The notes beneath the pieces are model-generated. The model was not told where the DNA came from. It searched no databases and saw only the letters and a list, made by a program, of their open reading frames with translations. A DNA stretch of 64,000 nt, taken from the NCBI GenBank assembly GCA_002256345.1, contig NKIY01000001.1:620001-684000 (forward strand), in the 5' to 3' direction. The position numbers and the translations under genes are program-made. Shown here piece after piece: positions 1-64,000 of the stretch (its first letter is position 1; each line of letters opens with the position of its first letter). Source of the stretch: Bradyrhizobiaceae bacterium PARB1 (GTDB lineage: Bacteria > Pseudomonadota > Alphaproteobacteria > Rhizobiales > Xanthobacteraceae).

Positions 1-353
1 TCACGAAGACGCGCTGCTTCGGCCGCAGCATGGCCCTCGATGGCGATGCGCACCTTGGTGAGATCGCGGAATTGCGTCGCCGACATCACCGGCACGCGCA
101 CCGCACGGTTGGCGGCGACTTCCAGCGCCTTGTCGGCCACGAGGCGCGACACTGCTTCGCGCACCGGCATAATAGAGACGCCAAGCACTTCCGCGGCCGT
201 CCGCAGTGACAGTTTCTCGCCCGGTGCGAGACGCCCGGAGATCAACAGATCCGCCAGTTGCGCATAGGCGCGCTCGCCCAGCGTCTGGCGATCAAGCGGC
301 TCCACGAGGGTCAGCGCAGTGGGCAGGTTCAACGCGGTCTCCGGCGCTTTCAT
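1..353 (-). CDS. GntR-family (FCD/FadR-type) transcriptional regulator, 3' end cut by window
   Basis: The first 117 codons are visible, read leftwards from an ATG at 353, with no stop. The protein has a winged-helix DNA-binding domain of the GntR family: residues about 20-85 contain ERAYAQLADLLISGRLAPGE, then the recognition-helix region with GVSIMPVREA. The beginning of an FCD-like effector domain follows (TKVRIAIEGHAAAEAARLRE). It is divergent from the transport operon that starts at 513, the usual place for a local regulator of a catabolic ABC system. FCD-GntR proteins normally bind a small organic acid and release DNA, so it probably senses the imported substrate or a product. Family assignment is firm; ligand and sign of regulation are inferred. 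Confidence 0.85.
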   Translation of the reverse strand, partial: MKAPETALNLPTALTLVEPLDRQTLGERAYAQLADLLISGRLAPGEKLSLRTAAEVLGVSIMPVREAVSRLVADKALEVAANRAVRVPVMSATQFRDLTKVRIAIEGHAAAEAARLR

Positions 354-402
354 GAAAATGCGGGGAGGGACTCGACAAAGCCCCCGTCTTTTGCAACTCT
401 AA

Positions 403-414
403 CTGTGATCACAG
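403..414. promoter_or_regulatory. candidate operator of the GntR regulator (perfect palindrome)
   Basis: CTGTGATCACAG is a perfect 12-bp inverted repeat. It lies in the 159-bp gap between the divergent regulator (start 353) and the substrate-binding protein gene (start 513). GntR/FCD regulators commonly bind short palindromes with a GT-AC core in such divergent gaps. Its position suits control of both directions. Function is inferred. Confidence 0.5.
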
Positions 415-512
415 ATCACGGCAAGCGTACAAAGCCCTCTCGTCAGAAGAGTGCAGCGTCTGCCGGAGGGGAAACAGCCGCGTCGCGCGGCCGTATCAGG
501 GAGACGAATCTG

Positions 513-1769
513 ATGACGAACACCAATCAATTCACGCGCCGCAGCCTGTTGAAGACCGCGGGCGGTCTCGCGCTGGCGTCAGGCCTGTCAGCGCCCTCGA
601 TCCTCAGCGCGCAGACATCCGACGTCATCCGCATCGGTCATCTGACGCCGCGTACCGGCTTTCTGGGCCCGCTCGGCGAATATGGCGTGATGGCCATCGA
701 TCTTGCGGTGGAAGAGATCAACGCCGCGGGCGGCGTGATGGGCCGTAAGGTCGAACTGCTCAAGGAAGATTCGATCAACCCGCAGACCGCATCGACCAAG
801 GCCGAGCGCATGATCGAGCGCGACAAGGTTGCGTGTATCATCGGCGAGATTTCGTCGGCGTCGTGTCTGACCATCGCGCAGGTCGCCACCCGCAACAAGA
901 CGCTGTTCATCAACACCGGCGGCAATTCCGACGCACTGCGCGGCAAGGACTGCCAGCGCTACATGTTCCATGTCGAGTCGCAGAACTCGATGTATGTGAA
1001 GACGGTGGGCCGCTCGTTCCTGCGCGACGGATTGGTCAAGGGCAAGAAGTGGTACTCGCTCACGGCGGACTATGCCTTCGGCCATGACCTCCTCAGCGTC
1101 TCGAAGCGCTTCATGCAGGCCAATGGCGGCAATTTCGCCGGCGACGATCTGGTGCCGACCGACGCTACCGACTTCTCGGCCTATCTGCTGAAGATCCGCG
1201 AAGCCAAGCCCGATCTGGTGGTCATCAATCTCGCCGGCAACCAGATCACCAACTTCCTCAAGCAATATGCCGAATTCGGCCTGACCTTCCCGGTCGGCGG
1301 TTTCGGCTTCGATACCGCGCTGGCCTGGGCAGCCGGCAAGGGCAATTTCGTCGGCACCTGGCCTGTGGTCTGGCACCATCTGCTGGATACGCCCGGCAGC
1401 AAGGCCTTCGTCGCGGCTTTCACCAAGAAGTACAACAAGCCTCCGGAGAACCAGGCCTGGGGCGACTATATCGCCACCAAGATCGTGGCGCAGAGCATCA
1501 ACGAGCTGAAGTCGGCTGAATCTCCGAAGATCATCGAGCATTTCGAAAAGGGTGCGAAGTTCGATCTTCTGAAGACGCGTCAGGGCTACTTCCGCGCATC
1601 GGATCATCAGCTGATGCACGAGATGTATGCGGTGACGGCGCTGCCCGCGGACAAGATCAAGAACCAGTGGGACATCTTCTCGTCGAGTCCAGCGGTCCCG
1701 GGACCGGATGAACCGCTCGAGGTGATCGCCTCCACGGCGGAAGAGAACACCTGCAAATTCCCGAGCTGA
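513..1769 (+). CDS. ABC transporter substrate-binding protein (branched-chain amino acid / amide type), Tat-exported
   Basis: A 418-residue periplasmic binding protein of the Peripla_BP_6 (LivK/urea/amide) family. The N-terminus carries a twin-arginine signal (FTRRSLLKTAGG, then a hydrophobic stretch and SAPSILSAQ). The mature part begins IRIGHLTPRTGFLGPLGEYG, typical of the first strand and loop of this fold. The ATG at 513 is chosen because the Tat motif follows it directly and an AGGGAG-like ribosome site precedes it; the same frame stays open upstream to 258 but that stretch does not look like protein. It is the first gene of a LivK-LivH-LivMGF cluster and should deliver the solute to the permease. 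The ligand cannot be read from sequence; downstream enzymes suggest a hydroxy or keto acid, amino acid or betaine. Confidence 0.9.
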   Translation: MTNTNQFTRRSLLKTAGGLALASGLSAPSILSAQTSDVIRIGHLTPRTGFLGPLGEYGVMAIDLAVEEINAAGGVMGRKVELLKEDSINPQTASTKAERMIERDKVACIIGEISSASCLTIAQVATRNKTLFINTGGNSDALRGKDCQRYMFHVESQNSMYVKTVGRSFLRDGLVKGKKWYSLTADYAFGHDLLSVSKRFMQANGGNFAGDDLVPTDATDFSAYLLKIREAKPDLVVINLAGNQITNFLKQYAEFGLTFPVGGFGFDTALAWAAGKGNFVGTWPVVWHHLLDTPGSKAFVAAFTKKYNKPPENQAWGDYIATKIVAQSINELKSAESPKIIEHFEKGAKFDLLKTRQGYFRASDHQLMHEMYAVTALPADKIKNQWDIFSSSPAVPGPDEPLEVIASTAEENTCKFPS

Positions 1770-1891
1770 CCGAAGCGTCGGCGCTTTTGCCTTCGGGTTG
1801 AGCGCCGACGTTCCGCTCGCGACGTTGCTTTCGACCCCGTCATTCCGATTCTGTGAAGTGCGCGTCAGCGCACGGCTGCGGAGCCCATCTC

Positions 1892-2770
1892 ATGTCCGCC
1901 ATGTTGCTCACCCAGCAGATCCTCAACGGTCTGCTCGACGGTGTTTATTATCTCCTCATTGCGCTCGGCCTGTCGCTGATCTTCTCGCTTGGCGGCATCG
2001 TGAACCTGGCGCATGGCGCGTTTTATGCGATCGGCGCCTATCTCACGCTGGTGATCTCACCCTATCTCGGCTTCAGCGGCGCCTTCGTCGTCGCGCCTGT
2101 TGCCGTTGCGTTGTTCGGCGTGCTGATCGAGCGCACGCTGTTCCGGCGCTTCTATCGCTCCGATCCGATCCTGTCGCTGCTGCTCACTTTCGGTCTTGCC
2201 ATGGTGGCGGAGCAGGCCTTGCGCATGATCTTCGGCGCGCCGCCGCTTTCCTATTCGATCCCGCCGGGGTTGCGCGGCCAAGTGGCGATCGGCAGCTTCA
2301 TCTATTCGTTCTATCGCGTGGTGCTGCTCGGCATCGCCGTGGCCTGCGTCGTCGGGCTATGGGTGTTGCTGCAAAAGACCTCGTTCGGCCGCGTCGTGCG
2401 AGCCGGCGTGCAGAACCCGGACATGGTCGGTGCACTCGGCATCTCGCTGCAACCCTATATGTCGGTGGTTGCGGCTCTGGGCATCGGCCTGGCGGGACTG
2501 GCCGGCGTGTTGCTGGCGCCGATCTATTCGATCCATCCGGCGATGGGGCAGGAGATCATCACGCCCGCTTTCGTGGTGGTCGTGATCGGCGGGCTCGGAT
2601 CGTTCTGGGGCGTGGTGATCGCGGCGCTGCTGGTCGGCCTCGTCAAAGGCGTGATGGTCGGCATCGGCTATTCCGCTGCCTCGACCGCAGCGATCTATCT
2701 GTTGATGCTCCTGGTGCTGCTGTTCCGCCCGCGTGGCCTGTTCGGCGAACGCATCACGCGGTTCGAGTGA
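1892..2770 (+). CDS. livH: branched-chain amino acid-type ABC transporter permease LivH
   Basis: A 292-residue inner-membrane permease. It begins MSAMLLTQQILNGLLDGVYY and contains the LivH-type segment GLSLIFSLGGIVNLAHGAFY near residues 28-47, several hydrophobic helices, and the coupling-loop region around VVVIGGLGSFWG. It ends FRPRGLFGERITRFE, a typical LivH C-terminus. The start at 1892 gives the normal family length; an in-frame ATG at 1853 would add 13 residues of unlikely sequence. It is preceded by a 122-bp gap after the binding protein and followed 4 bp later by the fused LivMGF gene, so it is translated in the same operon. It pairs with the LivM domain to form the translocation pore. 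Confidence 0.92.
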   Translation: MSAMLLTQQILNGLLDGVYYLLIALGLSLIFSLGGIVNLAHGAFYAIGAYLTLVISPYLGFSGAFVVAPVAVALFGVLIERTLFRRFYRSDPILSLLLTFGLAMVAEQALRMIFGAPPLSYSIPPGLRGQVAIGSFIYSFYRVVLLGIAVACVVGLWVLLQKTSFGRVVRAGVQNPDMVGALGISLQPYMSVVAALGIGLAGLAGVLLAPIYSIHPAMGQEIITPAFVVVVIGGLGSFWGVVIAALLVGLVKGVMVGIGYSAASTAAIYLLMLLVLLFRPRGLFGERITRFE

Positions 2771-2774
2771 GGCG

Positions 2775-5300
2775 ATGACCATGTTGAATCGTCTTCCCGT
2801 TCCATTGCTGATTGCTGGTGTCGGCCTGCTCATCCTGCCGCCGATCCTGCTGGCGCTCGGGCTCACCATGACGTCGGCGACGGAAATCGTCGTCTTCGCA
2901 CTGGCCTGCATGGCGCTGAATATTCTGGTCGGACACACCGGGCTGGTCTCGTTCGGTCATGGCGCCTGGTTCGGCCTCGCTGCTTATGCGGCAGCGTTGA
3001 TCCAGCGCAACTGGATGCCGAACTCCTTTGTCGGGCCGACATTGCTGGCGTTGGTTATCGTCGCCATCACGGCGGCCGCCTTCGGCTATCTGATCCTGCG
3101 CCGCCGCGGCGTGTATTTCTCCCTGCTCACGCTGGCGCTGGCGGCGATGCTCTACAGCGTGTCGTTCCGCTGGACCGACGTGACCGGTGGTGAGAATGGT
3201 CTCGGGGGCATCACACGCCCGCCGCTGCTCGGCTTCGATCTCGACGCGGCGCCCACCTATTACTGGTTCGTGGCGATCATCGCCTTTGCCGTCCTGATCC
3301 TGCTGTGGCGCTTCCACAATTCGACGGTCGGCGCCGTACTGGTCGCGATCCGCGAGAACGAACAGCGCGCGCGTTTCCTCGGCTATCCCACCAACCGCTA
3401 CAAGCTGGCCGCCTTCGTCTTGTCGGCCACCATCACCGGGCTTGCCGGCGTGTTGCTGCTCTACAAGAACCGCATGACCTCGGCGGACCCCATCTCGGTG
3501 GCCTTCTCCGGCGAATTGCTGGCCATGGTCGTGATCGGTGGCATGCGCAGCTTCCTGGGGCCGGCGCTCGGCGCGCTGTTCTTCATTTTGTTTCGCGAAT
3601 TTCTCGGCATCTATTCCGAGAACTGGCTATTCTGGTTCGGTCTCGTCTTTGTCGGCTTCATCATCTTCTCGCCCACCGGCCTGATCGGCATCGGCGAGCG
3701 CCTGATTGCGCCATTCCGCAAGAAGGTCGAAGAAGATGCGGCGATGTCGGCGCGGCGCATCGAAGTGCTGCCGCTACCGGAATTCCTGCGGCCGACATCG
3801 ACCGTCGACGGCGCAGTGCTGTCGGCCAGCCATATCGTTAAAAGCTTCGGCGGCATCAAGGCGGTGCAGGGCGTCGATATCGCCATCGCGGATCGCACGC
3901 TGCATGCGTTGATCGGGCCGAATGGGGCCGGCAAGACCACCGCGTTCAATCTGCTGTCGGGCATGTACAAGCCGGATCAGGGAACAGTGTCGCTGATGGG
4001 CGCGCCTATCGCTGGTCATGCGCCGGAAGATATCGCAACCGCCGGTATCGGCCGCTCGTTCCAGATCACCAATCTGTTTCCCACCCTGAGCGTCGGCGAG
4101 AACATCCGTCTCGCCGTGCAGGCCCGGCATCCGCGGCGCTTCGATCCCGTCACCAATGCGCTGTCGATCGACGCGATCAATGTCGAGACCGACGCGGTGA
4201 TCCGCTATCTCGGCCTCGCGGGGATCGAGACGGCCGAAGCGGGGATGCTTTCTTATGGTGGCCAGCGCTTGCTGGACATGGGCGTCGCACTTGCCACGGC
4301 GCCGCGGGTCCTGCTGCTAGACGAGCCGCTGGCGGGCCTTGCTGCTGCCGAGCGTGAGCGCATCGGCGCGATCATCAAGCGCATCTCGACGGATCTGCCC
4401 GTACTGCTCGTTGAACACGATATCGACCGCGTGTTTCAGCTCGCCGATCATGTCACCGTCATGAATGAAGGCCGCGTGCTGCTGGACGGCACCGTCGAGG
4501 ACGCGCGCTCCAGCACCCGCGTGCAAGAAGTCTATATCGGCTCGGGCGCGACGGCCGTGGCCGCGAGGCCGCGCGAAACATCCGCCGGTGCACAGCCGCT
4601 GCTGACGGTGAAGAATGTCGATACGTTCTACGGCAAGAGCCATATTCTCAACGATGTCAATTTCACGCTGCATCAGAACGAGATCATCGCTTTGCTCGGT
4701 CGCAACGGCGCCGGAAAATCGACGCTGCTCAAGACCCTGATCGGCATCGCGCCTGCTTCGAACGGCTCGATCCAGCTCGCTGGTAGTGAGCTGGTCGGCC
4801 TGTCCTCGGCGGAAGCCGCACGGCTCGGAATCGGCTACGTGCCGCAGGGGCGTGCATTGTTCGCCGGCATGACGGTCGAGCAGAATCTCGAACTCGGTGG
4901 CCTCAAGCGGCAGACCGGCAATGGCGTGCATTGGACCCGCGAACGCATCTACGACTATTTCCCGCGTATTCGCGAGCGGCTGGACAGTCCTGCCGACTAT
5001 CTCTCGGGTGGTGAACAGCAGATGGTTGCCGTGGCGCGCGCATTGTCCGGCGATGTCCGCGTGCTGCTGCTTGACGAGCCGTTCGAGGGGTTGGCGCCGG
5101 CGGTGGTCGAGCAGTTGTTCGAGACCTTCGATCGTCTCCGCAAGGAAATTGCCATCATCATCGTCGATCATAATCTCGACCTGGCTCTGGCCCTGTCGGA
5201 TTCGACGGTGGCGCTCGAGCGCGGCAAGGTCATTCATCAGGGGGCATCGAAAGCCCTGCGCGACGATCTCGATCTGCGCCGCAAGGTGCTGTGGCTGTAA
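2775..5300 (+). CDS. fused LivM permease - LivG ATPase - LivF ATPase
   Basis: One 841-residue polypeptide combines three subunits usually encoded separately. Residues 1 to about 320 are a LivM-type permease (LVGHTGLVSFGHGAWFGLAA; VVIGGMRSFLGPALGALFF). Residues about 350-595 are a LivG-type ATPase with Walker A GPNGAGKTT at 381-389, a signature-like LSYGGQ near 492 and Walker B LLLDEP near 515. Residues about 610-841 are a LivF-type ATPase with Walker A GRNGAGKST from 642, LSGGEQQ at 743 and Walker B LLLDEP near 768. All catalytic motifs look intact. The reading frame has no stop or visible frameshift between domains, and linkers are short. Fusion fixes 1:1:1 stoichiometry on the membrane. LivM-LivG fusions are known; a complete triple fusion is less usual. 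Confidence 0.93.
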   Translation: MTMLNRLPVPLLIAGVGLLILPPILLALGLTMTSATEIVVFALACMALNILVGHTGLVSFGHGAWFGLAAYAAALIQRNWMPNSFVGPTLLALVIVAITAAAFGYLILRRRGVYFSLLTLALAAMLYSVSFRWTDVTGGENGLGGITRPPLLGFDLDAAPTYYWFVAIIAFAVLILLWRFHNSTVGAVLVAIRENEQRARFLGYPTNRYKLAAFVLSATITGLAGVLLLYKNRMTSADPISVAFSGELLAMVVIGGMRSFLGPALGALFFILFREFLGIYSENWLFWFGLVFVGFIIFSPTGLIGIGERLIAPFRKKVEEDAAMSARRIEVLPLPEFLRPTSTVDGAVLSASHIVKSFGGIKAVQGVDIAIADRTLHALIGPNGAGKTTAFNLLSGMYKPDQGTVSLMGAPIAGHAPEDIATAGIGRSFQITNLFPTLSVGENIRLAVQARHPRRFDPVTNALSIDAINVETDAVIRYLGLAGIETAEAGMLSYGGQRLLDMGVALATAPRVLLLDEPLAGLAAAERERIGAIIKRISTDLPVLLVEHDIDRVFQLADHVTVMNEGRVLLDGTVEDARSSTRVQEVYIGSGATAVAARPRETSAGAQPLLTVKNVDTFYGKSHILNDVNFTLHQNEIIALLGRNGAGKSTLLKTLIGIAPASNGSIQLAGSELVGLSSAEAARLGIGYVPQGRALFAGMTVEQNLELGGLKRQTGNGVHWTRERIYDYFPRIRERLDSPADYLSGGEQQMVAVARALSGDVRVLLLDEPFEGLAPAVVEQLFETFDRLRKEIAIIIVDHNLDLALALSDSTVALERGKVIHQGASKALRDDLDLRRKVLWL

Positions 5301-5301
5301 G

Positions 5302-6273
5302 ATGACTGAGGCTGTGAGAAAATCGATGACCATGAATAATCGACATGTCGCCATCGTCGGCGTTGGCCTGATTGGACGCGCCTGGGCCGCGATCTTTGCG
5401 CGTGCCGGATGGACCGTACGGTTGACCGACCCGCATGGGCCGACGCTGCAAGCGGCGCCTCAACTCATCCGCGATGAACTGCATGCGCTGGCACGACATG
5501 GTCTTGCCAGTGACCCCGATGGCGCTGCGGCGCGAATTTCGGTCGCCGCGAGTCTGGCCGATGCGGTGAAGGACGTAGCTTTCGTGCAGGAGAACGGCCC
5601 CGAGAATGTCGATCAGAAGATCGCGATTTTCGCCGAGCTGGATCGCCTAGCGCCTGAGGATGCGTTGCTGGCGTCTTCGACTTCGGCCATCGTCGCCTCG
5701 CGCTTCACCGAAATGCTGCCCGGGCGCGCGCGATGTCTTGTCGGCCATCCCGTCAACCCACCGCATCTGGTACCGCTGGTCGAGCTGTGCGGTGCGTCCT
5801 GGACGTCGACGGAGACCATCGATCATGCGCGTGAGATCTATCGCGAGATCGGGCAGGTGCCTGTCACCGTCAATCGCGAAATCAACGGCTTTATCCTCAA
5901 TCGCCTGCAGGGCGCCTTGCTCGCCGAAGCATTCCGCCTGGTAGGTGAAGGCTATGTCTCTGCGGAAGATCTCGATCACACCGTGAAGGACGGTCTCGGC
6001 CTGCGCTGGTCGTTTCTCGGCCCGCTGGAAACCATCGAGCTCAATGCGCCCGGGGGCATTCCGGATTATTGTGCGCGCTATACGGGCTTCTATAAGGAGC
6101 TGGCGGCTGCGGCTGCTGGACCTGAGGTATATCAGAGTCCGAATGTCGATCGGGTGATAGCGGCCTGGCCGCATCAGCCATCACCGGAGCGGATCGCCGC
6201 GCTGACGCAGCAGCGCAACGAACGCCTTGCAGCACTGGCGGCCCACAAGGTCGCGCAGACTAGAAAATCTTGA
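5302..6273 (+). CDS. 3-hydroxyacyl-CoA dehydrogenase-family enzyme (carnitine/gulonate dehydrogenase-like)
   Basis: A 323-residue NAD-dependent dehydrogenase. The N-terminal Rossmann motif is HVAIVGVGLIGRAWAA (glycines at about 20, 22 and 25). The catalytic region has LLASSTSAIVASRF and GHPVNPPHLVPLVELC, with the histidine in the GHPxNPP signature typical of L-carnitine 3-dehydrogenase, L-gulonate dehydrogenase and lambda-crystallin. It oxidises a beta-hydroxyl to a beta-keto group. ATGs at 5302, 5326 and 5332 are all possible; 5302 begins one base after the LivF stop and implies coupled translation. The BKACE gene starts 36 bp downstream and would cleave the keto product, so the pair resembles carnitine or beta-hydroxy acid degradation. 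The exact substrate is unknown. Confidence 0.88.
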   Translation: MTEAVRKSMTMNNRHVAIVGVGLIGRAWAAIFARAGWTVRLTDPHGPTLQAAPQLIRDELHALARHGLASDPDGAAARISVAASLADAVKDVAFVQENGPENVDQKIAIFAELDRLAPEDALLASSTSAIVASRFTEMLPGRARCLVGHPVNPPHLVPLVELCGASWTSTETIDHAREIYREIGQVPVTVNREINGFILNRLQGALLAEAFRLVGEGYVSAEDLDHTVKDGLGLRWSFLGPLETIELNAPGGIPDYCARYTGFYKELAAAAAGPEVYQSPNVDRVIAAWPHQPSPERIAALTQQRNERLAALAAHKVAQTRKS

Positions 6274-6309
6274 ACGATACGACCTCTCAACAGAAAGACG
6301 GAGACTGAC

Positions 6310-7233
6310 ATGAGCCGCAAAGTCATCATCACCTGCGCCGTAACGGGCGCCATTCACACGCCTTCCATGTCCAAGGCATTGCCGGTGACGCCGCAGGAAA
6401 TCGCCGATGCTGCTGTCGATGCGGCGGAAGCCGGCGCCGCCATCGTGCATCTGCATGCACGCAATCCGAAGACCGGTCAGCCAGATCAAAGTCCCGAGGC
6501 CTTCGCGCCTTTCCTGAAGATCATCAAGCAGCGTTCCAATGCGGTGATCAACCTGACCACCGGCGGCGCACCAACCATGACGGTCGACGAGCGCGTGCGG
6601 CCTGCCGCGGTCTACAAACCGGAAGTCGCGTCGCTCAACATGGGCTCGATGAATTTCGGCTTCTTCGGCATGCTGAACCGCTTCAAGTCGTTCCAGCACG
6701 ATTGGGAGCTCAAGCACCTGCAGAACAAGGACATCGTGTTTCGCAACACGTTCCAGGATATTGAGTATGTGCTGAAGACGCTGGCCGAGACGGGCACGCG
6801 CTTCGAATTCGAATGCTACGACACCGCGCATCTCTACAATCTGGCCTACTTCCTCGACCAGGGTCTGGTGAAGCCGCCGCTGTTCATCCAGACGGTGTTC
6901 GGTCTGCAGGGTGGCACCGGCGCGCATCCGGAAGACGTGCTGCATATGAAGCGCACGGCTGATCGTCTGTTTGGGGATAAGTATGTCTGGTCGGTGCTGG
7001 GCGCTGGCCGTAATCAATTGCCGATCGCTGCGATGGCAGCAGCCATGGGTGGCAACATTCGCGTCGGCTTGGAGGACTCACTTTGGGCCGCACCGGGGCG
7101 GATGGCTTCATCAAATGCCGAACAGGTCACGCTGGCGCGCAAGATCGTGGAAGGCCTCGGCCTTGAGATCGCAACTCCGGATGAAGCGCGTCAAATGCTC
7201 GATCTGAAGGGTGGAGACAAACTCGAAGTTTAA
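6310..7233 (+). CDS. beta-keto acid cleavage enzyme (BKACE, DUF849 family)
   Basis: A 307-residue zinc enzyme of the BKACE family, founded by 3-keto-5-aminohexanoate cleavage enzyme. It starts MSRKVIITCAVTGAIHTPSM and has the metal-binding VHLHARNP motif (His47, His49), the TTGG loop (INLTTGGAPTM) and a late conserved VGLEDSLW segment that supplies the glutamate. BKACE enzymes condense a beta-keto acid with acetyl-CoA to give acetoacetate and a new acyl-CoA. An SD-like GGAGA stands a few bases before the ATG. It is the last gene of the transport-dehydrogenase-cleavage operon. Dehydrocarnitine is one attractive substrate given the upstream dehydrogenase, but substrate class within BKACE cannot be assigned by eye. 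Confidence 0.92.
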   Translation: MSRKVIITCAVTGAIHTPSMSKALPVTPQEIADAAVDAAEAGAAIVHLHARNPKTGQPDQSPEAFAPFLKIIKQRSNAVINLTTGGAPTMTVDERVRPAAVYKPEVASLNMGSMNFGFFGMLNRFKSFQHDWELKHLQNKDIVFRNTFQDIEYVLKTLAETGTRFEFECYDTAHLYNLAYFLDQGLVKPPLFIQTVFGLQGGTGAHPEDVLHMKRTADRLFGDKYVWSVLGAGRNQLPIAAMAAAMGGNIRVGLEDSLWAAPGRMASSNAEQVTLARKIVEGLGLEIATPDEARQMLDLKGGDKLEV

Positions 7234-7893
7234 ACCTGGTTCGGAGGAGGCGGGAGCGAGCGTGGTTTCCGTCTTCCTCTTTCTTGCCGGGGTCGGCGAT
7301 GGTGTGCTCCTGACGCAAAGCGGACGTTGAAATCTGAATTCGGAGCAGTTGAGCGAAGCGGGAGCTGTCGGCGGTCGATCCGCGTCATCCATCGGGCCAA
7401 ATCGACCGCTCTTGATCGCTGTCATCGCAGTGTCATGAAGACATAGCAACAGTCGTTTCCTAACTTCTTGGTTGGCAGGCACCGCTTCGTGCCGCTTTGT
7501 GTGTTGAGAGCGCGTACGTTTCTGGCGGAAAGGTCTCTTGAGAGGCGCGTTGCTTTCGCTGACGGTTATTGAGCCGAGCTCCGCTTGGTGCGCGGAAATT
7601 GCTCCCGTTCGGTTTGATACCGCGGGACAGGATCTCGAATCGCGCTGGATGCTTTCAGCCGTCAGTCTGGCATCGTTGGCCATCTATGATGGCCGAATGG
7701 TCGCTCATCAATCCTCATCCACCGCAGCGGCACTTGGCGAATAGATAGCCAGCCATCTACCTTATGGACCGTGCAGAAATTCTGCCAGGCTGAGGCGGCG
7801 ATTAGGTCGATTTAAGATTTCTGCTCGGCTGTTCGTGGGCTGCCCAATATTGGATGACCTCGCTTCGGGGGCCTTACTCTGCGATTGTCGAGA
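7234..7893. other. 660-bp gap without a supported gene
   Basis: Open frames occur on both strands here, but none has recognisable protein motifs, a ribosome site and plausible composition together. No terminator hairpin with a clear T-run was found after the BKACE stop. It separates the catabolic operon from the minus-strand MarR-like gene. Confidence 0.5.
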
Positions 7894-8199
7894 TTAACAG
7901 TCGCTCTGCTCTGCCTTGGCGCGCTCGGGATCATAAACAAAACCATGCTTGCGCGCGATGTCCTTGCGTGCCTCAAGGAAGATGCGTCCGATCTCGAAAA
8001 GGCGATGCGTTGGCATCAAGAGCAGACGCCGTCGATCTCTGGGATCTGGCCTGCGGACCAGTGTTCCGGAGGCGGCCATATCGTCAAGATGCCGGGTAAC
8101 CGTAACATCACTTATGAAAGCGTTGAAATACGTGGCCACCTGTTTGACTGTCAGTATTTCTCCTTGGAGCCATTTGTGCCCAATCAAGGTGAAGATCAT
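7894..8199 (-). CDS. MarR-like winged-helix DNA-binding protein
   Basis: A 101-residue protein with a winged-helix of the MarR type: LTVKQVATYFNAFISDVTVT forms the helix-turn-helix, followed by RHLDDMAASGTLVRRPDP and the wing DPRDRRRLLLMPT, close to the MarR DPxDRR signature. The C-terminal helix lies in EIGRIFLEARKDIARKHGFV. The only in-frame ATG is at 8199, yet the frame stays open and protein-like upstream (RIRRLHINDQQRYVLLTDD), so the real protein may begin earlier from a non-ATG start, or a small frameshift may have separated it from an upstream start. It lies downstream of the TnsA-like gene on the same strand. Ligand and targets are unknown. Confidence 0.65.
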   Translation of the reverse strand: MIFTLIGHKWLQGEILTVKQVATYFNAFISDVTVTRHLDDMAASGTLVRRPDPRDRRRLLLMPTHRLFEIGRIFLEARKDIARKHGFVYDPERAKAEQSDC

Positions 8200-8278
8200 G
8201 TCATCAGTAAGAAGAACATATCGCTGTTGATCGTTGATATGCAGGCGGCGGATTCGAACATTTGCCGCCGAGAAACGC

Positions 8279-8911
8279 TTACAAGCGGCAGACTATCGTG
8301 TCCGGTCCGAGACAAGCTTCGTCGATGTCCATTTCGACAAACCGTTGGAGAGCCAGCGAGGCGACGACGCCAACGGGATCACGGGCGTTCCGGAAGATCG
8401 AAATGCAAGTCGCTAATGATGCCGAACCGTGCTCGTCGAGAAACGCGAGAAAGCGTGCGCGATCGCGGAGCGGAACCGGGTAAGCCGCGTATCGAAGTAA
8501 TTCCCTAGCATTTTCCAGGCGACGGTCTTCATTGAACGAGGCCTCCAAGAAGGTCGTGTATCGGCGGCCACTCTTCTCGGACGCGTCTGCAGCCCATTTT
8601 GGAGGAGAGGGACCGTCGATGGGGACGACGTCTACAAAGGTGATCCCGGAAACTCGCTCGATGGTGAAGTCGGGGACGTGATGCTGCTTATTCCGGACGG
8701 TGACTTCCGGCAGGCAGCGCCTGCCGATAACAGAGCCGTCAAGGTCCCAAAGGCAGGCGGCGTCGCGCGCGGCCTTCGTGCGGAAAACAGCGTCACCGAG
8801 GCAGCGGACGGTGCCACGAGGTGCAAAAGTATTAACGAGGGCAGCTTTTCTGACGCGCGACAAAATGCGGGTGTGAGTTAGGCTCCCACAGGCCAAGGCA
8901 TTGCTGAGCAT
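8279..8911 (-). CDS. hypothetical protein with TnsA-like endonuclease fold
   Basis: A 210-residue protein, not recognised with certainty. Residues about 45-105 resemble the N-terminal nuclease domain of TnsA-like proteins: FRTKAARDAACLWDLDGSV, then RNKQHHVPDFTIE and ITFVDVVPIDG, matching the usual pattern of an acidic residue, an H-x-PDF strand and an FVDV strand. The C-terminal half (RDRARFLAFLDEHGSASL; ASLALQRFVEMDIDEACLGP) looks helical, perhaps winged-helix-like. The usual E-x-K of the active site is not clear, so activity is doubtful. The start at 8911 is the longest option and the first 25 residues are not convincing. It precedes the MarR-like gene on the same strand; the two may be a conserved pair. 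Confidence 0.45.
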   Translation of the reverse strand: MLSNALACGSLTHTRILSRVRKAALVNTFAPRGTVRCLGDAVFRTKAARDAACLWDLDGSVIGRRCLPEVTVRNKQHHVPDFTIERVSGITFVDVVPIDGPSPPKWAADASEKSGRRYTTFLEASFNEDRRLENARELLRYAAYPVPLRDRARFLAFLDEHGSASLATCISIFRNARDPVGVVASLALQRFVEMDIDEACLGPDTIVCRL

Positions 8912-9573
8912 AGATCCACCTCAGGCCGACATATTCGTCGGCGCAGGCGTCACGGGAATATGCGGTGACTGCGGGTGAGGTCAGCGTATGAGGAAATGCG
9001 CCCCGGCGTCCTTGGGCGGGGTGATCGGCGCAGAAATGCTGAGTTCTGACAGCGTTCTCATGACTGGGACGAATTGAGAACATTTGTCCGGGAGTCAAGC
9101 GTTATGTCGAGTAGTCGCAATGAGTGACTGAAAAGGCGTCGGATTGATCGAAGTGTTGATCCGCACATAAATCCTCGGCAGTAGGAAGCAAACGCGGGCG
9201 ACCAAATCACGAGAACGGCCCCATTCCACCGACGTCGATCAAATATCGTCAGTTGATCTTATGTGGGGTAGCGCAATGGTCATTTGCGATGAAATGCAGA
9301 CTTATGGGGGGATCAACAAAGATAATCCGCCTCGATCGACAAAATCCGCCGAGCGTCGTGCTGAATGCCAGATGGTGTTCAAAAAGGGGCTCGTAGCCAG
9401 CGGTCGCGATGTTGCGTCGCCTCCGACATCACAGTCGGGTCGATATCCCAGAGAATAGTGATGTCGCAAAACTGTAGTATTGCCCCACTATTGCTTACGC
9501 GCGTTTGGATCAGAGTAGCTGTTAGGCCGGTTCGAAAATGATCTAGTCGCATCGCGCCGCCGAGTTCCGTTCG
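8912..9573. other. 660-bp gap without a supported gene
   Basis: Short open frames are present on both strands, but none shows a domain, signal peptide or convincing ribosome site. The stretch probably holds the promoter region of the STN-FecI-FecR operon that starts at 9574. No repeat or hairpin of note was seen. Confidence 0.45.
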
Positions 9574-10317
9574 ATGCTCGTCAAAGGCCGCATGAGCCCG
9601 CAGCAAAGCGTGCTCGCCGAGGTTGATCAGTTGAGTCACGTAGTTTCAGGCTTCTGTATCGGCTTGGCGATTGGCGTCACCTTGGCGATGCCTGTCACGG
9701 CAGCAGCTGCGCGGGAGCTTTGGCGTGATATGGCTGCCGATTTTGATATTGCGGCCCAGCCGCTGGCATCGGCGTTGGCGCGCTATGGCGATTTGACACG
9801 CCTGGAAGCTTTCTATCAGGCCCATCTGGTCGAGGGACGCATATCGAGTCGGGTGAGTGGCCGTCTGGCACCATCGGACGCTCTGGCGATGCTGCTCGAA
9901 GGGACTAGCCTTCGTGCGCGCTTTCTCGATGACGGATCCTTCGTACTGTCGCCGTTGCCGCCGCAGGAGGTGGCGCGGCTCCATGCCCGGCAACTAGCCG
10001 GACAACGCTATTACGCGCAAATTCAAACTGCCATCCGCACGGCATTCTGCCGTCAGCAGGGCCTTCAGCCGGGTACGTTGCGAATGGTCGCGCTGATCTG
10101 GATCGGGGCACATGGGCAAATCGAACGCGTTCATCAACTCAGCTCGAACGGTGCGGCCATCGACGGCGGCATCGAGGCGGCCTTTCTCAGCGTGAGGCTC
10201 GACGAGAGACCGCCGGCCGATTTCGCCCAGCCGGCCCTCATCATGATGGTGCCAAATCCGGGCCAAGCCTCGAATTGTGGCATCCAGATCGGTGCGACAC
10301 GGGCAGGGCGGCCATGA
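9574..10317 (+). CDS. STN-domain periplasmic protein with TonB-C-like tail, upstream of FecI
   Basis: A 247-residue exported protein. A signal-peptide-like stretch (SGFCIGLAIGVTLAMPVTAA) is followed by a Secretin/TonB short N-terminal (STN) domain beginning FDIAAQPLASALARYG and ending GSFVLSPL. A region resembling the TonB C-terminal fold follows (YYAQIQTAIRTAFC; ALIWIGAHGQIERVHQLSSN). STN domains normally contact FecR-type anti-sigma factors. The stop overlaps the ATG of the ECF sigma gene, so the two are translationally coupled. Other starts at 9592 (weak AAAGG just upstream) or 9610 are possible. No beta-barrel receptor is attached, unlike FecA, so this is a stand-alone signalling part for the neighbouring adhesin locus. 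Confidence 0.75.
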   Translation: MLVKGRMSPQQSVLAEVDQLSHVVSGFCIGLAIGVTLAMPVTAAAARELWRDMAADFDIAAQPLASALARYGDLTRLEAFYQAHLVEGRISSRVSGRLAPSDALAMLLEGTSLRARFLDDGSFVLSPLPPQEVARLHARQLAGQRYYAQIQTAIRTAFCRQQGLQPGTLRMVALIWIGAHGQIERVHQLSSNGAAIDGGIEAAFLSVRLDERPPADFAQPALIMMVPNPGQASNCGIQIGATRAGRP

Positions 10318-10865
10318 GCGATGGCGGCCTGGCGGCACTGCGCCGCGTCTTTATCGATCGTTACGATGATTTTCGGAAACGGCTAACGCCGCGGCTCGGC
10401 TCGGCCGATCTCGCCTCCGAAGCGTTGCAGGAAACCTGGCTGCGACTTGCGCGGCTTGATGCATCGACCGAGATCAAAAGTCCTGGCAGCTATCTGTTCC
10501 GTACCGTCCTCAACGTGGCCTTTGACCAGCGCCAGTCCGAAAAGCGTCATCTGACAAGCGGTGAAATTGAGGATTTGCTCAATCTTGCCGATGACGGCCC
10601 CGATCCGGATCGGATCGTGCAGGACCGCTCCGATCTTCGGGCGCTCGACGCGGTTCTATCCGAACTGCCGGTGCGGCGGCGCGCGATCCTTCTGGCGGCG
10701 CGGGTCGACGGGCTGCCGTTGCAGGAAATCGCGACCAAGCTCGGCGTGTCGTTACGGCTGGTGTCCAAGGAATTGCGGCTGGCTCACGAATTTATCGTCG
10801 CAAAACGTACAGAATTGGGCCGCGATCCGTGCGCGTCCGAGGAATCAGAACAGTCTACAAGATGA
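10314..10865 (+). CDS. ECF sigma factor, FecI-like
   Basis: A 183-residue RNA polymerase sigma factor of the extracytoplasmic type. Region 2 is visible around LASEALQETWLRLARLD and SPGSYLFRTVLNVAFDQRQS. Region 4 contains LPVRRRAILLAARVDGLPLQ followed by the helix-turn-helix EIATKLGVSLRLVSKELRLA. It lacks extra C-terminal domains. The ATG overlaps the stop of the STN protein (ATGA), and a FecR-type regulator starts 64 bp downstream. This is the FecI-FecR-STN arrangement known from iron and haem signalling, but here the downstream target is a giant haemagglutinin rather than a TonB-dependent receptor. It probably transcribes the adhesin gene on an external cue. Confidence 0.88.
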   Translation: MSDGGLAALRRVFIDRYDDFRKRLTPRLGSADLASEALQETWLRLARLDASTEIKSPGSYLFRTVLNVAFDQRQSEKRHLTSGEIEDLLNLADDGPDPDRIVQDRSDLRALDAVLSELPVRRRAILLAARVDGLPLQEIATKLGVSLRLVSKELRLAHEFIVAKRTELGRDPCASEESEQSTR

Positions 10866-10929
10866 CAAGTATGTCAGTGCAAAGCCGCGACACCTTCGCA
10901 GCTTCGACGTCGAGGAACCGTTACGAACC

Positions 10930-11931
10930 ATGATCAAGCTGCGCAATACGACGCCCGAACTGGATGCGATCCAGCGCGAGGCCGTTGCTTGGGTCCAGCG
11001 GCTGGTTTCGGGTGAGGCCACGGCCGAGGATGCCGCTGCGTTGAAGCGCTGGCGGGCGGAGAACCCCGCCCATGCGCGCGCTTTCACGGCGGCGAGCAGC
11101 GCTTGGAGCGATGTTGCCTCCGCTGGCCCTGACCTGCACCGGGACGGCAGGACCGCGACCGAGACGCTGGTCCGTCTGCGGCGCCAGACGGTGAACCGCC
11201 GGGCTTTTCTTGGCGGCGGTGTTGCAGCAGCGGCGGTGGCTACTTATGGCGTCATCAGGCCGCCTTTGGATCTGTGGCCGTCGTTCACGCAGTTGCAGGC
11301 CGATTACCGCACCGCGACTGGCGAGCAGCGCACTATCACCTTGGCCGGCGATATCGCGGTGCAGATGAATTCGCAGACGAGTCTGGCTTTGAGGAACGGT
11401 GAAGGGTCGCAGGGGCGCGTCGAACTGATCTCCGGGGAGGCCTCCTTCACGCTGCCGGAGGTGGCAGGGCGTGGGCTGGCAGTGCTGGCTGCCGATGGCC
11501 GGACGCTGGCGACAGACGCCAAGTTCGACGTGCGCCATCTGACCCGCGGTGCGGATAGCGCCGTCTATGTGACCTGCTTCGAAGGCGGCGTAAAGGTTGA
11601 GCATCAGGCTGGCCGGGCGACAATCGCTGCCGGCCAGCAGTTGAGCTATGGCGCACGCGGCCTCGGCCAGGTGACGGCTATTGACCCGGAGAGCGCATCG
11701 AACTGGTCGCGTGGGATCGTCGTGTTCCGGGCAACGCCATTGTTGGACGCTCTCGAGGAAATCAACCGTTATCGTCCGGGCCGTATTGTTGTGTTGAACG
11801 CTGAGCTCGCACAGAAGCGGATCACGGGGCGCTTCCGCATCGATCAGATGAACAGCATCCTTGCACGTCTGGAACAGGCGGTCGATGCGCATGTGCGGAC
11901 ATTGCCGGGCGGGTTGGCGCTGCTGAGCTGA
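10930..11931 (+). CDS. FecR-family anti-sigma factor
   Basis: A 333-residue membrane-bound regulator. The N-terminal DUF4880-type segment (EAVAWVQRLVSGEATAEDAA; LKRWRAENPAHARAF) is the cytoplasmic sigma-binding part. A single membrane helix follows (RRAFLGGGVAAAAVATYGVI), then a FecR domain (TATGEQRTITLAGDIAVQMN; VELISGEASFTL). The C-terminus has an STN-like segment (FRATPLLDALEEINRYRPGR; RITGRFRIDQMNSILARLEQ). The start at 10930 gives the normal domain layout; the frame is open further upstream, overlapping the sigma gene, but that part is not protein-like. It sits between FecI-like and the haemagglutinin and should relay a periplasmic signal to the sigma factor. Confidence 0.9.
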   Translation: MIKLRNTTPELDAIQREAVAWVQRLVSGEATAEDAAALKRWRAENPAHARAFTAASSAWSDVASAGPDLHRDGRTATETLVRLRRQTVNRRAFLGGGVAAAAVATYGVIRPPLDLWPSFTQLQADYRTATGEQRTITLAGDIAVQMNSQTSLALRNGEGSQGRVELISGEASFTLPEVAGRGLAVLAADGRTLATDAKFDVRHLTRGADSAVYVTCFEGGVKVEHQAGRATIAAGQQLSYGARGLGQVTAIDPESASNWSRGIVVFRATPLLDALEEINRYRPGRIVVLNAELAQKRITGRFRIDQMNSILARLEQAVDAHVRTLPGGLALLS

Positions 11932-12053
11932 GGCGATGCGGCAGGCTCGCAATCCGCAAAATATCTTTGCCGGAACCGTGCACGATTTCGATCTCGATCC
12001 AGTCCTAAAGCTGAGGCTCTCCCTCTGTCGCCTTACGGGAGGGCCATGCGGCT

Positions 12054-15000
12054 TTGTCGAAGGAATCGTCCGTGTCTTTAGCTTCATCGTGCTCGACCGT
12101 CATCCAGCGTAGCTCCCGCCCGTCGTCCAATGCCTTGCTTGCCGGCGCGAGCATGTTGGCCGTAGCGCTGATGACGAGCAACGCCGCGGTCGCGCGATCG
12201 TTGAATGGTGGTGGCAGCGGCGGTTCTGTTTCGGCGCCGAACATCGCGTCGGAAGCTGCCGCGCAGGCGGCGCAACAGGCGGCTGCGGTGGCACGGCAGT
12301 CGCAGGACTCGCTGGCGCGGGCGGCGCGTGCGGTTCAGGACATCCAGGCCGTCCAGGCGGCCGCGCGTGCCGCAGCCGCTGCCGCGCAGGTCTCGGCCAC
12401 CGCCCCCCTTGTTGTGCCGAACGGCCTCGGCGCCGGCGGCCTGCTGCCGAACATGCCGGCGGGCTGGAGCGGTGCCGATGCGCCGAGCCAGAACGTCGAT
12501 GGCGCCGGGCAGACCCAGGTCAATATCCGCCAGACCACCCAGCAGGCGATCCTCAACTGGCAGAGTTTTAATGTCGGCGCGCGCACCACGCTGACCTTCG
12601 ACCAGCGGGGCAATGGCAACTGGGTGGCGCTGAACCGCGTCGATGCATCGACCGGACCGAGCCAGATCCTCGGCAACATCAAGGCCGACGGCCAGGTCTA
12701 TGTGATCAACCAGAGCGGCATCATCTTCGGTGGCAATAGCCAGATCAATGTCGGGTCGCTGATCGTATCGACCGCCGGCATCATCGATCAGCAATTCCGC
12801 AATAACGGCATCTATGCGACCCAGACCGGCGCCACCTATCTGCCGAGCTTCACCGCGGCGGGCGGCAAGGTGGTGGTCGAGGCCGGCGCTTCGATCTCCA
12901 CCGCGGCGCCGTCGTCGGTGACGGCGGGCGGCGGCTTCGTGCTGATGATCGGCAGCGAGGTCAGCAATGCCGGCATGATCGCGACCCCGAAAGGCCAGAC
13001 CATTCTCGCGGCCGGCCGCGACTTCATCCTGCGTCCGGGCTTCGGCACCGATGCCAACCAGTTTTCGACCACCAATGGCAGCGAAATCGCGCCGGTGATC
13101 GGCACTGCCAGCGGCAAGGTCACCAATACAGGTATGGTCTGGGCGCAGCAGGGCGACATTACGCTCGCCGGCCGCACACTGCTGCAAGGCGGCGTGCTGC
13201 TGTCCTCCACCACGGTGAACCAGCGCGGCAGCATCCATCTGCTCAATTCCGCCAGTGACACCGCAGGCAGCGTCACGCTCGCCGCCGGCAGCCTCAGCTA
13301 TGTGGCGCCGGAGCTGGATTCCAAGGAGACCGCGCTCAATTCGCAGCGCGATGCGCTGGCAAAGAACGTCCTCAATCCCGGCGCCATCGGCCAGTTTGAC
13401 AATTTGTCCGTGCTCACCGATCGCCGCGACCAGTCGCGCATCGAGATCGTCACCGGCGGTCTCGCAAACTTCCAGAACGGTTCGCAGACCATGGCGCAAG
13501 GCGGCCAGATCGCCGTCTCCGCCGGCAATCGCGTGTTCGCGGAGCAGGGTGCGGTACTCGACGTCTCCGGCGTGCAGGGCGCCGTGCGGCCGATGTCGGC
13601 CAATCAGGTGAAGGTCAATGTCCAGGGCAACGAGCTGCGCGACTCCCCGGTCAATCGCGACAGCGGCGCGCTGGTCAATCGCGACGTCTGGATCGATATC
13701 CGCGATCTCGTTTATGTGGCGCCGGGCACCGGCGGCTATGCCGGCGAGCGCTACTACACCAAAGGCGGGCTGCTGGAAGTCGGCGGCTATCTCGCCAATG
13801 CCGCGCACACCATCGGTGAGTGGGCAGCGGTCGGCGGCACCATCACGCTGGCGGCGAACAACGATGTGATCGCGCAGCAAGGTGCGAAGTTTAACATCGC
13901 CGGCGGCTCGGTGAGCTTCGATGGCGGCTGGATCTATTCGAGCAAGCTGATCGGCGCCGACGGTCGTATCTACAGCTTCGACACTGCCCCGGCGAGCATG
14001 AAGTTCGCCGCCGCAGCGGGCGGCTTCGTGCGTACGCACAATATCCAGGGCAAGGTCTCCGACCAGCTCACCGAAGTGTGGACCTCGATCTTCGACCGCA
14101 CCACGTTGCGGCGCTGGGAGGACGGCTACACGGTCGGCCGCGATGCCGGCCGCCTCAACCTGTCCTCGCCGACCGCGCTCATGGAAGCCGACATCATCGC
14201 CGATGTCGTCAAGGGCGCGCGCCAGACCTCGGTGCGCGCCGCCAATGTCGCCGATGGCTACAAGCAGGTGCAGAACGCCGCGCCGTTGCAAGGCACGCTT
14301 GGATTGGGCCGTTATGATGTGCCGATCACCGGCGGGATCGGTTTCCACCATTCGGATGTCCGCTTCGGCGGTGTGACTGCGGTCACTGGCGGGATGTCCG
14401 CTACAGATGCGCTGCCGTCAGGGCGCACCGGTACTGCCTGGTTCGATGCCGGACACATTAATGCGCTCAATCTGGGCGGCCTTGATATCGGCACGCGTGA
14501 TACGATTACCGTGGACAGTGCGATTACGCTGGCGGACGGCGGTCGCATTACGCTCATGGCGCCGGTGGTGGACATCAAGGCCGATGTCACGGCACGCGGG
14601 GGATCGCTCACGGTCGATAACTACTTCAGGGGCTATCAGGCCGGCGGTCGCGGCCTGGAGACAGTGCTGCTCAAGGACGGCAAGGCGGCGATCATCGTGC
14701 ACGAAGACGTGACGCTCGACCTGCGCGGCGTCTGGGTGAATGCGCTGTTGAACCCGACCGACAACCCCAGGCAGGCCTTCATCGATGGCGGCTCGGTCAC
14801 CCTGCGTTCGACCCATGATGTGACGCTGGCAAAGGGCAGCGCGATCGACGTGTCGTCGGGTGCGGCGATCCTTACCAATGGCAAGACCAAAGGTGGCCGC
14901 GGCGGCGACGTCACCCTGATCGCCGATCAGCAGGCTCCCGACGTACAGGCTGACGGTCTGCTGACTCTCAACGGTGCCATTCGTGCCTATGGCGTCAGCG

Positions 15001-18000
15001 GCGGCGGCACGCTCAAGCTGGAATCCGGTACTGCCATCGCCCTCGGTGGCAAGATCGTCGCGACCGACGGTGTGCTCGGTGCAGGCGAGAAGGCTTCCGT
15101 CGATCTTGTGTTGTTGGAAGACTATCAGGGCAGGGCTGGCGAGGTGCTACCTGTCAGCTATTCATATCCCGTTCGTCTCGTTCAACCCGGCGAAATGCTT
15201 GGAGGCATACCTGTACTCGCGGGTGTGAGATTGGCGGCCGACTGGACGCCGCCACGTCCATCTTCGGGATATTACTACTTTCAGATCAATGGCGCCGAGA
15301 TCATCATCTGGTCGGATCGGCCGATCCCGACGATTCCTGCTGGATCGGTCATCGGTGGTTTTGGCGTGTCGTCTTGGTTCCCCACGAGTTATGTCGTGGA
15401 AAGAAATGTATTTCCCAACGGACTTAACCTGCAAACCCCCAAAATCGTGACGTTGAATCCGGGCGAGATCGCTCCGGTAGATTTCATAGTCGCCAAAGGC
15501 AGCGTGATCCAGGCGGGTATCGGCCTGCCCAGAGCCGTCACGGTCGCACCTTCGGTAACGCTCCAATCATCGCTGTTCCAATCCGGTTTCTCCAATTACG
15601 ACGTAACCGGCCGCTACGGTCTCGTGATAGCAGAAGGTGTCGCGCTCAACGTGACCATGCCTGTCTATCGTCTCAACGACACGGCATTCAACATACGGAC
15701 GGGCGATGATGCTTCGCGCGCCTTGAACATCTGGACGCCGCCAGAATGGACTGAAGACGCGCGTGACGGCGGCCTGACCCAGCGCGGCGGCGCCAGCATC
15801 ACCTTGCGCTCGAACGTCGGTGAGGCTGGATTGACCGAGGCCAAGGGTCCGATCGACATTCGCGCGGGCGCGTCGATCAGGGTCGATGCCGGCCAGTCAA
15901 TCGGTGTGCAGGCGCGGGACATCACGATTAACGGCACGCTGACGGCTCCGGGTGGCACGATCAGCCTGACCCGGGTGGTGACGACCGACAACAAGGGCTT
16001 CGGCGACAAAGCCGGCCTGATCTGGATCGGCGATCATGCCGTTCTCGATGTGGCAGCACGCGCCGTGACGGCGATCGATGCGCGCGGCCAGACCTATGGC
16101 GTTGTCGCCAATGGCGGCTCGATCCTGATCGGCGGTGGAGTGGATTGGGAAGCAACCGGTGAATCCATCACGCCGAATGCCTTCGTCGTGATCCGGCCCA
16201 GCGCGCTGCTCGATGCATCGGGCGCCAGCGCGGTGCTCGACATTCCCCGCTCGGGGCTGCAGAAAGCCAGCACACCGCTGACGGTCGCCAGCAATGGCGG
16301 CACCATCGTGGTCAAATCCAGCAATGGCCTCTATCTCGACGGTACGCTGCGGGCGGCGGCGGGCGGGCCGAATGCCACCGGTGGCACGCTGGCGCTGGCG
16401 CTCGAGGCGCCTCCGTACCTGACGAGTGTGACGTCCGGCGATGTACTTCGGCATCGCGAGTTCGTCATCGGCAACGTTCAGGGCGATAGCGTGATCGCCT
16501 CTGCCGGCTCGCTGGCGCAGGCCAAGGCAGGGCTCGTTACCGGCACCGCACGGCTCGGCGTCGATCGCGTCGCAGCCGGCGGTTTCGGCACCCTGTCGCT
16601 GCTGTCGGGCGGCCTGATCTCGTTCGATAGCGATGTGACGCTGGCCATGAACCAGAGCCTGCGCCTTTACGCGGGGGCATTTGCGCTTGGCGCCGGCGCG
16701 GGCCCGGATTCGCGGGTGGCGCTGGCGGCGCCCTATCTGCGGCTTGCTGGCGCAACGCGCCTCCTTTTAGACGTTACGGACACGCTGCCCGCCGCGAAAT
16801 GGGCCGACGGCTACGGCGCTCCGACGCAACAGGCCAGCAACGCCATTTTCTCGGTCGCCGCCGACGTCGTGGATATTCGCGACCGTGTTGTCTTTGGCCT
16901 GCGCCAGGACATCGACATCAAAGCTGAGGCATACACCATCGATCGCCGCGGCTTCGCGCTGGTCGATCTCTTCAGCCGCGGTGATATCCGTCTGCTCGGC
17001 GCTATCAAGGCCTCGATAGATACCGCGCTCTGGACACCTGGCAACGTCACCCTGACCGCTGCGCAGATCTATCCAGCAACGGGCGCATTTGCGTCCATCA
17101 CGGCAGGTTATACAGCCGTCGATAAGAAGATTCTTGCTGGCAGCGTGCTCGACATCCGGCGTTACGGCGACACGATTCCCGACATACCTTATTCCGCTTT
17201 CGGCGTGCTCACGCTTGCGGCCGATACCATCAATCAGGGCGGCGTGGTGCGTGCGCCGTTCGGTCGCATCGTCCTCGGCAGCATGTCATCCGGCGGCACA
17301 CCGCAAGCGGATTCGGTCCGTCTCCTGCCGGGTAGCCTCACATCGGTGAGCGGTGCCGGGCTGGTGATGCCCTATGGCGGCACCCTCGATGGCATCACCT
17401 ATAATTACAATGGCGCGAGCGCGCGGCTCAGCGGCGCAGGACTCATGGGCGGCGTCGGTATCTCGGCGCTGCATCTCGACGCGCAGGCAGGCTCAGTGCT
17501 CGACCTGTCGGGTGGCGGCGAGCTGACCGGCGCCGGCTTCGTGTCGGGCCGCGGCGGTTCGGTGAATATCCTGACCACGCCGCTCGTCAATTCCAATCCC
17601 GGCTATCGGTACAGCGCGAAGGGCAACGAGGTCTACGCCATTGTCCCGAGTCACTCCGGCGTCTATGCGCCGGTCGTGCAGGAAGCGGGCTACGGCCTGC
17701 CGTCGGTCGGGCGCCAGATCACCATTCCCGACGGCGTGCCGGGTCTTGCGGCCGGCACCTATACGCTGATGCCAGCGACCTATGCGCTGCTGCCGGGCGC
17801 CTATCGCGTCGAGCTGGGCGGCAACGTTAGTCCGGCAGCGACCGGCGTCGTCCCGACCGGCAACGGTTCGCATCTCGTGAGCGCCACGCTCGGCGTCGCT
17901 AATACCGCGATCCGCGCGTCGCTACCGAGCCAGGTCATTATTACGCCGGCGAACACGGTTCGTGCGCATTCGTCTTACAACGAGACGGGCTATGATGCCT

Positions 18001-21000
18001 TCGTGCTGGCGGATGCCGCGCGCGTCGGCGTGCCACGCGCGGCGATGACCATCGATGCGCGCATGCTCGATATCCTGCTGGCCAAGCCGCGCAATGCGGA
18101 CGGTCGCTCGCAACTGCGGTTCGATGGCGAGTTGCGTAGCGGAGCGCTGGCTGGCAGCAATGGTTTCGCCAGTACCATCCAGCTTCGCGGCCTCAGCGAG
18201 ATTCTGGCAAGCGGCCAGGCGGCCACGCCCGGCATGGCGGCAGCCTCCGTCTCTGCCGACGAGATCAGCAAATTCGACGCACCGCGGCTGGTGCTGAACG
18301 GCACCATCACCGTCAGCTATGGTCAGGCCGGCCGTTTCGCCACGATCACAGGAGATTATGGCGACATCATCTTGCGCAGCGGAGCCCACCTTTCAGCCGC
18401 GGAGGTAATTTTCGCCGGGAAAGGAAGGTCATGGCTCGGCGACAAGGGGACCATCACGATCGAGGAAGGCGCGTCAGTTAGCACCATCAGCCGCGGCCGT
18501 GCCAGCTTCGACTCGCGGGACGGATATGTCTTCGTCGGTGCCGGCGTGTTGATGCTCTCCAACGGCCAGATCAATCTGCTGCAGGGAGCGGCCGTCGGGG
18601 ACGACGGCTCCGACGTCAACATCACGATTGGTGGCTGCATCACCTCGAATTGCAATCTGACCACCAGGCTGGTTTCCGAAGGCACGATCGCCGTGGCGAC
18701 GGCCGGCGCGTTGACAATTGCCAAAAATGTTTCCTATGGCACGCGGAATCTCGTGCTCGGACTGTCCGCGATCAATCTCGGCGAGGACACCGGCCTTGCA
18801 GCGGCCGCAGCAGCGGGCCGTCTGCCGGCCGGGCTTGCCCTCAATAGCACCGTGCTGGCCAATCTGCTGGCCGGCAATACCGCGATCGGCGCGCCGGCGC
18901 TCGAAACCCTCGTGCTCAATGCACGCGATGCGGTGAATGTGTTCGGTTCGGTGACGCTGGATGCCTCGAAGGTGGGGCGACTCGTGCTGGGAACGCCAGC
19001 GATCTACGGCTACGGTTCGGCTGGCGACACCGCGACGATCCGCGCCGGCGAATTCATCTGGACCGGCGCGACGACGGCGCCGGGCGCGGCGATGGCCGGC
19101 ATGCTGGGTGACAGCAAGCTGAATATCGCTGCCAATCGGGTCGTGTTCGGCTATGGGCCGCTTTCGCAGCCGAGCAACACGGTCATCGACAATCGCCTCG
19201 CGCTTGGTTTCACCGACGTCACAATCACCGCCGCCGAATATGTGACATCGACCAACAGGAGCACGTTCGGCGTCTATCACCGCCAGGGTGCTTATGTGCC
19301 GGCGACCGGCTATCAATACACCGGCGGCAATCTGACGATTGCAGCGCCGCTGGTCACGGGCAAAAACGGGTCGAGCAACACGATCACGGCCGGCGGCGAT
19401 ATCCGGGTGGTCGGAACGGGCGCCGCTGCCGGCGCCGTCGATGTCCTCGGTGCCCAGCTCAAGCTGACCGGCGCCAATATCGTCATCGACACCAGCGTCG
19501 TATTGCCATCGGGGCGGCTGGCGCTGACCGCGACGGGCGACATCGTGCTCGGCAACGCCTCGCGCATCGATCTTTCGGGCCGCGCCGTGCCAATGTTCGA
19601 CGTTACCAAGTATAGCTGGGGCGGCGATCTGGTGCTGACCAGCAGCGCCGGCGACATCCGGCAGGATGCGGGTTCGGTAATCGATCTCTCCGCGCAGCAT
19701 AATCGCGGTGGCACGGCGACAATCACGGCGCTTGGTGCCGGCGCAGGTCACGTCGATCTCGACGGCACGGTCCGTGGCAGCACAACGGGTCTCTACGATG
19801 CCGGTGGCACGCTGGTGCCCTACGATGCGGCTGAATTCACCGTGCAGGCGCAGACGCTCGCCGACTTCGCGGGATTGAACGCGCGTCTCAACGCCGGCGC
19901 CGTGTTCGGCGCACGCAAATTCCAGATCAAGCAGGGCAATCTGGTCGTCGGCAATGAAGTGAAGGCGCGCAATGTCGAAATCATTATCGATGGCGGCAGC
20001 CTGATGGTGAACGGCACCATCGATGCCAGCGGCTTCCAGGTCGGCAGTATCCGCCTTGCGGCGATGAACGATCTCGTCATCAACGGCACACTCGACGCCC
20101 ACGGCACCGGCATGCGCTTCGACAGCTACGGCAAGATCATCGATGCGCCGAACCGCGCAATCATCGATCTAACGACGCGCATGGGGACGCTGACGATCGG
20201 CAGCCATGCCGCGTTCGACCTGCGCGCCGGCACAGATGTGGCGATGGGGGCGGGCGCCGGCCGCAACGATGGCGTGGCACGCGGTACGCTGACGCTCAAC
20301 GCGCCGCGCCTCGGCGGCACGGGCGGACAGGGCGGTCTCGACAGCGCGGGTAACGGCGCCAACGATGTTGCGGTCAATGTGCTGGGTACGCCGCTCATCC
20401 ACGGCGCGAAGACTGTCGCCGTCAATGCCTTCCGCATTTATGATGATGCGCCGCTGGCGAATGCGCCGGATGTTACGGGCCACAAGCCGCAGGAGATTAC
20501 TCAGGCCTATCTAGACGGGATCAGAGATCCCAACGACGACACTATTATTATCAGCGGCGGCATCGATCCTCACAATGACGCTTTTATCAATGCGGCACTC
20601 GCCAACACGTCCCTGAGAAACAGGCTGGCTCGACTCGGCAATTATCACCTGCGTCCCGGCGTCGACATCGTCAGCAAGATCAGCGCCGACAATCCGAACG
20701 GCGATCTCACCATTGCCGGCGATCTCGATCTGTCCGGCTATCGTTATGGCCCGAATGCCAATCGGCTCGATCCTGCCTTGCGCGGCTTCGGCGAGCCCGG
20801 TGCCATCAATTTCCGCGCTGCCGGCAATCTGAATATTCGTGGCTCGATCAATGATGGCTTCGCACCGCCGCCGGCGACGACTGGCGACAATGGCTGGCTG
20901 CTGGACGAGGGCGTCGTGCCTTATGGCGGCGATCTCGTGCTGCCCATTGCCGTTACGCTCGAAGCCGGCACGGTGTTCAAGAAGGGAGCCACGCTCAATT

Positions 21001-24000
21001 ATGATCTGCCGGCAGCTTTCCCCGACTCGTTCGGTAGAACGGTCCCTCTGCCGGCCGGCACAGTGCTTCCGGTTCGCGCGACCCTGGCAGGTGCGCTCTC
21101 ACTGTCAGCCGGCACCGTCGTCCAGGCGACCATCTACAATGCGAACGGATCGGTGGCCTATGCTGCCGGCACGGTGCTCGCGAATACGGTGACGCTGACC
21201 GCAGGCATGCAACTCGATGCCGGCACGGTGCTGCGCAGCGCGGCCAATTTCGCGGCGTTGATCTGGCCGAAGGGCGTGCCGCTGCCGGTGGACATGACCT
21301 CCACCGGAGCATTGGCGCTGGCGGCGGGATCGCTGATCCCGTCCATGACAAATGTGAAACTTGCGGGCGGCCAGCGGATCGAATTGCGTACGCCGACGGG
21401 CGATCGGCAGGGAGCGAACTGGGCCATTGCGCCGATGCTCGGCGCCGGCGCGACGTCGTGGGACATGCAGTTCACCGCCGGCGCCGATCTCGGCTCAGCG
21501 GATGTGCGTGCACGCAACAGCCAACGCAAGGGCGACATTGTGCTCGCTGACGGCCACTATCTGTCTCGGACCGCACCCGGCGGCTCCCTTTTGAATCTGA
21601 ACGCCGCGGGTGCAGCCGCCATCCTGGCGGCACTTGGGTTCGACTACCCCGGTTTGACCGTCAACGATCTGCTCGGAAAATCAGAAGCCGAAGTTGCTGT
21701 AATCTTGGGAGGGACATGGGCGGAAGTCGTGGCTAACTACCCGCTACCGGCCAATTTCTGGGATCCTTCGCTGGGTAACATCGAATTGGGCCTGACCATG
21801 CAAGGTGTCGATGCTCTGATGGTTGGTCTCGGCGGTTACCTTCCGAATGGCATCAGTGACAAATCCCAGCTCCTGTTCAAGACCCAACGCGAACTCATCT
21901 TCCTCTACATGGCCTCGTCATGGGATGAGTTCGGATTACCCAATTTTTGGGACAACGGAACGGGCAACGCTGGGATCATCAGCCTGCCGCCGTCGACCAT
22001 CCATGCCGCGCCGTCGTTCAGCCTAATCCGTACCGGTACAGGTAACCTGTCGCTGACGGCCGCCGGCAATATCCGCATCGATTCGCTCTACGGCATCTAT
22101 ACGGCCGGCACGGCGACTGCGGTCGATCCCGCGTATGCACCTCCGGCGGCGACATATAAGGCTTGGTATCCCGACCAGGGCGGCAATGTCCGGATCTCGG
22201 CCGGCGGCGATCTTACCGGCGACATCTATGGTCAGTCCGCGCGGCAGAGCCCGTCGAGCGTCATCACCGGCAACTGGCTGTGGCGCCAGGGCACGGGCTC
22301 GACAGCAGTCGATACGACGGTGCCGACCTCGTGGTGGATCAATTTCGGCACTTATGTGCCCAACACATCTTTTTTCAATACTTCCGGGTTGCCCGACCTC
22401 GTCGGTTTCACGGGCATCGGCGCGCTGGGCGGCGGCAATGTTGCAATCCGCGTCGGCGGTGACGCGGGCGCCATCACGCTGCGCGGTAGCCAGGGCGACC
22501 AACGCACGGGTGAAGAGCGAAGCCAGGGTCTGGTGGTCGCGGTCGGCAGCACCGGCCGTGTTGGCGCCGATGGGTCGCTGGCGCTGACTGGCGGCGGCGA
22601 TATCGACATGCGGATCGCCGGTGCACTCAATCCGAATCTGGCGCTGACCAACTACACCGAAAAACAGGCTCTGCCAGGTTCGCTGATCAATCTCCGCGGT
22701 GCGATGCAGGTGAATGCTGAGACGATCGGCGGCCTTAAGCTCATCTACCGCCTCGGTGACGGAGCGCGGGACGCTTTCGATCCACGTGGCTACGATCCCT
22801 TTGCAGCGACCTCGTCCGAAGCGCGGTCCGGCATCACACTGGTGCCCGGCGATTCCGCGGTCTATCTGCAGACGCTCGGCGATCTCGTGCTCGGCGGCGC
22901 CGGCGATCCCGGCCGCTCGACATCGCCGAACAGGTCCACCTATGCGGTCGGCGGTGTCAGTCATATCGGTGAAGGCGAGAGCTGGTTCTCGCTATGGACG
23001 GATCACACCGCGATCAATCTGATCTCCGCGGGGGGCAATCTCACGCCCAGTACCTCGATAGCTGAATTGACGCTTCCGGGTGGTACGAATCTGAACAGCG
23101 ATCAGAACATGGTAGATGGAACGGTCACCTATCCGTCCATCCTGCGCGCGGCAGCGCTGGGCGGCACTATCTATTATGGGGCCAACGCGCTGCCTTTCAT
23201 GCGAAGCGGCGGTAGTACCGTTTATCCAAACCTCACCCTTGCGCCATCGGCCTATGGCGCGCTGGAAATGCTGGCAGGTAACTCGATCTATGGTGGGCAA
23301 TATGCATTCAGCCTGTCCGGCACCCGGACGGCATTGCCGACGCCTTTCAATCCTGCCTTCATGGGCGTCGATGCATTCGACAGGGTAACAATCACCAACG
23401 GATCGGTGCTTGGTACGATCGATCCATCCGGCAATCCGGTGTCGTTGTCGCTATTCGTGTTCGGTCCGAACAGCGCCGCGCTCCCCGTCGGCCGTGCCTC
23501 CGATACAGATCCCATGCGCTTCTACGCACTGACCGGTGACATCGTGGGTCTGAACACCGGCGAAACGCTGACGATGTCCAGGGCGGAAGGTGCCGGCACC
23601 TGGTACAATGCTGCGGCTCCGGTCAGAATCCGCGCGGGTCGCGACATCGTCGGCGCGGGTTTCGCGCCGGACATGACGCAGACGAGTAGAATTCCCGGCG
23701 CCAAGACGCGCAGCAATCTGATCGTGCACATCGATCCGAACGATATCTCGATCATCTCCGCAGGGCGTGACATCATCTATGCCAATTTCGATATTGCCGG
23801 TCCCGGCACGCTCGAAGTGTCGGCGGCGCGCAATCTGTATCAGGCCGACAAGGGCGCGTTCATCAGTATCGGACCGATCGCGATCGGGGACACGCGTCCT
23901 GGCGCGAGCATCGCGATGCTGGCCGGCGTCGGTGCGGTCGGACCGGATTACGAAAGACTGGCCTCGCTCTATCTCGATCCGCGAAAGCTGGCTGCTACGG

Positions 24001-25151
24001 GCGTGCCTCTCGCCGAGCAGCCGGGCAAGGTCGCCAGGACCTATGAGAAGGAGCTCGCGGCATGGCTGAAGGACCGCTACGGATTTGCCGGCCCCGCTAC
24101 CGACGCGCAGGCCACTTTCGACCGGTTGGCGCCTGAGCAGCAACGCATCTTCCTGCGTGAGGTGTATTTCGCTGAGCTAACTGCCGGTGGCCGTGAATAT
24201 AACGACGCGAACAGCTCGCGTTACGGCAGCTATCTTCGCGGACGCAATGCCATTGCGGCGCTGTTCCCGAACGCATCGGCCTATGGCGGCGACATCACCA
24301 TGTTCGGTGGCTCCGGCGTTCGCACGATATCGGGCGGCGACATCCAGTTACTCTCGCCGGGCGGCCGTACGGTCATCGGCGTCGAAGGGCAGGTACCGCC
24401 GGCGTCGTCGGGTCTGGTCACGCAGGGCAGCGGCGACATCCAGATCTACTCGCAGGGCAGCATCCTGCTGGGCCTGTCGCGCATCATGACCACATTTGGC
24501 GGTGACATTCTGGCGTGGTCTGCGACCGGAGACATCAATGCCGGCCGCGGCTCGAAGACGACGGTGATCTATACGCCACCGAAACGTGTATATGACAAAT
24601 ATGGCCGCGCAGTGCTCTCGCCGCAGGTGCCGTCATCGGGGGCCGGCATCGCAACCCTGAATCCGATTGCGGAGGTGGAGCCGGGCGATATCGACCTGAT
24701 CGCGCCGCTCGGCACCATCGATGCAGGCGAGGCCGGCATTCGTGTCTCCGGCAACGTCAACCTGGCAGCGCTGCAGATTCTGAACGCGGCGAACATCCAG
24801 GTGCAGGGCACATCATCGGGAATCCCAACCGTGCAAGCGCCAAGCATCAGCGCGGCATTGTCGAGCTCCAATGCGACGGCGGCCAGCCAGCAAACGGCGG
24901 CGCCGACACAAAGCGGCAATACTCAGCCCTCGGTGATCATCGTCGAAGTGTTGGGTTATGGGGGAGGAAGCGGTGATGGTGAGCGCGGGAGCGAGAACGA
25001 CGAAAAAGCGAGCAACCGGCGATCGAGCTACGACCCGACCGACCCAGTCAGGGTGCTCGGCAACGGTCGGTTTACGCGGGGGCAAGTCGAGGATTTGACG
25101 GACGACGAGCGCGCGAAGCTGCGTCAGCTGAGCGGTGATGCGTCTCTTTGA
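12054..25151 (+). CDS. filamentous haemagglutinin family adhesin (TPS domain, DUF3739), 4365 aa
   Basis: A giant exported beta-helical adhesin. After a signal peptide (hydrophobic LLAGASMLAVALM around residues 28-40) and a low-complexity Ala/Gln stretch, the TPS secretion domain lies at about residues 150-260 with NIRQTTQQAILNWQSFNVG, GNGNWVALNRV and YVINQSGIIFGGNSQINVG. The long middle is built of short Gly/Ala-rich strands (repeated GGxITLxA, AGSVLDxSG), as in right-handed beta-helices. The C-terminus (GEAGIRVSGNVNLAALQILN) matches the DUF3739 region of this family. The TTG at 12054 has GGGAGGG upstream; a GTG at 12072 with AAGGA at about 7 bp is an equally good start. It follows STN-FecI-FecR genes. 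No TpsB transporter is encoded nearby, and a prophage begins 830 bp downstream. Confidence 0.93.
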   Translation: MSKESSVSLASSCSTVIQRSSRPSSNALLAGASMLAVALMTSNAAVARSLNGGGSGGSVSAPNIASEAAAQAAQQAAAVARQSQDSLARAARAVQDIQAVQAAARAAAAAAQVSATAPLVVPNGLGAGGLLPNMPAGWSGADAPSQNVDGAGQTQVNIRQTTQQAILNWQSFNVGARTTLTFDQRGNGNWVALNRVDASTGPSQILGNIKADGQVYVINQSGIIFGGNSQINVGSLIVSTAGIIDQQFRNNGIYATQTGATYLPSFTAAGGKVVVEAGASISTAAPSSVTAGGGFVLMIGSEVSNAGMIATPKGQTILAAGRDFILRPGFGTDANQFSTTNGSEIAPVIGTASGKVTNTGMVWAQQGDITLAGRTLLQGGVLLSSTTVNQRGSIHLLNSASDTAGSVTLAAGSLSYVAPELDSKETALNSQRDALAKNVLNPGAIGQFDNLSVLTDRRDQSRIEIVTGGLANFQNGSQTMAQGGQIAVSAGNRVFAEQGAVLDVSGVQGAVRPMSANQVKVNVQGNELRDSPVNRDSGALVNRDVWIDIRDLVYVAPGTGGYAGERYYTKGGLLEVGGYLANAAHTIGEWAAVGGTITLAANNDVIAQQGAKFNIAGGSVSFDGGWIYSSKLIGADGRIYSFDTAPASMKFAAAAGGFVRTHNIQGKVSDQLTEVWTSIFDRTTLRRWEDGYTVGRDAGRLNLSSPTALMEADIIADVVKGARQTSVRAANVADGYKQVQNAAPLQGTLGLGRYDVPITGGIGFHHSDVRFGGVTAVTGGMSATDALPSGRTGTAWFDAGHINALNLGGLDIGTRDTITVDSAITLADGGRITLMAPVVDIKADVTARGGSLTVDNYFRGYQAGGRGLETVLLKDGKAAIIVHEDVTLDLRGVWVNALLNPTDNPRQAFIDGGSVTLRSTHDVTLAKGSAIDVSSGAAILTNGKTKGGRGGDVTLIADQQAPDVQADGLLTLNGAIRAYGVSGGGTLKLESGTAIALGGKIVATDGVLGAGEKASVDLVLLEDYQGRAGEVLPVSYSYPVRLVQPGEMLGGIPVLAGVRLAADWTPPRPSSGYYYFQINGAEIIIWSDRPIPTIPAGSVIGGFGVSSWFPTSYVVERNVFPNGLNLQTPKIVTLNPGEIAPVDFIVAKGSVIQAGIGLPRAVTVAPSVTLQSSLFQSGFSNYDVTGRYGLVIAEGVALNVTMPVYRLNDTAFNIRTGDDASRALNIWTPPEWTEDARDGGLTQRGGASITLRSNVGEAGLTEAKGPIDIRAGASIRVDAGQSIGVQARDITINGTLTAPGGTISLTRVVTTDNKGFGDKAGLIWIGDHAVLDVAARAVTAIDARGQTYGVVANGGSILIGGGVDWEATGESITPNAFVVIRPSALLDASGASAVLDIPRSGLQKASTPLTVASNGGTIVVKSSNGLYLDGTLRAAAGGPNATGGTLALALEAPPYLTSVTSGDVLRHREFVIGNVQGDSVIASAGSLAQAKAGLVTGTARLGVDRVAAGGFGTLSLLSGGLISFDSDVTLAMNQSLRLYAGAFALGAGAGPDSRVALAAPYLRLAGATRLLLDVTDTLPAAKWADGYGAPTQQASNAIFSVAADVVDIRDRVVFGLRQDIDIKAEAYTIDRRGFALVDLFSRGDIRLLGAIKASIDTALWTPGNVTLTAAQIYPATGAFASITAGYTAVDKKILAGSVLDIRRYGDTIPDIPYSAFGVLTLAADTINQGGVVRAPFGRIVLGSMSSGGTPQADSVRLLPGSLTSVSGAGLVMPYGGTLDGITYNYNGASARLSGAGLMGGVGISALHLDAQAGSVLDLSGGGELTGAGFVSGRGGSVNILTTPLVNSNPGYRYSAKGNEVYAIVPSHSGVYAPVVQEAGYGLPSVGRQITIPDGVPGLAAGTYTLMPATYALLPGAYRVELGGNVSPAATGVVPTGNGSHLVSATLGVANTAIRASLPSQVIITPANTVRAHSSYNETGYDAFVLADAARVGVPRAAMTIDARMLDILLAKPRNADGRSQLRFDGELRSGALAGSNGFASTIQLRGLSEILASGQAATPGMAAASVSADEISKFDAPRLVLNGTITVSYGQAGRFATITGDYGDIILRSGAHLSAAEVIFAGKGRSWLGDKGTITIEEGASVSTISRGRASFDSRDGYVFVGAGVLMLSNGQINLLQGAAVGDDGSDVNITIGGCITSNCNLTTRLVSEGTIAVATAGALTIAKNVSYGTRNLVLGLSAINLGEDTGLAAAAAAGRLPAGLALNSTVLANLLAGNTAIGAPALETLVLNARDAVNVFGSVTLDASKVGRLVLGTPAIYGYGSAGDTATIRAGEFIWTGATTAPGAAMAGMLGDSKLNIAANRVVFGYGPLSQPSNTVIDNRLALGFTDVTITAAEYVTSTNRSTFGVYHRQGAYVPATGYQYTGGNLTIAAPLVTGKNGSSNTITAGGDIRVVGTGAAAGAVDVLGAQLKLTGANIVIDTSVVLPSGRLALTATGDIVLGNASRIDLSGRAVPMFDVTKYSWGGDLVLTSSAGDIRQDAGSVIDLSAQHNRGGTATITALGAGAGHVDLDGTVRGSTTGLYDAGGTLVPYDAAEFTVQAQTLADFAGLNARLNAGAVFGARKFQIKQGNLVVGNEVKARNVEIIIDGGSLMVNGTIDASGFQVGSIRLAAMNDLVINGTLDAHGTGMRFDSYGKIIDAPNRAIIDLTTRMGTLTIGSHAAFDLRAGTDVAMGAGAGRNDGVARGTLTLNAPRLGGTGGQGGLDSAGNGANDVAVNVLGTPLIHGAKTVAVNAFRIYDDAPLANAPDVTGHKPQEITQAYLDGIRDPNDDTIIISGGIDPHNDAFINAALANTSLRNRLARLGNYHLRPGVDIVSKISADNPNGDLTIAGDLDLSGYRYGPNANRLDPALRGFGEPGAINFRAAGNLNIRGSINDGFAPPPATTGDNGWLLDEGVVPYGGDLVLPIAVTLEAGTVFKKGATLNYDLPAAFPDSFGRTVPLPAGTVLPVRATLAGALSLSAGTVVQATIYNANGSVAYAAGTVLANTVTLTAGMQLDAGTVLRSAANFAALIWPKGVPLPVDMTSTGALALAAGSLIPSMTNVKLAGGQRIELRTPTGDRQGANWAIAPMLGAGATSWDMQFTAGADLGSADVRARNSQRKGDIVLADGHYLSRTAPGGSLLNLNAAGAAAILAALGFDYPGLTVNDLLGKSEAEVAVILGGTWAEVVANYPLPANFWDPSLGNIELGLTMQGVDALMVGLGGYLPNGISDKSQLLFKTQRELIFLYMASSWDEFGLPNFWDNGTGNAGIISLPPSTIHAAPSFSLIRTGTGNLSLTAAGNIRIDSLYGIYTAGTATAVDPAYAPPAATYKAWYPDQGGNVRISAGGDLTGDIYGQSARQSPSSVITGNWLWRQGTGSTAVDTTVPTSWWINFGTYVPNTSFFNTSGLPDLVGFTGIGALGGGNVAIRVGGDAGAITLRGSQGDQRTGEERSQGLVVAVGSTGRVGADGSLALTGGGDIDMRIAGALNPNLALTNYTEKQALPGSLINLRGAMQVNAETIGGLKLIYRLGDGARDAFDPRGYDPFAATSSEARSGITLVPGDSAVYLQTLGDLVLGGAGDPGRSTSPNRSTYAVGGVSHIGEGESWFSLWTDHTAINLISAGGNLTPSTSIAELTLPGGTNLNSDQNMVDGTVTYPSILRAAALGGTIYYGANALPFMRSGGSTVYPNLTLAPSAYGALEMLAGNSIYGGQYAFSLSGTRTALPTPFNPAFMGVDAFDRVTITNGSVLGTIDPSGNPVSLSLFVFGPNSAALPVGRASDTDPMRFYALTGDIVGLNTGETLTMSRAEGAGTWYNAAAPVRIRAGRDIVGAGFAPDMTQTSRIPGAKTRSNLIVHIDPNDISIISAGRDIIYANFDIAGPGTLEVSAARNLYQADKGAFISIGPIAIGDTRPGASIAMLAGVGAVGPDYERLASLYLDPRKLAATGVPLAEQPGKVARTYEKELAAWLKDRYGFAGPATDAQATFDRLAPEQQRIFLREVYFAELTAGGREYNDANSSRYGSYLRGRNAIAALFPNASAYGGDITMFGGSGVRTISGGDIQLLSPGGRTVIGVEGQVPPASSGLVTQGSGDIQIYSQGSILLGLSRIMTTFGGDILAWSATGDINAGRGSKTTVIYTPPKRVYDKYGRAVLSPQVPSSGAGIATLNPIAEVEPGDIDLIAPLGTIDAGEAGIRVSGNVNLAALQILNAANIQVQGTSSGIPTVQAPSISAALSSSNATAASQQTAAPTQSGNTQPSVIIVEVLGYGGGSGDGERGSENDEKASNRRSSYDPTDPVRVLGNGRFTRGQVEDLTDDERAKLRQLSGDASL

Positions 25152-25570
25152 ACGCCTGATTCCGCCGATCGCGAACTGGCGCAAAAGCCAGGATTTTCTT
25201 ATCTTTCTTACGAAGGCGCGGACAACACTCTTTCGCTGTGCGTCGGCGCACCAGTCGGCGCGAGCCGAACTGGATCCTGGGTTGTCGACGGCGATGATGC
25301 GGAATGAGCAGAGCCGTCAACGACCTATCGTTCGACCCAGATCGGCCGCACGCAGTGCGGAGCTCTGGATCATCGTTGGGCGCTAGCGACCGGCTTGGCC
25401 GTGTTGGCATCTGGTCAAGAACGCGGCCGCCAGGAGTTCCGGTCGGATAGAGGACATCTCGGAATAGCCATTCGGGGAGCCGACAGCTGTTCGCGCCCGG
25501 ATGCATACTGTGAACAGGGGCGTCTAGCGCGGTCGCGCAGCGACCGTCAGAGCCGCCGCATCGCGCATCA
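25152..25570. other. gap between haemagglutinin and truncated XRE gene
   Basis: About 420 bp with no supported gene. No clear terminator with a T-run was seen after the haemagglutinin stop. Overlapping frames on both strands lack motifs. Confidence 0.4.
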
Positions 25571-25575
25571 TCTAT

Positions 25576-25601
25576 TATAACGTATTTTAAACGCTATAAC
25601 G
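25576..25601. promoter_or_regulatory. direct repeat TATAACG, candidate promoter/operator of the XRE gene
   Basis: TATAACG occurs at 25576-25582 and 25595-25601, 19 bp apart, in an AT-rich island just upstream of the XRE-type gene start at 25640. Small XRE regulators often bind repeats overlapping their own promoter. Function is inferred. Confidence 0.3.
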
Positions 25602-25639
25602 TGTGGAGCGTCCGGCGCCCAAATGCATCATCCCGGCGG

Positions 25640-25843
25640 ATGAGGCGGCGAAATCCGACACACACGAAACGGCTGCTTGCGCGCAACCTCAGACGGCTCC
25701 GCGCCGAGCGGGCGTGGTCGCAGGACGACCTAGCCGCCGAGGCGAAGGTGCGGCAGGCGCTCGTCAGTGCGCTGGAAGCGATGATGAATGTCACGAGCGC
25801 GGGGATCGGCATCCGCACGCAAAAAGTGCAATTGTTGGTCTGA
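25640..25843 (+). pseudogene. truncated XRE-family helix-turn-helix regulator, possible prophage target
   Basis: Residues 1-47 of this 67-residue frame match the start of an XRE/Cro-type helix-turn-helix: KRLLARNLRRLRAERAWSQD, then LAAEAKVRQALVSALE covering helices 2 and 3. In the family the next residues form helices 4 and 5 (usually an N-x-T-L turn followed by a hydrophobic helix). Here the similarity stops after ALEAMMN and the frame ends soon after at 25843. The break is only about 135 bp from the serine recombinase, which suggests the gene was split by prophage insertion or has decayed. No second half is visible in this window. Confidence 0.5.
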
Positions 25844-25978
25844 TGCGATTATCTCTCGAATCCCTGCAGGCCTATGAAACGCGCGGGTCATTGAAGGAAT
25901 CGCTGCCCGCACCAGGACACGAGTCCTGGGAATGCGCACAAAATCCAAGGATTCATTCGTCCCGCGAAGGTGTCGATG
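25844..25978. other. probable left prophage junction (attL zone)
   Basis: A 135-bp gene-free stretch between the broken XRE gene and the end of the serine recombinase gene. Large serine recombinases usually lie right beside their attachment site, so attL should fall here or in the last part of the XRE frame. The crossover core is only a few bases long and cannot be set without the right junction. Confidence 0.35.
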
Positions 25979-27640
25979 TTACCGATTTGCTACAAAATTT
26001 CGGCGTCTTGCACGAATGAACGCAATCAATTGACTCGACTTGCGTTTTTGGTAGCGGGAGCCCGCTACGACTCTACCCCCTGACATAGAACCTTCCGGAA
26101 ACATCGGTTCTTGCAGCAGCGCTGCGAGCCTCCCTTCGACGTGAAGGTCTATCGGAGCGCCGGGCGGCGTCTTCCTTACTGTAACCGTCTCAATCAACTC
26201 TCGAACTGCCATTGCTGTCTCCGAAGTGGCGCCGTGATTGGTGACCGTCTCTGACAGGCTTTCGACGGCGGCGAGGTACTGAGCTTGGGCGGCTGGATGC
26301 AGCGCCACAACTTTGATGGGGGCGGCGATCTCGTCCAGCCGGCTCTGCAGCTCCCGCTTGTCGATTTCCAGCGCATTGATGGCGTCGACGAATGTTTGTA
26401 CCGCAGCCGTGCTGGTGAGCAGCGCGGTTGTGGCCCGCTCGATTTTTCGCTCGACCTCGGCAAGGTCGCGTTCGAGCTTGGCGCGAATGTTGACCCCGTC
26501 AGCCGCAAGCCGCTTCCTTTCGTCGTGGTAGGTCTTGAGAAACAGCTTGATGGCTGACGGGTCGACGAGATGTCGTCGCAGGCCGGATAGCAGGGTCTGC
26601 TCAACCTTGTGCAGGTAATAGGTGCGCTGGTTGTCGCAGGCTTTGCTCTCATGAAAGCGCGTGCAGATAATGCGCGTACCGCCTCGATCAGCACCCTTCA
26701 CCGACATTCCGGCACCGCATGAGCCACAGCGCAGCAGGCCGCTCAGCATGTGTTTCGGTTTCCGGCGCATGGCCGGACTGGCGTGTCCGCGGCCAAGGCG
26801 AATAGCATTCGCCGTCGCAAAGAGTTCCGGATCGATGATGCGGAGAGCCGGTACGTCCGTGCGATGCCATTCGGCTTCGGGGTTGGGGCGAGACACGCGC
26901 TTGCCTGTGTCCGGGTTCTTGATCATGCGAACGCGATTCCAGACTAGCTGGCCGGCATAGATCTCATTGCCGATGATGCCGTTGTGGCGGTTGTTCGAGC
27001 CGGTCAGCGTATTGCCTCGCCAATAGGCTCCGCGTGGCGGCGGAATACGGTCAGCGTTCAATTTCGCGGCAATGTCGCGCGAGCGGTCGCCGGCGACATA
27101 CAGGTCGAAGATCCGTCGTATGGTTTCGGCTTCTTCTTCGTGGACGACCCACTCTCCAGGTTTGCCAGGCGTCGGACGATAACCGTAGGCCAATCCACCG
27201 GCGTGCTTGCCTTCCCGGATATTGCCCGCAGCACCGCGGCGCACTTTGTTGGCCAAATCGGTCAGGAAGAGTGAGCTGACGATGCCGCGAATGCCCACCT
27301 GGATCGCATCGGCACGTCCCTCATGAACCGTGACGATCTCGACACCCTGGAAGCTTAGACGTTTGAAGATCGACGCCATGTCTTCCTGATCTCGCGAGAT
27401 CCGGTCTAGCGCCTCAACGATAAGTACATCGAAACTGCCGCCCTTGGCGGCGTCAATCATCTGCGCCAACCCGGGTCTTCCGAACACCGATGCGCCGGAT
27501 CGTGCTCGGTCTTCAAACGATGCCACCACTTGATGCCCGTCACGCTCGGCGCGCTGCCGGCAGACAGCAAACTGGTCTTCGATCGAACGATCCGACTGCA
27601 GGTCGGAACTGTATCGGGCATAGAGAGCAGCGCGTTTCAT
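25979..27640 (-). CDS. large serine recombinase (prophage integrase)
   Basis: A 553-residue site-specific recombinase. The N-terminal resolvase domain begins MKRAALYARYSSDLQSDRSI with the catalytic serine at about residue 11, followed by the conserved DVLIVEALDRISRDQEDMA region. The recombinase domain (GLAYGYRPTPGKPGEWVVHE; EEAETIRRIFDLYVAG) comes next, then a zinc ribbon (CGSCGAGM with a second cysteine pair in CTRFHESKAC). A coiled-coil C-terminal part (AKLERDLAEVERKIERATTA) is as expected for DNA-synapsis control. It is the outermost gene of the prophage and should integrate and, with a directionality factor, excise it. All key motifs look intact. Confidence 0.95.
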   Translation of the reverse strand: MKRAALYARYSSDLQSDRSIEDQFAVCRQRAERDGHQVVASFEDRARSGASVFGRPGLAQMIDAAKGGSFDVLIVEALDRISRDQEDMASIFKRLSFQGVEIVTVHEGRADAIQVGIRGIVSSLFLTDLANKVRRGAAGNIREGKHAGGLAYGYRPTPGKPGEWVVHEEEAETIRRIFDLYVAGDRSRDIAAKLNADRIPPPRGAYWRGNTLTGSNNRHNGIIGNEIYAGQLVWNRVRMIKNPDTGKRVSRPNPEAEWHRTDVPALRIIDPELFATANAIRLGRGHASPAMRRKPKHMLSGLLRCGSCGAGMSVKGADRGGTRIICTRFHESKACDNQRTYYLHKVEQTLLSGLRRHLVDPSAIKLFLKTYHDERKRLAADGVNIRAKLERDLAEVERKIERATTALLTSTAAVQTFVDAINALEIDKRELQSRLDEIAAPIKVVALHPAAQAQYLAAVESLSETVTNHGATSETAMAVRELIETVTVRKTPPGAPIDLHVEGRLAALLQEPMFPEGSMSGGRVVAGSRYQKRKSSQLIAFIRARRRNFVANR

Positions 27641-27657
27641 AGGGGCCTCCGGTGGCC

Positions 27658-27831
27658 TTAGTTTGCGCTCGGGGATACCGCGCGCGCAAGCGCTGGTGAG
27701 GCGGCCATCCGTGTTGCCTCCTCGTGATCGATGCGGGCTGCGTCTTTGGCCATTGCTATGACGATGCGGCTGATGCTCGGGTCGAGACAGCTATTTTCGT
27801 CCCCATGGGGCGTTGCTTCTCTGCGATTCAT
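27658..27831 (-). CDS. small protein upstream of serine recombinase
   Basis: A 57-residue frame (MNRREATPHGDENSC; ISRIVIAMAKDAARIDHEEA) ending 17 bp before the recombinase start. Small proteins with an R-I-V-x-A-x-A-x-D-x-A-R-x-D-H-E pattern are often seen directly upstream of serine recombinases in rhizobial prophages. An excision factor role is possible from position but is not shown by sequence. The start at 27831 is preferred over 27849 because the extra six residues overlap the upstream HNH gene more. Confidence 0.55.
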   Translation of the reverse strand: MNRREATPHGDENSCLDPSISRIVIAMAKDAARIDHEEATRMAASPALARAVSPSAN

Positions 27832-28220
27832 GATGAGTACCCCCGCCACTTGTCGACAGGTCTGGATGCTTGGCGCTGGGCGGCAGCCGGTTGAAATCCA
27901 CCTGACCGGATCTTCGGACCCTTGCGCAGGCTGATGCCGCGGTTCTTCGCGGCCTTCTTGTAGACCTTGGATTTCTCGGCGACGTCGGCTGCGGTTTTTG
28001 TCTTGTCGCAGGTCTCATGGATTGGGCCGAGATTGTTCTCTCGGTTCTCGCCACCGTTGATGAGGGCGATGCGATGGTCGCAGATCCAGCGCTTGCCGGA
28101 GATGGGCAGCCCGCATTCTTGGCACTTGCCGTCGAAGCGCTGAAAGATGCGCAGCCGCACGCGCGGCGGCGGCATGGCGTCGTCGCTCTTTCCAATCCAC
28201 TCGGCGGTGGTGCGGCTCAT
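27828..28220 (-). CDS. HNH endonuclease
   Basis: A 130-residue HNH-fold nuclease. CQECG (Cys33, Cys36) and CDHRIAL (Asp48-His49) are followed by Asn residues near 62 (ENRENNLGPI) and HETCDKTK (His68, Cys71), giving the classic beta-beta-alpha metal arrangement. A basic tail (KSKVYKKAAKNRGISLRKGP) should bind DNA. The ATG at 28220 overlaps the stop of the small membrane protein (ATGA). It belongs to a tightly overlapping minus-strand operon that runs from the antirepressor to the recombinase. Its role may be DNA nicking during recombination, exclusion or packaging; it is separate from the terminase-linked HNH at 47540. Confidence 0.85.
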   Translation of the reverse strand: MSRTTAEWIGKSDDAMPPPRVRLRIFQRFDGKCQECGLPISGKRWICDHRIALINGGENRENNLGPIHETCDKTKTAADVAEKSKVYKKAAKNRGISLRKGPKIRSGGFQPAAAQRQASRPVDKWRGYSS

Positions 28221-28378
28221 GCCTGCGTCCTCCGCGTAATATCTTCCGGGGTTTCCGATTGCCGGATCTCGGTGAGCTGATCGACCAGCGGCTTGCCGTC
28301 GGATTTCCATCCGACGACGACTAGGGCGCCGAGCACGGCGCCAACGCAGAGGCATCCGATGGCGAGAGAGATATCCAT
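28217..28378 (-). CDS. small single-pass membrane protein
   Basis: A 53-residue protein starting MDISLAIGCLCVGAVLGALV, a membrane helix, followed by a charged tail (TEIRQSETPEDITRRTQA). The start overlaps the stop of the upstream gene (TGATG) and its own stop overlaps the HNH start (ATGA). This double overlap is the main support, as the product itself is not recognised. Confidence 0.65.
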   Translation of the reverse strand: MDISLAIGCLCVGAVLGALVVVGWKSDGKPLVDQLTEIRQSETPEDITRRTQA

Positions 28379-28632
28379 CAGACAGCCCGCGCGAATTCAC
28401 GGCGCAGCGCATTGATGTTCCGTGCGTAGAGTACAGCATCGTCCATGTGCGCTTTGACGATCTTCCAACCGTAGCGCTCGGGCGCGTCCAACAGGCAAGC
28501 GACGATATCGCCATTGTCCTCGTCGTCGAGGTCGATCTCGCCGTTGACCAAATGTGTGGCCAGCTCGCCGACAATCTCGTCGCGAGACTTACCGATCACC
28601 GTGGCGCCGTAGAACGGAGTGACGTTGCTCAT
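28378..28632 (-). CDS. conserved-looking phage hypothetical protein
   Basis: An 84-residue acidic protein (GELATHLVNGEIDLDDEDNG; IVACLLDAPERYGWKIVKAH), no recognised domain. The start at 28632 (MSNVTPFYG) avoids overlap with the upstream gene; an in-frame ATG at 28644 would add four residues. Its stop overlaps the next start as TGATG, so it is part of the same translation-coupled operon. Confidence 0.65.
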   Translation of the reverse strand: MSNVTPFYGATVIGKSRDEIVGELATHLVNGEIDLDDEDNGDIVACLLDAPERYGWKIVKAHMDDAVLYARNINALRREFARAV

Positions 28633-28637
28633 ACTGA

Positions 28638-29249
28638 TCACCATGGGTTGTAGACGCGGCCGTTGCCGTAGTGCTTCGGCGCGGGCCGAGTTCGCGCTTT
28701 GTCGATGATTTTCTCGGTCAGGTTCGCGGTCTCACCGAGTCGCGCCCATGCCGCGCGTTGCTCGTCGGTCCATTCGCCATCGAGATCTGGTGTGCCCAGC
28801 CAGCCAAGGCGGGCAGGCTTGAATCTCTCGTTGATCCAACTCCGGGTTCGGCGCGGAATGCCCGCGAGGATCAGGCTATCCGTCCGTTCTTCGATCACCA
28901 GCCCTGTGGCCCTGAAGCTGAAGGCGCGGCGGAACGAGCCGTCAGTTGAGCCGCGGATCGTGCCGCGATCTTCGCGGTGGTCTTCGAGCATGACGAAGAC
29001 GACTGGCACTAGGTTTTTCTTTAGATATAGCTTGCTGCGAAGCTGCGGGACGCCGGGGCCGATGTAGGCGACGGGTGCGACCTTCATTTCGGCAAAAGCG
29101 GCATCCACACGCGCGAGCGCTTCCACGCGTTCTTCGGCGCTGCATTTCGAGAGGTAGCGCATCGCTGCGCCGACGCTGGCGCGTTTCGGCCGCTCAGCAG
29201 TGAGCTGCTCTACAGTGAGATTGCAGGAGCGTGGGGCGGAGCGACTCAT
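28638..29249 (-). CDS. phage hypothetical protein, 203 aa
   Basis: A 203-residue soluble protein without a recognised domain. It begins MSRSAPRSCNLTVEQLTAER, has a central beta-rich part (LYLKKNLVPVVFVMLEDHRE) and ends PAPKHYGNGRVYNPW. The start at 29249 overlaps the stop of the upstream membrane protein (TGATG), favouring it over 29285. It lies between two very small membrane proteins in the antirepressor operon. The function is not known. Confidence 0.65.
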   Translation of the reverse strand: MSRSAPRSCNLTVEQLTAERPKRASVGAAMRYLSKCSAEERVEALARVDAAFAEMKVAPVAYIGPGVPQLRSKLYLKKNLVPVVFVMLEDHREDRGTIRGSTDGSFRRAFSFRATGLVIEERTDSLILAGIPRRTRSWINERFKPARLGWLGTPDLDGEWTDEQRAAWARLGETANLTEKIIDKARTRPAPKHYGNGRVYNPW

Positions 29250-29425
29250 CAGATCCTCCCGCTCAGAATTCCGGCCCAGCCGCAAGCGATGCCGATCACA
29301 AGAGACAGCACAACGAACGACAGCAGGTTTGAGGCCTCTCGAGGCTCTTCCTGATCCGGACCTTCATCCTCGTAACGTTCGAGGTCGCCTGGCTCTGGAA
29401 AGTAGCGATCGCTGAGCTTGCTCAT
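29249..29425 (-). CDS. small C-terminally anchored membrane protein
   Basis: A 58-residue protein with an acidic soluble half (DRYFPEPGDLERYEDEGPDQ) and a C-terminal membrane helix (LLSFVVLSLVIGIACGWAGI). It starts 9 bp after the antirepressor stop and its stop overlaps the next start. Tail-anchored small phage proteins can act in exclusion or lysis control, but nothing here shows which. Confidence 0.65.
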   Translation of the reverse strand: MSKLSDRYFPEPGDLERYEDEGPDQEEPREASNLLSFVVLSLVIGIACGWAGILSGRI

Positions 29426-29434
29426 CGCCACCCC

Positions 29435-30274
29435 TCAATGAGCCATACCCGCTGCGGCGAGCGCAGGGGTGGGCTTGGCTGCGGACGCGCGCGGCGGGTT
29501 CTTCACATGGTCCGGAATGCGGACGGTGCCGAAGTGGGCGAGGCCCTTTGGCGTCATCCAGGCGCGGAGCAGGACCTTGTCGTTCGGCGCCGTGAAGGCC
29601 TTGTTCTCGAACAGCCCGCGCTGGACTGACGTCTGTTTGGCGACGATGCGGCTGCCATCACGGAAGCAGTATTCCGGGATCACCACGTCGCGGATGAACA
29701 GGTTCGGGTGGCAGAGCAGGGCGCGGCCGGCATCCTGCAGCCCGATCAGTCCGTCAGCGTTGAGCAGGCGTTCGTAGACCTCGACCTTCGGCGCCTGCGC
29801 TGCAATCTGCGCCTCGGCATTGGCGCGTGCTTCGAACTGCTCGGCCCATGCGCGCGCGGCGACGGCCGGACTGGTGAAGTCGGGGAGAGCAGGGGCGATC
29901 GGCGCCGGGTTGTAGCTGCCGGTCTGCCGGATCTGCGGGAGGACATCGTGGAAGACGAAACGCTGGAAGCGGCCGATCTTCTCGAAGAGGCTGGTGTCGT
30001 GCTGTCGCTTGTTCAGCTTGCGCTGGACGATGGCGCGATAGACGCCGGCTTCGGAGATGATCGTGACCGACTGCTCTCCGCCAAGGGTACGTGCCCGGTA
30101 CGTACCCTTCTCGTCGGGGTCTGCGTTCTTGGTGAGATCGGCTGCATCGCGATAGCCGAGCTCACGGGCGACATCGGTGGCGACAAACCAGGTCTCGCCA
30201 TCCTGCTCCACTAGCCGGACATTCCGGCCTTCAAACTGAAACGCGGTGTCGCTTGAAACTGGCAGGCTCGCCAT
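29435..30274 (-). CDS. phage antirepressor (BRO-N plus ANT/KilA-C domains)
   Basis: A 279-residue antirepressor. The BRO-N domain covers about residues 10-110 (FEGRNVRLVEQDGETWFVAT; VARELGYRDAADLTKNADPD; IISEAGVYRAIVQRK). The C-terminal ANT/KilA-C domain includes GRALLCHPNLFIRDVVIPEY and DKVLLRAWMTPKGLAHFG. The start at 30274 has a GGGAGAG ribosome site. It is the first gene of the minus-strand operon ending in the recombinase. Its promoter carries the same operator motif as the repressor-Cro region, so the repressor should silence it during lysogeny, and its release would help induction. Confidence 0.9.
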   Translation of the reverse strand: MASLPVSSDTAFQFEGRNVRLVEQDGETWFVATDVARELGYRDAADLTKNADPDEKGTYRARTLGGEQSVTIISEAGVYRAIVQRKLNKRQHDTSLFEKIGRFQRFVFHDVLPQIRQTGSYNPAPIAPALPDFTSPAVAARAWAEQFEARANAEAQIAAQAPKVEVYERLLNADGLIGLQDAGRALLCHPNLFIRDVVIPEYCFRDGSRIVAKQTSVQRGLFENKAFTAPNDKVLLRAWMTPKGLAHFGTVRIPDHVKNPPRASAAKPTPALAAAGMAH

Positions 30275-30299
30275 GTCGCTCTCCCGATCTGATGGGGAG

Positions 30300-30328
30300 A
30301 GTATTTGCGATGATCGCAAATTCGTCAA
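30300..30328 (-). promoter_or_regulatory. predicted antirepressor promoter with operator in spacer
   Basis: Read on the minus strand, TTGACG (30328-30323) and AATACT (30305-30300) are 17 bp apart. The palindrome centred at 30312 fills the spacer, so a bound repressor would exclude RNA polymerase. The boxes match consensus at 5/6 and 4/6 positions. Confidence 0.5.
30304..30320. promoter_or_regulatory. repressor operator OA1 at antirepressor promoter
   Basis: TTTGCGATGATCGCAAA contains the perfect palindrome GCGATNATCGC (30307-30317) and extends to TTTGCGA-n3-TCGCAAA. The same core occurs in the repressor-Cro gap at 35923 and 35956. Confidence 0.7.
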
Positions 30329-30337
30329 TCGTCAAGA

Positions 30338-30352
30338 TTGCGATAGTCGCAA
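30338..30352. promoter_or_regulatory. repressor operator OA2 (one mismatch)
   Basis: TTGCGATAGTCGCAA is centred 33 bp from OA1. The core GCGATAGTCGC differs from the perfect palindrome by one half-site base. The 33-bp spacing equals that of the two best operators at the repressor-Cro switch. A weaker third half-site (TTTGCGACG) follows near 30358-30366. Confidence 0.6.
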
Positions 30353-30372
30353 AAATATTTGCGACGACGTTC

Positions 30373-30391
30373 GAATCATTCGACTCGACTC
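30373..30391. promoter_or_regulatory. cluster of three GANTC sites
   Basis: GAATC at 30373, GACTC at 30382 and GACTC at 30387 fall within 19 bp, in the divergent gap between the antirepressor and the plus-strand gene at 30453. GANTC is the CcrM methylation site of alphaproteobacteria, and promoters with such sites can be GcrA-dependent. Regulatory meaning is inferred. Confidence 0.4.
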
Positions 30392-30452
30392 CAGCTTAGA
30401 CCTGCTGTCTTAATAAGAACATAAGAAGAACATTGCGGCAGGGGCTCAAGCG

Positions 30453-30710
30453 GTGCCGGTGATTTGGATTGAATGCCGCGACTGCGGCAATGGGCGGCGC
30501 GTGAGCGCCCCAAGCGACGCAGGCCGGGAATACTGGCGGCGGTTCTATTGCAGTTCGTGTGTCGAGGATGGCGGTCTCGGCCGTCGCATCAGGATTTCAC
30601 CAGTGGAGAGTACCTATGGCCAGCACGACCTATTACGCCGTACAGCCTTTCGAGAATGCGCCGCAGGGGCGCAGCAGGGTGTTGCAACCGATCGTCACGA
30701 AGTCGGGTGA
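30453..30710 (+). CDS. small zinc-ribbon-like protein
   Basis: An 85-residue protein starting with GTG (MPVIWIECRDCGNGRRV). Two CxxC pairs (CRDC and CSSC, about 25 residues apart) suggest a zinc ribbon. The last 32 residues overlap the beginning of the next gene in another frame and look less protein-like, so the C-terminus may be extended by a lost stop. It is divergent from the antirepressor and could be controlled by the same operators. Confidence 0.5.
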   Translation: MPVIWIECRDCGNGRRVSAPSDAGREYWRRFYCSSCVEDGGLGRRIRISPVESTYGQHDLLRRTAFRECAAGAQQGVATDRHEVG

Positions 30711-30855
30711 GGAGGCTGTCAGGCGCGCCGAGCGCGTCGCCAAGGAGAAGGGCCGGGCGATTGCGTTCAGCCGCACCGGCGATGACGACATCGGCGATTT
30801 CGACGAGCCAATCATCTTGGGGCGGTTCGGAGATGTGCCGCGGGAGTTCGAATAA
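30616..30855 (+). CDS. phage hypothetical protein, 79 aa, 3' end duplicated downstream
   Basis: A 79-residue soluble protein (MASTTYYAVQPFENAPQGRS; GDDDIGDFDEPIILGRFGDV) with no known domain. Its 3' 111 bp recur in degraded form at 32360-32470 beyond the acyltransferase gene, with 17 mismatches by my count, mostly at third codon positions. That pattern shows the frame has been under protein-level selection, supporting this as a real gene. The start at 30616 is chosen over 30559 because sequence before it is not protein-like. Confidence 0.75.
   Translation: MASTTYYAVQPFENAPQGRSRVLQPIVTKSGEEAVRRAERVAKEKGRAIAFSRTGDDDIGDFDEPIILGRFGDVPREFE
30745..30855 (+). repeat. direct repeat copy 1 (111 bp) flanking the acyltransferase cargo
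   Basis: This is the 3' end of the 79-residue gene. It is about 85% identical, without gaps, to 32360-32470 in the same orientation. The two copies bracket 30856-32359, which holds a small gene, a terminator and the acyltransferase. Confidence 0.8.
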
Positions 30856-30898
30856 GCAAGCATATATTAACCATGCATCAGCAAGCATGGAGACCGCG

Positions 30899-31012
30899 AT
30901 GTCGGATAAGATCGACTTCGAGCGCTCGTTCTATCGAGCTTTTCCGGAAGCTATACCGAAGGCGAACGACGGCCAGTTCGACTTTTTCGATCAGCTCAAT
31001 TCGGCAGCCTGA
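30899..31012 (+). CDS. small phage protein, 37 aa
   Basis: A 37-residue frame (MSDKIDFERSFYRAFPEAIP, ending QFDFFDQLNSAA). An in-frame ATG at 30887 would give 41 residues. It ends 5 bp before a strong terminator, which supports it as the last gene of the short plus-strand unit. The product is not recognised. Confidence 0.5.
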   Translation: MSDKIDFERSFYRAFPEAIPKANDGQFDFFDQLNSAA

Positions 31013-31017
31013 TTTTG

Positions 31018-31040
31018 AACCCCGCTTCGGCGGGGTTTTC
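31018..31040 (+). terminator. Rho-independent terminator
   Basis: AACCCCGC pairs with GCGGGGTT around a TTCG tetraloop and is followed by TT and further T-rich sequence. It ends the plus-strand unit 30453-31012, and as a near-symmetrical hairpin may also act on the convergent acyltransferase transcript. Confidence 0.85.
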
Positions 31041-31083
31041 TATTTCAGTTGTTGATCAAGGAGCCAGCTCATCCCCTAATTCT

Positions 31084-32205
31084 TCAGGCTGTTACTGCTG
31101 CAGAACGATTCCGTCGCGCAAGCATGGCTTTGCCTGCACTGACCATTGGCAATTCGACGAGCCGGTATTGCACCCAAGCGATCGGCAGGATCAGGGCAGT
31201 CGAGCCTATTAAAAGAAGTGCCGCCACACCCAGTGGGTGAAGCCCGGCATTCACCAAATAGGATAGCGCAGGAGACAGGTCGGCACCGAAGGCCATCGTT
31301 ATCGGATGCAGAAGGTAGAAGCTGAAAGACACGCGGCCGATGAACTGGAGCGCTCGATACCACGCTGCGGATGCTGAAGCCTGCACTCCGAACGCAAGCA
31401 GTGCCACAATAGCTGATGCAAATGTCGCTTCAAACCAATAGGTGAAGTACGAGCTCCAGCCGACAATATGCCGCGTCGCCAGAAACGCGATTACGGCAGC
31501 TAACGTCCATAGCCAAGGCCGCGCCAACGTAGCTACATATCTTTGGCCATAGAGATAAACCGTCATGCCAGCGAGGAAGGCGTAGATCTGCCCAAACTGG
31601 CCCGGATCGCCAAACAAGTGGTTCCACGTCCCAACAAAAGACAGGCCGAGCAGAACGATGTACGGCCAGAATATCGCCGCAAAGCCGAGGCGCTGCCAGC
31701 CAAAATAGACGGCAAGGAGCAGGGGCACCGCCGCCATCTCAACCTGCAGCGACCACATAACGCCGTCGATGCTCTTTATGAGCAGCAGTGCGTTCAGCGC
31801 TAACCTGACGGGTTCAAACTCTGATGGTGTAGCCAACGACCGGCCGGAGACGAGATAGGCGATGAAGAACAGCGCCAGAGTACTGACCACTGCCGGATAA
31901 ATACGAAAGATACGGCCGACCGCGAACCTCAACGAAATGCTCGCGCGCGACCCTTTGCTTTGCTCAAGCACCATGGTCAGCACAAAGCCGCTCAGAGCGA
32001 AAAAGAAGATTACCGCCCCCGGGCCATTGGCGAAGACACGCGCAATCTGCGCGGGCCAAGTAAATGGATCGCGAATGCTCGGGATCAAACTTCGGGCGGC
32101 GCCGTCCGCCAAGTATGTCATCTGTCCCGCGTGAAAAAGCGCGACCATTAACGCGGCGATGCCGCGGGCTACCTCAAGATTCGGATAAAATTGCCGTCGT
32201 TCCAT
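31084..32205 (-). CDS. acyltransferase-3 (OafA/YrhL-type) membrane O-acyltransferase, cargo gene
   Basis: A 373-residue integral membrane protein with about ten hydrophobic helices. It begins with the family motif LEVARGIAALMVALFHAGQ, where the conserved histidine is residue 25, and has GAVIFFFALSGFVLTMVLEQ and GRIFRIYPAVV, both typical of acyltransferase family 3. Members move acetyl or other acyl groups onto surface polysaccharides or lipids. Phage-borne relatives are known to change O-antigen (seroconversion) and block infection by related phages. It is transcribed against the preceding phage genes and is flanked by an imperfect direct repeat, so it looks like a late-acquired lysogenic-conversion gene. 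The substrate is unknown. Confidence 0.9.
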   Translation of the reverse strand: MERRQFYPNLEVARGIAALMVALFHAGQMTYLADGAARSLIPSIRDPFTWPAQIARVFANGPGAVIFFFALSGFVLTMVLEQSKGSRASISLRFAVGRIFRIYPAVVSTLALFFIAYLVSGRSLATPSEFEPVRLALNALLLIKSIDGVMWSLQVEMAAVPLLLAVYFGWQRLGFAAIFWPYIVLLGLSFVGTWNHLFGDPGQFGQIYAFLAGMTVYLYGQRYVATLARPWLWTLAAVIAFLATRHIVGWSSYFTYWFEATFASAIVALLAFGVQASASAAWYRALQFIGRVSFSFYLLHPITMAFGADLSPALSYLVNAGLHPLGVAALLLIGSTALILPIAWVQYRLVELPMVSAGKAMLARRNRSAAVTA

Positions 32206-32310
32206 CGCCGGCCTCGAATGCTTCTACTTGTTTCTGAAGCATTAAAAATATTTCCGCAACCGGAACCTGTTGAGGCGTGAGCCATGCCGGCTCGATTGCG
32301 TTTGGGCTAC

Positions 32311-32358
32311 ACCGCAGAGCTCTCGGTTCGGGAACACGCGATAGATGGCTTTGACCTC
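32311..32358 (-). pseudogene. remnant of a repressor C-terminus
   Basis: The minus strand encodes EVKAIYRVFPNREL followed by CG, matching the last residues of the intact repressor at 35160 (EVKAIYKVFRNRDLFG). No start or S24 catalytic part is left. It abuts the remnant of the 79-residue gene, so two fragments from different parts of the lysogeny region have been joined here. Confidence 0.65.
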
Positions 32359-32359
32359 A

Positions 32360-32470
32360 GAGAAGGGTGGGGCGATCGCGTTCAGCCGCACCGGTGATGA
32401 CGATCTTGGCGATTTCGATGAGCCGATCATTCTCGGCCGGTTCGGGGATGTGCCGCGGGAGTTCCAGTGA
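32360..32470 (+). pseudogene. direct repeat copy 2: 3' remnant of the 79-residue gene
   Basis: This 111-bp stretch encodes AIAFSRTGDDDLGDFDEPII and the shared ending GRFGDVPREF, with a TGA stop in place of TAA. It is the partner of 30745-30855 at about 85% identity. No start codon or 5' part is present. It marks the right border of the acyltransferase cargo. Confidence 0.75.
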
Positions 32471-32622
32471 TCAGCGTGCCCGCTCGTTGCTCATGAGCGC
32501 GGTGGCCCGCGCCGATGACGGAAAGTCCGTCCCGGGTGGCTAGGTACGCAACGGCTCTCTTTGTACTCTTTATTGTTCAAAAATCTTAGAGGTGTCACAC
32601 TGCTATTGATGGGGGAGGGCAC

Positions 32623-33279
32623 ATGAAGATCATTGCAATTGGTGTAGCAGCGACGTTGAGCGCAATTGCTCCGTCTATCGCACAGCAAAAAGCACAAACT
32701 TTCCAGCAGATCCTTGAAATGATGGCAGGCACCACAGCTGTGCTTGCCTATCCTCAATTCGCGGACGGACAGCTTGGTAGCTGCTTGATCGAGTTCAGCG
32801 CGATCACTCAAGATAATGTCTATAGACAGGGCGCTTACAGTAAATTTTTCGGATCGTTCGGTGTTATGCAGGCCAAGGGAAACTTGGCCGTCACGCTCAA
32901 GGTGGTTGTGCACGATATCAACATTAAGACCGGTGAATTCAAACCGAACTCACCAGCCAATAGCTATTTCATATTCGGAGCGCAAAGCAGCAAAGCCGAG
33001 CTAGTCGGAAATTATCCGTCCGATACGCCAGGTGCTCAATTCTCCGTCTTCAGACCGCTTCCGACTTTTGAGAAACTCTCTGAAGCACTCGACAAAGGCG
33101 TTGTTTCAGTCGCCTTCAATCGGAAAGATGGAGGAATGGACTTGATTGTGCCGATCGATGTGACCGTTGTCAGCACAAGCGATACTGGTAAGCGGTCTCA
33201 CTCGAGCAAAATGGTCGACGATTTTTATAAGTGTTCGGCCGAGCTGGCAAAGGCAGCTCGGGCGGGTGCCTCGAATTGA
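32623..33279 (+). CDS. secreted protein of unknown function, cargo gene
   Basis: A 218-residue protein with a signal peptide (MKIIAIGVAATLSAIAPSIA, cleavage likely before QQKAQ). The mature part is mixed alpha/beta with two cysteines (GSCLIEF and YKCSAEL) that could form a disulphide. It resembles no family I can name. A GGGGGAGG ribosome site precedes the ATG. Codon use is more AT-rich than the phage structural genes, as for the other cargo genes, suggesting separate acquisition. Periplasmic location is expected. Confidence 0.8.
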   Translation: MKIIAIGVAATLSAIAPSIAQQKAQTFQQILEMMAGTTAVLAYPQFADGQLGSCLIEFSAITQDNVYRQGAYSKFFGSFGVMQAKGNLAVTLKVVVHDINIKTGEFKPNSPANSYFIFGAQSSKAELVGNYPSDTPGAQFSVFRPLPTFEKLSEALDKGVVSVAFNRKDGGMDLIVPIDVTVVSTSDTGKRSHSSKMVDDFYKCSAELAKAARAGASN

Positions 33280-33298
33280 GCGCTGCCGCGCTCATTGG

Positions 33299-33886
33299 TC
33301 AGCAACGAGTATCGACCGGCGGGGCAAATGGATCCACCGCCCATGCTTCGCCAGCCTTTAACCACGGGCGAGTCAGATCCAACCATTCACCTAGCTCGGT
33401 CAGCCGTAGACCGTGCGGTCGAGCCCAGCCTTGCGATTCCGATATGAATGGTGCGCGGTCGGTTGGCCGCCGAACTATCTGCGCTACGTGTGTGATGCCT
33501 CGCTTTCGCGGGTGATTGTTGGCCCATGCGCCGCCGCCCTGTCGCAAGCCGATCAGAGCATAGGGGGGCAGGTTGGCTAACGAGATCTCCTCCCCATTCA
33601 AGATGGCCCCGACACGTGCCTCAACGAGTGCGATCATTCGGTCAGACCACGTAGCGATCGATGCGCGGTACTCAGAATTGAAAACCTCGCTACGTGAGGC
33701 AGAGTTGATAGCCTCCATCGCTGACGTCAGCAGCATAGCGGCCCAGCCAGAGCAATCGATGACTGGAGGATCGTACGCAAGTCCTTCACGCTTAGTTGCG
33801 CCTCTGTAGCCGACGTTGCCTGTGTGCTGGACCACAATGTCCCACATAGTGGATGCGATCACTCTTTCAATTTCATTTTGATCCAT
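33299..33886 (-). CDS. putative NlpC/P60-like (papain-fold) cysteine peptidase
   Basis: A 195-residue protein. Cys45 lies in PPVIDCSGWAAM, close to the DCSGLV catalytic motif of NlpC/P60 peptidases. His133 lies in ITHVAQIV, matching the H-V-G/A-I-V strand. FISESQGWARPHGLRLTELG resembles the S/E-S-x-G-x-x-G-V region before the last helix. No signal peptide is seen. The start at 33886 (ATG) is preferred to a TTG at 33898. It lies 20 bp after a small membrane protein gene on the same strand, so the two probably form a unit. It could cleave peptidoglycan or act as an effector; it is distinct from the tail-tip NlpC/P60 gene at 61051. Confidence 0.55.
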   Translation of the reverse strand: MDQNEIERVIASTMWDIVVQHTGNVGYRGATKREGLAYDPPVIDCSGWAAMLLTSAMEAINSASRSEVFNSEYRASIATWSDRMIALVEARVGAILNGEEISLANLPPYALIGLRQGGGAWANNHPRKRGITHVAQIVRRPTDRAPFISESQGWARPHGLRLTELGEWLDLTRPWLKAGEAWAVDPFAPPVDTRC

Positions 33887-33905
33887 CGCTGGGTCCAAGG
33901 GTTCA

Positions 33906-34316
33906 TTATTCGTGAGCGCGGCGACGCTCCGTCGCCCTCATCGTCTTGATCGCTAGTAAGGCCGCGCCACAAAGCAATCCGGTCGAAATCAAGAAGCCAT
34001 CTGTGCCGGCGGACTGACTTAGGCCACGCCTGTAGAGGTAGCTAGAGATCAACCAGAAACCAGCCGACCAGACCACACCGATGAGCAAGGACCATCCCAG
34101 TCGAGCGCTCGTAGATGACGTGGTTTCCGAAGTCATATGTTGACCTACGTCCCCAGCTCCCAAATACCGCGGATTGATTAGCGGAGCTGATGGCAAATCT
34201 CCGTCGGCCTTTTTCATGCCTATCGAGCGCCACTTAGGGGACTGTGCGATGTAACCCAGCAACGAGAACCATAGGAATGTCGCGAGATAGATCCCGGCTA
34301 TGATCAATGCCAGCAT
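33906..34316 (-). CDS. membrane protein paired with the NlpC/P60-like gene
   Basis: A 136-residue protein with three hydrophobic helices: LALIIAGIYLATFLWFSLLG near the N-terminus, LGWSLLIGVVWSAGFWLISS in the middle, and FLISTGLLCGAALLAI near the C-terminus, with a 45-residue loop between the first two. No family is recognised. It is upstream of and co-directional with the putative peptidase, with 20 bp between them. Immunity protein, holin-like helper or exclusion factor are all possible from context alone. Confidence 0.65.
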   Translation of the reverse strand: MLALIIAGIYLATFLWFSLLGYIAQSPKWRSIGMKKADGDLPSAPLINPRYLGAGDVGQHMTSETTSSTSARLGWSLLIGVVWSAGFWLISSYLYRRGLSQSAGTDGFLISTGLLCGAALLAIKTMRATERRRAHE

Positions 34317-34449
34317 ACGTCATCCTATTCCAAGAGCGTTGCATCTCAGACACCGCTTAGGCGAGATTTTCTTTCCTTCAATCGTTCCATTTGGCTGCAG
34401 TTCTGTTGCAAGTGTAAACTGTCTCTATCCACAAGATTCGGGATACGAG

Positions 34450-34617
34450 ATGAAGACGACTAAGATCCGCGTGACTACTCCAGTGCCGGGCAAAGAGCCC
34501 CTCGTGTGGCACTTCAACTTAATGACCGGCAATCCGGCTGAGGCAATCCGCTGGGCAAAGGCTACGCCGCAGGTTCTCCCGAGCGCGATCGTTGAAGTAG
34601 TTGGCGCGTCGACATAG
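34450..34617 (+). CDS. small protein, 55 aa
   Basis: A 55-residue frame (MKTTKIRVTTPVPGKEPLVW; NPAEAIRWAKATPQVLPSAI) with regular protein-like composition. A weak ribosome site (ACGAG) precedes the ATG. It is divergent from the membrane protein at 34316. Not recognised. Confidence 0.5.
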   Translation: MKTTKIRVTTPVPGKEPLVWHFNLMTGNPAEAIRWAKATPQVLPSAIVEVVGAST

Positions 34618-34655
34618 TCGACGAAGGCCTACTGCGTTCGACCATCTCGTGAGTT

Positions 34656-35132
34656 TCAGTTTAAGGTCCAAATTCGACCATTGAGGACCGTGGCGAACAG
34701 AGTCCAAGCAATGTAGGGCAGGAGAAGGATGGCTGCGTTCCTATCCACCTGAAAGCCCACGACGATGGTGGCGGCCAACGCCACGTCCAGCAGGATGATG
34801 ACTATCAGGCCGCTGAGAATTCCGTGCCAGCCAAAGAAAATCGGCGACCAGACGGCATTGAGCGCAAGCTGAACAGCGAATAGCACCAGTGCCGTCGTGC
34901 GCAGGTCAGAGGGAGGGGCCTCCCAAAGGCGCCACGCAGCAATTGCCATCATAAAATAGAGGATCGGCCAGACGATCGGAAAAGCTATGCGCGGCGGCGT
35001 CCAAGATGGCTTCTGAAGGCCTGCGTACCATGTCGGTATTTGAGGCGCCGTGACTTTCGCACCAAGCGCGGCTACGAAGAAGCAGACGGCAAGAGCGATG
35101 GCGAGCGCGATGAGGGATTTGCTGGTTGGCAC
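34656..35132 (-). CDS. tspO: TspO/MBR family tryptophan-rich sensory protein, cargo gene
   Basis: A 158-residue membrane protein with five helices. Family motifs are WYAGLQKPSWTPP after helix 1, WPILYFMMAIAAWRLW, QLALNAVWSPIFFGW and the ending PYIAWTLFATVLNGRIWTLN. Length and motif order are those of complete TspO proteins. TspO binds porphyrins such as protoporphyrin IX; in Rhodobacter it modulates photosynthesis-gene expression in response to oxygen. Here it sits on a prophage, next to the repressor gene and transcribed in the same direction, ending the cargo block. It may be expressed in lysogens and alter tetrapyrrole or stress signalling in the host. Confidence 0.93.
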   Translation of the reverse strand: MPTSKSLIALAIALAVCFFVAALGAKVTAPQIPTWYAGLQKPSWTPPRIAFPIVWPILYFMMAIAAWRLWEAPPSDLRTTALVLFAVQLALNAVWSPIFFGWHGILSGLIVIILLDVALAATIVVGFQVDRNAAILLLPYIAWTLFATVLNGRIWTLN

Positions 35133-35159
35133 CGAAGGCTCCGGAATGCTGACGGACCG

Positions 35160-35885
35160 TTAGCCGAACAGATCGCGATTTCGGAAGACCTTGTAGATCG
35201 CTTTCACCTCGCCGGCGTCGAATTCGATCTCCTTCGGCGGGTTGAACTGCTCGCAAGTAATCAGCAGGCCTGTGCGGCGTACGAATGTCTTGATGTAACC
35301 CTTGCCAGCCCGGTCTTCGTGTTCGGGGTGATAGAGCTCAATCAGCACATCGTCGCCGGCGACTGGGTTTCCCTTCTGCACGTAGAGTAGGTCGTCGGGA
35401 TCGTAGCGAGGTTTCATGCTCACCCCAGCCATGCGGACGGCAAATACGTTCTTCTTGTGCGCCAGGCCGGGCGGGCGGCGTACGTTCTCCTGCACCTCAC
35501 CGTTGAAATAGAATTCGTCGTCGTCGCCGCCGACGGCGATCCCGCGAACTTCGACGTCATAGTCGCCGAACTGGGAGAGCCTGGGTGCGTCCGCAGCAGG
35601 CTCGGCCTCGGATGGCTCAGGGCCTTCGGGGCGAATTAGTTGGGGAGGCGGCGAGCCGGCGAGACCCGGCGGCATGTCCTGGAAATAGGCGGCAAACGCC
35701 CGCAGCTTTGGCAGCGGAATCGTCTGAGTGTTCTTAGGCGGAGCATCCCGGTCGATATTCGCCATTCGGCTGAGCTGCGTTGGCGTGACTTCGGCCGCAG
35801 CTGCGACCTTGCCGCGCTCGCCATGGGGCAAAGCGCCAAGCTTTTCAGCCAACCAGACCTTGTTTTGGAAGTCCAAGTCACTCAT
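35160..35885 (-). CDS. phage repressor, helix-turn-helix plus S24/LexA-like peptidase domain
   Basis: A 241-residue CI/C2-type repressor. The N-terminal DNA-binding part is about residues 8-70 (GERGKVAAAAEVTPTQLSRM as helix-turn-helix). A Pro/Glu-rich linker (residues 78-102) leads to an S24 peptidase domain with Ser156 in MAGVSMKPRY and Lys199 in KGYIKTFVRR. A standard Ala-Gly cleavage site is not obvious; VRGIAVGG at 113-120 is the closest. It is divergent from the Cro-like gene and has operators directly upstream. It should maintain lysogeny and repress both early genes and the antirepressor. A remnant of a second copy's C-terminus lies at 32311. Confidence 0.93.
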   Translation of the reverse strand: MSDLDFQNKVWLAEKLGALPHGERGKVAAAAEVTPTQLSRMANIDRDAPPKNTQTIPLPKLRAFAAYFQDMPPGLAGSPPPQLIRPEGPEPSEAEPAADAPRLSQFGDYDVEVRGIAVGGDDDEFYFNGEVQENVRRPPGLAHKKNVFAVRMAGVSMKPRYDPDDLLYVQKGNPVAGDDVLIELYHPEHEDRAGKGYIKTFVRRTGLLITCEQFNPPKEIEFDAGEVKAIYKVFRNRDLFG

Positions 35886-35898
35886 CCGATTGTTATTC

Positions 35899-35909
35899 GC
35901 GAATTTCGC
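35899..35909. promoter_or_regulatory. repressor operator O1 (variant)
   Basis: GCGAATTTCGC is a perfect palindrome differing from the other operators at the central bases. It is 14 bp upstream of the repressor ATG, placed for autoregulation. Its centre is 24 bp from O2. Confidence 0.6.
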
Positions 35910-35922
35910 AAATCATTCCATC

Positions 35923-35933
35923 GCGATTATCGC
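35923..35933. promoter_or_regulatory. repressor operator O2
   Basis: GCGATTATCGC, perfect palindrome of the form GCGATNATCGC, followed by AAA as in the antirepressor copies. Centred 33 bp from O3. Confidence 0.75.
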
Positions 35934-35942
35934 AAATATAGC

Positions 35943-35972
35943 TTGACCAATAATCGCGATTATCGCAAAAAT
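35943..35972 (+). promoter_or_regulatory. predicted Cro-side promoter
   Basis: TTGACC (35943-35948) and AAAAAT (35967-35972) are 18 bp apart, with operator O3 filling the spacer, as at the antirepressor promoter. Transcription would begin near 35979-35980, which coincides with an ATG at 35980, so the Cro-like mRNA may be leaderless. Confidence 0.4.
35956..35966. promoter_or_regulatory. repressor operator O3
   Basis: GCGATTATCGC, identical to O2 (the shared stretch TCGCGATTATCGCAAA extends further on both sides). It lies just upstream of the Cro-like gene, where binding would block its promoter. Confidence 0.75.
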
Positions 35973-35979
35973 GCCGACC

Positions 35980-36231
35980 ATGCACATGGACCCGGCGAAA
36001 TCGATCTTGGACCTGATCGGCTACGACACCGCAGCCCGGGTCACTGGCAAGCACATCTCTCGTGTCTATCGCTGGACTTATCCGTCCGGCGTTCGCGAGG
36101 GGACAGGTGGCGTGATCCCGCACGGTGACGCGCTCAAGCTGCTTGCTCATGCGCGGTCCGAGGGCATCGGGCTTTCCGAAGCCGATTTCATGCGCGCTCC
36201 CGTGATTGTTGAGCAGGCAGGTGCCGCATGA
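35980..36231 (+). CDS. Cro-like small DNA-binding protein
   Basis: An 83-residue protein (MHMDPAKSILDLIGYDTAAR; HISRVYRWTYPSGVREGTGG; VIPHGDALKLLAHARSEGIG). The pattern of a helix-turn-helix followed by a W-x-x-P and a GTGGVIP turn is typical of Cro-like proteins in rhizobial prophages. ATGs at 35971, 35980 and 35986 are in frame and none has a ribosome site; 35980 is chosen because it fits the predicted transcription start. It is divergent from the repressor and is the first gene of the long early operon. Its stop overlaps the next ATG (ATGA). Confidence 0.75.
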   Translation: MHMDPAKSILDLIGYDTAARVTGKHISRVYRWTYPSGVREGTGGVIPHGDALKLLAHARSEGIGLSEADFMRAPVIVEQAGAA

Positions 36232-36584
36232 CTTGCGCCTCCATCCATTCCCCAGATCGCACTTCGGTGACCTCATCCTCCGCCGACGTGCGCGTGACGA
36301 CTGCGTCTGACGCGCTCCCCCAGTCTGAGGGCGCGGTCGTCACATCTCTCCCTGCGCCGACGCTCACGGGAGTTGCGTCGGCACCTGCGGAGCTGGCTTC
36401 GGCCGGCTCCGCTCTTTCTTCTGACTGCATCGGCGACATCGGTCCCGATCTCGAGGCTGCGATCACCGCGCTCGAACTGTCCTGGCTCCGCTGCGGCATC
36501 GTCATGAACAGCATGGCGTTGCGTGTTGCTGCCGCGAGCGAAATCCAGCCGTCCGTTTCCACCACGTCCATCCCAACCACCTGA
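36228..36584 (+). CDS. early phage hypothetical protein, Ser/Ala-rich
   Basis: A 118-residue protein with a long Ser/Thr/Ala-rich first half and a short helical part (IGPDLEAAITALELSWLRCG). No domain recognised. The ATG overlaps the stop of the Cro-like gene, implying coupled translation, and this is the main support. Confidence 0.6.
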   Translation: MTCASIHSPDRTSVTSSSADVRVTTASDALPQSEGAVVTSLPAPTLTGVASAPAELASAGSALSSDCIGDIGPDLEAAITALELSWLRCGIVMNSMALRVAAASEIQPSVSTTSIPTT

Positions 36585-36602
36585 AAAGCGAAGGAGAAGT
36601 TC

Positions 36603-36755
36603 ATGCTGACTTTTTGCGCCGATAGCTGTGTGAGCGCACTTCCATTCGGAAGTGACGAGCTCACAAAGCGATCTACATGCCGCTCACAATCGGCATGTGA
36701 GCAGTCCCATTTCTCTCGCGGCCTCACATACCGATTGGGAGGCGCAAATGTCTGA
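36603..36755 (+). CDS. small cysteine-containing protein, 50 aa
   Basis: A 50-residue frame (MLTFCADSCVSALPFGSDEL; TKRSTCRSQSACEQSHFSRG) with four cysteines. It has one of the best ribosome sites in the early region (AAGGAG, 7 bp before ATG). Its stop overlaps the start of the next gene by 8 bp. The same DNA contains stem-loops and a repeated TGTGAGC motif, so the frame may double as a leader peptide. Confidence 0.5.
   Translation: MLTFCADSCVSALPFGSDELTKRSTCRSQSACEQSHFSRGLTYRLGGANV
36629..36703. repeat. array of TGTGAGC motifs in alternating orientation with two stem-loops
   Basis: TGTGAGC occurs at 36629 and 36696 on the plus strand and as GCTCACA at 36659 and 36682. Two inverted repeats lie between: CACTTCC/GGAAGTG (36637-36654) and ACATGCCG/CGGCATGT (36675-36698). 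The array ends 45 bp before the gene at 36748. It could be an operator set or RNA structure; neither is proven. Confidence 0.5.
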
Positions 36756-37113
36756 CGCTTCCGCAATGCTCAAGAGTCTCGTTGAGCCGTGGCGTCCGGG
36801 CGAATTTTTGAAGGACGTCTTGGAGCGGTGCATGCCGCTGACCAACCTCAAGTACAGTCGCCTGTACGAGATTTGGTACGACCGCGCCAAGCGCGTCGAG
36901 CCGCATGAAGTCAAGGCGATCGCTGATGCGCTCGCGAAGAAGAACAAGGGAGAGGTCTGGCGTGAAATCACCGAACTCAAGAGCCGGCTCGCCCGCCTTG
37001 AAACGATCGTTGCTGGATCTGACGAGGAGTTCGGCCAGCCGACCGTTCCTATGGGCCGCACGCGGCTTCGTGTGGCTAGCGGAGCAAATCGCGCCGCCGG
37101 CGGGCGAGGGTGA
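36748..37113 (+). CDS. early phage protein, helical, possible DNA-binding
   Basis: A 121-residue protein (MSDASAMLKSLVEPWRPGEF). The segment LKYSRLYEIWYDRAKRVEPH, then EVKAIADALAKKN, looks like a helix-turn-helix of the kind in XRE-type regulators, followed by a coiled-coil (REITELKSRLARLETIV). GGGAGG stands 6 bp before the ATG. It lies directly behind the TGTGAGC array and may be its regulator. Family not identified. Confidence 0.75.
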   Translation: MSDASAMLKSLVEPWRPGEFLKDVLERCMPLTNLKYSRLYEIWYDRAKRVEPHEVKAIADALAKKNKGEVWREITELKSRLARLETIVAGSDEEFGQPTVPMGRTRLRVASGANRAAGGRG

Positions 37114-37118
37114 CACCC

Positions 37119-37361
37119 ATGTCCCCGACGGTGACTCGAAGCGAACTGAATAACGCGAACGACATCATCCGGGAGACCGGGGTTCGTCCGATGCGTCGGG
37201 CTCCGCTCGAGAAGCCGTATCTGACTGCCGAACTCACGTCGGGCTGCACAGGCAAGACCGCGTTCGTCAGCCGGCGCGCCGCGGAGCTGAAAATGCACCG
37301 CGGCTGCGTCGCCTATCGCTGCAAGTACTGCCGTCAATGGCACATCGGCAACAAGGGGTGA
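37119..37361 (+). CDS. early phage protein with cysteine/histidine cluster
   Basis: An 80-residue protein whose C-terminus ([20 protein letters not shown]) has a C-x4-C-x2-C-x3-H cluster suited to zinc binding. The start at 37119 is preferred over a GTG at 37110 on ribosome-site spacing. It ends 4 bp before the DnaA-like gene. Function unknown. Confidence 0.7.
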
Positions 37362-37365
37362 GGGG

Positions 37366-38598
37366 ATGATGGGCGTATTGCACGATCCCAGAGCCGGCAG
37401 GACGAAGACGCAGATGGATGTCGCAAAGGCGCTAGCCGACGCGCGCGCCCGGATCGATGCTGCTGCCGCAGCCCATGTCGCCCCGCCACGGCCAGCCGCG
37501 CCAGTGGTCCTCCCGCCCGCAGCGGTTCTGTCGCGCCAAGACGGTATTGGCGGTTCACCGCTCGACCCGCGCCTGACGTTTGCGACGTTCGTCACCGGTC
37601 GCAGCAACTCGCTCGCGCACGCCGCAGCGCGCCAGGTGGCCGATGGCCTCCGCGGCGATCCGGTGATGTTCAACCCGCTCTACATCCATGCCGGCGTCGG
37701 TCTCGGCAAGACGCATCTGCTGCAGGCTTTGACCTGGGCTGTGAGCTCCACGCCAGAGAGGAAGGCGCTGTATCTCACGGCGGAGAAATTCATCTTCGGC
37801 TTTGCCGCCGCGCTGAAGACTAAGGATGGATTCGCCTATAAGGAATCGTTGCGCGGCATTGATGTGCTAGTCATCGACGACCTGCAGTTCCTGCTCGGGA
37901 AGCTGCATCTCGACCTGCTCGGCGCCGCCATCAATGCGGTTATCGACGCCGGCCGGCAGGTCATTCTCGCCGCCGATCGCCCCGCGTCCGAGCTTGAGGG
38001 CCTAGATCAACGCACGTCGTCGCGTCTGGCCGCCGGTTTGGTCGTCGAGATGGGCAAACCGGACCGCGAGCAGCGCCGGTTGATTTTGCTGGAGCGTGTC
38101 GCCGCGGCGCGAGCGCATCATCCGGACTTCGATATCGCCGACTCCATCCTCGACTATCTGGCCGAGGCGCTGGCCAGCAACGGCCGCGATCTCGAGGCCG
38201 TGGTGAACCGGCTTCTAGCGCACAGCAAGCTGAACGGCTCTGCGGTGACGATGGATCTCGCGGAGCGCGAGGCTCGCGACCTTGTCCGTCCGCAGGAGCA
38301 GCGCCGAATTCGTATCGAGGATATCCTGCGCGCCACCGCCAGTCATTTCCATGTCAGCCGCAGCGACCTGATGTCTGCGCGCCGTACGGCCAACATCGTG
38401 AAGCCCCGGCAACTGGCGATGTACCTCGCCAAGACGCTGACGCTGCGGTCGCTGCCAGAAATCGGCCGGCGCTTTGGCGGTCGGGACCATACGACCGTCC
38501 TCCATGCCGTCCGAAAGATGGAGCGGATCATCCCGACGGATGCCGATCTCGGCGCGGCGGCGGAGAAAATCAAAAATCAGCTTCAGGAGGGGATCTAG
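37366..38598 (+). CDS. phage-encoded DnaA paralogue (domains III and IV, no domain I)
   Basis: A 410-residue replication initiator-like protein. Residues about 65-290 form the AAA+ domain with Walker A GVGLGKTH (110-117), Walker [11 protein letters not shown] (D171-D172), sensor I ILAADRP, an arginine-finger region SRLAAGL and sensor [14 protein letters not shown]. Residues 312-400 form the duplex-DNA-binding domain IV, with the DnaA signature [15 protein letters not shown] at 370-384. Bacterial DnaA also has an N-terminal helicase-loading domain I; here only an Ala/Pro-rich leader of about 65 residues is present. The retained domain IV separates it from Hda/HdaA. It may recruit host replication proteins to a phage origin or compete at host DnaA boxes. 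Confidence 0.93.
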
Positions 38599-38996
38599 TG
38601 GCACCGCGCAAGAGATTTTGGAACGTCGAGACGATCGGTCGTATGCGCCAACTGGCGGCAGATGGCGCCGCGCATTCTGAAGTCGCAACTGCGCTTGGCG
38701 CCACCATCAACAGCGTGATCGCCGCAGCCGCCGCGCATGGTGTCACCATCAAGCGCCATACGGTGGCAGAGACCGCTGATCTCAAGGAGCGTGAACGGGA
38801 TCGCGACAAGCGCAAGAAGGTGAACAAGCGTCTTCGCGAGATCACGGCGCTGCACAAGGCCGCCGGTCTGCCTGCTGTCACCAAAACCTCAGCGGCCTAT
38901 CGCAATCAGCTGCCAGGCATCGGTGAGCGCTCGAAACCCGAACTGCGCGCCATGCTTGCCGAAGCTGCCCGCAACACAGCGGAGATGTCCGTCTGA
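38598..38996 (+). CDS. helix-turn-helix protein, GcrA-like N-terminus
   Basis: A 132-residue protein starting with GTG that overlaps the DnaA-like stop. The first 50 residues (RFWNVETIGRMRQLAADGAA; SEVATALGATINSVIAAAAA; HGVTIKR) follow the GcrA pattern of a W, a spaced helix and an S-x-x-I/V-A-x-x-L-G-x-T-x-x-x-V recognition helix. The rest is a charged helix and a tail unlike the sigma-binding end of GcrA. A general Myb/resolvase-type helix-turn-helix is the alternative. GcrA proper is a sigma-70 cofactor that reads GANTC methylation. Confidence 0.55.
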   Translation: MAPRKRFWNVETIGRMRQLAADGAAHSEVATALGATINSVIAAAAAHGVTIKRHTVAETADLKERERDRDKRKKVNKRLREITALHKAAGLPAVTKTSAAYRNQLPGIGERSKPELRAMLAEAARNTAEMSV

Positions 38997-38998
38997 TG

Positions 38999-39232
38999 TT
39001 AGGTATCTGCGATCAGGTCGAATTCGTCGTGCATCTGATGGCTGACAGCGAGTGCTGCGCGCCTGATCAAATCACCGTCGGAGGATCCAAGACCGTACGG
39101 AACGAGCGACCACTCGCCGTCATCGTCCAGCGTCAGAGTCAAGCAGGACACGCCGCGGCACCCCGGACGCATGCGAAGGCGCTGCAGGCCAATGGCCTCA
39201 AGTTCCTCAACGTTCTTCTTGGCGCGGTGCAT
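38999..39232 (-). CDS. small protein on opposite strand within early operon
   Basis: A 77-residue frame (MHRAKKNVEELEAIGLQRLR; CLTLTLDDDGEWSLVPYGLG; IRRAALAVSHQMHDEFDLIA) with good composition and a strong ribosome site (GAGGAG, about 7 bp before ATG). An overlapping plus-strand frame of 100 residues (38996-39298) is less protein-like. Function unknown. It is one of three small minus-strand genes nested among plus-strand early genes. Confidence 0.6.
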   Translation of the reverse strand: MHRAKKNVEELEAIGLQRLRMRPGCRGVSCLTLTLDDDGEWSLVPYGLGSSDGDLIRRAALAVSHQMHDEFDLIADT

Positions 39233-39294
39233 TCTGCTCTCCTCAGTTCCGCAAACGATATGGCTCGCGCTGAGTTCCAGCAAGCGAGGTCGGC

Positions 39295-40092
39295 ATGAGC
39301 GTCGAGACCTTCCTCAATGGGGACGTCCGGCTGATACACGGCGATTGCCTGGAGCATCTACCAGCGCTCGGCCAGGTCTCATGCGTCATGTCGGATCCGC
39401 CGTATGAAGCGCACATGCATGCTGCAAAGCGGGGAAAAAAAGTCTTTGGCGCGCAGCGGCGTATCCGCACGGATGGCCATGCCAATCCGCCGCCGGTGAA
39501 CTTCGCCTCTATCGATGGTGTGCGTGAGGTCGTCACCCAGCCGCTTATCGAGATGTGCCAGGGCTGGTTCATCATGTTCTGCACGCCGGAGGGCGTGGCG
39601 CCGTGGCGTGACGAGATCGAGGCTGCGCAGGCGAAATACAAGCGCGCCTGCATCTGGGTGAAGCCGGACAGCGCCCCGCAATTCAACGGGCAGGGCCCGG
39701 CAATGGGCGCCGAGTGTTTTGTCACCGCTTGGTGCGGTCCTGGCTTGTCGTCGTGGAATGGCGGCGGCCGGCGCAACGTCTTCACGCACCTGACAAATGC
39801 CAGCGATCGGCATGGCGAGCACCCGACCGAAAAGCCGCTCTCGCTCATGCTTGAGCTCGTCGACCTGTTCACGCAGCCGGGTGATCTGATCCTAGACCCT
39901 TTTATGGGGTCGGGCTCGACGGGAGTGGCCGCTGTGCGGCTGGGCCGTCGGTTCATCGGCATCGAGAAGGATGCCCGATACTTCGAGATCTCCAGCGAGC
40001 GGATCGCCGACGCGGTGTCCCGTCCTGACATGTTCATCTCGCAGCGCGTTGAGCCGGCGAAGCAACAGCCGCTGTTCTCGGAGGCCTCATGA
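39295..40092 (+). CDS. DNA adenine/cytosine-N4 methyltransferase
   Basis: A 265-residue amino-methyltransferase. The catalytic DPPY motif (SDPPYEAHMH) comes near residue 37, and the SAM-binding motif DPFMGSGSTG near residue 202, so motif IV precedes motif I, as in beta-class enzymes including CcrM. HPTEKPLSLMLELVDLFT is the usual segment before motif I. It lacks the C-terminal extension of CcrM, so the target is unknown. The ATG is preceded by GAGG. No restriction endonuclease is adjacent, so protection of phage DNA or gene control are the likely roles. Confidence 0.92.
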   Translation: MSVETFLNGDVRLIHGDCLEHLPALGQVSCVMSDPPYEAHMHAAKRGKKVFGAQRRIRTDGHANPPPVNFASIDGVREVVTQPLIEMCQGWFIMFCTPEGVAPWRDEIEAAQAKYKRACIWVKPDSAPQFNGQGPAMGAECFVTAWCGPGLSSWNGGGRRNVFTHLTNASDRHGEHPTEKPLSLMLELVDLFTQPGDLILDPFMGSGSTGVAAVRLGRRFIGIEKDARYFEISSERIADAVSRPDMFISQRVEPAKQQPLFSEAS

Positions 40093-40214
40093 GCAAGTAC
40101 AGCACCAGAAACAAGAACCGTCCGCGGAAGCGATCAAAGCCCAGCCCCAAGGTTCGGAAGGCCAGGAAGGCCGCCGCGGTCGCATCCTTCCAATCAGAGG
40201 CAGCAGCAGAATGA
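40089..40214 (+). CDS. small basic protein, 41 aa
   Basis: A 41-residue, highly basic frame (MSKYSTRNKNRPRKRSKPSP; KVRKARKAAAVASFQ). Its start overlaps the methyltransferase stop (ATGA) and its stop overlaps the next start (ATGA). This double coupling supports translation. The charge suggests nucleic-acid binding. Confidence 0.6.
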   Translation: MSKYSTRNKNRPRKRSKPSPKVRKARKAAAVASFQSEAAAE

Positions 40215-40630
40215 AGCTCTACGTCGCCGGCCCGATGCGCGGGATCCCGCATTTCAATTTTCCGCTGTTCCACGCTGCGACCGGCCGGCTACGCGCCGCC
40301 GGGCATCAGGTGTTCAATCCGGCTGAGCGCGACATCGCGGCCACCGGCGTGGATATCTCGGCCGACAATCCGACCGGAAGCAACGAGCAAGCCGAAGCCA
40401 ACCACGGCTTCAATCTGCGCGAAGCTCTGAAGGACGATCTCGAATTCGTCTGCCTCCATGCGGACGGCGTCGTCATGCTTCCGGGTTGGGTGAACAGCAA
40501 GGGCGCCAATGCAGAGGTGGCCACGGCTATCGCTTTAAACCTGCGGCTCTTCCACTACACCGAGGCCGATCCGCTCGTCGAAGTCTCCAAGGCTGACCGT
40601 CCGATCACTGCATTCGCGGAGGCGTCATGA
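40211..40630 (+). CDS. DUF4406 protein (nucleoside 2-deoxyribosyltransferase-like)
   Basis: A 139-residue protein beginning MKLYVAGPMRGIPHFNFPLF, the signature of DUF4406, with FNPAERD and the later segment DGVVMLPGWVNSKGANAEVA typical of the nucleoside deoxyribosyltransferase fold. Phages often carry this family near DNA-metabolism genes, where it may process modified nucleosides or nucleotides. It is coupled at both ends by ATGA overlaps. Confidence 0.9.
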   Translation: MKLYVAGPMRGIPHFNFPLFHAATGRLRAAGHQVFNPAERDIAATGVDISADNPTGSNEQAEANHGFNLREALKDDLEFVCLHADGVVMLPGWVNSKGANAEVATAIALNLRLFHYTEADPLVEVSKADRPITAFAEAS

Positions 40631-40839
40631 CCCAGGCAGCGAAGACGGTTCCGACCCGCTATCAGGTGCTGCAGGTGCACGATTCCCACTTGCAGGGGCT
40701 GTACGACGCTGGCTGGGCCTACGTCGAGCCAGCGGAAGTGCCGGGCTACAGCATCATTGCGTGGCAGAGCGACAAGCCGCCCGTGGTGCCGCTGTCGTTC
40801 GCCAAGGTTCCGGCGACGGAGGCGGGCCATGTCGGTTGA
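40627..40839 (+). CDS. early phage hypothetical protein, 70 aa
   Basis: A 70-residue protein (TRYQVLQVHDSHLQGLYDAG; SIIAWQSDKPPVVPLSF). The start overlaps the DUF4406 stop, and its end overlaps the winged-helix gene. No domain recognised. Confidence 0.75.
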   Translation: MTQAAKTVPTRYQVLQVHDSHLQGLYDAGWAYVEPAEVPGYSIIAWQSDKPPVVPLSFAKVPATEAGHVG

Positions 40840-41131
40840 TCTGCTGCTTCCCAACGAATGGGCTGTACGCGGAGCGCAGCGGGACGTTGTCGCGGCGTTC
40901 CTTGATGCGCCAGGCGGCGCGCTCTCGTACCCCGATCTTGCCGCGCTGATCTGCCCGACGGCGAAGCCTAAGAGCCAGATCGTAATTGCTCGGCGTCATG
41001 TTCGCGAGCTGCGCGCCAAGCTGGGTCATCTTGGAGTAGCGATCCACGCCCGCTGGGGCGAGGGCTATGAGATGCCGGCCGCTTCCCGCGAGATAATCCG
41101 GGACGCAATCGAGAAAAGGCTAGCGGCATGA
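40829..41131 (+). CDS. OmpR/PhoB-type winged-helix DNA-binding protein without receiver
   Basis: A 100-residue protein that corresponds to the effector domain of response regulators alone: ERRAQRDVVAAFL-like first helix, then RRHVRELRAKLGHLGVAIHA and RWGEGYEMP, equivalent to the recognition helix and wing (R-x-L-R-x-K-L, G-x-G-Y). There is no phosphoacceptor domain. The start at 40829 lies in a GCCATG context inside the end of the previous gene. It is probably a phage transcription regulator; target unknown. Confidence 0.75.
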   Translation: MSVDLLLPNEWAVRGAQRDVVAAFLDAPGGALSYPDLAALICPTAKPKSQIVIARRHVRELRAKLGHLGVAIHARWGEGYEMPAASREIIRDAIEKRLAA

Positions 41132-41169
41132 ATGCGGCGTGCAGTCCGCTGGTTTGGCTGGCTAATAGT

Positions 41170-41397
41170 TCAATTAACCAACTGGTAAGTGCGGCGAAGC
41201 CTCGTCTGCATCTGGTTGATCTCCTTGGTCTCCTCCGGGAAGCGACGTCTGTCACGAGGCGACATCAGAATGGACCAGCTATCGCCGTCGGGAACTATTG
41301 CGCAGCTCGGATGAGACCTCGCGATCACGTCGCGTGCCGAGAGTTCTTGATGGACCAGATAGATCAACTGGTCTGCAGTCATCATCTTTTTCGTCAT
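41170..41397 (-). CDS. small protein on opposite strand within early operon
   Basis: A 75-residue frame (MTADQLIYLVHQELSARDVI; DGDSWSILMSPRDRRRFPEE; INQMQTRLRRTYQLVN) with convincing helix-strand alternation. No strong ribosome site was seen at 41397 or at the next ATGs. An overlapping plus-strand frame (41128-41451) looks like an antisense shadow. Function unknown. Confidence 0.5.
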   Translation of the reverse strand: MTKKMMTADQLIYLVHQELSARDVIARSHPSCAIVPDGDSWSILMSPRDRRRFPEETKEINQMQTRLRRTYQLVN

Positions 41398-41447
41398 GGC
41401 GGTTTTATTGCAGCTCTCGATGGCCGCAGCAACTCTGGGGGTAGACC

Positions 41448-41744
41448 ATGACTGGGCCTGGTAGCAACACCGGCGTTACCGCCTCATCGGTTCTCGACGA
41501 TCAGGCCACCCACAGCTTCGCCAAGGAGCAGCTGAAGGCCATCGTCGAGCGTATCGAACGGCTGGAAGAAGAGAAAAAGACGATCTCTGACGACATCAAG
41601 GACGTCTACGGAGAGGCCAAGGGAAACGGCTACGACGTGAAAGCCCTGCGCACCATCATTCGCATGCGCAAGCAGGACGCTAACGAGCGGGCGGAGCAGG
41701 AGACGATCCTCGATACCTACCTCCAGGCACTAGGAATGTTGTGA
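41448..41744 (+). CDS. GapR-family nucleoid protein (DUF2312)
   Basis: A 98-residue protein. From residue 25 it follows GapR closely: [59 protein letters not shown] and the ending [11 protein letters not shown]. Alphaproteobacterial GapR is an essential, dimeric or tetrameric protein that clamps overtwisted DNA ahead of replication forks and transcription and stimulates topoisomerases. This copy is phage-borne, with a variable N-terminus, and lies immediately before the replication gene (1 bp gap). It may shape phage DNA supercoiling during replication. Confidence 0.93.
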
Positions 41745-41745
41745 G

Positions 41746-42675
41746 ATGAGCCTTTGGTGGCGCGCAGAATGCGGATCTATCGACCATCCGAAGCTGCTGA
41801 AGCTGTCGGATTCGATGCACCGCGCCTGGTACACGCTAATGTGCGTCGCTGGCGCGAATGGCGGCGCGCTGCCGCCGACCGAAGACATCGCCATCCGACT
41901 GCGCATGAACAAGGCAAAAGTCGCCGAATGGATCACCAAGCTGGTGCAGGCCGACCTTTTCGACAATGTCGATGGCGTGTTCGTTCCGCACAATTGGACC
42001 AAACGACAATACAAGAGCGACAAGACGGACCCGACCGCCGCCGAGCGGATGAAACGGTTTCGGAAAAACAAGAAGGATCGTAACGCTGTTACGAATGAAA
42101 CGGGGCGTAACGACCGTAACTGTACCGTAACGGGGTTACGACCAGAAGCAGAGGCAAACTCAGAAGCAAATTCAGAGCAAAGCAGAGCAGACGCTTGCGC
42201 GCCTGTGGATGAAGATTTGAGGAAAAGGGAAGCGGGCCTTCTGGCTGGCATAGCAGCCCACTTCGCTGCTCGCGCTCAGACGATGCCGTCGAACACTGAT
42301 CGGGTGGCTGTTTGGCTATCTGAGGGCTATGCGGCTGGCACGGTGCTCAAGGCCGTCGAAACGGTGCTGAAGCGCGGCAAACCAGTCAGCACGCTCGAGT
42401 ACTTCGACGGCGCCATCAAGGATGCTCACGCCAAGGCCGCGCCGGAAAACCTGCAAGTCGTGTCGTCGAAGGTGTTTGTGATTGTAGGCACCCAAGGCTG
42501 GATCAGCTGGGATACCGAGCACCGCGCGGCGAACAACGGCCGGGGCTTGCCGACGACGCAACACCAGATCGGCAACGTGATCCGGGATGGTTGGTGGTGC
42601 ACGAGCGAGTTCGCCCCCGGTTGGGACGAAGCCACCGGCGAAAAGCTTCCCCCATCAGCAGAGGACGCAGCATGA
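41746..42675 (+). CDS. phage replication-initiation-type protein
   Basis: A 309-residue protein. The N-terminus (MSLWWRAECGSIDHPKLLKL; YTLMCVAGANGGALPPTEDI; AIRLRMNKAKVAEWITKLVQ) is the winged-helix found at the start of phage replisome-organiser proteins. It is followed by a basic, low-complexity linker (RMKRFRKNKKDRN) and a C-terminal region with VAVWLSEGYAAGTVLKAVET and WWCTSEFAPGWDEATGEK. Repeated TAACG motifs in the linker DNA (about 42080-42140: GTAACGCTGTTACG, CGTAACGACCGTAAC, CCGTAACGGGGTTACG) resemble iterons inside the gene, as in lambda O. Likely binds the phage origin, possibly located within its own gene. Confidence 0.75.
   Translation: MSLWWRAECGSIDHPKLLKLSDSMHRAWYTLMCVAGANGGALPPTEDIAIRLRMNKAKVAEWITKLVQADLFDNVDGVFVPHNWTKRQYKSDKTDPTAAERMKRFRKNKKDRNAVTNETGRNDRNCTVTGLRPEAEANSEANSEQSRADACAPVDEDLRKREAGLLAGIAAHFAARAQTMPSNTDRVAVWLSEGYAAGTVLKAVETVLKRGKPVSTLEYFDGAIKDAHAKAAPENLQVVSSKVFVIVGTQGWISWDTEHRAANNGRGLPTTQHQIGNVIRDGWWCTSEFAPGWDEATGEKLPPSAEDAA
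42078..42139. other. iteron-like GTAAC cluster, candidate phage origin inside the replication gene
   Basis: Within about 60 bp the motif GTAAC or its complement GTTAC occurs repeatedly (CGTAACGCTGTTACG, GCGTAACGACCGTAACTG, CCGTAACGGGGTTACG), giving direct and inverted copies. Lambda-type replication genes commonly carry origin iterons at this position. The sequence just downstream (42140-42190) is purine/A-rich, as in lambda ori. Assignment is by analogy. Confidence 0.5.
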
Positions 42676-43238
42676 GCGACCGGCTATCATTCGATCAGAA
42701 GCCCATCCCTCATCAGCGCTTCTCTGAAGGCGTATTCTGCGGCGACGGCGTCATCGGCGCTCATCTATGCCACCTCGAGCATTCGCTCTGCTACGCGCCA
42801 ATGGGGGATTGCTCTGCCGCCGGTGGCGCGAACGTAGCGAAGGGCATCGTCGGTTGTCTGGATACGCTGATCTCCAATCGGAGACCTAACAAGGAACGGT
42901 CCGAAGGTCATGTAGCCGGAAGTCTCACCCCTATCACCATCAAATCAACTGGCTGCTTGAATCCAGCGAAGGACGGCCTGCTTGGCGCGGTCCCATTCAC
43001 CCGAGACGGCGGCCATGCTGCGGTCAGCCATCCGCTGGGAAAGTCGGTGAATCGCTTCGTAGGCGTCAGCTTCAGCCTCTGCCACGGCTCGCGACGTCCC
43101 GCCAGTGGGGCTTTCGGTGGTCAGGCAGTCAATCAGATGTCGGGCCTGTTCGTCGCTGGAGCCGCTGGCGGCGCCCATCACAGAGAGGCAGTACCGGGCT
43201 TTAAGAAGGCTGATTCCATTACTCATGCCTCGCCATAG
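42672..43238 (+). CDS. doubtful hypothetical protein, possible truncated gene
   Basis: The ATG overlaps the stop of the replication gene (ATGA), which argues for translation. The first 90 residues (MSDRLSFDQKPIPHQRFSEG; HLCHLEHSLCYAPMGDC) could be protein, with several cysteines and histidines. The second half lies opposite the more convincing minus-strand gene at 42945-43226 and reads like an antisense frame. A shorter or frameshifted gene is likely. Confidence 0.35.
   Translation: MSDRLSFDQKPIPHQRFSEGVFCGDGVIGAHLCHLEHSLCYAPMGDCSAAGGANVAKGIVGCLDTLISNRRPNKERSEGHVAGSLTPITIKSTGCLNPAKDGLLGAVPFTRDGGHAAVSHPLGKSVNRFVGVSFSLCHGSRRPASGAFGGQAVNQMSGLFVAGAAGGAHHREAVPGFKKADSITHASP
42945..43226 (-). CDS. 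small helical protein on opposite strand
   Basis: A 93-residue frame (DEQARHLIDCLTTESPTGGT; AEAEADAYEAIHRLSQRMAD; GEWDRAKQAVLRWIQ) of strongly helical, protein-like composition. A longer start at 43277 is possible. It lies between the replication gene and the gene at 43303, reading against both. Function unknown. Confidence 0.55.
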   Translation of the reverse strand: MSNGISLLKARYCLSVMGAASGSSDEQARHLIDCLTTESPTGGTSRAVAEAEADAYEAIHRLSQRMADRSMAAVSGEWDRAKQAVLRWIQAAS

Positions 43239-43302
43239 CACGGTATCCAAATAGTCAATGTCGCGTTCCGTACACATCGAACACAAGCGAGGAAGCAAGA
43301 AA

Positions 43303-44253
43303 ATGAGCGCGGCGAAGGTTGAGATGGATATCGAGATGCTGTTGCGCTGGGCGTACCGTGACGAGCTGTCAAAGCGCCAGGTCTCTGCCGCCGAGGGCAT
43401 ATGGGATCGCATCCAGGACAATCAGCACCATGGCGGGATCGACCGAAGCCACCACGGAGCTGGCCAGCGTTACGCGCACATTGGATTGCCGCATCCGGAT
43501 GCCGAGCGCATCGAGCGTGCCGTCACCGGGCTGCAGGAACTGGTCATCGAGTGGGACAAGAGCATCGATTTCATCGCCGGGGACCTTGGCGGGCTGATCA
43601 CCATTAACGATGTCGCACCTTCGACTGCCCCGAAGCGTGTGCCGAAGGTGGGTTGGGGCAAGGCCGGCGATCGGGCGCTTAAGGGGATGTTCGGGCCTGG
43701 CAACGAGACGCTTCACCAGGATCGGCCTCGCGACGTGATTCTCGTTGGAGGTATTCGCACCGACGTGCTTGTCGCGTCGCATGCCATCAGAGGCACCCGT
43801 CCTGACTGGTTTGAAGAACAGCCTATCCCGAAGCGGATGCGTGCTGAGACCAGCGGCAATATCAAGATCGTGGGCGAATGCCGAGGCAAGGATCTATACA
43901 CGCTCGGCAGCTATTGCCCGCTTCGGTACGTGCCGTCGCCGATGACTGTAGTTCAGAGTCGGGCCGACTATGCTGCATGGCACCGTGGATTGGTCGTGCT
44001 AAGCGAGACCCTGTCGCTGGACAAATTCGTTGCGCTTCCACCAAAGGCACCAGCGACGCCATGGTTCGATGGGGAAGAACCAGAGCTGGTTTCCCGCATC
44101 ATCCCGGTACTGCCTAACGGCAAGAACAGTGTTGGGGCATATGGCACGCTTCCCCTGCAGCCCCAGCGACCCCGCACCCGTCCACCTCTTCGTCGTGCAT
44201 TGGAGCTTGATCGTCAGGCGATAGCGCCCGAGGCTGGCAGGGGGATCGGCTAA
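43303..44253 (+). CDS. phage hypothetical protein, 316 aa
   Basis: A 316-residue soluble protein with no recognised domain (MSAAKVEMDIEMLLRWAYRD; VPKVGWGKAGDRALKGMFGP; SRADYAAWHRGLVVLSETLS). The start at 43303 has GAGGAA 8 bp upstream. It is the last gene of the early region before the second cargo block. Proteins of this kind appear beside replication genes in rhizobial prophages, but I cannot name a function. Confidence 0.8.
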   Translation: MSAAKVEMDIEMLLRWAYRDELSKRQVSAAEGIWDRIQDNQHHGGIDRSHHGAGQRYAHIGLPHPDAERIERAVTGLQELVIEWDKSIDFIAGDLGGLITINDVAPSTAPKRVPKVGWGKAGDRALKGMFGPGNETLHQDRPRDVILVGGIRTDVLVASHAIRGTRPDWFEEQPIPKRMRAETSGNIKIVGECRGKDLYTLGSYCPLRYVPSPMTVVQSRADYAAWHRGLVVLSETLSLDKFVALPPKAPATPWFDGEEPELVSRIIPVLPNGKNSVGAYGTLPLQPQRPRTRPPLRRALELDRQAIAPEAGRGIG

Positions 44254-44330
44254 GCCACTGCTTTAACCGCGGGGAACTTTGCGCGGGACTGCTCATTATG
44301 TGCGCATCTTTCCAGCCTTCAGGAGTGCAC

Positions 44331-45146
44331 ATGATCGAGCCCGTAACGTCACCAGTTGCAGATGAGCCCGCCGTGTCGGGCGTATCTTGGCCGTCAATCC
44401 TCGCCGGTGCGGCGGTCTCGATGGCCATCACACTGGTGCTAATCGCCTTCGGGACCGGGCTTGGTCTCTCCGTAGTTTCGCCTTGGTCGGGCGCCTCGCT
44501 TTCAGGAACCACATTCAAGATCGCAACCGGCCTCTATCTCATCGTCATTGCCATGCTTTCTTCTTCGATCGGCGGTTATCTTGCAGGTCGGCTGCGCACG
44601 AAGTGGACAGGAGTTCATACGGACGAGGTCTATTTCCGCGATACCGCTCATGGATTTCTAGCGTGGGCAGTTGCTACCGTCGTGGGCGTCGTTTTACTGG
44701 CGACTCCAGTCACGTCGATCACAGCAAGTGGCGTTGCGGGCGGCGCAGCAGCAACAGCTGGCGCAACTTCTCGTGCGACGGATTTCGCGATTGATCAGCT
44801 CCTCCGTCCCAATTCGCCTACCTCCGACACGTCCAGCGGCGATGCGCGCGCTGAGCTGACGCGTCTCCTCGGTACGACCTTCCAAACGGGGGATCTGAGT
44901 GCGGCGGACCGCTCGTACGTAGACAAGGTGATTGCCGCTCGGACTGGCTTGAGCGAGCAAGATGCCGACAAACGGCTGACCGACACCATCACTGCAGCAA
45001 AAAATGCGGCTGAGACCGCTCGTAAGAACACGATCCAGCTGGCTTTCTGGCTGACGGCCGCACTTCTTATCGGGGCGTTCAGCGCGAGCCTTGCTGCGAC
45101 TGAGGGTGGCGGCTTGCGTGACGGCACTTGGAAAAATCGTCGCTAA
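44331..45146 (+). CDS. membrane protein, cargo gene
   Basis: A 271-residue protein with hydrophobic segments at SILAGAAVSMAITLVLIAFG, IATGLYLIVIAMLSSSIGGY, FLAWAVATVVGVVLLATPV and, at the C-terminus, LAFWLTAALLIGAFSASLAA. A soluble helical region of about 100 residues precedes the last helix. Similar proteins are common on rhizobial chromosomes with stress-related genes. The start at 44331 (MIEPVTSPV) is preferred over 44298. It begins a cargo block between early and late phage genes. Confidence 0.8.
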   Translation: MIEPVTSPVADEPAVSGVSWPSILAGAAVSMAITLVLIAFGTGLGLSVVSPWSGASLSGTTFKIATGLYLIVIAMLSSSIGGYLAGRLRTKWTGVHTDEVYFRDTAHGFLAWAVATVVGVVLLATPVTSITASGVAGGAAATAGATSRATDFAIDQLLRPNSPTSDTSSGDARAELTRLLGTTFQTGDLSAADRSYVDKVIAARTGLSEQDADKRLTDTITAAKNAAETARKNTIQLAFWLTAALLIGAFSASLAATEGGGLRDGTWKNRR

Positions 45147-45166
45147 CCAAATTGGAGGAGAGAACT

Positions 45167-45235
45167 ATGCCGATTCTGCTCTGGCTCATTGGAATTCCGA
45201 TCCCCTTAATCATTCTGGTCATGCTCTTACGTTGA
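45167..45235 (+). CDS. 22-residue hydrophobic peptide
   Basis: A 22-codon frame, almost wholly hydrophobic (MPILLWLIGIPIPLIILVML, then LR), preceded by GGAGGAGAG with ideal spacing to ATG. It follows the membrane protein by 20 bp and ends 10 bp before a strong terminator, so it is the last gene of a two-gene unit. Short peptides of this style are seen on rhizobial chromosomes. Confidence 0.7.
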   Translation: MPILLWLIGIPIPLIILVMLLR

Positions 45236-45245
45236 CCGATGCAAG

Positions 45246-45276
45246 CGCCCGCTGCCAACAGTGGGCGTTTTCGTTT
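45246..45276 (+). terminator. Rho-independent terminator
   Basis: CGCCCGCTG pairs with CAGTGGGCG (one G-U pair) around a CCAA loop, followed by TTTTCGTTT. It closes the 44331-45235 unit. Confidence 0.9.
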
Positions 45277-45456
45277 GGCCATGACCTACCGTATCGTAGA
45301 GATCAGGGCGCTGATACAGCGCCCAGCGAGCGGATCCTTGACCTGAACGGGTAGACAGCGTTTAGGGCCTTTCGGATTTTCCGTCGGCGCCCTGAAAGCT
45401 TTGGAACCAAGCTTGTGTTGGCACGTTGCTCGGTCCCTACCAACAAGGAGACTATC

Positions 45457-45855
45457 GTGAAAAAGCTTGCTCTTGTGACTGTCGCCCTCGCTGCACTTGC
45501 CACCCCAGCCCTCGCTCAGACCGCAGCGACCACCACGGGTAGTGCGCCGGCGGAAGCGAAGTTCTCGACGGTCGGGAAGGACGAAATGTTTTCGTCCAAG
45601 CTGAAGGGCTTGAACATCACCAATCAGTCAAACGAGACCGTCGGCGAAATCACTGACATCGCTATCAAGAACGAGAAGATCGACGCGCTGATCCTGTCCG
45701 TCGGTGGGTTCCTGGGTGTGGGCGAGCGCTATGTCGCGGTTTCGCCGGCGTCGGTTGCGATCACCCACGATGTGAAGAACGACAAGTGGGTCGCAAAGAT
45801 GAATACCACGAAGGATGCGCTGAAGGCGGCGCCGGAGTTCAAGTATCCGAAGTAA
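45457..45855 (+). CDS. exported PRC-barrel domain protein, cargo gene
   Basis: A 132-residue protein starting with GTG, supported by AAGGAG 7 bp upstream. A signal peptide (KKLALVTVALAALATPALAQ) precedes a PRC-barrel-like domain (LKGLNITNQSNETVGEITDI; KIDALILSVGGFLGVGERYV; AVSPASVAITHDVKNDKW). PRC-barrel proteins with signal peptides are frequent in Rhizobiales and are linked to envelope or stress functions. Here it is within the prophage and bounded by terminators on both sides, so it is an independent transcription unit. Confidence 0.9.
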   Translation: MKKLALVTVALAALATPALAQTAATTTGSAPAEAKFSTVGKDEMFSSKLKGLNITNQSNETVGEITDIAIKNEKIDALILSVGGFLGVGERYVAVSPASVAITHDVKNDKWVAKMNTTKDALKAAPEFKYPK

Positions 45856-45973
45856 GAGCGGGGCCCACGACAGTTCGCAGTTTGTTGCGAGATGTGAGTA
45901 ACTAAGAAAGCGCTTGCTTTGGGGTCGTTCCCTTGACATATTGGGGACAATCCAGATTCGTCTAAAAGAGTTG

Positions 45974-46004
45974 ACCCGCCCGGCAGCCGCCGCGGCGGGT
46001 TTCT
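45974..46004 (+). terminator. probable terminator after PRC-barrel gene
   Basis: ACCCGCC (45974-45980) pairs with GGCGGGT (45994-46000), followed by TTCTC. The loop of 13 bases is GC-rich and could extend the stem. The T-run is short. Confidence 0.55.
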
Positions 46005-46027
46005 CACTTCTATGGCACAGCTATGTA

Positions 46028-46216
46028 ATGTCGCTGCACACCAATTATCCGACCCGAGCTATCGGTCGTTCGGTCGACCACTACGCGATCAAGGTTCACG
46101 CATTCAACGATCATGGCATTGTTGTTGCGAGCGTCGATGATCCGCGCCTCGATGCATTCGAGCGCCAGTTCCTCAAGAACGTAGGTGCGAAGCTGTACAG
46201 CTCCAGGACATCCTAA
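46028..46216 (+). CDS. small protein, 62 aa
   Basis: A 62-residue frame (MSLHTNYPTRAIGRSVDHYA; HDGIVVA-like strand; LDAFERQFLKNVGAKLYSSR). No domain or clear ribosome site. It precedes the BLUF gene by 92 bp in the same direction. Confidence 0.45.
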   Translation: MSLHTNYPTRAIGRSVDHYAIKVHAFNDHGIVVASVDDPRLDAFERQFLKNVGAKLYSSRTS

Positions 46217-46307
46217 TCTCTGTGATAAGGGTGGTTCAGAGCATTCTGAGGATCGGCGTGAACACTTCCTCAAGACACGCCCTGTAGTTTCAGTTTGAGG
46301 GGAAGCT

Positions 46308-46706
46308 ATGTTCCGCATCGTCTATGTCAGCAGTGCCGTCGAGCCGTTTTCTGAAGGTGAGCTCCGTCAGCTCTTGGGAGAAGCTAGATCTAGGAACGAG
46401 GCGTGCCGGGTGACTGGGATGCTGGTGTACTCCCAGGCTAAGTTCCTTCAGGCTCTTGAGGGAGAGCCGGCTGCGGTCGCCAGCACCTTTGATCGAATCT
46501 CGGCAGATCGCCGTCATCGCAATGTAAAGACCTTGCAGCGTGGCATCTTCAGTGACCAGTTGTTTGGCAACTGGGCCATGGGCTTCCACTCTGATCTCAA
46601 AGCTCCAGGTCAAATATCCATCAATAGCCGTATCAGCCTGGATGCCCTCGACGGACTAACCGCGCTCGACTTCTTACGGTCTTGCAGCCGCACGCAGACA
46701 GGATGA
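46308..46706 (+). CDS. BLUF-domain blue-light receptor, cargo gene
   Basis: A 132-residue protein that is essentially one BLUF (FAD-binding blue-light) domain with a short tail. It has Tyr6 (FRIVYVSSA), Asn30 in SRNEACRVTGMLVY, Gln48 in FLQALEG and the NWAMGF strand, the residues that form the flavin hydrogen-bond switch. The order and length match stand-alone BLUF proteins such as PixD. AGGGGAA precedes the ATG. No effector domain is attached, so it would act by protein-protein contact. It is the last plus-strand gene of the second cargo block. A phage-borne photoreceptor is unusual. Confidence 0.93.
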   Translation: MFRIVYVSSAVEPFSEGELRQLLGEARSRNEACRVTGMLVYSQAKFLQALEGEPAAVASTFDRISADRRHRNVKTLQRGIFSDQLFGNWAMGFHSDLKAPGQISINSRISLDALDGLTALDFLRSCSRTQTG

Positions 46707-46722
46707 TCCAAGCGGCCTCGCG

Positions 46723-46974
46723 TCAGCACGCAGGGCATTCATCACTCAGTCCGTCAAGCACCCTCTCAACGGCAGCGAGACGTTCCTCTTTGTTTTTGCC
46801 TCGGAACTTACGGTGTTCAGCAAGAGCTAGAGCGTAATTGATAGCTTGATGGCTGTGATGTAGCCGCAAATAGCCGTGATCTGGACAGGGAGCGATTGCC
46901 TTGGCTTCCATCAGGAGGTCGGCGGCCCACATTTCCAGTGTGCTCTCAGATTTCTTGGCCTTCGTTTTCGTCAT
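46723..46974 (-). CDS. hypothetical protein, 83 aa
   Basis: An 83-residue protein (MTKTKAKKSESTLEMWAADL; HGYLRLHHSHQAINYALALA) with a terminal CPAC. AAGGG precedes the ATG. It overlaps the end of the upstream gene by 29 bp and forms a two-gene minus-strand unit between the BLUF gene and the late region. Confidence 0.7.
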   Translation of the reverse strand: MTKTKAKKSESTLEMWAADLLMEAKAIAPCPDHGYLRLHHSHQAINYALALAEHRKFRGKNKEERLAAVERVLDGLSDECPAC

Positions 46975-47290
46975 GGTCAGCCCTTCTTTGATCGTTCTTG
47001 CTGTGCCGCGAGCGTTGGGGTGATCGAAAGATCACATCGCCGATGACGTGTCGTTCGGACGCGTCGATGCTATCGGCTGAGAACGGGTATGGATCTTTCC
47101 AGTTTCGCCCTAGAGGATCGGCCGTCGTGGCTAATGCCCGGGCATCATCCTCCGTCTCTCCAGGGACGATTGCAATCTGCCTGCTCTTCTCCAGCAGGTT
47201 CAGCGCAGGCGTGAGACGCCAGAGCCGGTTCGTCTCGGGAACAATGACCGGCCCAGTGAAGGCCTCTTCGATTGGGCCATCATTTGACAT
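46946..47290 (-). CDS. hypothetical protein, 114 aa
   Basis: A 114-residue protein (MSNDGPIEEAFTGPVIVPET; LRLTPALNLLEKSRQIAIVP-like core; PYPFSADSIDASERHVIGDV) with a highly charged tail. The start at 47290 avoids the upstream stretch that overlaps the next promoter region. It is divergent from the late gene at 47341. No domain recognised. Confidence 0.6.
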   Translation of the reverse strand: MSNDGPIEEAFTGPVIVPETNRLWRLTPALNLLEKSRQIAIVPGETEDDARALATTADPLGRNWKDPYPFSADSIDASERHVIGDVIFRSPQRSRHSKNDQRRADHDENEGQEI

Positions 47291-47340
47291 GCACGTGAAA
47301 CGAACGGATCGGGCGACTGTTCCCACTTAGAGGATATCGG

Positions 47341-47547
47341 ATGAGCCCTCGGGCCGATGCTCACACTCGAACGAATAACGTTATCCATGCAGCGTTCACG
47401 CCCAAGGCCGTGGATGGTGGCAAGGCGAGGATCAAGCGGCAACGAGACCTGAAGTTCAGGCTGCCGGGCCCGCCAGTGCGCGATGTGGCCGATGATCTGA
47501 TGTTGCCCACTGTCGATTCGGCGCCGTGCGAGATGCCGGTTGGGTAA
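47341..47547 (+). CDS. late-region hypothetical protein, 68 aa
   Basis: A 68-residue basic protein (MSPRADAHTRTNNVIHAAFT; DGGKARIKRQRDLKFRLPGP). It starts after GGATATCGG and its end overlaps the HNH gene by 8 bp. First gene of the late module. Not recognised. Confidence 0.6.
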   Translation: MSPRADAHTRTNNVIHAAFTPKAVDGGKARIKRQRDLKFRLPGPPVRDVADDLMLPTVDSAPCEMPVG

Positions 47548-47887
47548 GCCGCTCGATCGACGCGCCCGGAACCGTGAGTACGACAGCAAGCGCAGGGAAG
47601 AGAAGCCCTACCGTAACTGGTACAAGCTCAGGCGATGGCAGGTCATTCGCGATGTGCAGTTGGCAAAGCAGCCGCTATGCGAGCGCTGCCTTGCTAAGAT
47701 GCCTCAGTTCATCACGCCTGCCACAGTGTGCCACCACACCATCAAGCACGATGGCGATCCTATCATTTTCTGGGGTGGCCCCTTCGCATCGTCGTGCAAG
47801 GACTGTCACGACGTGGATGAGCAACGCATCGAGCATGGTGGAAGCGCAAGGCAAGCCGTCGGTGACGATGGTTGGCCGGTGGGGTAG
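47540..47887 (+). CDS. HNH endonuclease linked to terminase
   Basis: A 115-residue HNH nuclease starting with TTG. The zinc and catalytic residues are CERC (47, 50), VCHHTIKH (His65-His66) and CKDCH (86-90). HNH proteins placed directly before the small terminase are a hallmark of phages that package by cos cleavage, where they assist the terminase. The gap of 99 bp that follows contains a 12-bp palindrome and may include the cos site. Confidence 0.9.
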   Translation: MGKPLDRRARNREYDSKRREEKPYRNWYKLRRWQVIRDVQLAKQPLCERCLAKMPQFITPATVCHHTIKHDGDPIIFWGGPFASSCKDCHDVDEQRIEHGGSARQAVGDDGWPVG

Positions 47888-47888
47888 G

Positions 47889-47900
47889 CCCCCCGGGGGG
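47889..47900. other. perfect palindrome CCCCCCGGGGGG, candidate cos-region element
   Basis: A 12-bp perfect palindrome in the 99-bp gap between HNH and small terminase. GC-rich symmetric sequences are typical of cohesive-end sites, and position fits. Evidence is positional only. Confidence 0.3.
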
Positions 47901-47986
47901 TAGTCGAGAATTCTTCAACGATTTCAGCCGGGACCGGCGCCCAAGTCGAACGTCAATTTCCGCAGGTTTTGAGGTGGGGGGTCTAG

Positions 47987-48481
47987 GTGGGTAAGCGAGG
48001 TCCGAAGCCGAAGCTGTCGGCGCTCGACAAGCTTGAGGGAAACCCTGGCAAACGAGTGATCGAGGAGAGCGGCATCGAGGCACTTGGTGAACCGTTCACT
48101 CCTGAACATCTGTCTGACGACGCTCGCGGCTGCATCGAGGCAATCAAGATGTCGATGCCGGCTGGTGTCTATTCTGCTCTCGACAGTTTCATCCTTTCGG
48201 CGTTCGCGACTGCCTGGGCGCTGCACAAGCTGGCGGCCCACAAGATCAATGATCCGGCTTTCGAACACATCATCGAGGTGGGTGATAACGGCGCGCAGGC
48301 GCAAAGCCCATGGCTCGCAATCCTAAACAAGCAGGCCGCGCTGATGGCGACGCTCGGCGATCGTCTCGGGTTGGATCCGAAAAGCCGCGCCGCGCTCAAA
48401 CTGCCGGGCGCCAAGCAGCGCAAAAGCAAGTTCGCCGGTCTGCTCGGGCAGACCGGATCATCGCCTTCATTGAGCAGTTAA
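47987..48481 (+). CDS. terminase small subunit (P27 family)
   Basis: A 164-residue protein starting with GTG (MGKRGPKPKLSALDKLEGNP, the typical P27-type beginning GKRGPKP with L-x-G-N-P). The helical middle (ALDSFILSAFATAWALHKLA; SPWLAILNKQAALMATLGDR) and the ending LGLDPKSRAALKL match the family. It recognises phage DNA for packaging. The last 172 bp overlap the start of the large subunit in another frame. Confidence 0.93.
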   Translation: MGKRGPKPKLSALDKLEGNPGKRVIEESGIEALGEPFTPEHLSDDARGCIEAIKMSMPAGVYSALDSFILSAFATAWALHKLAAHKINDPAFEHIIEVGDNGAQAQSPWLAILNKQAALMATLGDRLGLDPKSRAALKLPGAKQRKSKFAGLLGQTGSSPSLSS

Positions 48482-49995
48482 AGGTCCCATCAGGTGAAGG
48501 GCAGGGTGGTCGGTTTCTACTACGCGAGTGGCAAAAGCGCTTCATTCGTGACATCTACGAGCCGCACGGTGTTGATGGTCGCCGGCGTGTCCGTCGAGCC
48601 ATCCTCTCGATCGCACGAAAGAATGGCAAGACGGCACTGATTGCCGCGCTGGTGCTGGTCCATCTGGTCGGGCCTGAATCGGTCCAGAACGGTGAAATCT
48701 ACTCTGCGGCCAACGATCGCGAGCAGGCCGCGCAGGTGTTCAAGGTCGCAGCGCAGATAGTGCGCGCGGATCCTGAGCTGAGCGACCTGCTGAAGGTCGT
48801 CGACTCCACCAAGCACATCGCGTGCTTTGCGAACGGTTCCTTTTACAAGGCGATGTCGGCCGAGGCCGGCACCAAACACGGTCTCAACCCGACCTTCGTC
48901 ATCTTCGACGAGCTGGCGCAGGCCAAGAACCGGGAACTCTACGACGTCCTCGACACCTCGATGGGGGCGCGCTCCGAACCGCTCTTCATCGTGATCTCGA
49001 CGCAGTCGAACGATCCCGAGCATATCCTGTCGAAGTTGATCGACGACGGCAGGGAAGCCAAAGACCCGACGATCGTGTGTCACCTCTATGAGGTGCCGGA
49101 GGACTGCAAGGACATCTTCGATCCGAAGGTGTGGAAGAAGGCAAACCCTGCGCTCGGTGATTTCCGATCGTTGGCCGATCTCAAAGCGATCGCCGACAAG
49201 GCGATGCGCATGCCGGCAGAGGAACCGAAGTTTCGGAACCTCTATCTTAATCAACGCGTGGCGCCAATCGCTTCGTTGATTTCGCGCGCGGAATGGACCG
49301 CGTGCGCTGGTGAAGCTGCCTTTGAGCCGAAGGAAGAAGTCTATCTTTCGCTTGACATGTCCGCCGTCGTCGACTTGACGGCGCTGGTCATGGGAAGCGC
49401 TGGCGACAAGACGAAGGTCAGACCCTTCGTCTGGAAGCCTCAAGAATTGCTTCGTGAGCATAGCGATCGCGATTTCGGGGCCGGCAATAACCGGTACGGG
49501 CAGTGGCACAAGGAAGGCCACTTGCTGGTGTCTCCCGGGCGATCAATCGACCCCGCCGTGGTAGCGCTGAAGATCGCCGAGCTGGTGAAGGAATACAAAG
49601 TCCTCGGCCTTGCCTACGATCGGTGGCGCATCGCTGATCTGCTTCGTGAGTTCGATCGCATCGGTCTCGCGGCATGGGAGGATAAGGGCGGGGATAAGCC
49701 GGGGTCCGGCCTGCGTCTCATCCCGTGGGGCCAGGGTTTCAGAGACATGGCTCCCGCGATCGATGCCCTTGAGCTGGCGGTCATAGACCGGAGTCTGGTG
49801 CAGCCTGCGAACCCGGTTCTGACCTGGGCGATGGCCAACGCTGTTGCGACCATGGATCCCGCCGGCAATCGTAAGCTCGACAAAGATAAGGCGCGCTTCC
49901 GCATCGACCCTGCGGTGGCACTCACGATGATGGTCGGCCTCAAGTCGCGCGACGCTAAGAAGGCAGCGCCGACCTTCCAGATGTTGTTCATCTAA
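48310..49995 (+). CDS. terminase large subunit
   Basis: A 561-residue packaging motor. The ATPase part has Walker A in SIARKNGKTALIAAL (101-113) and Walker B FVIFDEL (197-202). The nuclease part includes YLSLDMSAVVDLTALV near 340-355 and DYDRW-like GLAYDRWRIADLL. Family Terminase_1/YmfN of HK97-like phages. The only in-frame start upstream of the conserved ADRIIAFIEQL is ATG 48310, which forces a 172-bp overlap with the small subunit gene. All motifs are intact. Confidence 0.95.
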   Translation: MARNPKQAGRADGDARRSSRVGSEKPRRAQTAGRQAAQKQVRRSARADRIIAFIEQLKVPSGEGQGGRFLLREWQKRFIRDIYEPHGVDGRRRVRRAILSIARKNGKTALIAALVLVHLVGPESVQNGEIYSAANDREQAAQVFKVAAQIVRADPELSDLLKVVDSTKHIACFANGSFYKAMSAEAGTKHGLNPTFVIFDELAQAKNRELYDVLDTSMGARSEPLFIVISTQSNDPEHILSKLIDDGREAKDPTIVCHLYEVPEDCKDIFDPKVWKKANPALGDFRSLADLKAIADKAMRMPAEEPKFRNLYLNQRVAPIASLISRAEWTACAGEAAFEPKEEVYLSLDMSAVVDLTALVMGSAGDKTKVRPFVWKPQELLREHSDRDFGAGNNRYGQWHKEGHLLVSPGRSIDPAVVALKIAELVKEYKVLGLAYDRWRIADLLREFDRIGLAAWEDKGGDKPGSGLRLIPWGQGFRDMAPAIDALELAVIDRSLVQPANPVLTWAMANAVATMDPAGNRKLDKDKARFRIDPAVALTMMVGLKSRDAKKAAPTFQMLFI

Positions 49996-50006
49996 GGATT
50001 CACGAC

Positions 50007-51968
50007 ATGAACCGTGCATATGCAATCCTCACCGTGAAGGCGGTGGAGGAAGACAAGCGCGTCATCCGAGGAACTGCCACCACACCGAGCCCTGACCGTG
50101 TCGGAGACATCGTCGAGCCGCTCGGTGTCGAATTCAAGAACCCGATGCCCTTGCTGCATCAGCACGACTCGCGCGCGCCGGTAGGCACGGTCCGCTTCGA
50201 CAAGCCGACGAAAGACGGCATCACGTTCGAGGCACAGCTCCCGACCATCACCGAACCTGGCGCTTTAAAAGATCGGATCGATACAGCGTGGGGCGAAGTG
50301 AAGGCCGGCCTTGTCAGCGCCGTCTCGATCGGCTTCAGCCCTCTCGAATATTCCCGGATGGAAGATGGCGGCTACCGCTACATCCGAAGCGAAGTTCTCG
50401 AGCTCTCGCTCGTGACCGTGCCGGCAAATGCCGACTGCACGATCTCTCTCGTCAAGTCACTCGATGTCGCTCAGCGGGCCGCGTCAGGCCAGCCGCCAGA
50501 TGACATCGAACCGAAACCTCCCGCGCCTGGGAAAAAGATCAACCCCGTAGTCAAGGCCCAGGAGGCCAAAACGATGAAGAAGACCGTTGCTGAGCAGATT
50601 TCTGCTTTCGAAGCCACGCGCCAGGCCAAGTCGGCCCGGATGCTGGAGATCATGGATGGCGCGGCGGAGAAGGGCGAGACCCTCGATGCCGCGTTGACCG
50701 ACGAGTACGATGGGCTCGAAGCCGAAATCAAATCGGTGGACGCGCATCTCGTTCGTCTGCGCGCACTTGAAGAAGCCAACAAGAAGTCCGCGGCTCCGGT
50801 CGATGGCACGACCACGCAGCGCGCCGCCGAAAGCCGCAGCGGTGTCACCGTTCTGTCGGTGAAATCCAATCTGCCGGCCGGCACCGCGTTCACCCGCTAT
50901 GCCATGGCGCTCGCGCTCGGCAAGGGCAACCTGATGCAGTCGGCAGAGATAGCCAAGGGCTGGCACGACAGCACGCCCGAAGTCGAAACCGTGCTGAAGG
51001 CTGCGGTTGCCGCTGGCAACACCACGGACACCGCCTGGGCCAAGCCGTTGGTCGAATACCAGAACATGGCGTCGGAATTCGCCGAGCTGCTGCGCCCGCA
51101 GACTATCATCGGTCGCATCCCCGGCCTTCGCCGCGTGCCCTTCAACATCAAGATCCCGCGTCAGACCTCCGGCTCGTCCGCGAGCTGGGTGGGCGAGGGT
51201 GCTCCGAAGCCCGTGTCCGCGCTGGCGTTCGACAAGATCGAGCTCGGCATGACCAAGCTTGCTGGCATCGTCGTGCTGACCGAGGAATTGGTCCGAGCGT
51301 CCAATCCGGCGGCCGAAGCCATTGTCCGTCAGGATCTGTCCGACACCATCATCCAGACGATGGATCGTGACTTCGTGAACCCGGCCAAGGCGGCCGATGC
51401 CGGCGTGTCGCCCGCGTCGATCACCAACGGCGTAACGCCGGTCGTTGCCAGCGGCACCACAGCGGATCATGTGCGCGCGGACGTGCGCGCGCTACTCGCC
51501 AAGTTCATCACCGCGAACATGTCCCTCTCGGGTGCGGTGTGGATCATGAGCGAGCGTCGTGCTTTGGGTCTCGCGATGATGCTCAACGCTCTCGGCCAGC
51601 CGGAATTCCCCGGCCTGGAGATCAACGGCACGTCCGGCGGCACGTTCTTCAACCTGCCTGTGGTGCTGTCTGAGAACGTCACCGCCAACCCCGGCACCGG
51701 TTCGCCGCTGGTCGGCGCCGGCGATCGCATCATCCTGGCGAAGGCGAACGAGATCCTCCTCGCCGACGATGGTCAGGTCATGCTCGACGCCAGCAACCAG
51801 GCGTCGCTGCAGATGGATAGTGCCCCGACCAATCCGCCGGTGGCGGCCACGGTGATGGTGTCGCTGTGGCAGATGAACCTGGTCGGCATCCGCGCCGAGC
51901 GCTTCATCAACTGGTCCAAGCGCCGCGCCGGCGCCGTCCAGTACATCGACAGCGCCAATTACGCCTGA
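50007..51968 (+). CDS. fused HK97-type prohead protease and major capsid protein
   Basis: A 653-residue polypeptide. Residues 1 to about 150 are a prohead protease: His in LLHQHDSRAPVG (51/53), Ser107 in SAVSIGF and LELSLVTVPAN as the third conserved strand. Residues 190-300 are a coiled-coil delta-like region (LTDEYDGLEAEIKSVDAHLV). Residues 300-653 are an HK97-fold capsid (FAELLRPQTIIGRIPGLRRV; KIELGMTKLAGIVVLTEEL; GIRAERFINWSKRRAGAVQY). An internal ATG at 50574 (residue 190) has a full AGGAGG site, so free capsid precursor can also be made. It lies between large terminase and portal. Confidence 0.93.
   Translation: MNRAYAILTVKAVEEDKRVIRGTATTPSPDRVGDIVEPLGVEFKNPMPLLHQHDSRAPVGTVRFDKPTKDGITFEAQLPTITEPGALKDRIDTAWGEVKAGLVSAVSIGFSPLEYSRMEDGGYRYIRSEVLELSLVTVPANADCTISLVKSLDVAQRAASGQPPDDIEPKPPAPGKKINPVVKAQEAKTMKKTVAEQISAFEATRQAKSARMLEIMDGAAEKGETLDAALTDEYDGLEAEIKSVDAHLVRLRALEEANKKSAAPVDGTTTQRAAESRSGVTVLSVKSNLPAGTAFTRYAMALALGKGNLMQSAEIAKGWHDSTPEVETVLKAAVAAGNTTDTAWAKPLVEYQNMASEFAELLRPQTIIGRIPGLRRVPFNIKIPRQTSGSSASWVGEGAPKPVSALAFDKIELGMTKLAGIVVLTEELVRASNPAAEAIVRQDLSDTIIQTMDRDFVNPAKAADAGVSPASITNGVTPVVASGTTADHVRADVRALLAKFITANMSLSGAVWIMSERRALGLAMMLNALGQPEFPGLEINGTSGGTFFNLPVVLSENVTANPGTGSPLVGAGDRIILAKANEILLADDGQVMLDASNQASLQMDSAPTNPPVAATVMVSLWQMNLVGIRAERFINWSKRRAGAVQYIDSANYA
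50560..50576 (+). promoter_or_regulatory. internal ribosome site and start codon for capsid-only product
   Basis: AGGAGG (50560-50565), an 8-bp spacer and an in-frame ATG (50574) lie at the protease-capsid boundary. Initiation here would give a 464-residue protein beginning MKKTVAEQISAFEATRQ, the normal start of a delta-domain capsid precursor. Confidence 0.7.
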
Positions 51969-52028
51969 TTGGCGTGAGCATTAGCGGCGGGCTTCGGCCC
52001 GCCGCTTCCTTTCCATGCGAGGTGCGAC

Positions 52029-52277
52029 ATGAAGCTGATTGCGACGAAAGCCATGCTGTTCGGAGGTCGTGACCTCAAGGTTGGCGACGAATTCGAAGCC
52101 AACGATCGCGATGCACGGGTCCTCAAAGCCATCCGTAAGGCCAAGGATGTTGCGGAGTCTGCGCCGGAGATCCCGAAGCAGCCGCGTGATCCCTTGGACC
52201 ATGATGGCGATGGCAAGAAGGGCGGCAGCGTGAAGGGCGCCAAATACAAGCGCCGCGATATGCAGGTCGAGGACTGA
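52029..52277 (+). CDS. small head-region protein, 82 aa
   Basis: An 82-residue protein. The first half (MKLIATKAMLFGGRDLKVGD; EFEANDRDARVLKAIRKAKD) resembles small phage proteins found after the capsid gene. The second half is charged and contains DPLDHDGDGKKGG, a calcium-loop-like motif. It lies between capsid and portal. Confidence 0.75.
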   Translation: MKLIATKAMLFGGRDLKVGDEFEANDRDARVLKAIRKAKDVAESAPEIPKQPRDPLDHDGDGKKGGSVKGAKYKRRDMQVED

Positions 52278-52280
52278 CGC

Positions 52281-53687
52281 TTGAAGATTTTCGGGCTCAC
52301 GCTTTTCGAACAGAAGGCGGTGCGGGCCAACGGCACTTTGCTGCCCGTCAATAGCCGTGCGGGCTGGTTTGGGTCCGTTCTGGAAAGCTTCACCGGTGCG
52401 TGGCAGCGGAACGTCGAGGTCAAGCTCGACACGGTCCTAACCTATAGCACCGTGTTTCGCTGTATCAGCCTTATCTCGTCCGACGTCTCCAAGATGCGGA
52501 TGAAGTTGGTCGAGTTGACGGACGGAATCTGGAACGAGACGTCGAGCCCTTCCTTCACACCTGTTCTGACCAAGCCGAACCGGTATCAAAACCGAATTCA
52601 GTTCTTCGCAAGCTGGATCATCTCGAAGCTTGTTTGGGGCAACGCTTACATCCTGCTCGAGCGGGACGCTCGCAAGGTGGTTGTCCGGATGTATGTGCTC
52701 GACCCGACCATGGTGACGCCGTTGGTGGCGCCGGATGGCGCGGTCTATTATCAGCTCAAGCGAGACGACCTCGCAGGTATCCCGGCTGACGCTGTGGCTG
52801 TGCCGGCAAGCGAAATTATCCACGATCGTTGGAACACACTCTTCCATCCGCTGGTCGGGCTTTCGCCGATCTACGCATGCGGGATCTCGGCCATTCAAGG
52901 CCTGAAGATCAAGAACAATTCTGCGGTGTTCTTTGGTAATGGCTCACAGCCTGGCGGTGTTCTGACCGCGCCCGGTGCGATCGGCGACGATACGGCTGCT
53001 CGGTTGAAGGCGCACTGGGAGGCAAACTATTCCGGCGCCAACGTGGGAAAGGTTGCGGTTCTCGGCGATGGCCTCAAGTTTGAGGCGATGGCGATGAAGG
53101 CGGTCGATGCGCAACTCATCGAGCAGCTGAAGTGGACCGCCGAGGATGTTTGCTCTTGTTTTGGCGTCCCGGCGTATATGGCTGGTGTCGGCGCTGCGCC
53201 GCTAAACAACAACGTAGCCGCTCTTTCGCAGCAGTATTATTCGCAGTGCCTTCAGGTCCACATCGAGTCCATCGAGCTCTGTCTCGATGAAGCCCTCGGT
53301 CTTCCGGTTGTCCAAGGACACATCTACGGCGCTGAATTCGAACTGGACGACCTGATCCGCATGGATGCGGCGACCCAGATCGAGGCGCTGGCTAAAGCGG
53401 TCGGCGGCTCGATCATGACGCCGAATGCCGCGCTGAAGAAGATGAACCAGCGTCCGGTCGCCGGCGGCGATACGATTTACATGCAGCAGCAAAACTACAG
53501 CCTCGCTGCCTTGAACAAGCGCGACGCCAGCGATGATCCGTTCGGAACGAAGTCTTCCGCGCCGCCCGCAGCACCCATGCCGGCCGCGAACGACGAGGAC
53601 ATCGACCCGGAGGCCGCCAAACAGCTGGCCGCATGGATGATGCAGAAGTCGCTCGACGCCCAGCCGCCGCTGAAGCTCGCCGCCTAA
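52281..53687 (+). CDS. portal protein (HK97 family)
   Basis: A 468-residue portal starting with TTG (MKIFGLTLFEQKAVRANGTL). Family features: VLTYSTVFRCISLISSDVSK, then PVLTKPNRYQNRIQFFASWI, NAYILLERDARKVV, PASEIIHDRWNTLFHPLVGL and NNSAVFFGNGSQPGGVL. It ends with an Ala/Pro-rich acidic tail. The dodecameric ring joins head, terminase and tail. In most HK97-like phages the portal precedes protease and capsid; here it follows them. Confidence 0.94.
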   Translation: MKIFGLTLFEQKAVRANGTLLPVNSRAGWFGSVLESFTGAWQRNVEVKLDTVLTYSTVFRCISLISSDVSKMRMKLVELTDGIWNETSSPSFTPVLTKPNRYQNRIQFFASWIISKLVWGNAYILLERDARKVVVRMYVLDPTMVTPLVAPDGAVYYQLKRDDLAGIPADAVAVPASEIIHDRWNTLFHPLVGLSPIYACGISAIQGLKIKNNSAVFFGNGSQPGGVLTAPGAIGDDTAARLKAHWEANYSGANVGKVAVLGDGLKFEAMAMKAVDAQLIEQLKWTAEDVCSCFGVPAYMAGVGAAPLNNNVAALSQQYYSQCLQVHIESIELCLDEALGLPVVQGHIYGAEFELDDLIRMDAATQIEALAKAVGGSIMTPNAALKKMNQRPVAGGDTIYMQQQNYSLAALNKRDASDDPFGTKSSAPPAAPMPAANDEDIDPEAAKQLAAWMMQKSLDAQPPLKLAA

Positions 53688-53705
53688 TCGGTCAAGGGAT
53701 TCAAC

Positions 53706-55049
53706 ATGAACCATCGTGACATTGCCGTCCTCATGGAGGGCATTGCGCCTGTCCTGCGCGGCTATGTCGAGCGAGCATTTGAGCCGATCGGTGTCCGTCT
53801 TGCTGCCGTCGAAAATCGGCTGAACGATCTCCCACAGCAGATGGCACTCCCGGAAGTCGATCCACTCATGATCTTGCGGCTCGTGCAGGAGGAAGTCGCC
53901 AAGATCCCACCAGCGCCGGCCGGGCGCGACGTCGATCCCAAGACTGTCGCCTCGCTTGTTGCTGCGGAGGTGGCCAAACTGCCGCCAGCTGAGCCGGGCA
54001 AGGATGCTGACCCCGATGTGCTGAAGCAGATGATCGATGAGGCGGTTGCTGCCCTTCCGGCGCCGGTACCGGGCAAGGACGCTGATCCCGCTCTCATCGC
54101 GGAGCTCGTCGAGCGAGCCGTCGCCGCGCTTCCGCCAGCAAAGGATGGCGAGCCTGGCCCAGCCGGCGACAGCGTGACAGTCGATCAGCTTGCACCGCTT
54201 GTGGCGGAAGAAGTGGCCAAGGCCGTCGCGGGCCTCCCGGTTCCGCCAGCCGGCAAGGACGCTGATCCCGCTCTCATCGCGGAGCTCGTCGAGCGAGCCG
54301 TCGCCGCGCTTCCGCCAGCAAAGGATGGCGAGCCTGGCCCAGCCGGCGACAGCGTGACAGTCGATCAACTTGCACCGCTTGTGGCGGAAGAAGTGGCCAA
54401 GGCCGTCGCGGGCCTCCCGGTTCCGCCAGCCGGCAAAGACGCTGATCCCGAGCTCGTGGCGCGCATGGTGGCTGCAGCAGTTACCGAAGCGGTCGCGGCA
54501 TTGCCGGCACCGCGCGATGGTAAGGACGGGCGCGATGGCGTCGGTGTTGCCGGCGCCTTTATCGATCGCTCTGGCGAATTGACCGTCACGCTGTCCGATG
54601 GTGCCATGAAGTCGCTCGGTTTGATCGTGGGCAAGGATGGCCAGCCGGGCGAGGCCGGCAAGGATGGTGAGCCCGGCCGCGATGGTGCCGATGGGCTTGG
54701 CTTCGAAGACATGTCGATCGAGCACGACGGCGAACGCGGGTTTGTCCTGCGGTTCGAGCGTGGACAGATCAAAAAGGAATTCCCGTTCACCATCCCATCG
54801 GTCATCGATCGCGGTGTCTGGCGCGAAGGGCAGTATCAGAAGGGCGATGGAGCCACTTGGGCCGGGTCATTCTTCATTGCGCAGCGCGACACGACCGATA
54901 AACCCGAGACTTCGGACGCCTGGCGTCTCTCAGTCAAGCGCGGACGCGATGGCAAAGACGGCAAGCCGGGCGAGCGTGGTCCAGACGGTCTGCCAGGGAA
55001 AGCTGGTCGTGATCTAACGCAGGTCGGTGCGGACGGTGCGAAATGGTAG
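53706..55049 (+). CDS. collagen-like repeat protein of the head-tail region
   Basis: A 447-residue low-complexity protein. Residues 45-260 consist of repeated units of the type P-x-x-P-G-K-D-A-D-P followed by a helical stretch (LIAELVERAVAALPPAKDGE). Collagen-like Gly-x-y runs appear in GKDGQPGEAGKDGEPGRDGA and near the C-terminus (GKDGKPGERGPDGLPGKAG). Between them lies a compact beta-rich segment (YQKGDGATWAGSFFIAQRDT) like carbohydrate-binding modules on phage decoration or fibre proteins. A 180-bp internal duplication is nearly perfect. Probably a trimeric surface or whisker protein. Confidence 0.8.
   Translation: MNHRDIAVLMEGIAPVLRGYVERAFEPIGVRLAAVENRLNDLPQQMALPEVDPLMILRLVQEEVAKIPPAPAGRDVDPKTVASLVAAEVAKLPPAEPGKDADPDVLKQMIDEAVAALPAPVPGKDADPALIAELVERAVAALPPAKDGEPGPAGDSVTVDQLAPLVAEEVAKAVAGLPVPPAGKDADPALIAELVERAVAALPPAKDGEPGPAGDSVTVDQLAPLVAEEVAKAVAGLPVPPAGKDADPELVARMVAAAVTEAVAALPAPRDGKDGRDGVGVAGAFIDRSGELTVTLSDGAMKSLGLIVGKDGQPGEAGKDGEPGRDGADGLGFEDMSIEHDGERGFVLRFERGQIKKEFPFTIPSVIDRGVWREGQYQKGDGATWAGSFFIAQRDTTDKPETSDAWRLSVKRGRDGKDGKPGERGPDGLPGKAGRDLTQVGADGAKW
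54072..54431 (+). repeat. tandem duplication, two 180-bp units
   Basis: 54072-54251 and 54252-54431 differ at one base by my reading (a silent G/A in GATCAG/GATCAA). Each unit encodes 60 residues from GKDADPALIAELVERAV to AGLPVPPA. A diverged third unit begins at 54432. The near identity indicates recent duplication or ongoing homogenisation. Confidence 0.9.
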
Positions 55050-55366
55050 ACCTAGTGACCGTTGAAGAGGCGAATGATCATCTTCGGCTCGATCTCGAAG
55101 GGAACGATGATGAGTTCGATGACGAGCGACTGCCCGATCTCGAATTGAAAATCGCTCAGGCCTCCGACATTGTCGTCGGATACCTGAAGAAGCCCGACAA
55201 TACATGGACGGCTCAGTCGGTTCCGCCGGCAATCAAAGCTGCCACGCTCTTGGTGCTTTCCGCTTTATGGGAAGACCGTGAGGGTACCGGTGACGGCGAT
55301 TTCCTTCGCCCGGATGGCGCCGTAGCTCGCCTGCTTGTCCGCCACAGAGATCCGGCGATCGCATGA
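55043..55366 (+). CDS. head-tail connector (gp6-like)
   Basis: A 107-residue protein (MVDLVTVEEANDHLRLDLEG; DLELKIAQASDIVVGYLKKP; AIKAATLLVLSALWEDREGT) with the pattern of phage gp6-like DNA-packaging/connector proteins: an N-terminal VT-x-E-E-A-x-x-H-L-R-x-D and an amphipathic helical core. It overlaps the preceding gene by 7 bp and the next by 4 bp. Confidence 0.88.
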   Translation: MVDLVTVEEANDHLRLDLEGNDDEFDDERLPDLELKIAQASDIVVGYLKKPDNTWTAQSVPPAIKAATLLVLSALWEDREGTGDGDFLRPDGAVARLLVRHRDPAIA

Positions 55367-55986
55367 GGCCGGTTTGGTTTCCGGATTGGCCTGGGCACGA
55401 TTGCCTGATCGTCGCGTCCGGTCCCAGCGCAGTTGAGCAACCTATTGCCGCTGCGCGCGGCCGGTGCAAGGCGATTGTAATCAACAACAGCTGGTGGCTC
55501 GCCCCTTGGGCTGAAATCCTCTATGCCTGCGACGCCGAATGGTGGCAGTCCGGGAATGGAAACGACTTCGCTGGATTGAAGGTCAGCCGTTCACACCATC
55601 CCGGCGTCATGCAGGTGCGCCTGCGGCCAGATGGCGAGGCGTGGTGCAACCGCATCCTTATGGATGAGATGGGTGAGATCGGCGCCGGCGGCTCAAGTTG
55701 TTTCCAGGCGCTCAATCTGGCGGTTCAGTTTGGGTGTCGGAGGATTGCACTTGTCGGGTGTGATGCTCGTATCGACAAAGGCAAGCACTGGCATCCCGAT
55801 CACGGCGGCCGTCTCAAGAATCCAGTTCAGCAAACTGCTGACATCTGGGTGAGGTCATTCCAGGCGGCGGCTCAGGATCTGGTCGCGCTCGGTGTCGAGG
55901 TCACAAACTGCTCGCCAGATAGCGCGATCAACGCGTTTGTGAAGGCGCCTCTCGCGCATTGGATTGATGGGTGCTCGAATGGCTAA
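55363..55986 (+). CDS. phage protein of the DUF115-like / norphogenetic type
   Basis: A 207-residue protein beginning RPVWFPDWPGHDCLIVASGP. The IVASGPS loop followed by VINNSWWLAPWAEILYACD and the later RRIALVGCDARIDKG fit a Rossmann-like nucleotide- or sugar-binding fold seen in DUF115 proteins and in phage genes often labelled norphogenetic. Its place among connector genes is typical. Biochemical function is not known. Confidence 0.7.
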   Translation: MRPVWFPDWPGHDCLIVASGPSAVEQPIAAARGRCKAIVINNSWWLAPWAEILYACDAEWWQSGNGNDFAGLKVSRSHHPGVMQVRLRPDGEAWCNRILMDEMGEIGAGGSSCFQALNLAVQFGCRRIALVGCDARIDKGKHWHPDHGGRLKNPVQQTADIWVRSFQAAAQDLVALGVEVTNCSPDSAINAFVKAPLAHWIDGCSNG

Positions 55987-56320
55987 GTCAGGAAGAGCAA
56001 GGCACCGCATAACCTTCGACAAGCGTGTCGAGCAGGACGACGGGTTCGGAAATACTCAGGCTGGCTGGGAAGAGCAATTTACGCTGTGGGCAGAGGTCAA
56101 GGCTAAGCTCGGCGGCGAAGCCGTCACAGCGGCGCGCCTGCAGTCTCAGAACACTGTGAACCTCACAATTCGGCAGAGCCGCCGTGCCCGCCTCATCCGT
56201 GAGGACTGGAGAGCGCGGGACCAGTCTGAAGGCATCGAATACGCCATCAAATCTATCATCGACCCGGACGATGGCGGCGCCTGGCTCGAGATCTTGTGCC
56301 AAACCGGAACGGCGGCATGA
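55979..56320 (+). CDS. head-tail adaptor / head closure protein
   Basis: A 113-residue protein (RHRITFDKRVEQDDGFGNTQ; WEEQFTLWAEVKAKLGGEAV) of the phage head-tail joining family (SPP1 gp16-like): the R-I-T/x-F pattern, a D-D/G-x-G turn and W-A-x-V are characteristic. The start at 55979 (MAKSGRARH) is preferred; ATG 55967 is also in frame. It is coupled to neighbours by short overlaps. Confidence 0.9.
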   Translation: MAKSGRARHRITFDKRVEQDDGFGNTQAGWEEQFTLWAEVKAKLGGEAVTAARLQSQNTVNLTIRQSRRARLIREDWRARDQSEGIEYAIKSIIDPDDGGAWLEILCQTGTAA

Positions 56321-56604
56321 GGACAGTCAGGATGCTGCGGGACTTTCCGTATCACCCAAAGCCGGCCGTCACGATCCAGTACCGTGCCGGCGTAACATAT
56401 GGCCGTGTTCCGGAGGCGGCTTGGGCGCAGATATCAGCAGCGCAAGCAGGCGAGGTTGTCAGTGGCGAAGAACCAGAGTGTGGAGCGGTTCAAGCGTCTG
56501 ACACGCGATCTGATGGCGGAGGTTCTGGACGAGGCGGTGAAGGAGCTCAACGCGCAGGGCGACGATCTCGTCAAAGCAATCGAGTCAGTGGCGCCGGTGG
56601 ATGA
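56317..56604 (+). CDS. small phage protein overlapping gp10-like gene
   Basis: A frame of 95 residues starting at an ATGA overlap. The first 50 residues (MRTVRMLRDFPYHPKPAVTI; YGRVPEAAWAQISAAQAGEV) look like a genuine small phage protein. The remaining part overlaps the gp10-like gene by 143 bp and is low-complexity, so the gene may once have stopped near 56470. Confidence 0.5.
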   Translation: MRTVRMLRDFPYHPKPAVTIQYRAGVTYGRVPEAAWAQISAAQAGEVVSGEEPECGAVQASDTRSDGGGSGRGGEGAQRAGRRSRQSNRVSGAGG

Positions 56605-56863
56605 GGGCGGACTGAAGACGTCGGTCCGCAAGATCCCCGGCAAGAAGGTCACACAGATACGCATCGTAGCCGGCGGCGTGTTAACCACGCGTCCTAGCAT
56701 CTCCAGCAAACCCTTCGACTACGCGCGTGCGGACGAATTCGGCACTGAGAAAATGCAGCCCAAGCCATTCTTCTTTCCAACCTACCGGCTCAAAAAGAAA
56801 GAGATGGTCTCGGCTATGAAGCGCAAAGTCACCGCGTCGATCAAGAAGCGGTCCGCTGAATGA
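56462..56863 (+). CDS. HK97 gp10-like tail-component protein
   Basis: A 133-residue protein starting with GTG after GCGAGG. It contains VKELNAQGDDLVKAIESVAP, VDEGGLKTSVRK and RADEFGTEKMQPKPFFFPTY, the signature of the gp10 family (a V-D-x-G-x-L-x-x-S turn and a G-T-x-x-M-x-x-x-P-F-x-x-P strand). It helps connect the tail tube to the head-tail interface. The stop overlaps the next ATG. Confidence 0.92.
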   Translation: MAKNQSVERFKRLTRDLMAEVLDEAVKELNAQGDDLVKAIESVAPVDEGGLKTSVRKIPGKKVTQIRIVAGGVLTTRPSISSKPFDYARADEFGTEKMQPKPFFFPTYRLKKKEMVSAMKRKVTASIKKRSAE

Positions 56864-57273
56864 GCGATCCATCGCTGGCCCTGCAGGGGGCGATTGTTGC
56901 CAGGCTGAAGGGCAGCCCGCCTTTGGTCGCTCTCATCGCTGATCGAGTTTTCGACGAAGTGAAAGCTGGTGCAGCGTTCCCTTATCTCACGATCGGCGAT
57001 GGTCAGGTCATTGGCGATGACGACGAATGCTCCGAGACCTCGGAAGTCACATTCCAGATACATGCCTGGTCGCGATCGCCTGCTGATACCGGGTACCCGA
57101 AGATCAAGTCGATCCTTTCTGCTGTCCGAACCGCAATGCGGGTGCCGCTCACACTAGATGGCTTTGACCTCCTATCCCAAGAATTCACGCAAACCCAATT
57201 CTTGCGCGAGCCCGATGGCGGATTGACCCGTCACGCAGTCATTGAGTTCCGATTCATCATCGTTCACCCATAG
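56860..57273 (+). CDS. tail completion protein (DUF3168)
   Basis: A 137-residue protein (SLALQGAIVARLKGSPPLVA; FPYLTIGDGQVIGDDDECSE; EVTFQIHAWSRSPADTGYPK) with the DUF3168 pattern, including FPY-x-x-I-G and V-x-x-H-x-W. Corresponds to gp17-type tail terminators. ATGA overlap with the previous gene. Confidence 0.93.
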   Translation: MSDPSLALQGAIVARLKGSPPLVALIADRVFDEVKAGAAFPYLTIGDGQVIGDDDECSETSEVTFQIHAWSRSPADTGYPKIKSILSAVRTAMRVPLTLDGFDLLSQEFTQTQFLREPDGGLTRHAVIEFRFIIVHP

Positions 57274-57282
57274 GAGGCCGTA

Positions 57283-57717
57283 ATGGCTATCAAGAAGATC
57301 CGCGGCACGCAGCTTTACATCAAGGTGGGCAACGGGGCCTCGCCGGAGGTGTTCGCTCATCCGTGCCTCATCAATACGAAGCGCGGCATCCAATTCACGT
57401 CCAGCACGAACAAGATCATCGTTCCTGACTGTGAGAGCCCTGACGACCCGGCGTGGTCCGATGCTGTGAAGGATGCGCTGAGCGCCACCATCAATGGCGC
57501 CGGCACCCTCGATGTCGATGCGGTCGCAGACTATGACGACTGGTTCCGCAACCCGGACTCCAAGCAGGTACAGGTATGGCTGGCTGCGCTCGGTCATTGG
57601 CAGGGCGGTTTCCATCTGACGAACTTCGAGATTACCGGCGACCGCGGATCTCTGGCCGAGGCCACGATCACGCTTGAGTCGGATGGTATCATTCCTCCGT
57701 TCATTCCTGCGGTATGA
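57283..57717 (+). CDS. major tail tube protein
   Basis: A 144-residue protein (MAIKKIRGTQLYIKVGNGAS; VPDCESPDDPAWSDAVKDAL; WFRNPDSKQVQVWLAALG) of the TP901-1/GTA tail-tube type, with the N-terminal strand, the R-x-x-Q-F-x-x-S segment and the V-x-L-E-S-D ending. Location between DUF3168 and GTA-family genes agrees. Confidence 0.9.
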   Translation: MAIKKIRGTQLYIKVGNGASPEVFAHPCLINTKRGIQFTSSTNKIIVPDCESPDDPAWSDAVKDALSATINGAGTLDVDAVADYDDWFRNPDSKQVQVWLAALGHWQGGFHLTNFEITGDRGSLAEATITLESDGIIPPFIPAV

Positions 57718-58112
57718 GCCGGGATGGATCGTGCGAGCTCGTCTGGGCCGGTGACGAGCGCCGCTTCCGCCTTGGTCTCGATGAGCTGTTTGCCCTCCAG
57801 GACAAGTGCGATGCTGGCCCCGCTGAGATCGCCTCCCGCCTCCGCAATGGAACATGGCGGCTACAAGACATCCAAGAGGTGTTTCGGCTCAGCCTGATCG
57901 GTGGTGGCGAAGAAGCCAAGAAAGCAAAGTCGCTGGTCGCAGAGCATATCGTTCCGGGCAAGCTGCAAAGCAATGTGCTCATCGCATTCGCGATCCTACT
58001 GAGTGCACTGCAGGGCGACGAAAACGACCCGGTGGGAAAAGATCAGGCGGAAGCTCCAGCGTCGGAAGCGACCGCCTCCAGCCCTCAGCCTTCTACGGAA
58101 ACGGCGCAGTAA
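57714..58112 (+). CDS. GTA gp10/gp11-type tail protein
   Basis: A 132-residue protein (FRLGLDELFALQDKCDAGPA; LRNGTWRLQDIQEVFRLSLI; GGGEEAKKAKSLVAEHIVPG). This matches the gene-transfer-agent family protein that follows the tail tube and acts with the short chaperone behind it. A Ser/Ala/Pro-rich tail ends the protein. Overlaps: ATGA at the start and TAATG at the end. Confidence 0.9.
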   Translation: MSRDGSCELVWAGDERRFRLGLDELFALQDKCDAGPAEIASRLRNGTWRLQDIQEVFRLSLIGGGEEAKKAKSLVAEHIVPGKLQSNVLIAFAILLSALQGDENDPVGKDQAEAPASEATASSPQPSTETAQ

Positions 58113-58264
58113 TGGGTTTCTCGCCGCAGCAGGTGGGAGGCATGAGTCTCCATCAGTATGCGGCGGTGGTCGACGGCTGGAATGATGCCCATAGCGGCGG
58201 TGATGTCGCGCAGGCGCCGTCAGCTGAGGAATTCGCTTTGGCTAAACAGATGCACGGTGATTGA
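58112..58264 (+). CDS. short tail assembly chaperone, 50 aa
   Basis: A 50-residue frame (MGFSPQQVGGMSLHQYAAVV; DGWNDAHSGG; APSAEEFALAKQM). The pattern GFSP-x-x-V-x-x-M-S-L-x-Q-Y, with a following D-G-W, is that of the small GTA-type tail chaperone located just before the tape-measure gene. The start overlaps the previous stop as TAATG, so re-initiation replaces the programmed frameshift used by many siphoviruses. Confidence 0.8.
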   Translation: MGFSPQQVGGMSLHQYAAVVDGWNDAHSGGDVAQAPSAEEFALAKQMHGD

Positions 58265-58270
58265 TCGGCC

Positions 58271-60190
58271 ATGGCGAACAACGATACCGCTGCGCTCGTC
58301 GTCGCTCTAAGCGCGCAGCTCACCAAGTTTGAAAAGGACATGCGTCAAGCCGGAGTGCTTGCGGACAAGACGGTGTCCGACATCGAGGATAAATTCTCCC
58401 GCGCGAACCCGTCGATATCGACCTCGTTCCTAGGTAATCTCTTCGCCAACATGAGCACCAAGGGAATCGAGGCTGCAATCAAGTTCGTCACCGACTTGAA
58501 GGATCGTTTTCTTGAGTTGCCCGACGTCGCCAAGTATGTGGGCCAGTCGCTCAATGACATCTGGGGATTTCAGGAAGCTGCTGCCAGCGCAAAGGTGCCA
58601 ATCGATGATGCGACAAAAAGCCTGAAGGGTCTCGCCGCTTTGCTCGATCAGATGCAACGTGGCGAGACCAACAGTCTCTCCAAGCTGTTCGACGCCAACC
58701 CGGCCGCCTTGCAGGGCGTCAACAGAGAAGCGCTGACTCTGCAGCAGACATTCGGGATCGTTGCCGATCTGGTGCAGAATGCGCGCACTGAAATTCAGAA
58801 ATTCGATATTTCCGCCGCTGCTGGCCAGACTGACACCATGGTGAAATTTCTAGAGAAAGGGGGCGCTGCGGTACGCCAACTTTCTACGGATGCTGCTGCG
58901 GCTGCGCCGGATCTCCAAAAGCTGGCAGATCAAGCCAAGGTCTTCGACGACGCATGGCATACTGCCGTCAAGAACGTGAAAGCATATTTGTCGGAGAACG
59001 TATTCGAGGTCTTCCGACAAGACTTGACCGACGTCATTGCCCTTCTCGGTGGGGCAGTCAAATTTCTGCAGTTGTTTCGCGGTGGCTTGATCGATAACTC
59101 CACGCAATCTGCCGCGGGTGAGATAGATCGGTTCCGCCAGGCTCTCGTGCGGCTCAGAGATACGCAGAACCAGCGCCAGATGGCGCTGCTAGACGACCCG
59201 AGCGCGTTCTCCAGCGATAAACCTAAAGCACCGTCGGAAGGCAATAAAACTGGTGGTGGCACGTCAACGCGCGACGACAACCGCGGGCTTACAAATGTTC
59301 CGCTGAAAACGGAGCCGAAAGGTAACGACGGGCTTGACTCGTTTGATCGCACGGAAGAGCAGATCACCCGGCGAACGGCATCTTTGAACGCTGACACGAT
59401 TGCCATATTTCAGAACAATGCTGCCCAAGCTCAGTTGCGAGCTGAGTTTCAATTGCTAAACGCTATTCGGAAAGATGAAGGCGAGGTTACCCAGGAACAG
59501 ATTGATCGATACCAAAAGCTCCGTGAAACCATGTCAGCAGAGCAGACGCTCATTCAGGCGCGCATCAATCTTACTCCGGAGCACCGGCGCTCGTTTATCT
59601 CGGCCTCTGAAGGCGCTCAAATTGCAACGGCCAATTTCGATGCTGCACGCGACTCGTTAAACAAGCTCAACGCTGCAAGCAGTCAACTTGGATCCGCGCT
59701 TTCCTCGGCGTTCGCTGATGCGGTTGTTGAGGGAAAGAGCCTCAACGATGTCATGTCTTCGCTGATCAAAACGATCGAGAAGGCGGCCATCAACTCGGTC
59801 TTTGCGTCTTTTTTCAATGCTCCGTCGAGTGGCGGGCTTTCCCCGTTTTCGAGTGCGCTGAAGGGGATCATACCCGGCTTCGCAGATGGCACTGACTTTG
59901 CGCCCGGCGGAATAGCTCTTGTGGGTGAGCGCGGTCCAGAGCTGGTCAATCTGCCGCGAGGATCTCAGGTCGTCCCGAATAACGTTGCTTCTCGTGGTGG
60001 CGGTGGAAGCTTCACCCTCAATCTGGTGGAAGATTCGAGCCGGGGCGGTCAGACCCGCAAGGAGGACAATGGGGCAGGCGGCTTCGACATGACCATTTTT
60101 GTGGATGCAATCACGGCGAAAAATGCTGCAAACCCCGGAAGCGCCACCAGCCAAGTGCTGGCTCAGCGCGGTCGTCTGGCCTCGAGGTGA
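58271..60190 (+). CDS. tail tape-measure protein
   Basis: A 639-residue protein with long helical and coiled-coil segments (SAQLTKFEKDMRQAGVLADK; ANFDAARDSLNKLNAASSQL) and a C-terminal part typical of lambda-like tape measures: AFADAVVEGKSLNDVMSSLI, then the glycine-rich FADGTDFAPGGIALVGERGP and ELVNLPRGSQVVPNN. At about 1.5 angstrom per residue it would set a tail near 95 nm. No transglycosylase domain was noticed. Confidence 0.92.
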   Translation: MANNDTAALVVALSAQLTKFEKDMRQAGVLADKTVSDIEDKFSRANPSISTSFLGNLFANMSTKGIEAAIKFVTDLKDRFLELPDVAKYVGQSLNDIWGFQEAAASAKVPIDDATKSLKGLAALLDQMQRGETNSLSKLFDANPAALQGVNREALTLQQTFGIVADLVQNARTEIQKFDISAAAGQTDTMVKFLEKGGAAVRQLSTDAAAAAPDLQKLADQAKVFDDAWHTAVKNVKAYLSENVFEVFRQDLTDVIALLGGAVKFLQLFRGGLIDNSTQSAAGEIDRFRQALVRLRDTQNQRQMALLDDPSAFSSDKPKAPSEGNKTGGGTSTRDDNRGLTNVPLKTEPKGNDGLDSFDRTEEQITRRTASLNADTIAIFQNNAAQAQLRAEFQLLNAIRKDEGEVTQEQIDRYQKLRETMSAEQTLIQARINLTPEHRRSFISASEGAQIATANFDAARDSLNKLNAASSQLGSALSSAFADAVVEGKSLNDVMSSLIKTIEKAAINSVFASFFNAPSSGGLSPFSSALKGIIPGFADGTDFAPGGIALVGERGPELVNLPRGSQVVPNNVASRGGGGSFTLNLVEDSSRGGQTRKEDNGAGGFDMTIFVDAITAKNAANPGSATSQVLAQRGRLASR

Positions 60191-60193
60191 GCC

Positions 60194-60553
60194 GTGGTTG
60201 ATGCATGGCCGTCGGAATTGCCTCAGTGCTTCATCGTCGGTTTCAACGAAGGCGAGGGCGATGGACTGATCGAGTACAAGCCCGACACCGGGCCGTCCAT
60301 CTCGCGGATTCGATCAAGTGCGGCGGTGCGTCCTCTTTCGGGGCAGATGAGGCTCACGCGCGCGCAGATCGCCATCCTTCGCAATTTCTACAAAGTCACG
60401 CTCATGCGCGGCGCCCTGCCGTTTGAGTTTCCGGATCCGACAGTGATCGGAGAGGTCTTGCTGGTCCGTTTTCCGAAGGGCAGCCAGCCTGCGTGGCAGC
60501 AGGTCGCAGGTGGCATATTCCGGGCAAGCCTGAACTTCGAGGTTTTGCCGTGA
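60194..60553 (+). CDS. minor tail protein, distal tail
   Basis: A 119-residue protein starting with GTG (VDAWPSELPQCFIVGFNEGE; RLTRAQIAILRNFYKVTLMR; LPFEFPDPTVIGEVLLVRFP). It is the usual small gene directly after the tape measure in GTA-like tail modules, with the Y-x-x-L-R-G-x-L-P-F-x-F-x-D pattern. Overlaps the next start. Confidence 0.8.
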   Translation: MVDAWPSELPQCFIVGFNEGEGDGLIEYKPDTGPSISRIRSSAAVRPLSGQMRLTRAQIAILRNFYKVTLMRGALPFEFPDPTVIGEVLLVRFPKGSQPAWQQVAGGIFRASLNFEVLP

Positions 60554-61050
60554 GAGTGCTGTCGCTCAATTTTCGCAAGGCGCTGTTCGGTCAGGAATCG
60601 GGCGAGGTACCGATCTTCCTGCTGACCATCACGCATCCGGATCTGCCCGAGCCTATCTATCTGACGACCGACGCAACCGAGAGGTTAGGCACTGATCCGC
60701 TCGTTTACGGCGCCGTTAGCCGGGGCGTAACCTACTTATATGCCGGCGTGGAAATCATGCTCCCGGATGAGCAGGATAAGTCGCCGCCAACGTCCAAGCT
60801 GATAGTGGCCAATGTCGGCCGTGACCTGATCCCGCTCGCGCGCTCCGTCAATTCGCCTCCGTCCGTGCGTATTGAAACAGTGCTCGCGTCGTCGCTCGAT
60901 GTAGTCGAGATCGAATGGCCGAAGTTCGATATGTCGAACCTGACCTATGACGCGAACCAGCTCACTTTCGATCTCACGGTCGATAGTCTCGCGACGGAGC
61001 CGTTTCCGAGCGGTACGTTCTCACCAGCTTATTTCCCGGGATTGTTCTGA
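60550..61050 (+). CDS. DUF1833 phage minor tail protein
   Basis: A 166-residue protein starting with a GTG that overlaps the previous stop. The core (VPIFLLTITHPDLPEPIYLT; GAVSRGVTYLYAGVEIMLPD; LVDVVEIEW-like strand; FDLTVDSLATEPFPSGTFSP) fits DUF1833. It ends AYFPGLF, a common ending for this family. Part of the tail-tip assembly. Confidence 0.88.
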   Translation: MRVLSLNFRKALFGQESGEVPIFLLTITHPDLPEPIYLTTDATERLGTDPLVYGAVSRGVTYLYAGVEIMLPDEQDKSPPTSKLIVANVGRDLIPLARSVNSPPSVRIETVLASSLDVVEIEWPKFDMSNLTYDANQLTFDLTVDSLATEPFPSGTFSPAYFPGLF

Positions 61051-61452
61051 GTGACTGACTTCGAGCGTTTCGTCGGCGTCCCTTATGCCGACAAGGGCAG
61101 GGGTCCGGCATACGATTGCTGGGGTCTAGCCGTCGCCGTCATGCGTGAACTGCGCGGCGTCGATTTGCCGTCTTATTCTGATCGTTACGTGTCATCCGGC
61201 GATCGTAAGGCGCTCGCGGCTTTGATTGGTGGCGAACTCGACCCGTGGGACGAGATCACTGCGGGACAAGAGCGAGCATTCGACGCGGTGCTAATGCGAG
61301 AGGGACGATTCCCGCGCCACATCGGCATTGTTACCGAGCCGGGCCGGCTGCTTCATGTTCTTGAAGGCCAAACCAGCGTCATCGAGCGCTATCGCGACGG
61401 CGCACTAAAGCATCGTGTCATCGGCTTCTATCGGTATCGAGACGGTGAATGA
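61051..61452 (+). CDS. tail-tip NlpC/P60 family peptidase
   Basis: A 133-residue protein starting with GTG. It has the catalytic cysteine in GPAYDCWGLAVAVMREL, and His in FPRHIGIVTEPG, with the final aromatic strand VIGFYRYRDG. This is the phage cell-wall peptidase found before the tail-tip protein (GTA gp14, lambda K-like) and helps DNA entry through peptidoglycan. It starts directly after the previous stop. Confidence 0.93.
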   Translation: MTDFERFVGVPYADKGRGPAYDCWGLAVAVMRELRGVDLPSYSDRYVSSGDRKALAALIGGELDPWDEITAGQERAFDAVLMREGRFPRHIGIVTEPGRLLHVLEGQTSVIERYRDGALKHRVIGFYRYRDGE

Positions 61453-64000
61453 ACGCACTCAGCAAGGTGCCGATGGACGGCGAGCTATTGCCGCCTGGCG
61501 CAACGGTTCGGGCAGTTGGGAAAACTCATGCTCTGTCCGGCGGCAGGATTGATTGCTATGTGCCGGCTGGCCTCTCTATTACGGAGATGCTTCTTGAGGC
61601 GCTGAGCGAACGCCCGGATTACCAACTGCGCCGCGACTTCATCGTCCATATCGACGGTCATCCGATCGAGGAGAAGAATTGGTCCCGCGTCCGTCTAAAG
61701 GCTGGGGCGACGCTCACATTCATGCCGCGCCTTCAAGGCAGCAGCATGCGGACCATTTTGAGCTTGGTGGTCACTGTAGCGGCATTGATCATCGCGCCTT
61801 ACGCTGCTCCGAGCATTATCAGTGGGCTCGGAGCTGTCGGCATTACCGTTGGCGTGTCGACGGCCACCGCGCTCGCGGCCGGCGGCATCCTTCTAGCTGG
61901 AACGCTTGCCCTCAACGCCCTCTTTCCGGTCAGTGCTTCGCAGCCGGAAAGCGTCACATCTGCTACGCTAAACTCGATTTCTGGTGCCCAAAATCAGGCA
62001 GATCCATTCGGGCCGGTTCCGGTTGTCCTCGGTAGTCATCGACAGTCACCGCGTCTAGGGGCGCGCTGGTTCACCGAGATCGTGGGAGATGACCAGTTTT
62101 TGCGCGGCGTGGTCTGTTGGGGCTATGGTCCGCTCGTCGTCGAGGACCTTCGGATCGGCGACACGCCGATCTCGGCTTATGAGGATGTGCAACTGGAGCA
62201 CCGCGTCGGCTTTCCGGGCGATGCGCCTCTCTCCCTTTACCCGGGAGATGTCAATGAGCTTGCTCTGTCGGTCCAGCTATACGGCGAATTTCAGTATCAG
62301 ACGACTGCACCCGATACGGACGAGATATCGCTCGACTTCACGGCAACCGAGGGCATTTACAAGGTCAACACCAAGACGGGAGAGTTCGACGATTATTCAG
62401 TGACGCTGTCGGTGCAGTACACCGTAAAAGGCATCCCAGCCTGGAGCGAAGCTGGACCTTTGGTGTTTGGCAAGTCGACGCAGGTCGCGCGCAAAGGTAT
62501 ACGCATCCCGGTCGCCCGTGGTCAGTACGATGTGCGGGTCGTGCAGATTGGCGGTAAACTGCAAAACACGACCGTTAAGGACACGATCGTCTGGACTGCT
62601 CTGCGGTCCTACACGAACCGCGGGCCTATTGCATTTCCTCACCCGCTTGCGCTGACGGCGATCCGTATTCGCGCAACCAATCAGCTCTCCGGCGTCATCA
62701 ATACGTTGAGTGGTCACTGCACATCTATGGTGACAGCGTTCACGGGAGCGTACTGGGCGCCGAACCAGATCACGCAAAACCCAGCCGATCTATTCCGTCA
62801 CGTATTGCAAGGGCCGGCGAATGCCCGGCCGAAGACGGATGCTGAGATCGACATTGAAAATCTGCAAGAATGGTGGGCCTATTGCCGCGCCAATGGCTTC
62901 AAGTTCAATCAGGTTCGCACTTCTGCCGGGCAATCTGTTGCCGACGTGCTTGATGACATCGCGGCATCCGGCCGGGCGATCAAGACGTTCATTAACGGCA
63001 AGTATGGTGTCAGCTGGGACCGCCCGTTCGACTCTATCGTCCAGCACTTCACGCCGCGAAACTCGTGGGGCTTTCAAGGGCAGAGGCCCTATGCGCAACA
63101 GCCGCACGGCTGGCGAGCCAGCTTCATCAACGAGAAGAACGGCTTCACGCAGGACGAGCGGATCGTCTACGACGACGGTTATGATGCGTCGAATGCGACC
63201 CTATTCGAGGGCATCCAGTTTCCTGGCGTTACCGATCCGGACCTTATTTGGAAGCATGGTCGATATCATATCGCCCAAGCCAGGCTACAGCCCGAAAAGC
63301 TCTCGCTGAGCGTCGGCTGGGAGCATCTGGTCTGCACACGCGGCGACCGTGTGCGGGTCACCCACGACGTTCTGCTGGTCGGCCAGGCATCAGGGCGGAT
63401 CAAATCCGTGGTCGGGCAGGTGGTCACGTTCGACGAAGTCGTAACGATCGAGGCCGGCAAGACCTATGCCTTCGCTTTCCGCGTGCCGGAAAACATCCGG
63501 TCGTTTCTGCGTTCGGTAGACATGGCGCCGGGGGGCGTCGATCTGAACCCGGGCGAATACACCAGTCTGACTTTGGTGGGAGACCTCTCGCTGCTTAAGC
63601 GCGGCACGCTGTTCGGCTTCGGTGAGGCCGGGCAGGAGTCCGCTATCTATCGTGTGCAGGGCATAGCGCATCAGAAGGACCTGGTCGCGGTGCTGACGCT
63701 GGTCGATGACGCTCCGGCCATCGCCATGGCAGATCAGGGAGAGATCCCGGCCTATGATCCGCACGTCTCGCTGCCCGTCGATCCGTTTACGCTGGGGCCG
63801 CAAGATCTGCGCTATCAACCGGCCGTCGAAGGGCAGGGCGACGCCGTCAGAGCAATCACGATCCTGACATGGCAGGCACCGCGTCGGGGTCGCATCTCGG
63901 CCTCCGAAGTGCAGTATGCGGAGGGCGCGGGCGGCACTAATTGGCAGCCGTTCGCCGTCTTGCCCTATCCGCAGTTCGTCGCCCGCTTACCGCTGATCAC
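61449..64000 (+). CDS. phage tail-tip / host-specificity protein J-like, cut by right edge
   Basis: At least 850 residues are visible without a stop. It begins MNALSKVPMDGELLPPGATV at an ATGA overlap. Residues 97-155 contain two hydrophobic stretches (ILSLVVTVAALIIAPYAAPS; LAAGGILLAGTLALNALFPV), as at the start of GTA/lambda J-type proteins. Then follow PFGPVPVVLGSHRQSPRLGA, an LQEWWAYCRANGFKFN region, DVLDDIAASGRAIKTFINGK and YHIAQARLQPEKLSLSVGWE, all typical of tail-tip attachment proteins. It should form the hub at the tail tip and help recognise the host. Confidence 0.92.
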   Translation, partial: MNALSKVPMDGELLPPGATVRAVGKTHALSGGRIDCYVPAGLSITEMLLEALSERPDYQLRRDFIVHIDGHPIEEKNWSRVRLKAGATLTFMPRLQGSSMRTILSLVVTVAALIIAPYAAPSIISGLGAVGITVGVSTATALAAGGILLAGTLALNALFPVSASQPESVTSATLNSISGAQNQADPFGPVPVVLGSHRQSPRLGARWFTEIVGDDQFLRGVVCWGYGPLVVEDLRIGDTPISAYEDVQLEHRVGFPGDAPLSLYPGDVNELALSVQLYGEFQYQTTAPDTDEISLDFTATEGIYKVNTKTGEFDDYSVTLSVQYTVKGIPAWSEAGPLVFGKSTQVARKGIRIPVARGQYDVRVVQIGGKLQNTTVKDTIVWTALRSYTNRGPIAFPHPLALTAIRIRATNQLSGVINTLSGHCTSMVTAFTGAYWAPNQITQNPADLFRHVLQGPANARPKTDAEIDIENLQEWWAYCRANGFKFNQVRTSAGQSVADVLDDIAASGRAIKTFINGKYGVSWDRPFDSIVQHFTPRNSWGFQGQRPYAQQPHGWRASFINEKNGFTQDERIVYDDGYDASNATLFEGIQFPGVTDPDLIWKHGRYHIAQARLQPEKLSLSVGWEHLVCTRGDRVRVTHDVLLVGQASGRIKSVVGQVVTFDEVVTIEAGKTYAFAFRVPENIRSFLRSVDMAPGGVDLNPGEYTSLTLVGDLSLLKRGTLFGFGEAGQESAIYRVQGIAHQKDLVAVLTLVDDAPAIAMADQGEIPAYDPHVSLPVDPFTLGPQDLRYQPAVEGQGDAVRAITILTWQAPRRGRISASEVQYAEGAGGTNWQPFAVLPYPQFVARLPLI

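Follow-up and report, generated by a model that had tools for sequence, protein, structure and literature searches.

The 64,000-nt stretch of DNA analysed here (the window) carries phage genes that resemble the DnaA, GcrA, CcrM and GapR genes of the alphaproteobacterial cell cycle, which raises the question whether the phage runs a replication clock of its own, taps the clock of its host or does neither. The genes lie in a dormant, intact-looking prophage in the chromosome, whose early operon contains a row of look-alikes of cell-cycle and chromosome-copying genes. A serine integrase, a repressor, an antirepressor and terminase, portal, capsid and tail genes back the prophage assignment. The operon encodes a DnaA without its domain I, a protein of 132 aa that carries a GcrA-type helix-turn-helix (HTH), a beta-order methyltransferase and GapR, followed by a replication protein that we call RepI. 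The four open reading frames of the original prediction (DnaA, GcrA-like, methyltransferase and GapR) are all present on the same strand at the coordinates given here:

35160-35885, minus strand: CI/S24-type phage repressor (phrog_4, 37.4 bits; 55% identity with the repressor of the sister prophage L009 over 215 aa)
35896-35972, no strand: three 20-nt operator-like repeats (direct repeat family D1) separating the repressor from the first rightward gene, putative operators
36682-37113, plus strand: small early protein, weakly similar to Cro/C1-type HTHs (HTH_26, 14.9 bits, below the cut-off of 22)
37366-38598, plus strand: phage DnaA with AAA+ domain III and DNA-binding domain IV, without domain I (TIGR00362)
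38598-38996, plus strand: 132-aa GcrA-type HTH protein with a differing C-terminal tail (profile comparison, family alignment)
39295-40092, plus strand: beta-order DNA adenine methyltransferase with DPPY motif, phrog_67 (N6_N4_Mtase)
40211-40630, plus strand: DUF4406/nucleoside 2-deoxyribosyltransferase-like protein (PF14359, 62.1 bits; phrog_355, 92.7 bits)
40829-41131, plus strand: small winged-helix protein, weakly OmpR effector-domain-like (Trans_reg_C, 20.0 bits, below the cut-off of 26.2)
41448-41744, plus strand: phage GapR (PF10073)
41746-42675, plus strand: RepI, phage replication initiation/DnaD-like helicase-loader protein (phrog_3926, 43.6 bits; phrog_10469, 32.1 bits)

GapR had been predicted to be a clear homologue, and this was borne out. 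The protein contains the GapR DNA-binding domain (Pfam PF10073, 118.6 bits, cut-off 22.6), matches UPF0335/GapR structures at E-values from 1.3e-31 to 8.6e-19 (UPF0335 is the database name of the GapR family seen in these matches) and is identical to the host GapR in 84 of 87 residues. Comparison of the two genes gave a dN of 0.032 and a dS of 1.43 (dN/dS about 0.02). The score of 102.7 bits stays below the cut-off of 140 for the NCBIfam GapR equivalog, and so does the 100.8 bits of the host GapR.

The GcrA-like character claimed for the 132-aa protein holds for its HTH and not for the remainder. Its Pfam GcrA score is 14.3 bits (cut-off 26.9), two other matches that are just as poor rank before it by E-value, and none of the five members scanned (window, L009, L112, L147 and L134) reaches the cut-off. 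HTH_7 (24.5 bits, above its cut-off) outranks GcrA (16.9 bits) in the L009 copy and HTH_23 ranks above GcrA in the L134 copy, both of which count against a GcrA reading. A profile of four members (window, L112, L147 and L134) was compared with a profile of 12 GcrA proteins drawn both from viral contigs and from prophage-like loci; hhalign gave 97.2% and an E-value of 3.6e-11, limited to the 47-column HTH, and 1.7% for the sole control, a DnaA domain IV profile. By this comparison the N-terminal HTH is related to that of GcrA. The match ends at residue 52. The C-terminal part of GcrA, which has a role in sigma70 binding, is absent together with its Cys residues, the tail of the window protein being devoid of Cys; this part is present with its Cys residues in the GcrA proteins of L008, L009 and L193. 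Proteins from L131 (54.0 bits to Pfam GcrA) and L137 (46.3 bits) align with the 132-aa family, its C-terminal tail included. Searching solved structures with phmmer ranked a GcrA domain first (E 0.93), and Foldseek with the AlphaFold model (mean pLDDT 79.7) gave a best E-value of 0.22, short of the threshold of 0.001. A scan of viral contigs with the single protein detected no relative.

The methyltransferase scores 90.1 bits to N6_N4_Mtase. Its DPPY motif comes first and its SAM motif last, which defines the beta order. The predicted link to CcrM was not supported: the enzyme reaches 79.6 bits to the CcrM model over positions 181-256 only, without a full-length match that includes the C-terminal part, compared to 612.4 bits over positions 4-349 for the host's own CcrM. 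Since score and coverage are unlike those of the host CcrM, an assignment as CcrM was rejected; the model cut-off of 830 is not diagnostic here, as the host CcrM misses it as well. Homologues were found in L009 (91.6% identical over 262 aa) and in L193. In L054 and L112 the place of the methyltransferase is kept while the enzyme differs, being of the MT-A70 type. Among the best 80 of 178 matches in genome contigs, no module gene surrounds the two best ones (L300 and L301), and single profile matches occur in five of the 80 loci; a scan of genome contigs with RepI gave no relative. GANTC sites are depleted in the window (116 found, 336 expected), and the idea of a GANTC-rich phage was rejected. 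The depletion is alike in 107 loci with DnaA-IV (5372 vs. 17512) and 53 loci without it (2412 vs. 8521) and therefore says nothing specific.

The winged-helix protein has counterparts with 56% identity in L009 and 61% in L112. Its best solved structure is BaeR (E 0.14, not significant), and a CtrA-like identity was rejected because the OmpR-type similarity is weak. The exact CtrA site TTAA-N7-TTAA is absent from the window.

To survey the gene set, viral loci were gathered with GapR (best 80 of 90 matches), DnaA-IV (best 80 of at least 456) and GcrA (best 80 of 242) as anchors, so that the fractions given are not population frequencies. The local profiles used had few seeds, some enlarged by one round, and only part of the matches were confirmed against Pfam. 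Viral contigs contain the same gene kinds in the order DnaA domain, GcrA-type protein, methyltransferase, GapR and RepI. Among these best 80 loci per anchor, a GcrA-profile protein is encoded at most 1.5 kb downstream of DnaA-IV in 18 of the 24 clusters holding both, GapR at most 6 kb downstream of DnaA-IV in 42 of 59 clusters, and RepI at most 3.2 kb after GapR in all 21 clusters. Tests of this order returned very low chance probabilities, with distance limits that were chosen after the loci were seen and a positional null that is lenient because phage early genes share a strand anyway. L193 has a GcrA above the Pfam cut-off in the slot of the 132-aa protein, and L009 has one close to that slot. 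The set is more than a chance neighbourhood: genes of these types recur in largely the same order in the sister prophage and in viral contigs, in part together with a Pfam-level GcrA. Conservation of the set across prophages was confirmed in part: the order recurs strongly, but all four kinds occur together in only 6 of 147 dereplicated loci (best 80 per anchor), and co-occurrence is significant in one of the three anchored samples, that of GcrA (p 0.005), and not in that of GapR (DnaA-IV with GcrA-type p 0.16, with RepI p 0.12) or DnaA (p 0.75).

These numbers bear on a reading without any circuit, according to which unrelated useful early genes were gathered, since genes for DNA binding and DNA modification accumulate in the early regions of phages. 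The methyltransferase would act against restriction, GapR would serve fork topology and the small HTH proteins would be phage regulators. Such a collection would agree with GapR being alone of the four kinds in 20 of the 147 clusters and DnaA-IV in 23 (best 80 per anchor), with the two non-significant samples and with a methyltransferase that is not CcrM, but the fixed order with its very low chance probabilities, the MT-A70 enzymes in the methyltransferase place and the Pfam-level GcrA in or near the same slot argue against it, and we consider it rather unlikely.

No report of the ordered set was found in the open-access literature, an absence that is weak evidence; its parts have been reported singly. 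The Caulobacter phage phiCbK has a GcrA homologue, gp222, proposed to raise expression of the host replication apparatus, but phiCbK is a 205 kb phage, gp222 was detected as Pfam GcrA, and the available sections discuss GcrA without a phage DnaA or GapR (PMC3556154). The Sinorhizobium prophage phiLM21 and its relatives encode adenine methyltransferases by the replication module; those enzymes have proven GANTC specificity, are unrelated to CcrM and carry NPPY/F/W (PMC5537653), whereas the window enzyme has DPPY and belongs to phrog_67. One table on phiLM21-like prophages annotates ORFs as DnaA (1), GcrA (5) and UPF0335 (1), in separate rows and, in the part available, without a shared locus or order (PMC12429752). 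Erythrobacter phage R34L1 encodes a methyltransferase and a GapR, which its authors claim to be the first phage-borne one; GapR is treated as a single auxiliary gene, and the main text leaves DnaA and GcrA unmentioned (PMC12185513). The Bradyrhizobium prophages ppBeUSDA76-2 and ppBjS10J-1 (OP596614, OP596615) share the succession of a DnaA domain IV protein, GapR and a DUF1376 or RepI-like protein, but have domain IV only, annotated as hypothetical, and GcrA and methyltransferase were neither named nor found by profile in the stretches examined.

The phage DnaA had been regarded as a firm DnaA-like protein, and our data agree. It scores 371.1 bits to the NCBIfam DnaA equivalog TIGR00362 (cut-off 343.9), 154.1 bits to Pfam Bac_DnaA and 100.4 bits to Bac_DnaA_C, is 63% identical to the host DnaA over 413 aa and retains AAA+ domain and domain IV with Walker A/B, sensor motifs and domain IV signature. 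The TIGR00362 match covers model positions 99-437, and because it starts at position 99, domain I is missing; among the first 75 columns of the host DnaA, the phage protein has residues in only two. Domain I makes the helicase-loading and partner contacts. The conserved EFCHT segment after Walker B is lost as well. In 64 of 76 DnaA-anchored clusters (best 80 of at least 456 matches) only the DNA-binding domain of DnaA was found, without AAA+. The 11 ATPase-bearing phage DnaAs are 65-83% identical to the host DnaA in domain IV and 35-70% in the ATPase/domain III; domain IV lies above the chromosomal class mean (66%) in ten of them and domain III below its own class mean (52%) in five. In L008, domain IV (65%) is kept no better than domain III (68%), and residues aligned to domain I are retained in five of the 11 (L190, L191, L192, L198 and L199). 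AAA+-bearing and domain-IV-only proteins have N-termini in common (L008 with L146, L249, L153 and L200; the window with L112), amounting to 17 pairs below E 1e-3, or 12 after counting two doubled contigs once; 20 shuffles yielded 0-2 pairs and chromosomal DnaA N-termini one. In a DnaA tree (48 rows, quick method) the window and L008 adjoin chromosomal DnaAs of the host family, on branches too long for captures to be counted. The DnaA-IV-like protein of L009 falls just short of the Pfam cut-off (31.2 vs. 31.5) and was missed by the locally built DnaA-IV profile. A scan of viral contigs with the window DnaA detected one relative.

The window contains no exact DnaA box and no cluster, and its 11 near-boxes are fewer than the 16.1 expected by chance. 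Boxes are neither enriched (19 vs. 15.3) nor clustered in 107 related loci; L013 has two exact ones, at 7620 and 10449 of that locus, which lie outside the window. These counts lend no support to a phage oriC with DnaA boxes.

The phage DnaA and DnaA-IV proteins could instead be activators of the GafY/GafA type that bind phage promoters and switch on phage operons, the ATPase remaining as a vestige. GafY, HdaB and GafA are likewise DnaA domain IV-type proteins of alphaproteobacterial phage-like elements, but these are gene transfer agents, and the available text describes no AAA+ domain and no GcrA/methyltransferase/GapR operon (PMC9632790, PMC11150451, PMC9638019, PMC6363796). The prevalence of domain-IV-only forms would fit, as would the reports that Caulobacter GafY shares homology with DnaA domain IV and has a part in switching on the gene-transfer-agent cluster (PMC9632790, PMC11150451) and that the DnaA-like domain of GafA is required for activation (PMC9638019). 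According to the same part of that paper GafA has a glutamate for the minor-groove arginine of DnaA (PMC9638019), whereas the basic loop is intact in the AAA+-bearing phage proteins, with an 11-residue motif exact in eight of 11, which suggests that they should read ordinary boxes. Together with the absence of exact boxes from the window and their lack of enrichment in relatives, this makes the activator reading unlikely. A preference for TTATNCACA in vitro, combined with a lack of binding sites upstream of phage operons, would speak against it.

A working second initiator that melts a phage origin and times phage replication is very unlikely, since the protein, although it passes the DnaA cut-off, retains the Walker A/B and sensor motifs and is encoded 3.1 kb before RepI, lacks domain I and the EFCHT segment. 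In addition, the window is free of exact boxes, none of the loci scanned has a box cluster, and AAA+ was not found in those 64 of 76 DnaA-anchored clusters. The self-contained clock of the original prediction is therefore unsupported, and tapping the host clock is the likelier of its two options.

Our tentative preference, which we rate somewhat below an even chance, is a temperate-phage early operon that follows a recurrent plan, with the phage DnaA acting on host sites at lytic onset and RepI and GapR serving phage replication. The plan would comprise a DnaA-type box reader, a GcrA-type reader, a DNA methyltransferase, a winged-helix protein, GapR and RepI. From the genes, their order and its recurrence, the loss of DnaA domain I and the strong conservation of domain IV and GapR, all observed directly, we infer the functional steps. 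Relief of repression would let the phage DnaA (domain IV alone in most relatives) bind DnaA boxes, which would lie on the host (oriC, DnaA-regulated promoters) because the phage has no box array. Without domain I it would not recruit the host helicase-loading partners and would therefore be a regulator or competitor of the host DnaA, not an origin opener. The GcrA-type protein might bind promoters without sigma70 contact or compete with the host GcrA, the methyltransferase might mark phage DNA, and GapR might hold overtwisted DNA and favour topoisomerase action at forks started by RepI. The net effect would be a host replication and transcription state reset to favour phage replication. This reading also draws on the N-termini common to AAA+-bearing and domain-IV-only proteins, the lack of box enrichment, the low dN/dS of gapR and the methyltransferase place that is kept with differing enzymes. 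Counting against the preferred reading, GafY and GafA, the DnaA-IV relatives with published function, activate phage-like structural genes and not host genes in the accounts available; further such points are the significant co-occurrence in only one anchored sample, the lenient positional null with its late-set distance limits, the L009 protein just below the DnaA-IV cut-off, the domain I residues in five of 11, the Walker and sensor motifs kept in the window and the L008 domain IV that is no better conserved.

The shared gene kinds and order suggest that such viruses work through host growth controls. A wider proposal, which we regard as doubtful, is a recurrent ordered cassette for cell-cycle capture in temperate alphaproteobacterial phages: DnaA acquired from the host would have been stripped of its helicase-loading domain and then of its ATPase, leaving a pure DnaA-box binder that, with GcrA-type readers, interchangeable methyltransferases and a near-unchanged GapR, would take over host initiation and transcription at lytic onset. 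Earlier, individual homologues of cell-cycle genes had been known from a scattering of alphaproteobacterial phages. With a recurring ordered set and a DnaA in graded states of reduction within one slot, phage takeover of the alphaproteobacterial cell cycle becomes a directly testable question in Caulobacter or Sinorhizobium, and the set offers natural DnaA variants in which box binding is uncoupled from helicase loading and from the ATPase. The variants also bear on two readings of one DnaA-IV protein, as the replication regulator HdaB or as the gene-transfer-agent activator GafY, in the available part of PMC9632790. Twenty other genomes of the family are listed with at least two DnaA matches.

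The cell-cycle-type gene set is among the early genes of a prophage that looks intact, in a genome of 6.95 Mb. The prophage features of the window are:

25979-27640, minus strand, serine integrase
29435-30328, minus strand, antirepressor
31084-32205, minus strand, acyltransferase (PHROG O-acetyltransferase)
35160-35885, minus strand, repressor
37366-38598, phage DnaA
38598-38996, 132-aa protein
39295-40092, methyltransferase
41448-41744, GapR
41746-42675, replication initiation/DnaD-like helicase-loader protein (RepI)
47987-49995, terminase
50007-51968, plus strand, a single 653-aa frame joining prohead protease to major capsid protein
52281-53687, portal
58271-60190, tape measure

The four look-alikes of host cell-cycle proteins named in the original prediction are real, and the observation is wider than first described. 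Further genes of the early operon encode a DUF4406 protein, a small winged-helix protein and RepI. The set is rare among the host's kin: the 132-aa protein is matched in four of 101 relatives' genomes, its own genome counted, and RepI in eight of 296 family genomes. The acyltransferase possibly modifies the surface of the lysogen. Between the portal and tail genes, 55363-55983 (plus strand) matches a PHROG annotated as sialyltransferase, and just beyond the integrase end a 4365-aa filamentous-haemagglutinin-like protein with TPS and DUF3739 domains is encoded (12054-25151, plus strand).

The phage DnaA scores over the DnaA equivalog cut-off and lacks domain I. Across 413 aa it shares 63% identity with host DnaA; a search of the genome gave two DnaA-C genes, this one included. 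Among viral contigs, relatives bearing the AAA+ domain are L008 (the contig of L201; 58% identical to the window DnaA), L190-L194, L196-L199, L221, L222 and L238. Eleven phage DnaAs, including that of the window, were compared by domain with host DnaA, using 26 chromosomal DnaAs of the class as reference. Identity to host DnaA was 35-70% in domain III and 65-83% in domain IV (class means 52 and 66%). Five of the eleven (L194, L192, L199, L196, L198) fall below the class mean for domain III, and ten lie above it for domain IV, the exception being L008 (domain III 68%, domain IV 65%). An 11-residue DnaA stretch is exact in eight of the eleven, and several have altered Walker, sensor or arginine-finger motifs (L192, L196, L198). 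A conserved EFCHT segment after Walker B, which we take to adjoin the single-strand-binding motif of DnaA, is lost in the window DnaA and kept in L008. Phage proteins with the AAA+ domain and those reduced to domain IV have N-terminal stretches in common, with 17 pairs at E < 1e-3, or 12 once contigs present twice are counted once; controls gave 0-2 pairs (20 shuffles) and one pair (chromosomal DnaA N-termini). The clearest pairs join L008 with L146 (5e-16), L249, L153 and L200, and the window with L112 (3e-10). These shared N-termini suggest that the ATPase was lost (or gained) within one gene lineage, with putative box binding as the constant. At least two DnaA-like matches per genome occur in 20 family genomes besides that of the window, a count that may mix phage and plasmid copies, genes split in assembly and genuine second genes; 11 of the 20 belong to genus g23 (examples among the 20 are G039, G173, G202 and G263).

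The 132-aa protein, predicted to be GcrA-like, is so in its helix-turn-helix, which is related to that of GcrA by profile-profile comparison, but in a profile search it misses the Pfam GcrA cut-off, which the host's own GcrA passes with 201.1 bits. A phmmer search against solved structures placed the GcrA domain first, but with an E value of 0.93, and Foldseek with an AlphaFold model of the protein (mean pLDDT 79.7) had a best match of E 0.22. Pfam HTH_7 ranks above GcrA for the copy in the sister prophage L009, as does HTH_23 for that in L134. L009, from the same genus, encodes this copy, 53% identical to the window's, alongside a GcrA that passes the cut-off (41.1 versus 26.9 bits). In the viral locus L193 a GcrA of 71.4 bits fills the slot immediately after a phage DnaA and matches PHROGs 16311 and 323, two of the three matched by the 132-aa protein. 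Proteins of L137 and L131 have GcrA helix-turn-helix scores of 46.3 and 54.0 bits and also align with the 132-aa family in its tail region. On the simplest reading, the 132-aa protein would be a GcrA helix-turn-helix with a replaced C-terminal part. The methyltransferase is of beta order as predicted, but is far from CcrM.

GapR exceeds its Pfam cut-off. Between phage and host, gapR shows 41 differences in 259 aligned bases, but just three in 87 residues (dN 0.032; dS 1.43, near saturation). The phage gene is an old copy, yet held to the host sequence. A GapR relative is encoded in 155 of 50,697 INPHARED records; among the 60 matches listed, the majority belong to phages named for Alphaproteobacteria and four to phages of Microcystis, and many carry the annotation hypothetical.

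IMG/VR was scanned with GapR, DnaA domain IV (DnaA-IV) and GcrA as anchors, keeping at most 80 loci per scan. The best 80 of 90 GapR-anchored loci form 73 clusters; DnaA-IV and a GcrA-profile protein are each present in 25 of them (together in 11), RepI in 16 and a beta methyltransferase in 14; none of these 80 loci contained a DnaA AAA+ domain. The best 80 of at least 456 DnaA-IV-anchored loci form 76 clusters, with GapR in 36, beta methyltransferase in 20, GcrA in 14, the AAA+ domain in 12, RepI in 12, the DnaN clamp in eight and no other kind in 22. From the best 80 of 242 GcrA-anchored rows, L141, already in another sample, was dropped; the remaining 79 loci (67 clusters; the contigs of L380, L381 and L454 are also in the GapR sample) have DnaA-IV in 15 clusters, GapR in 16, both in eight and neither in 44. 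In the union of the GapR and DnaA-IV samples (160 loci, 147 clusters), three clusters combine all four kinds with a beta methyltransferase as the enzyme, and the number rises to six if MT-A70 enzymes are counted too.

Same-strand order in the compared loci. Distance limits were set after the first loci had been inspected, and the null is lenient because early operons run on one strand.
GcrA-profile protein within 1.5 kb downstream of DnaA-IV: 18/24, expected fraction 0.045
GapR within 6 kb downstream of DnaA-IV: 42/59, expected 0.193
RepI within 3.2 kb downstream of GapR: 21/21, expected 0.119
RepI within 6 kb downstream of DnaA-IV: 19/19, expected 0.189
Beta methyltransferase within 6 kb downstream of DnaA-IV: 18/23, expected 0.173
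GapR within 6 kb downstream of GcrA: 21/30, expected 0.199

The order is strongly non-random. Co-occurrence exceeded chance in one of the three anchored samples only, for DnaA-IV with GapR in the GcrA-anchored set (odds ratio 6.3, p 0.005). It was not significant for DnaA-IV with GcrA-type proteins (p 0.16) or RepI (p 0.12) in the GapR-anchored set, nor for GapR with GcrA-type proteins in the DnaA-anchored set (p 0.75). The gene set is therefore a repertoire that recurs in a fixed layout rather than an obligate circuit. Viral locus L112 repeats the window's order of DnaA-IV, 132-aa homologue, methyltransferase, winged helix, GapR and RepI; its DnaA is cut down to domain IV, and an MT-A70 enzyme takes the methyltransferase place. 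The DnaA-IV-like protein of L009 lies just below the Pfam cut-off (31.2 versus 31.5) and was missed by a locally built profile. A second layout is seen in L194, L196 and L198, viral loci of the DnaA-IV-anchored sample, in which profile matches to DnaN and GapR share one strand while an AAA+-bearing DnaA and a methyltransferase share the other. L008 (12740-13837 and 14013-16754) encodes DnaA and GcrA, has a DnaN sliding clamp of its own, and contains a methyltransferase frame that carries a putative intein-like insert.

Parts of this repertoire appear in the excerpts of the literature consulted: a GcrA in phage phiCbK (PMC3556154), GANTC-specific Sinorhizobium prophage methyltransferases beside replication genes (PMC5537653), and a table of phiLM21-like prophages with ORFs annotated, in separate rows, as GcrA (five), DnaA (one) and UPF0335, the database name of the GapR family (one) (PMC12429752). 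A first GapR in a phage was claimed in 2025 (PMC12185513), T4 DsbA is given as a GapR homologue (PMC7824862), and a research article discusses why phages might take an interest in the cell cycle of their host (PMC9437464). Excerpts on GafA and GafY, activators with a DnaA-type domain, were also consulted, and in all these excerpts we found neither the ordered set nor a phage DnaA lacking domain I.

A replication clock of the phage's own, as originally proposed, is unsupported by the DnaA boxes (TTATCCACA). In the 64-kb window exact copies of TTATNCACA are absent, sites with at most one mismatch number 11 (16.1 expected), and 107 related loci contain 19 exact boxes (15.3 expected) without clusters or enrichment. 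GANTC was rarer than expected in every set counted. The phages probably infect Alphaproteobacteria, because of the named phages and the host's GcrA, CcrM and GapR. Our best guess, at somewhat less than even confidence, is that the phage early proteins would act on sites of the host, while RepI and GapR would serve the replication of the phage. In locus L013, two exact DnaA boxes (locus positions 7620 and 10449) lie past the window's right end.
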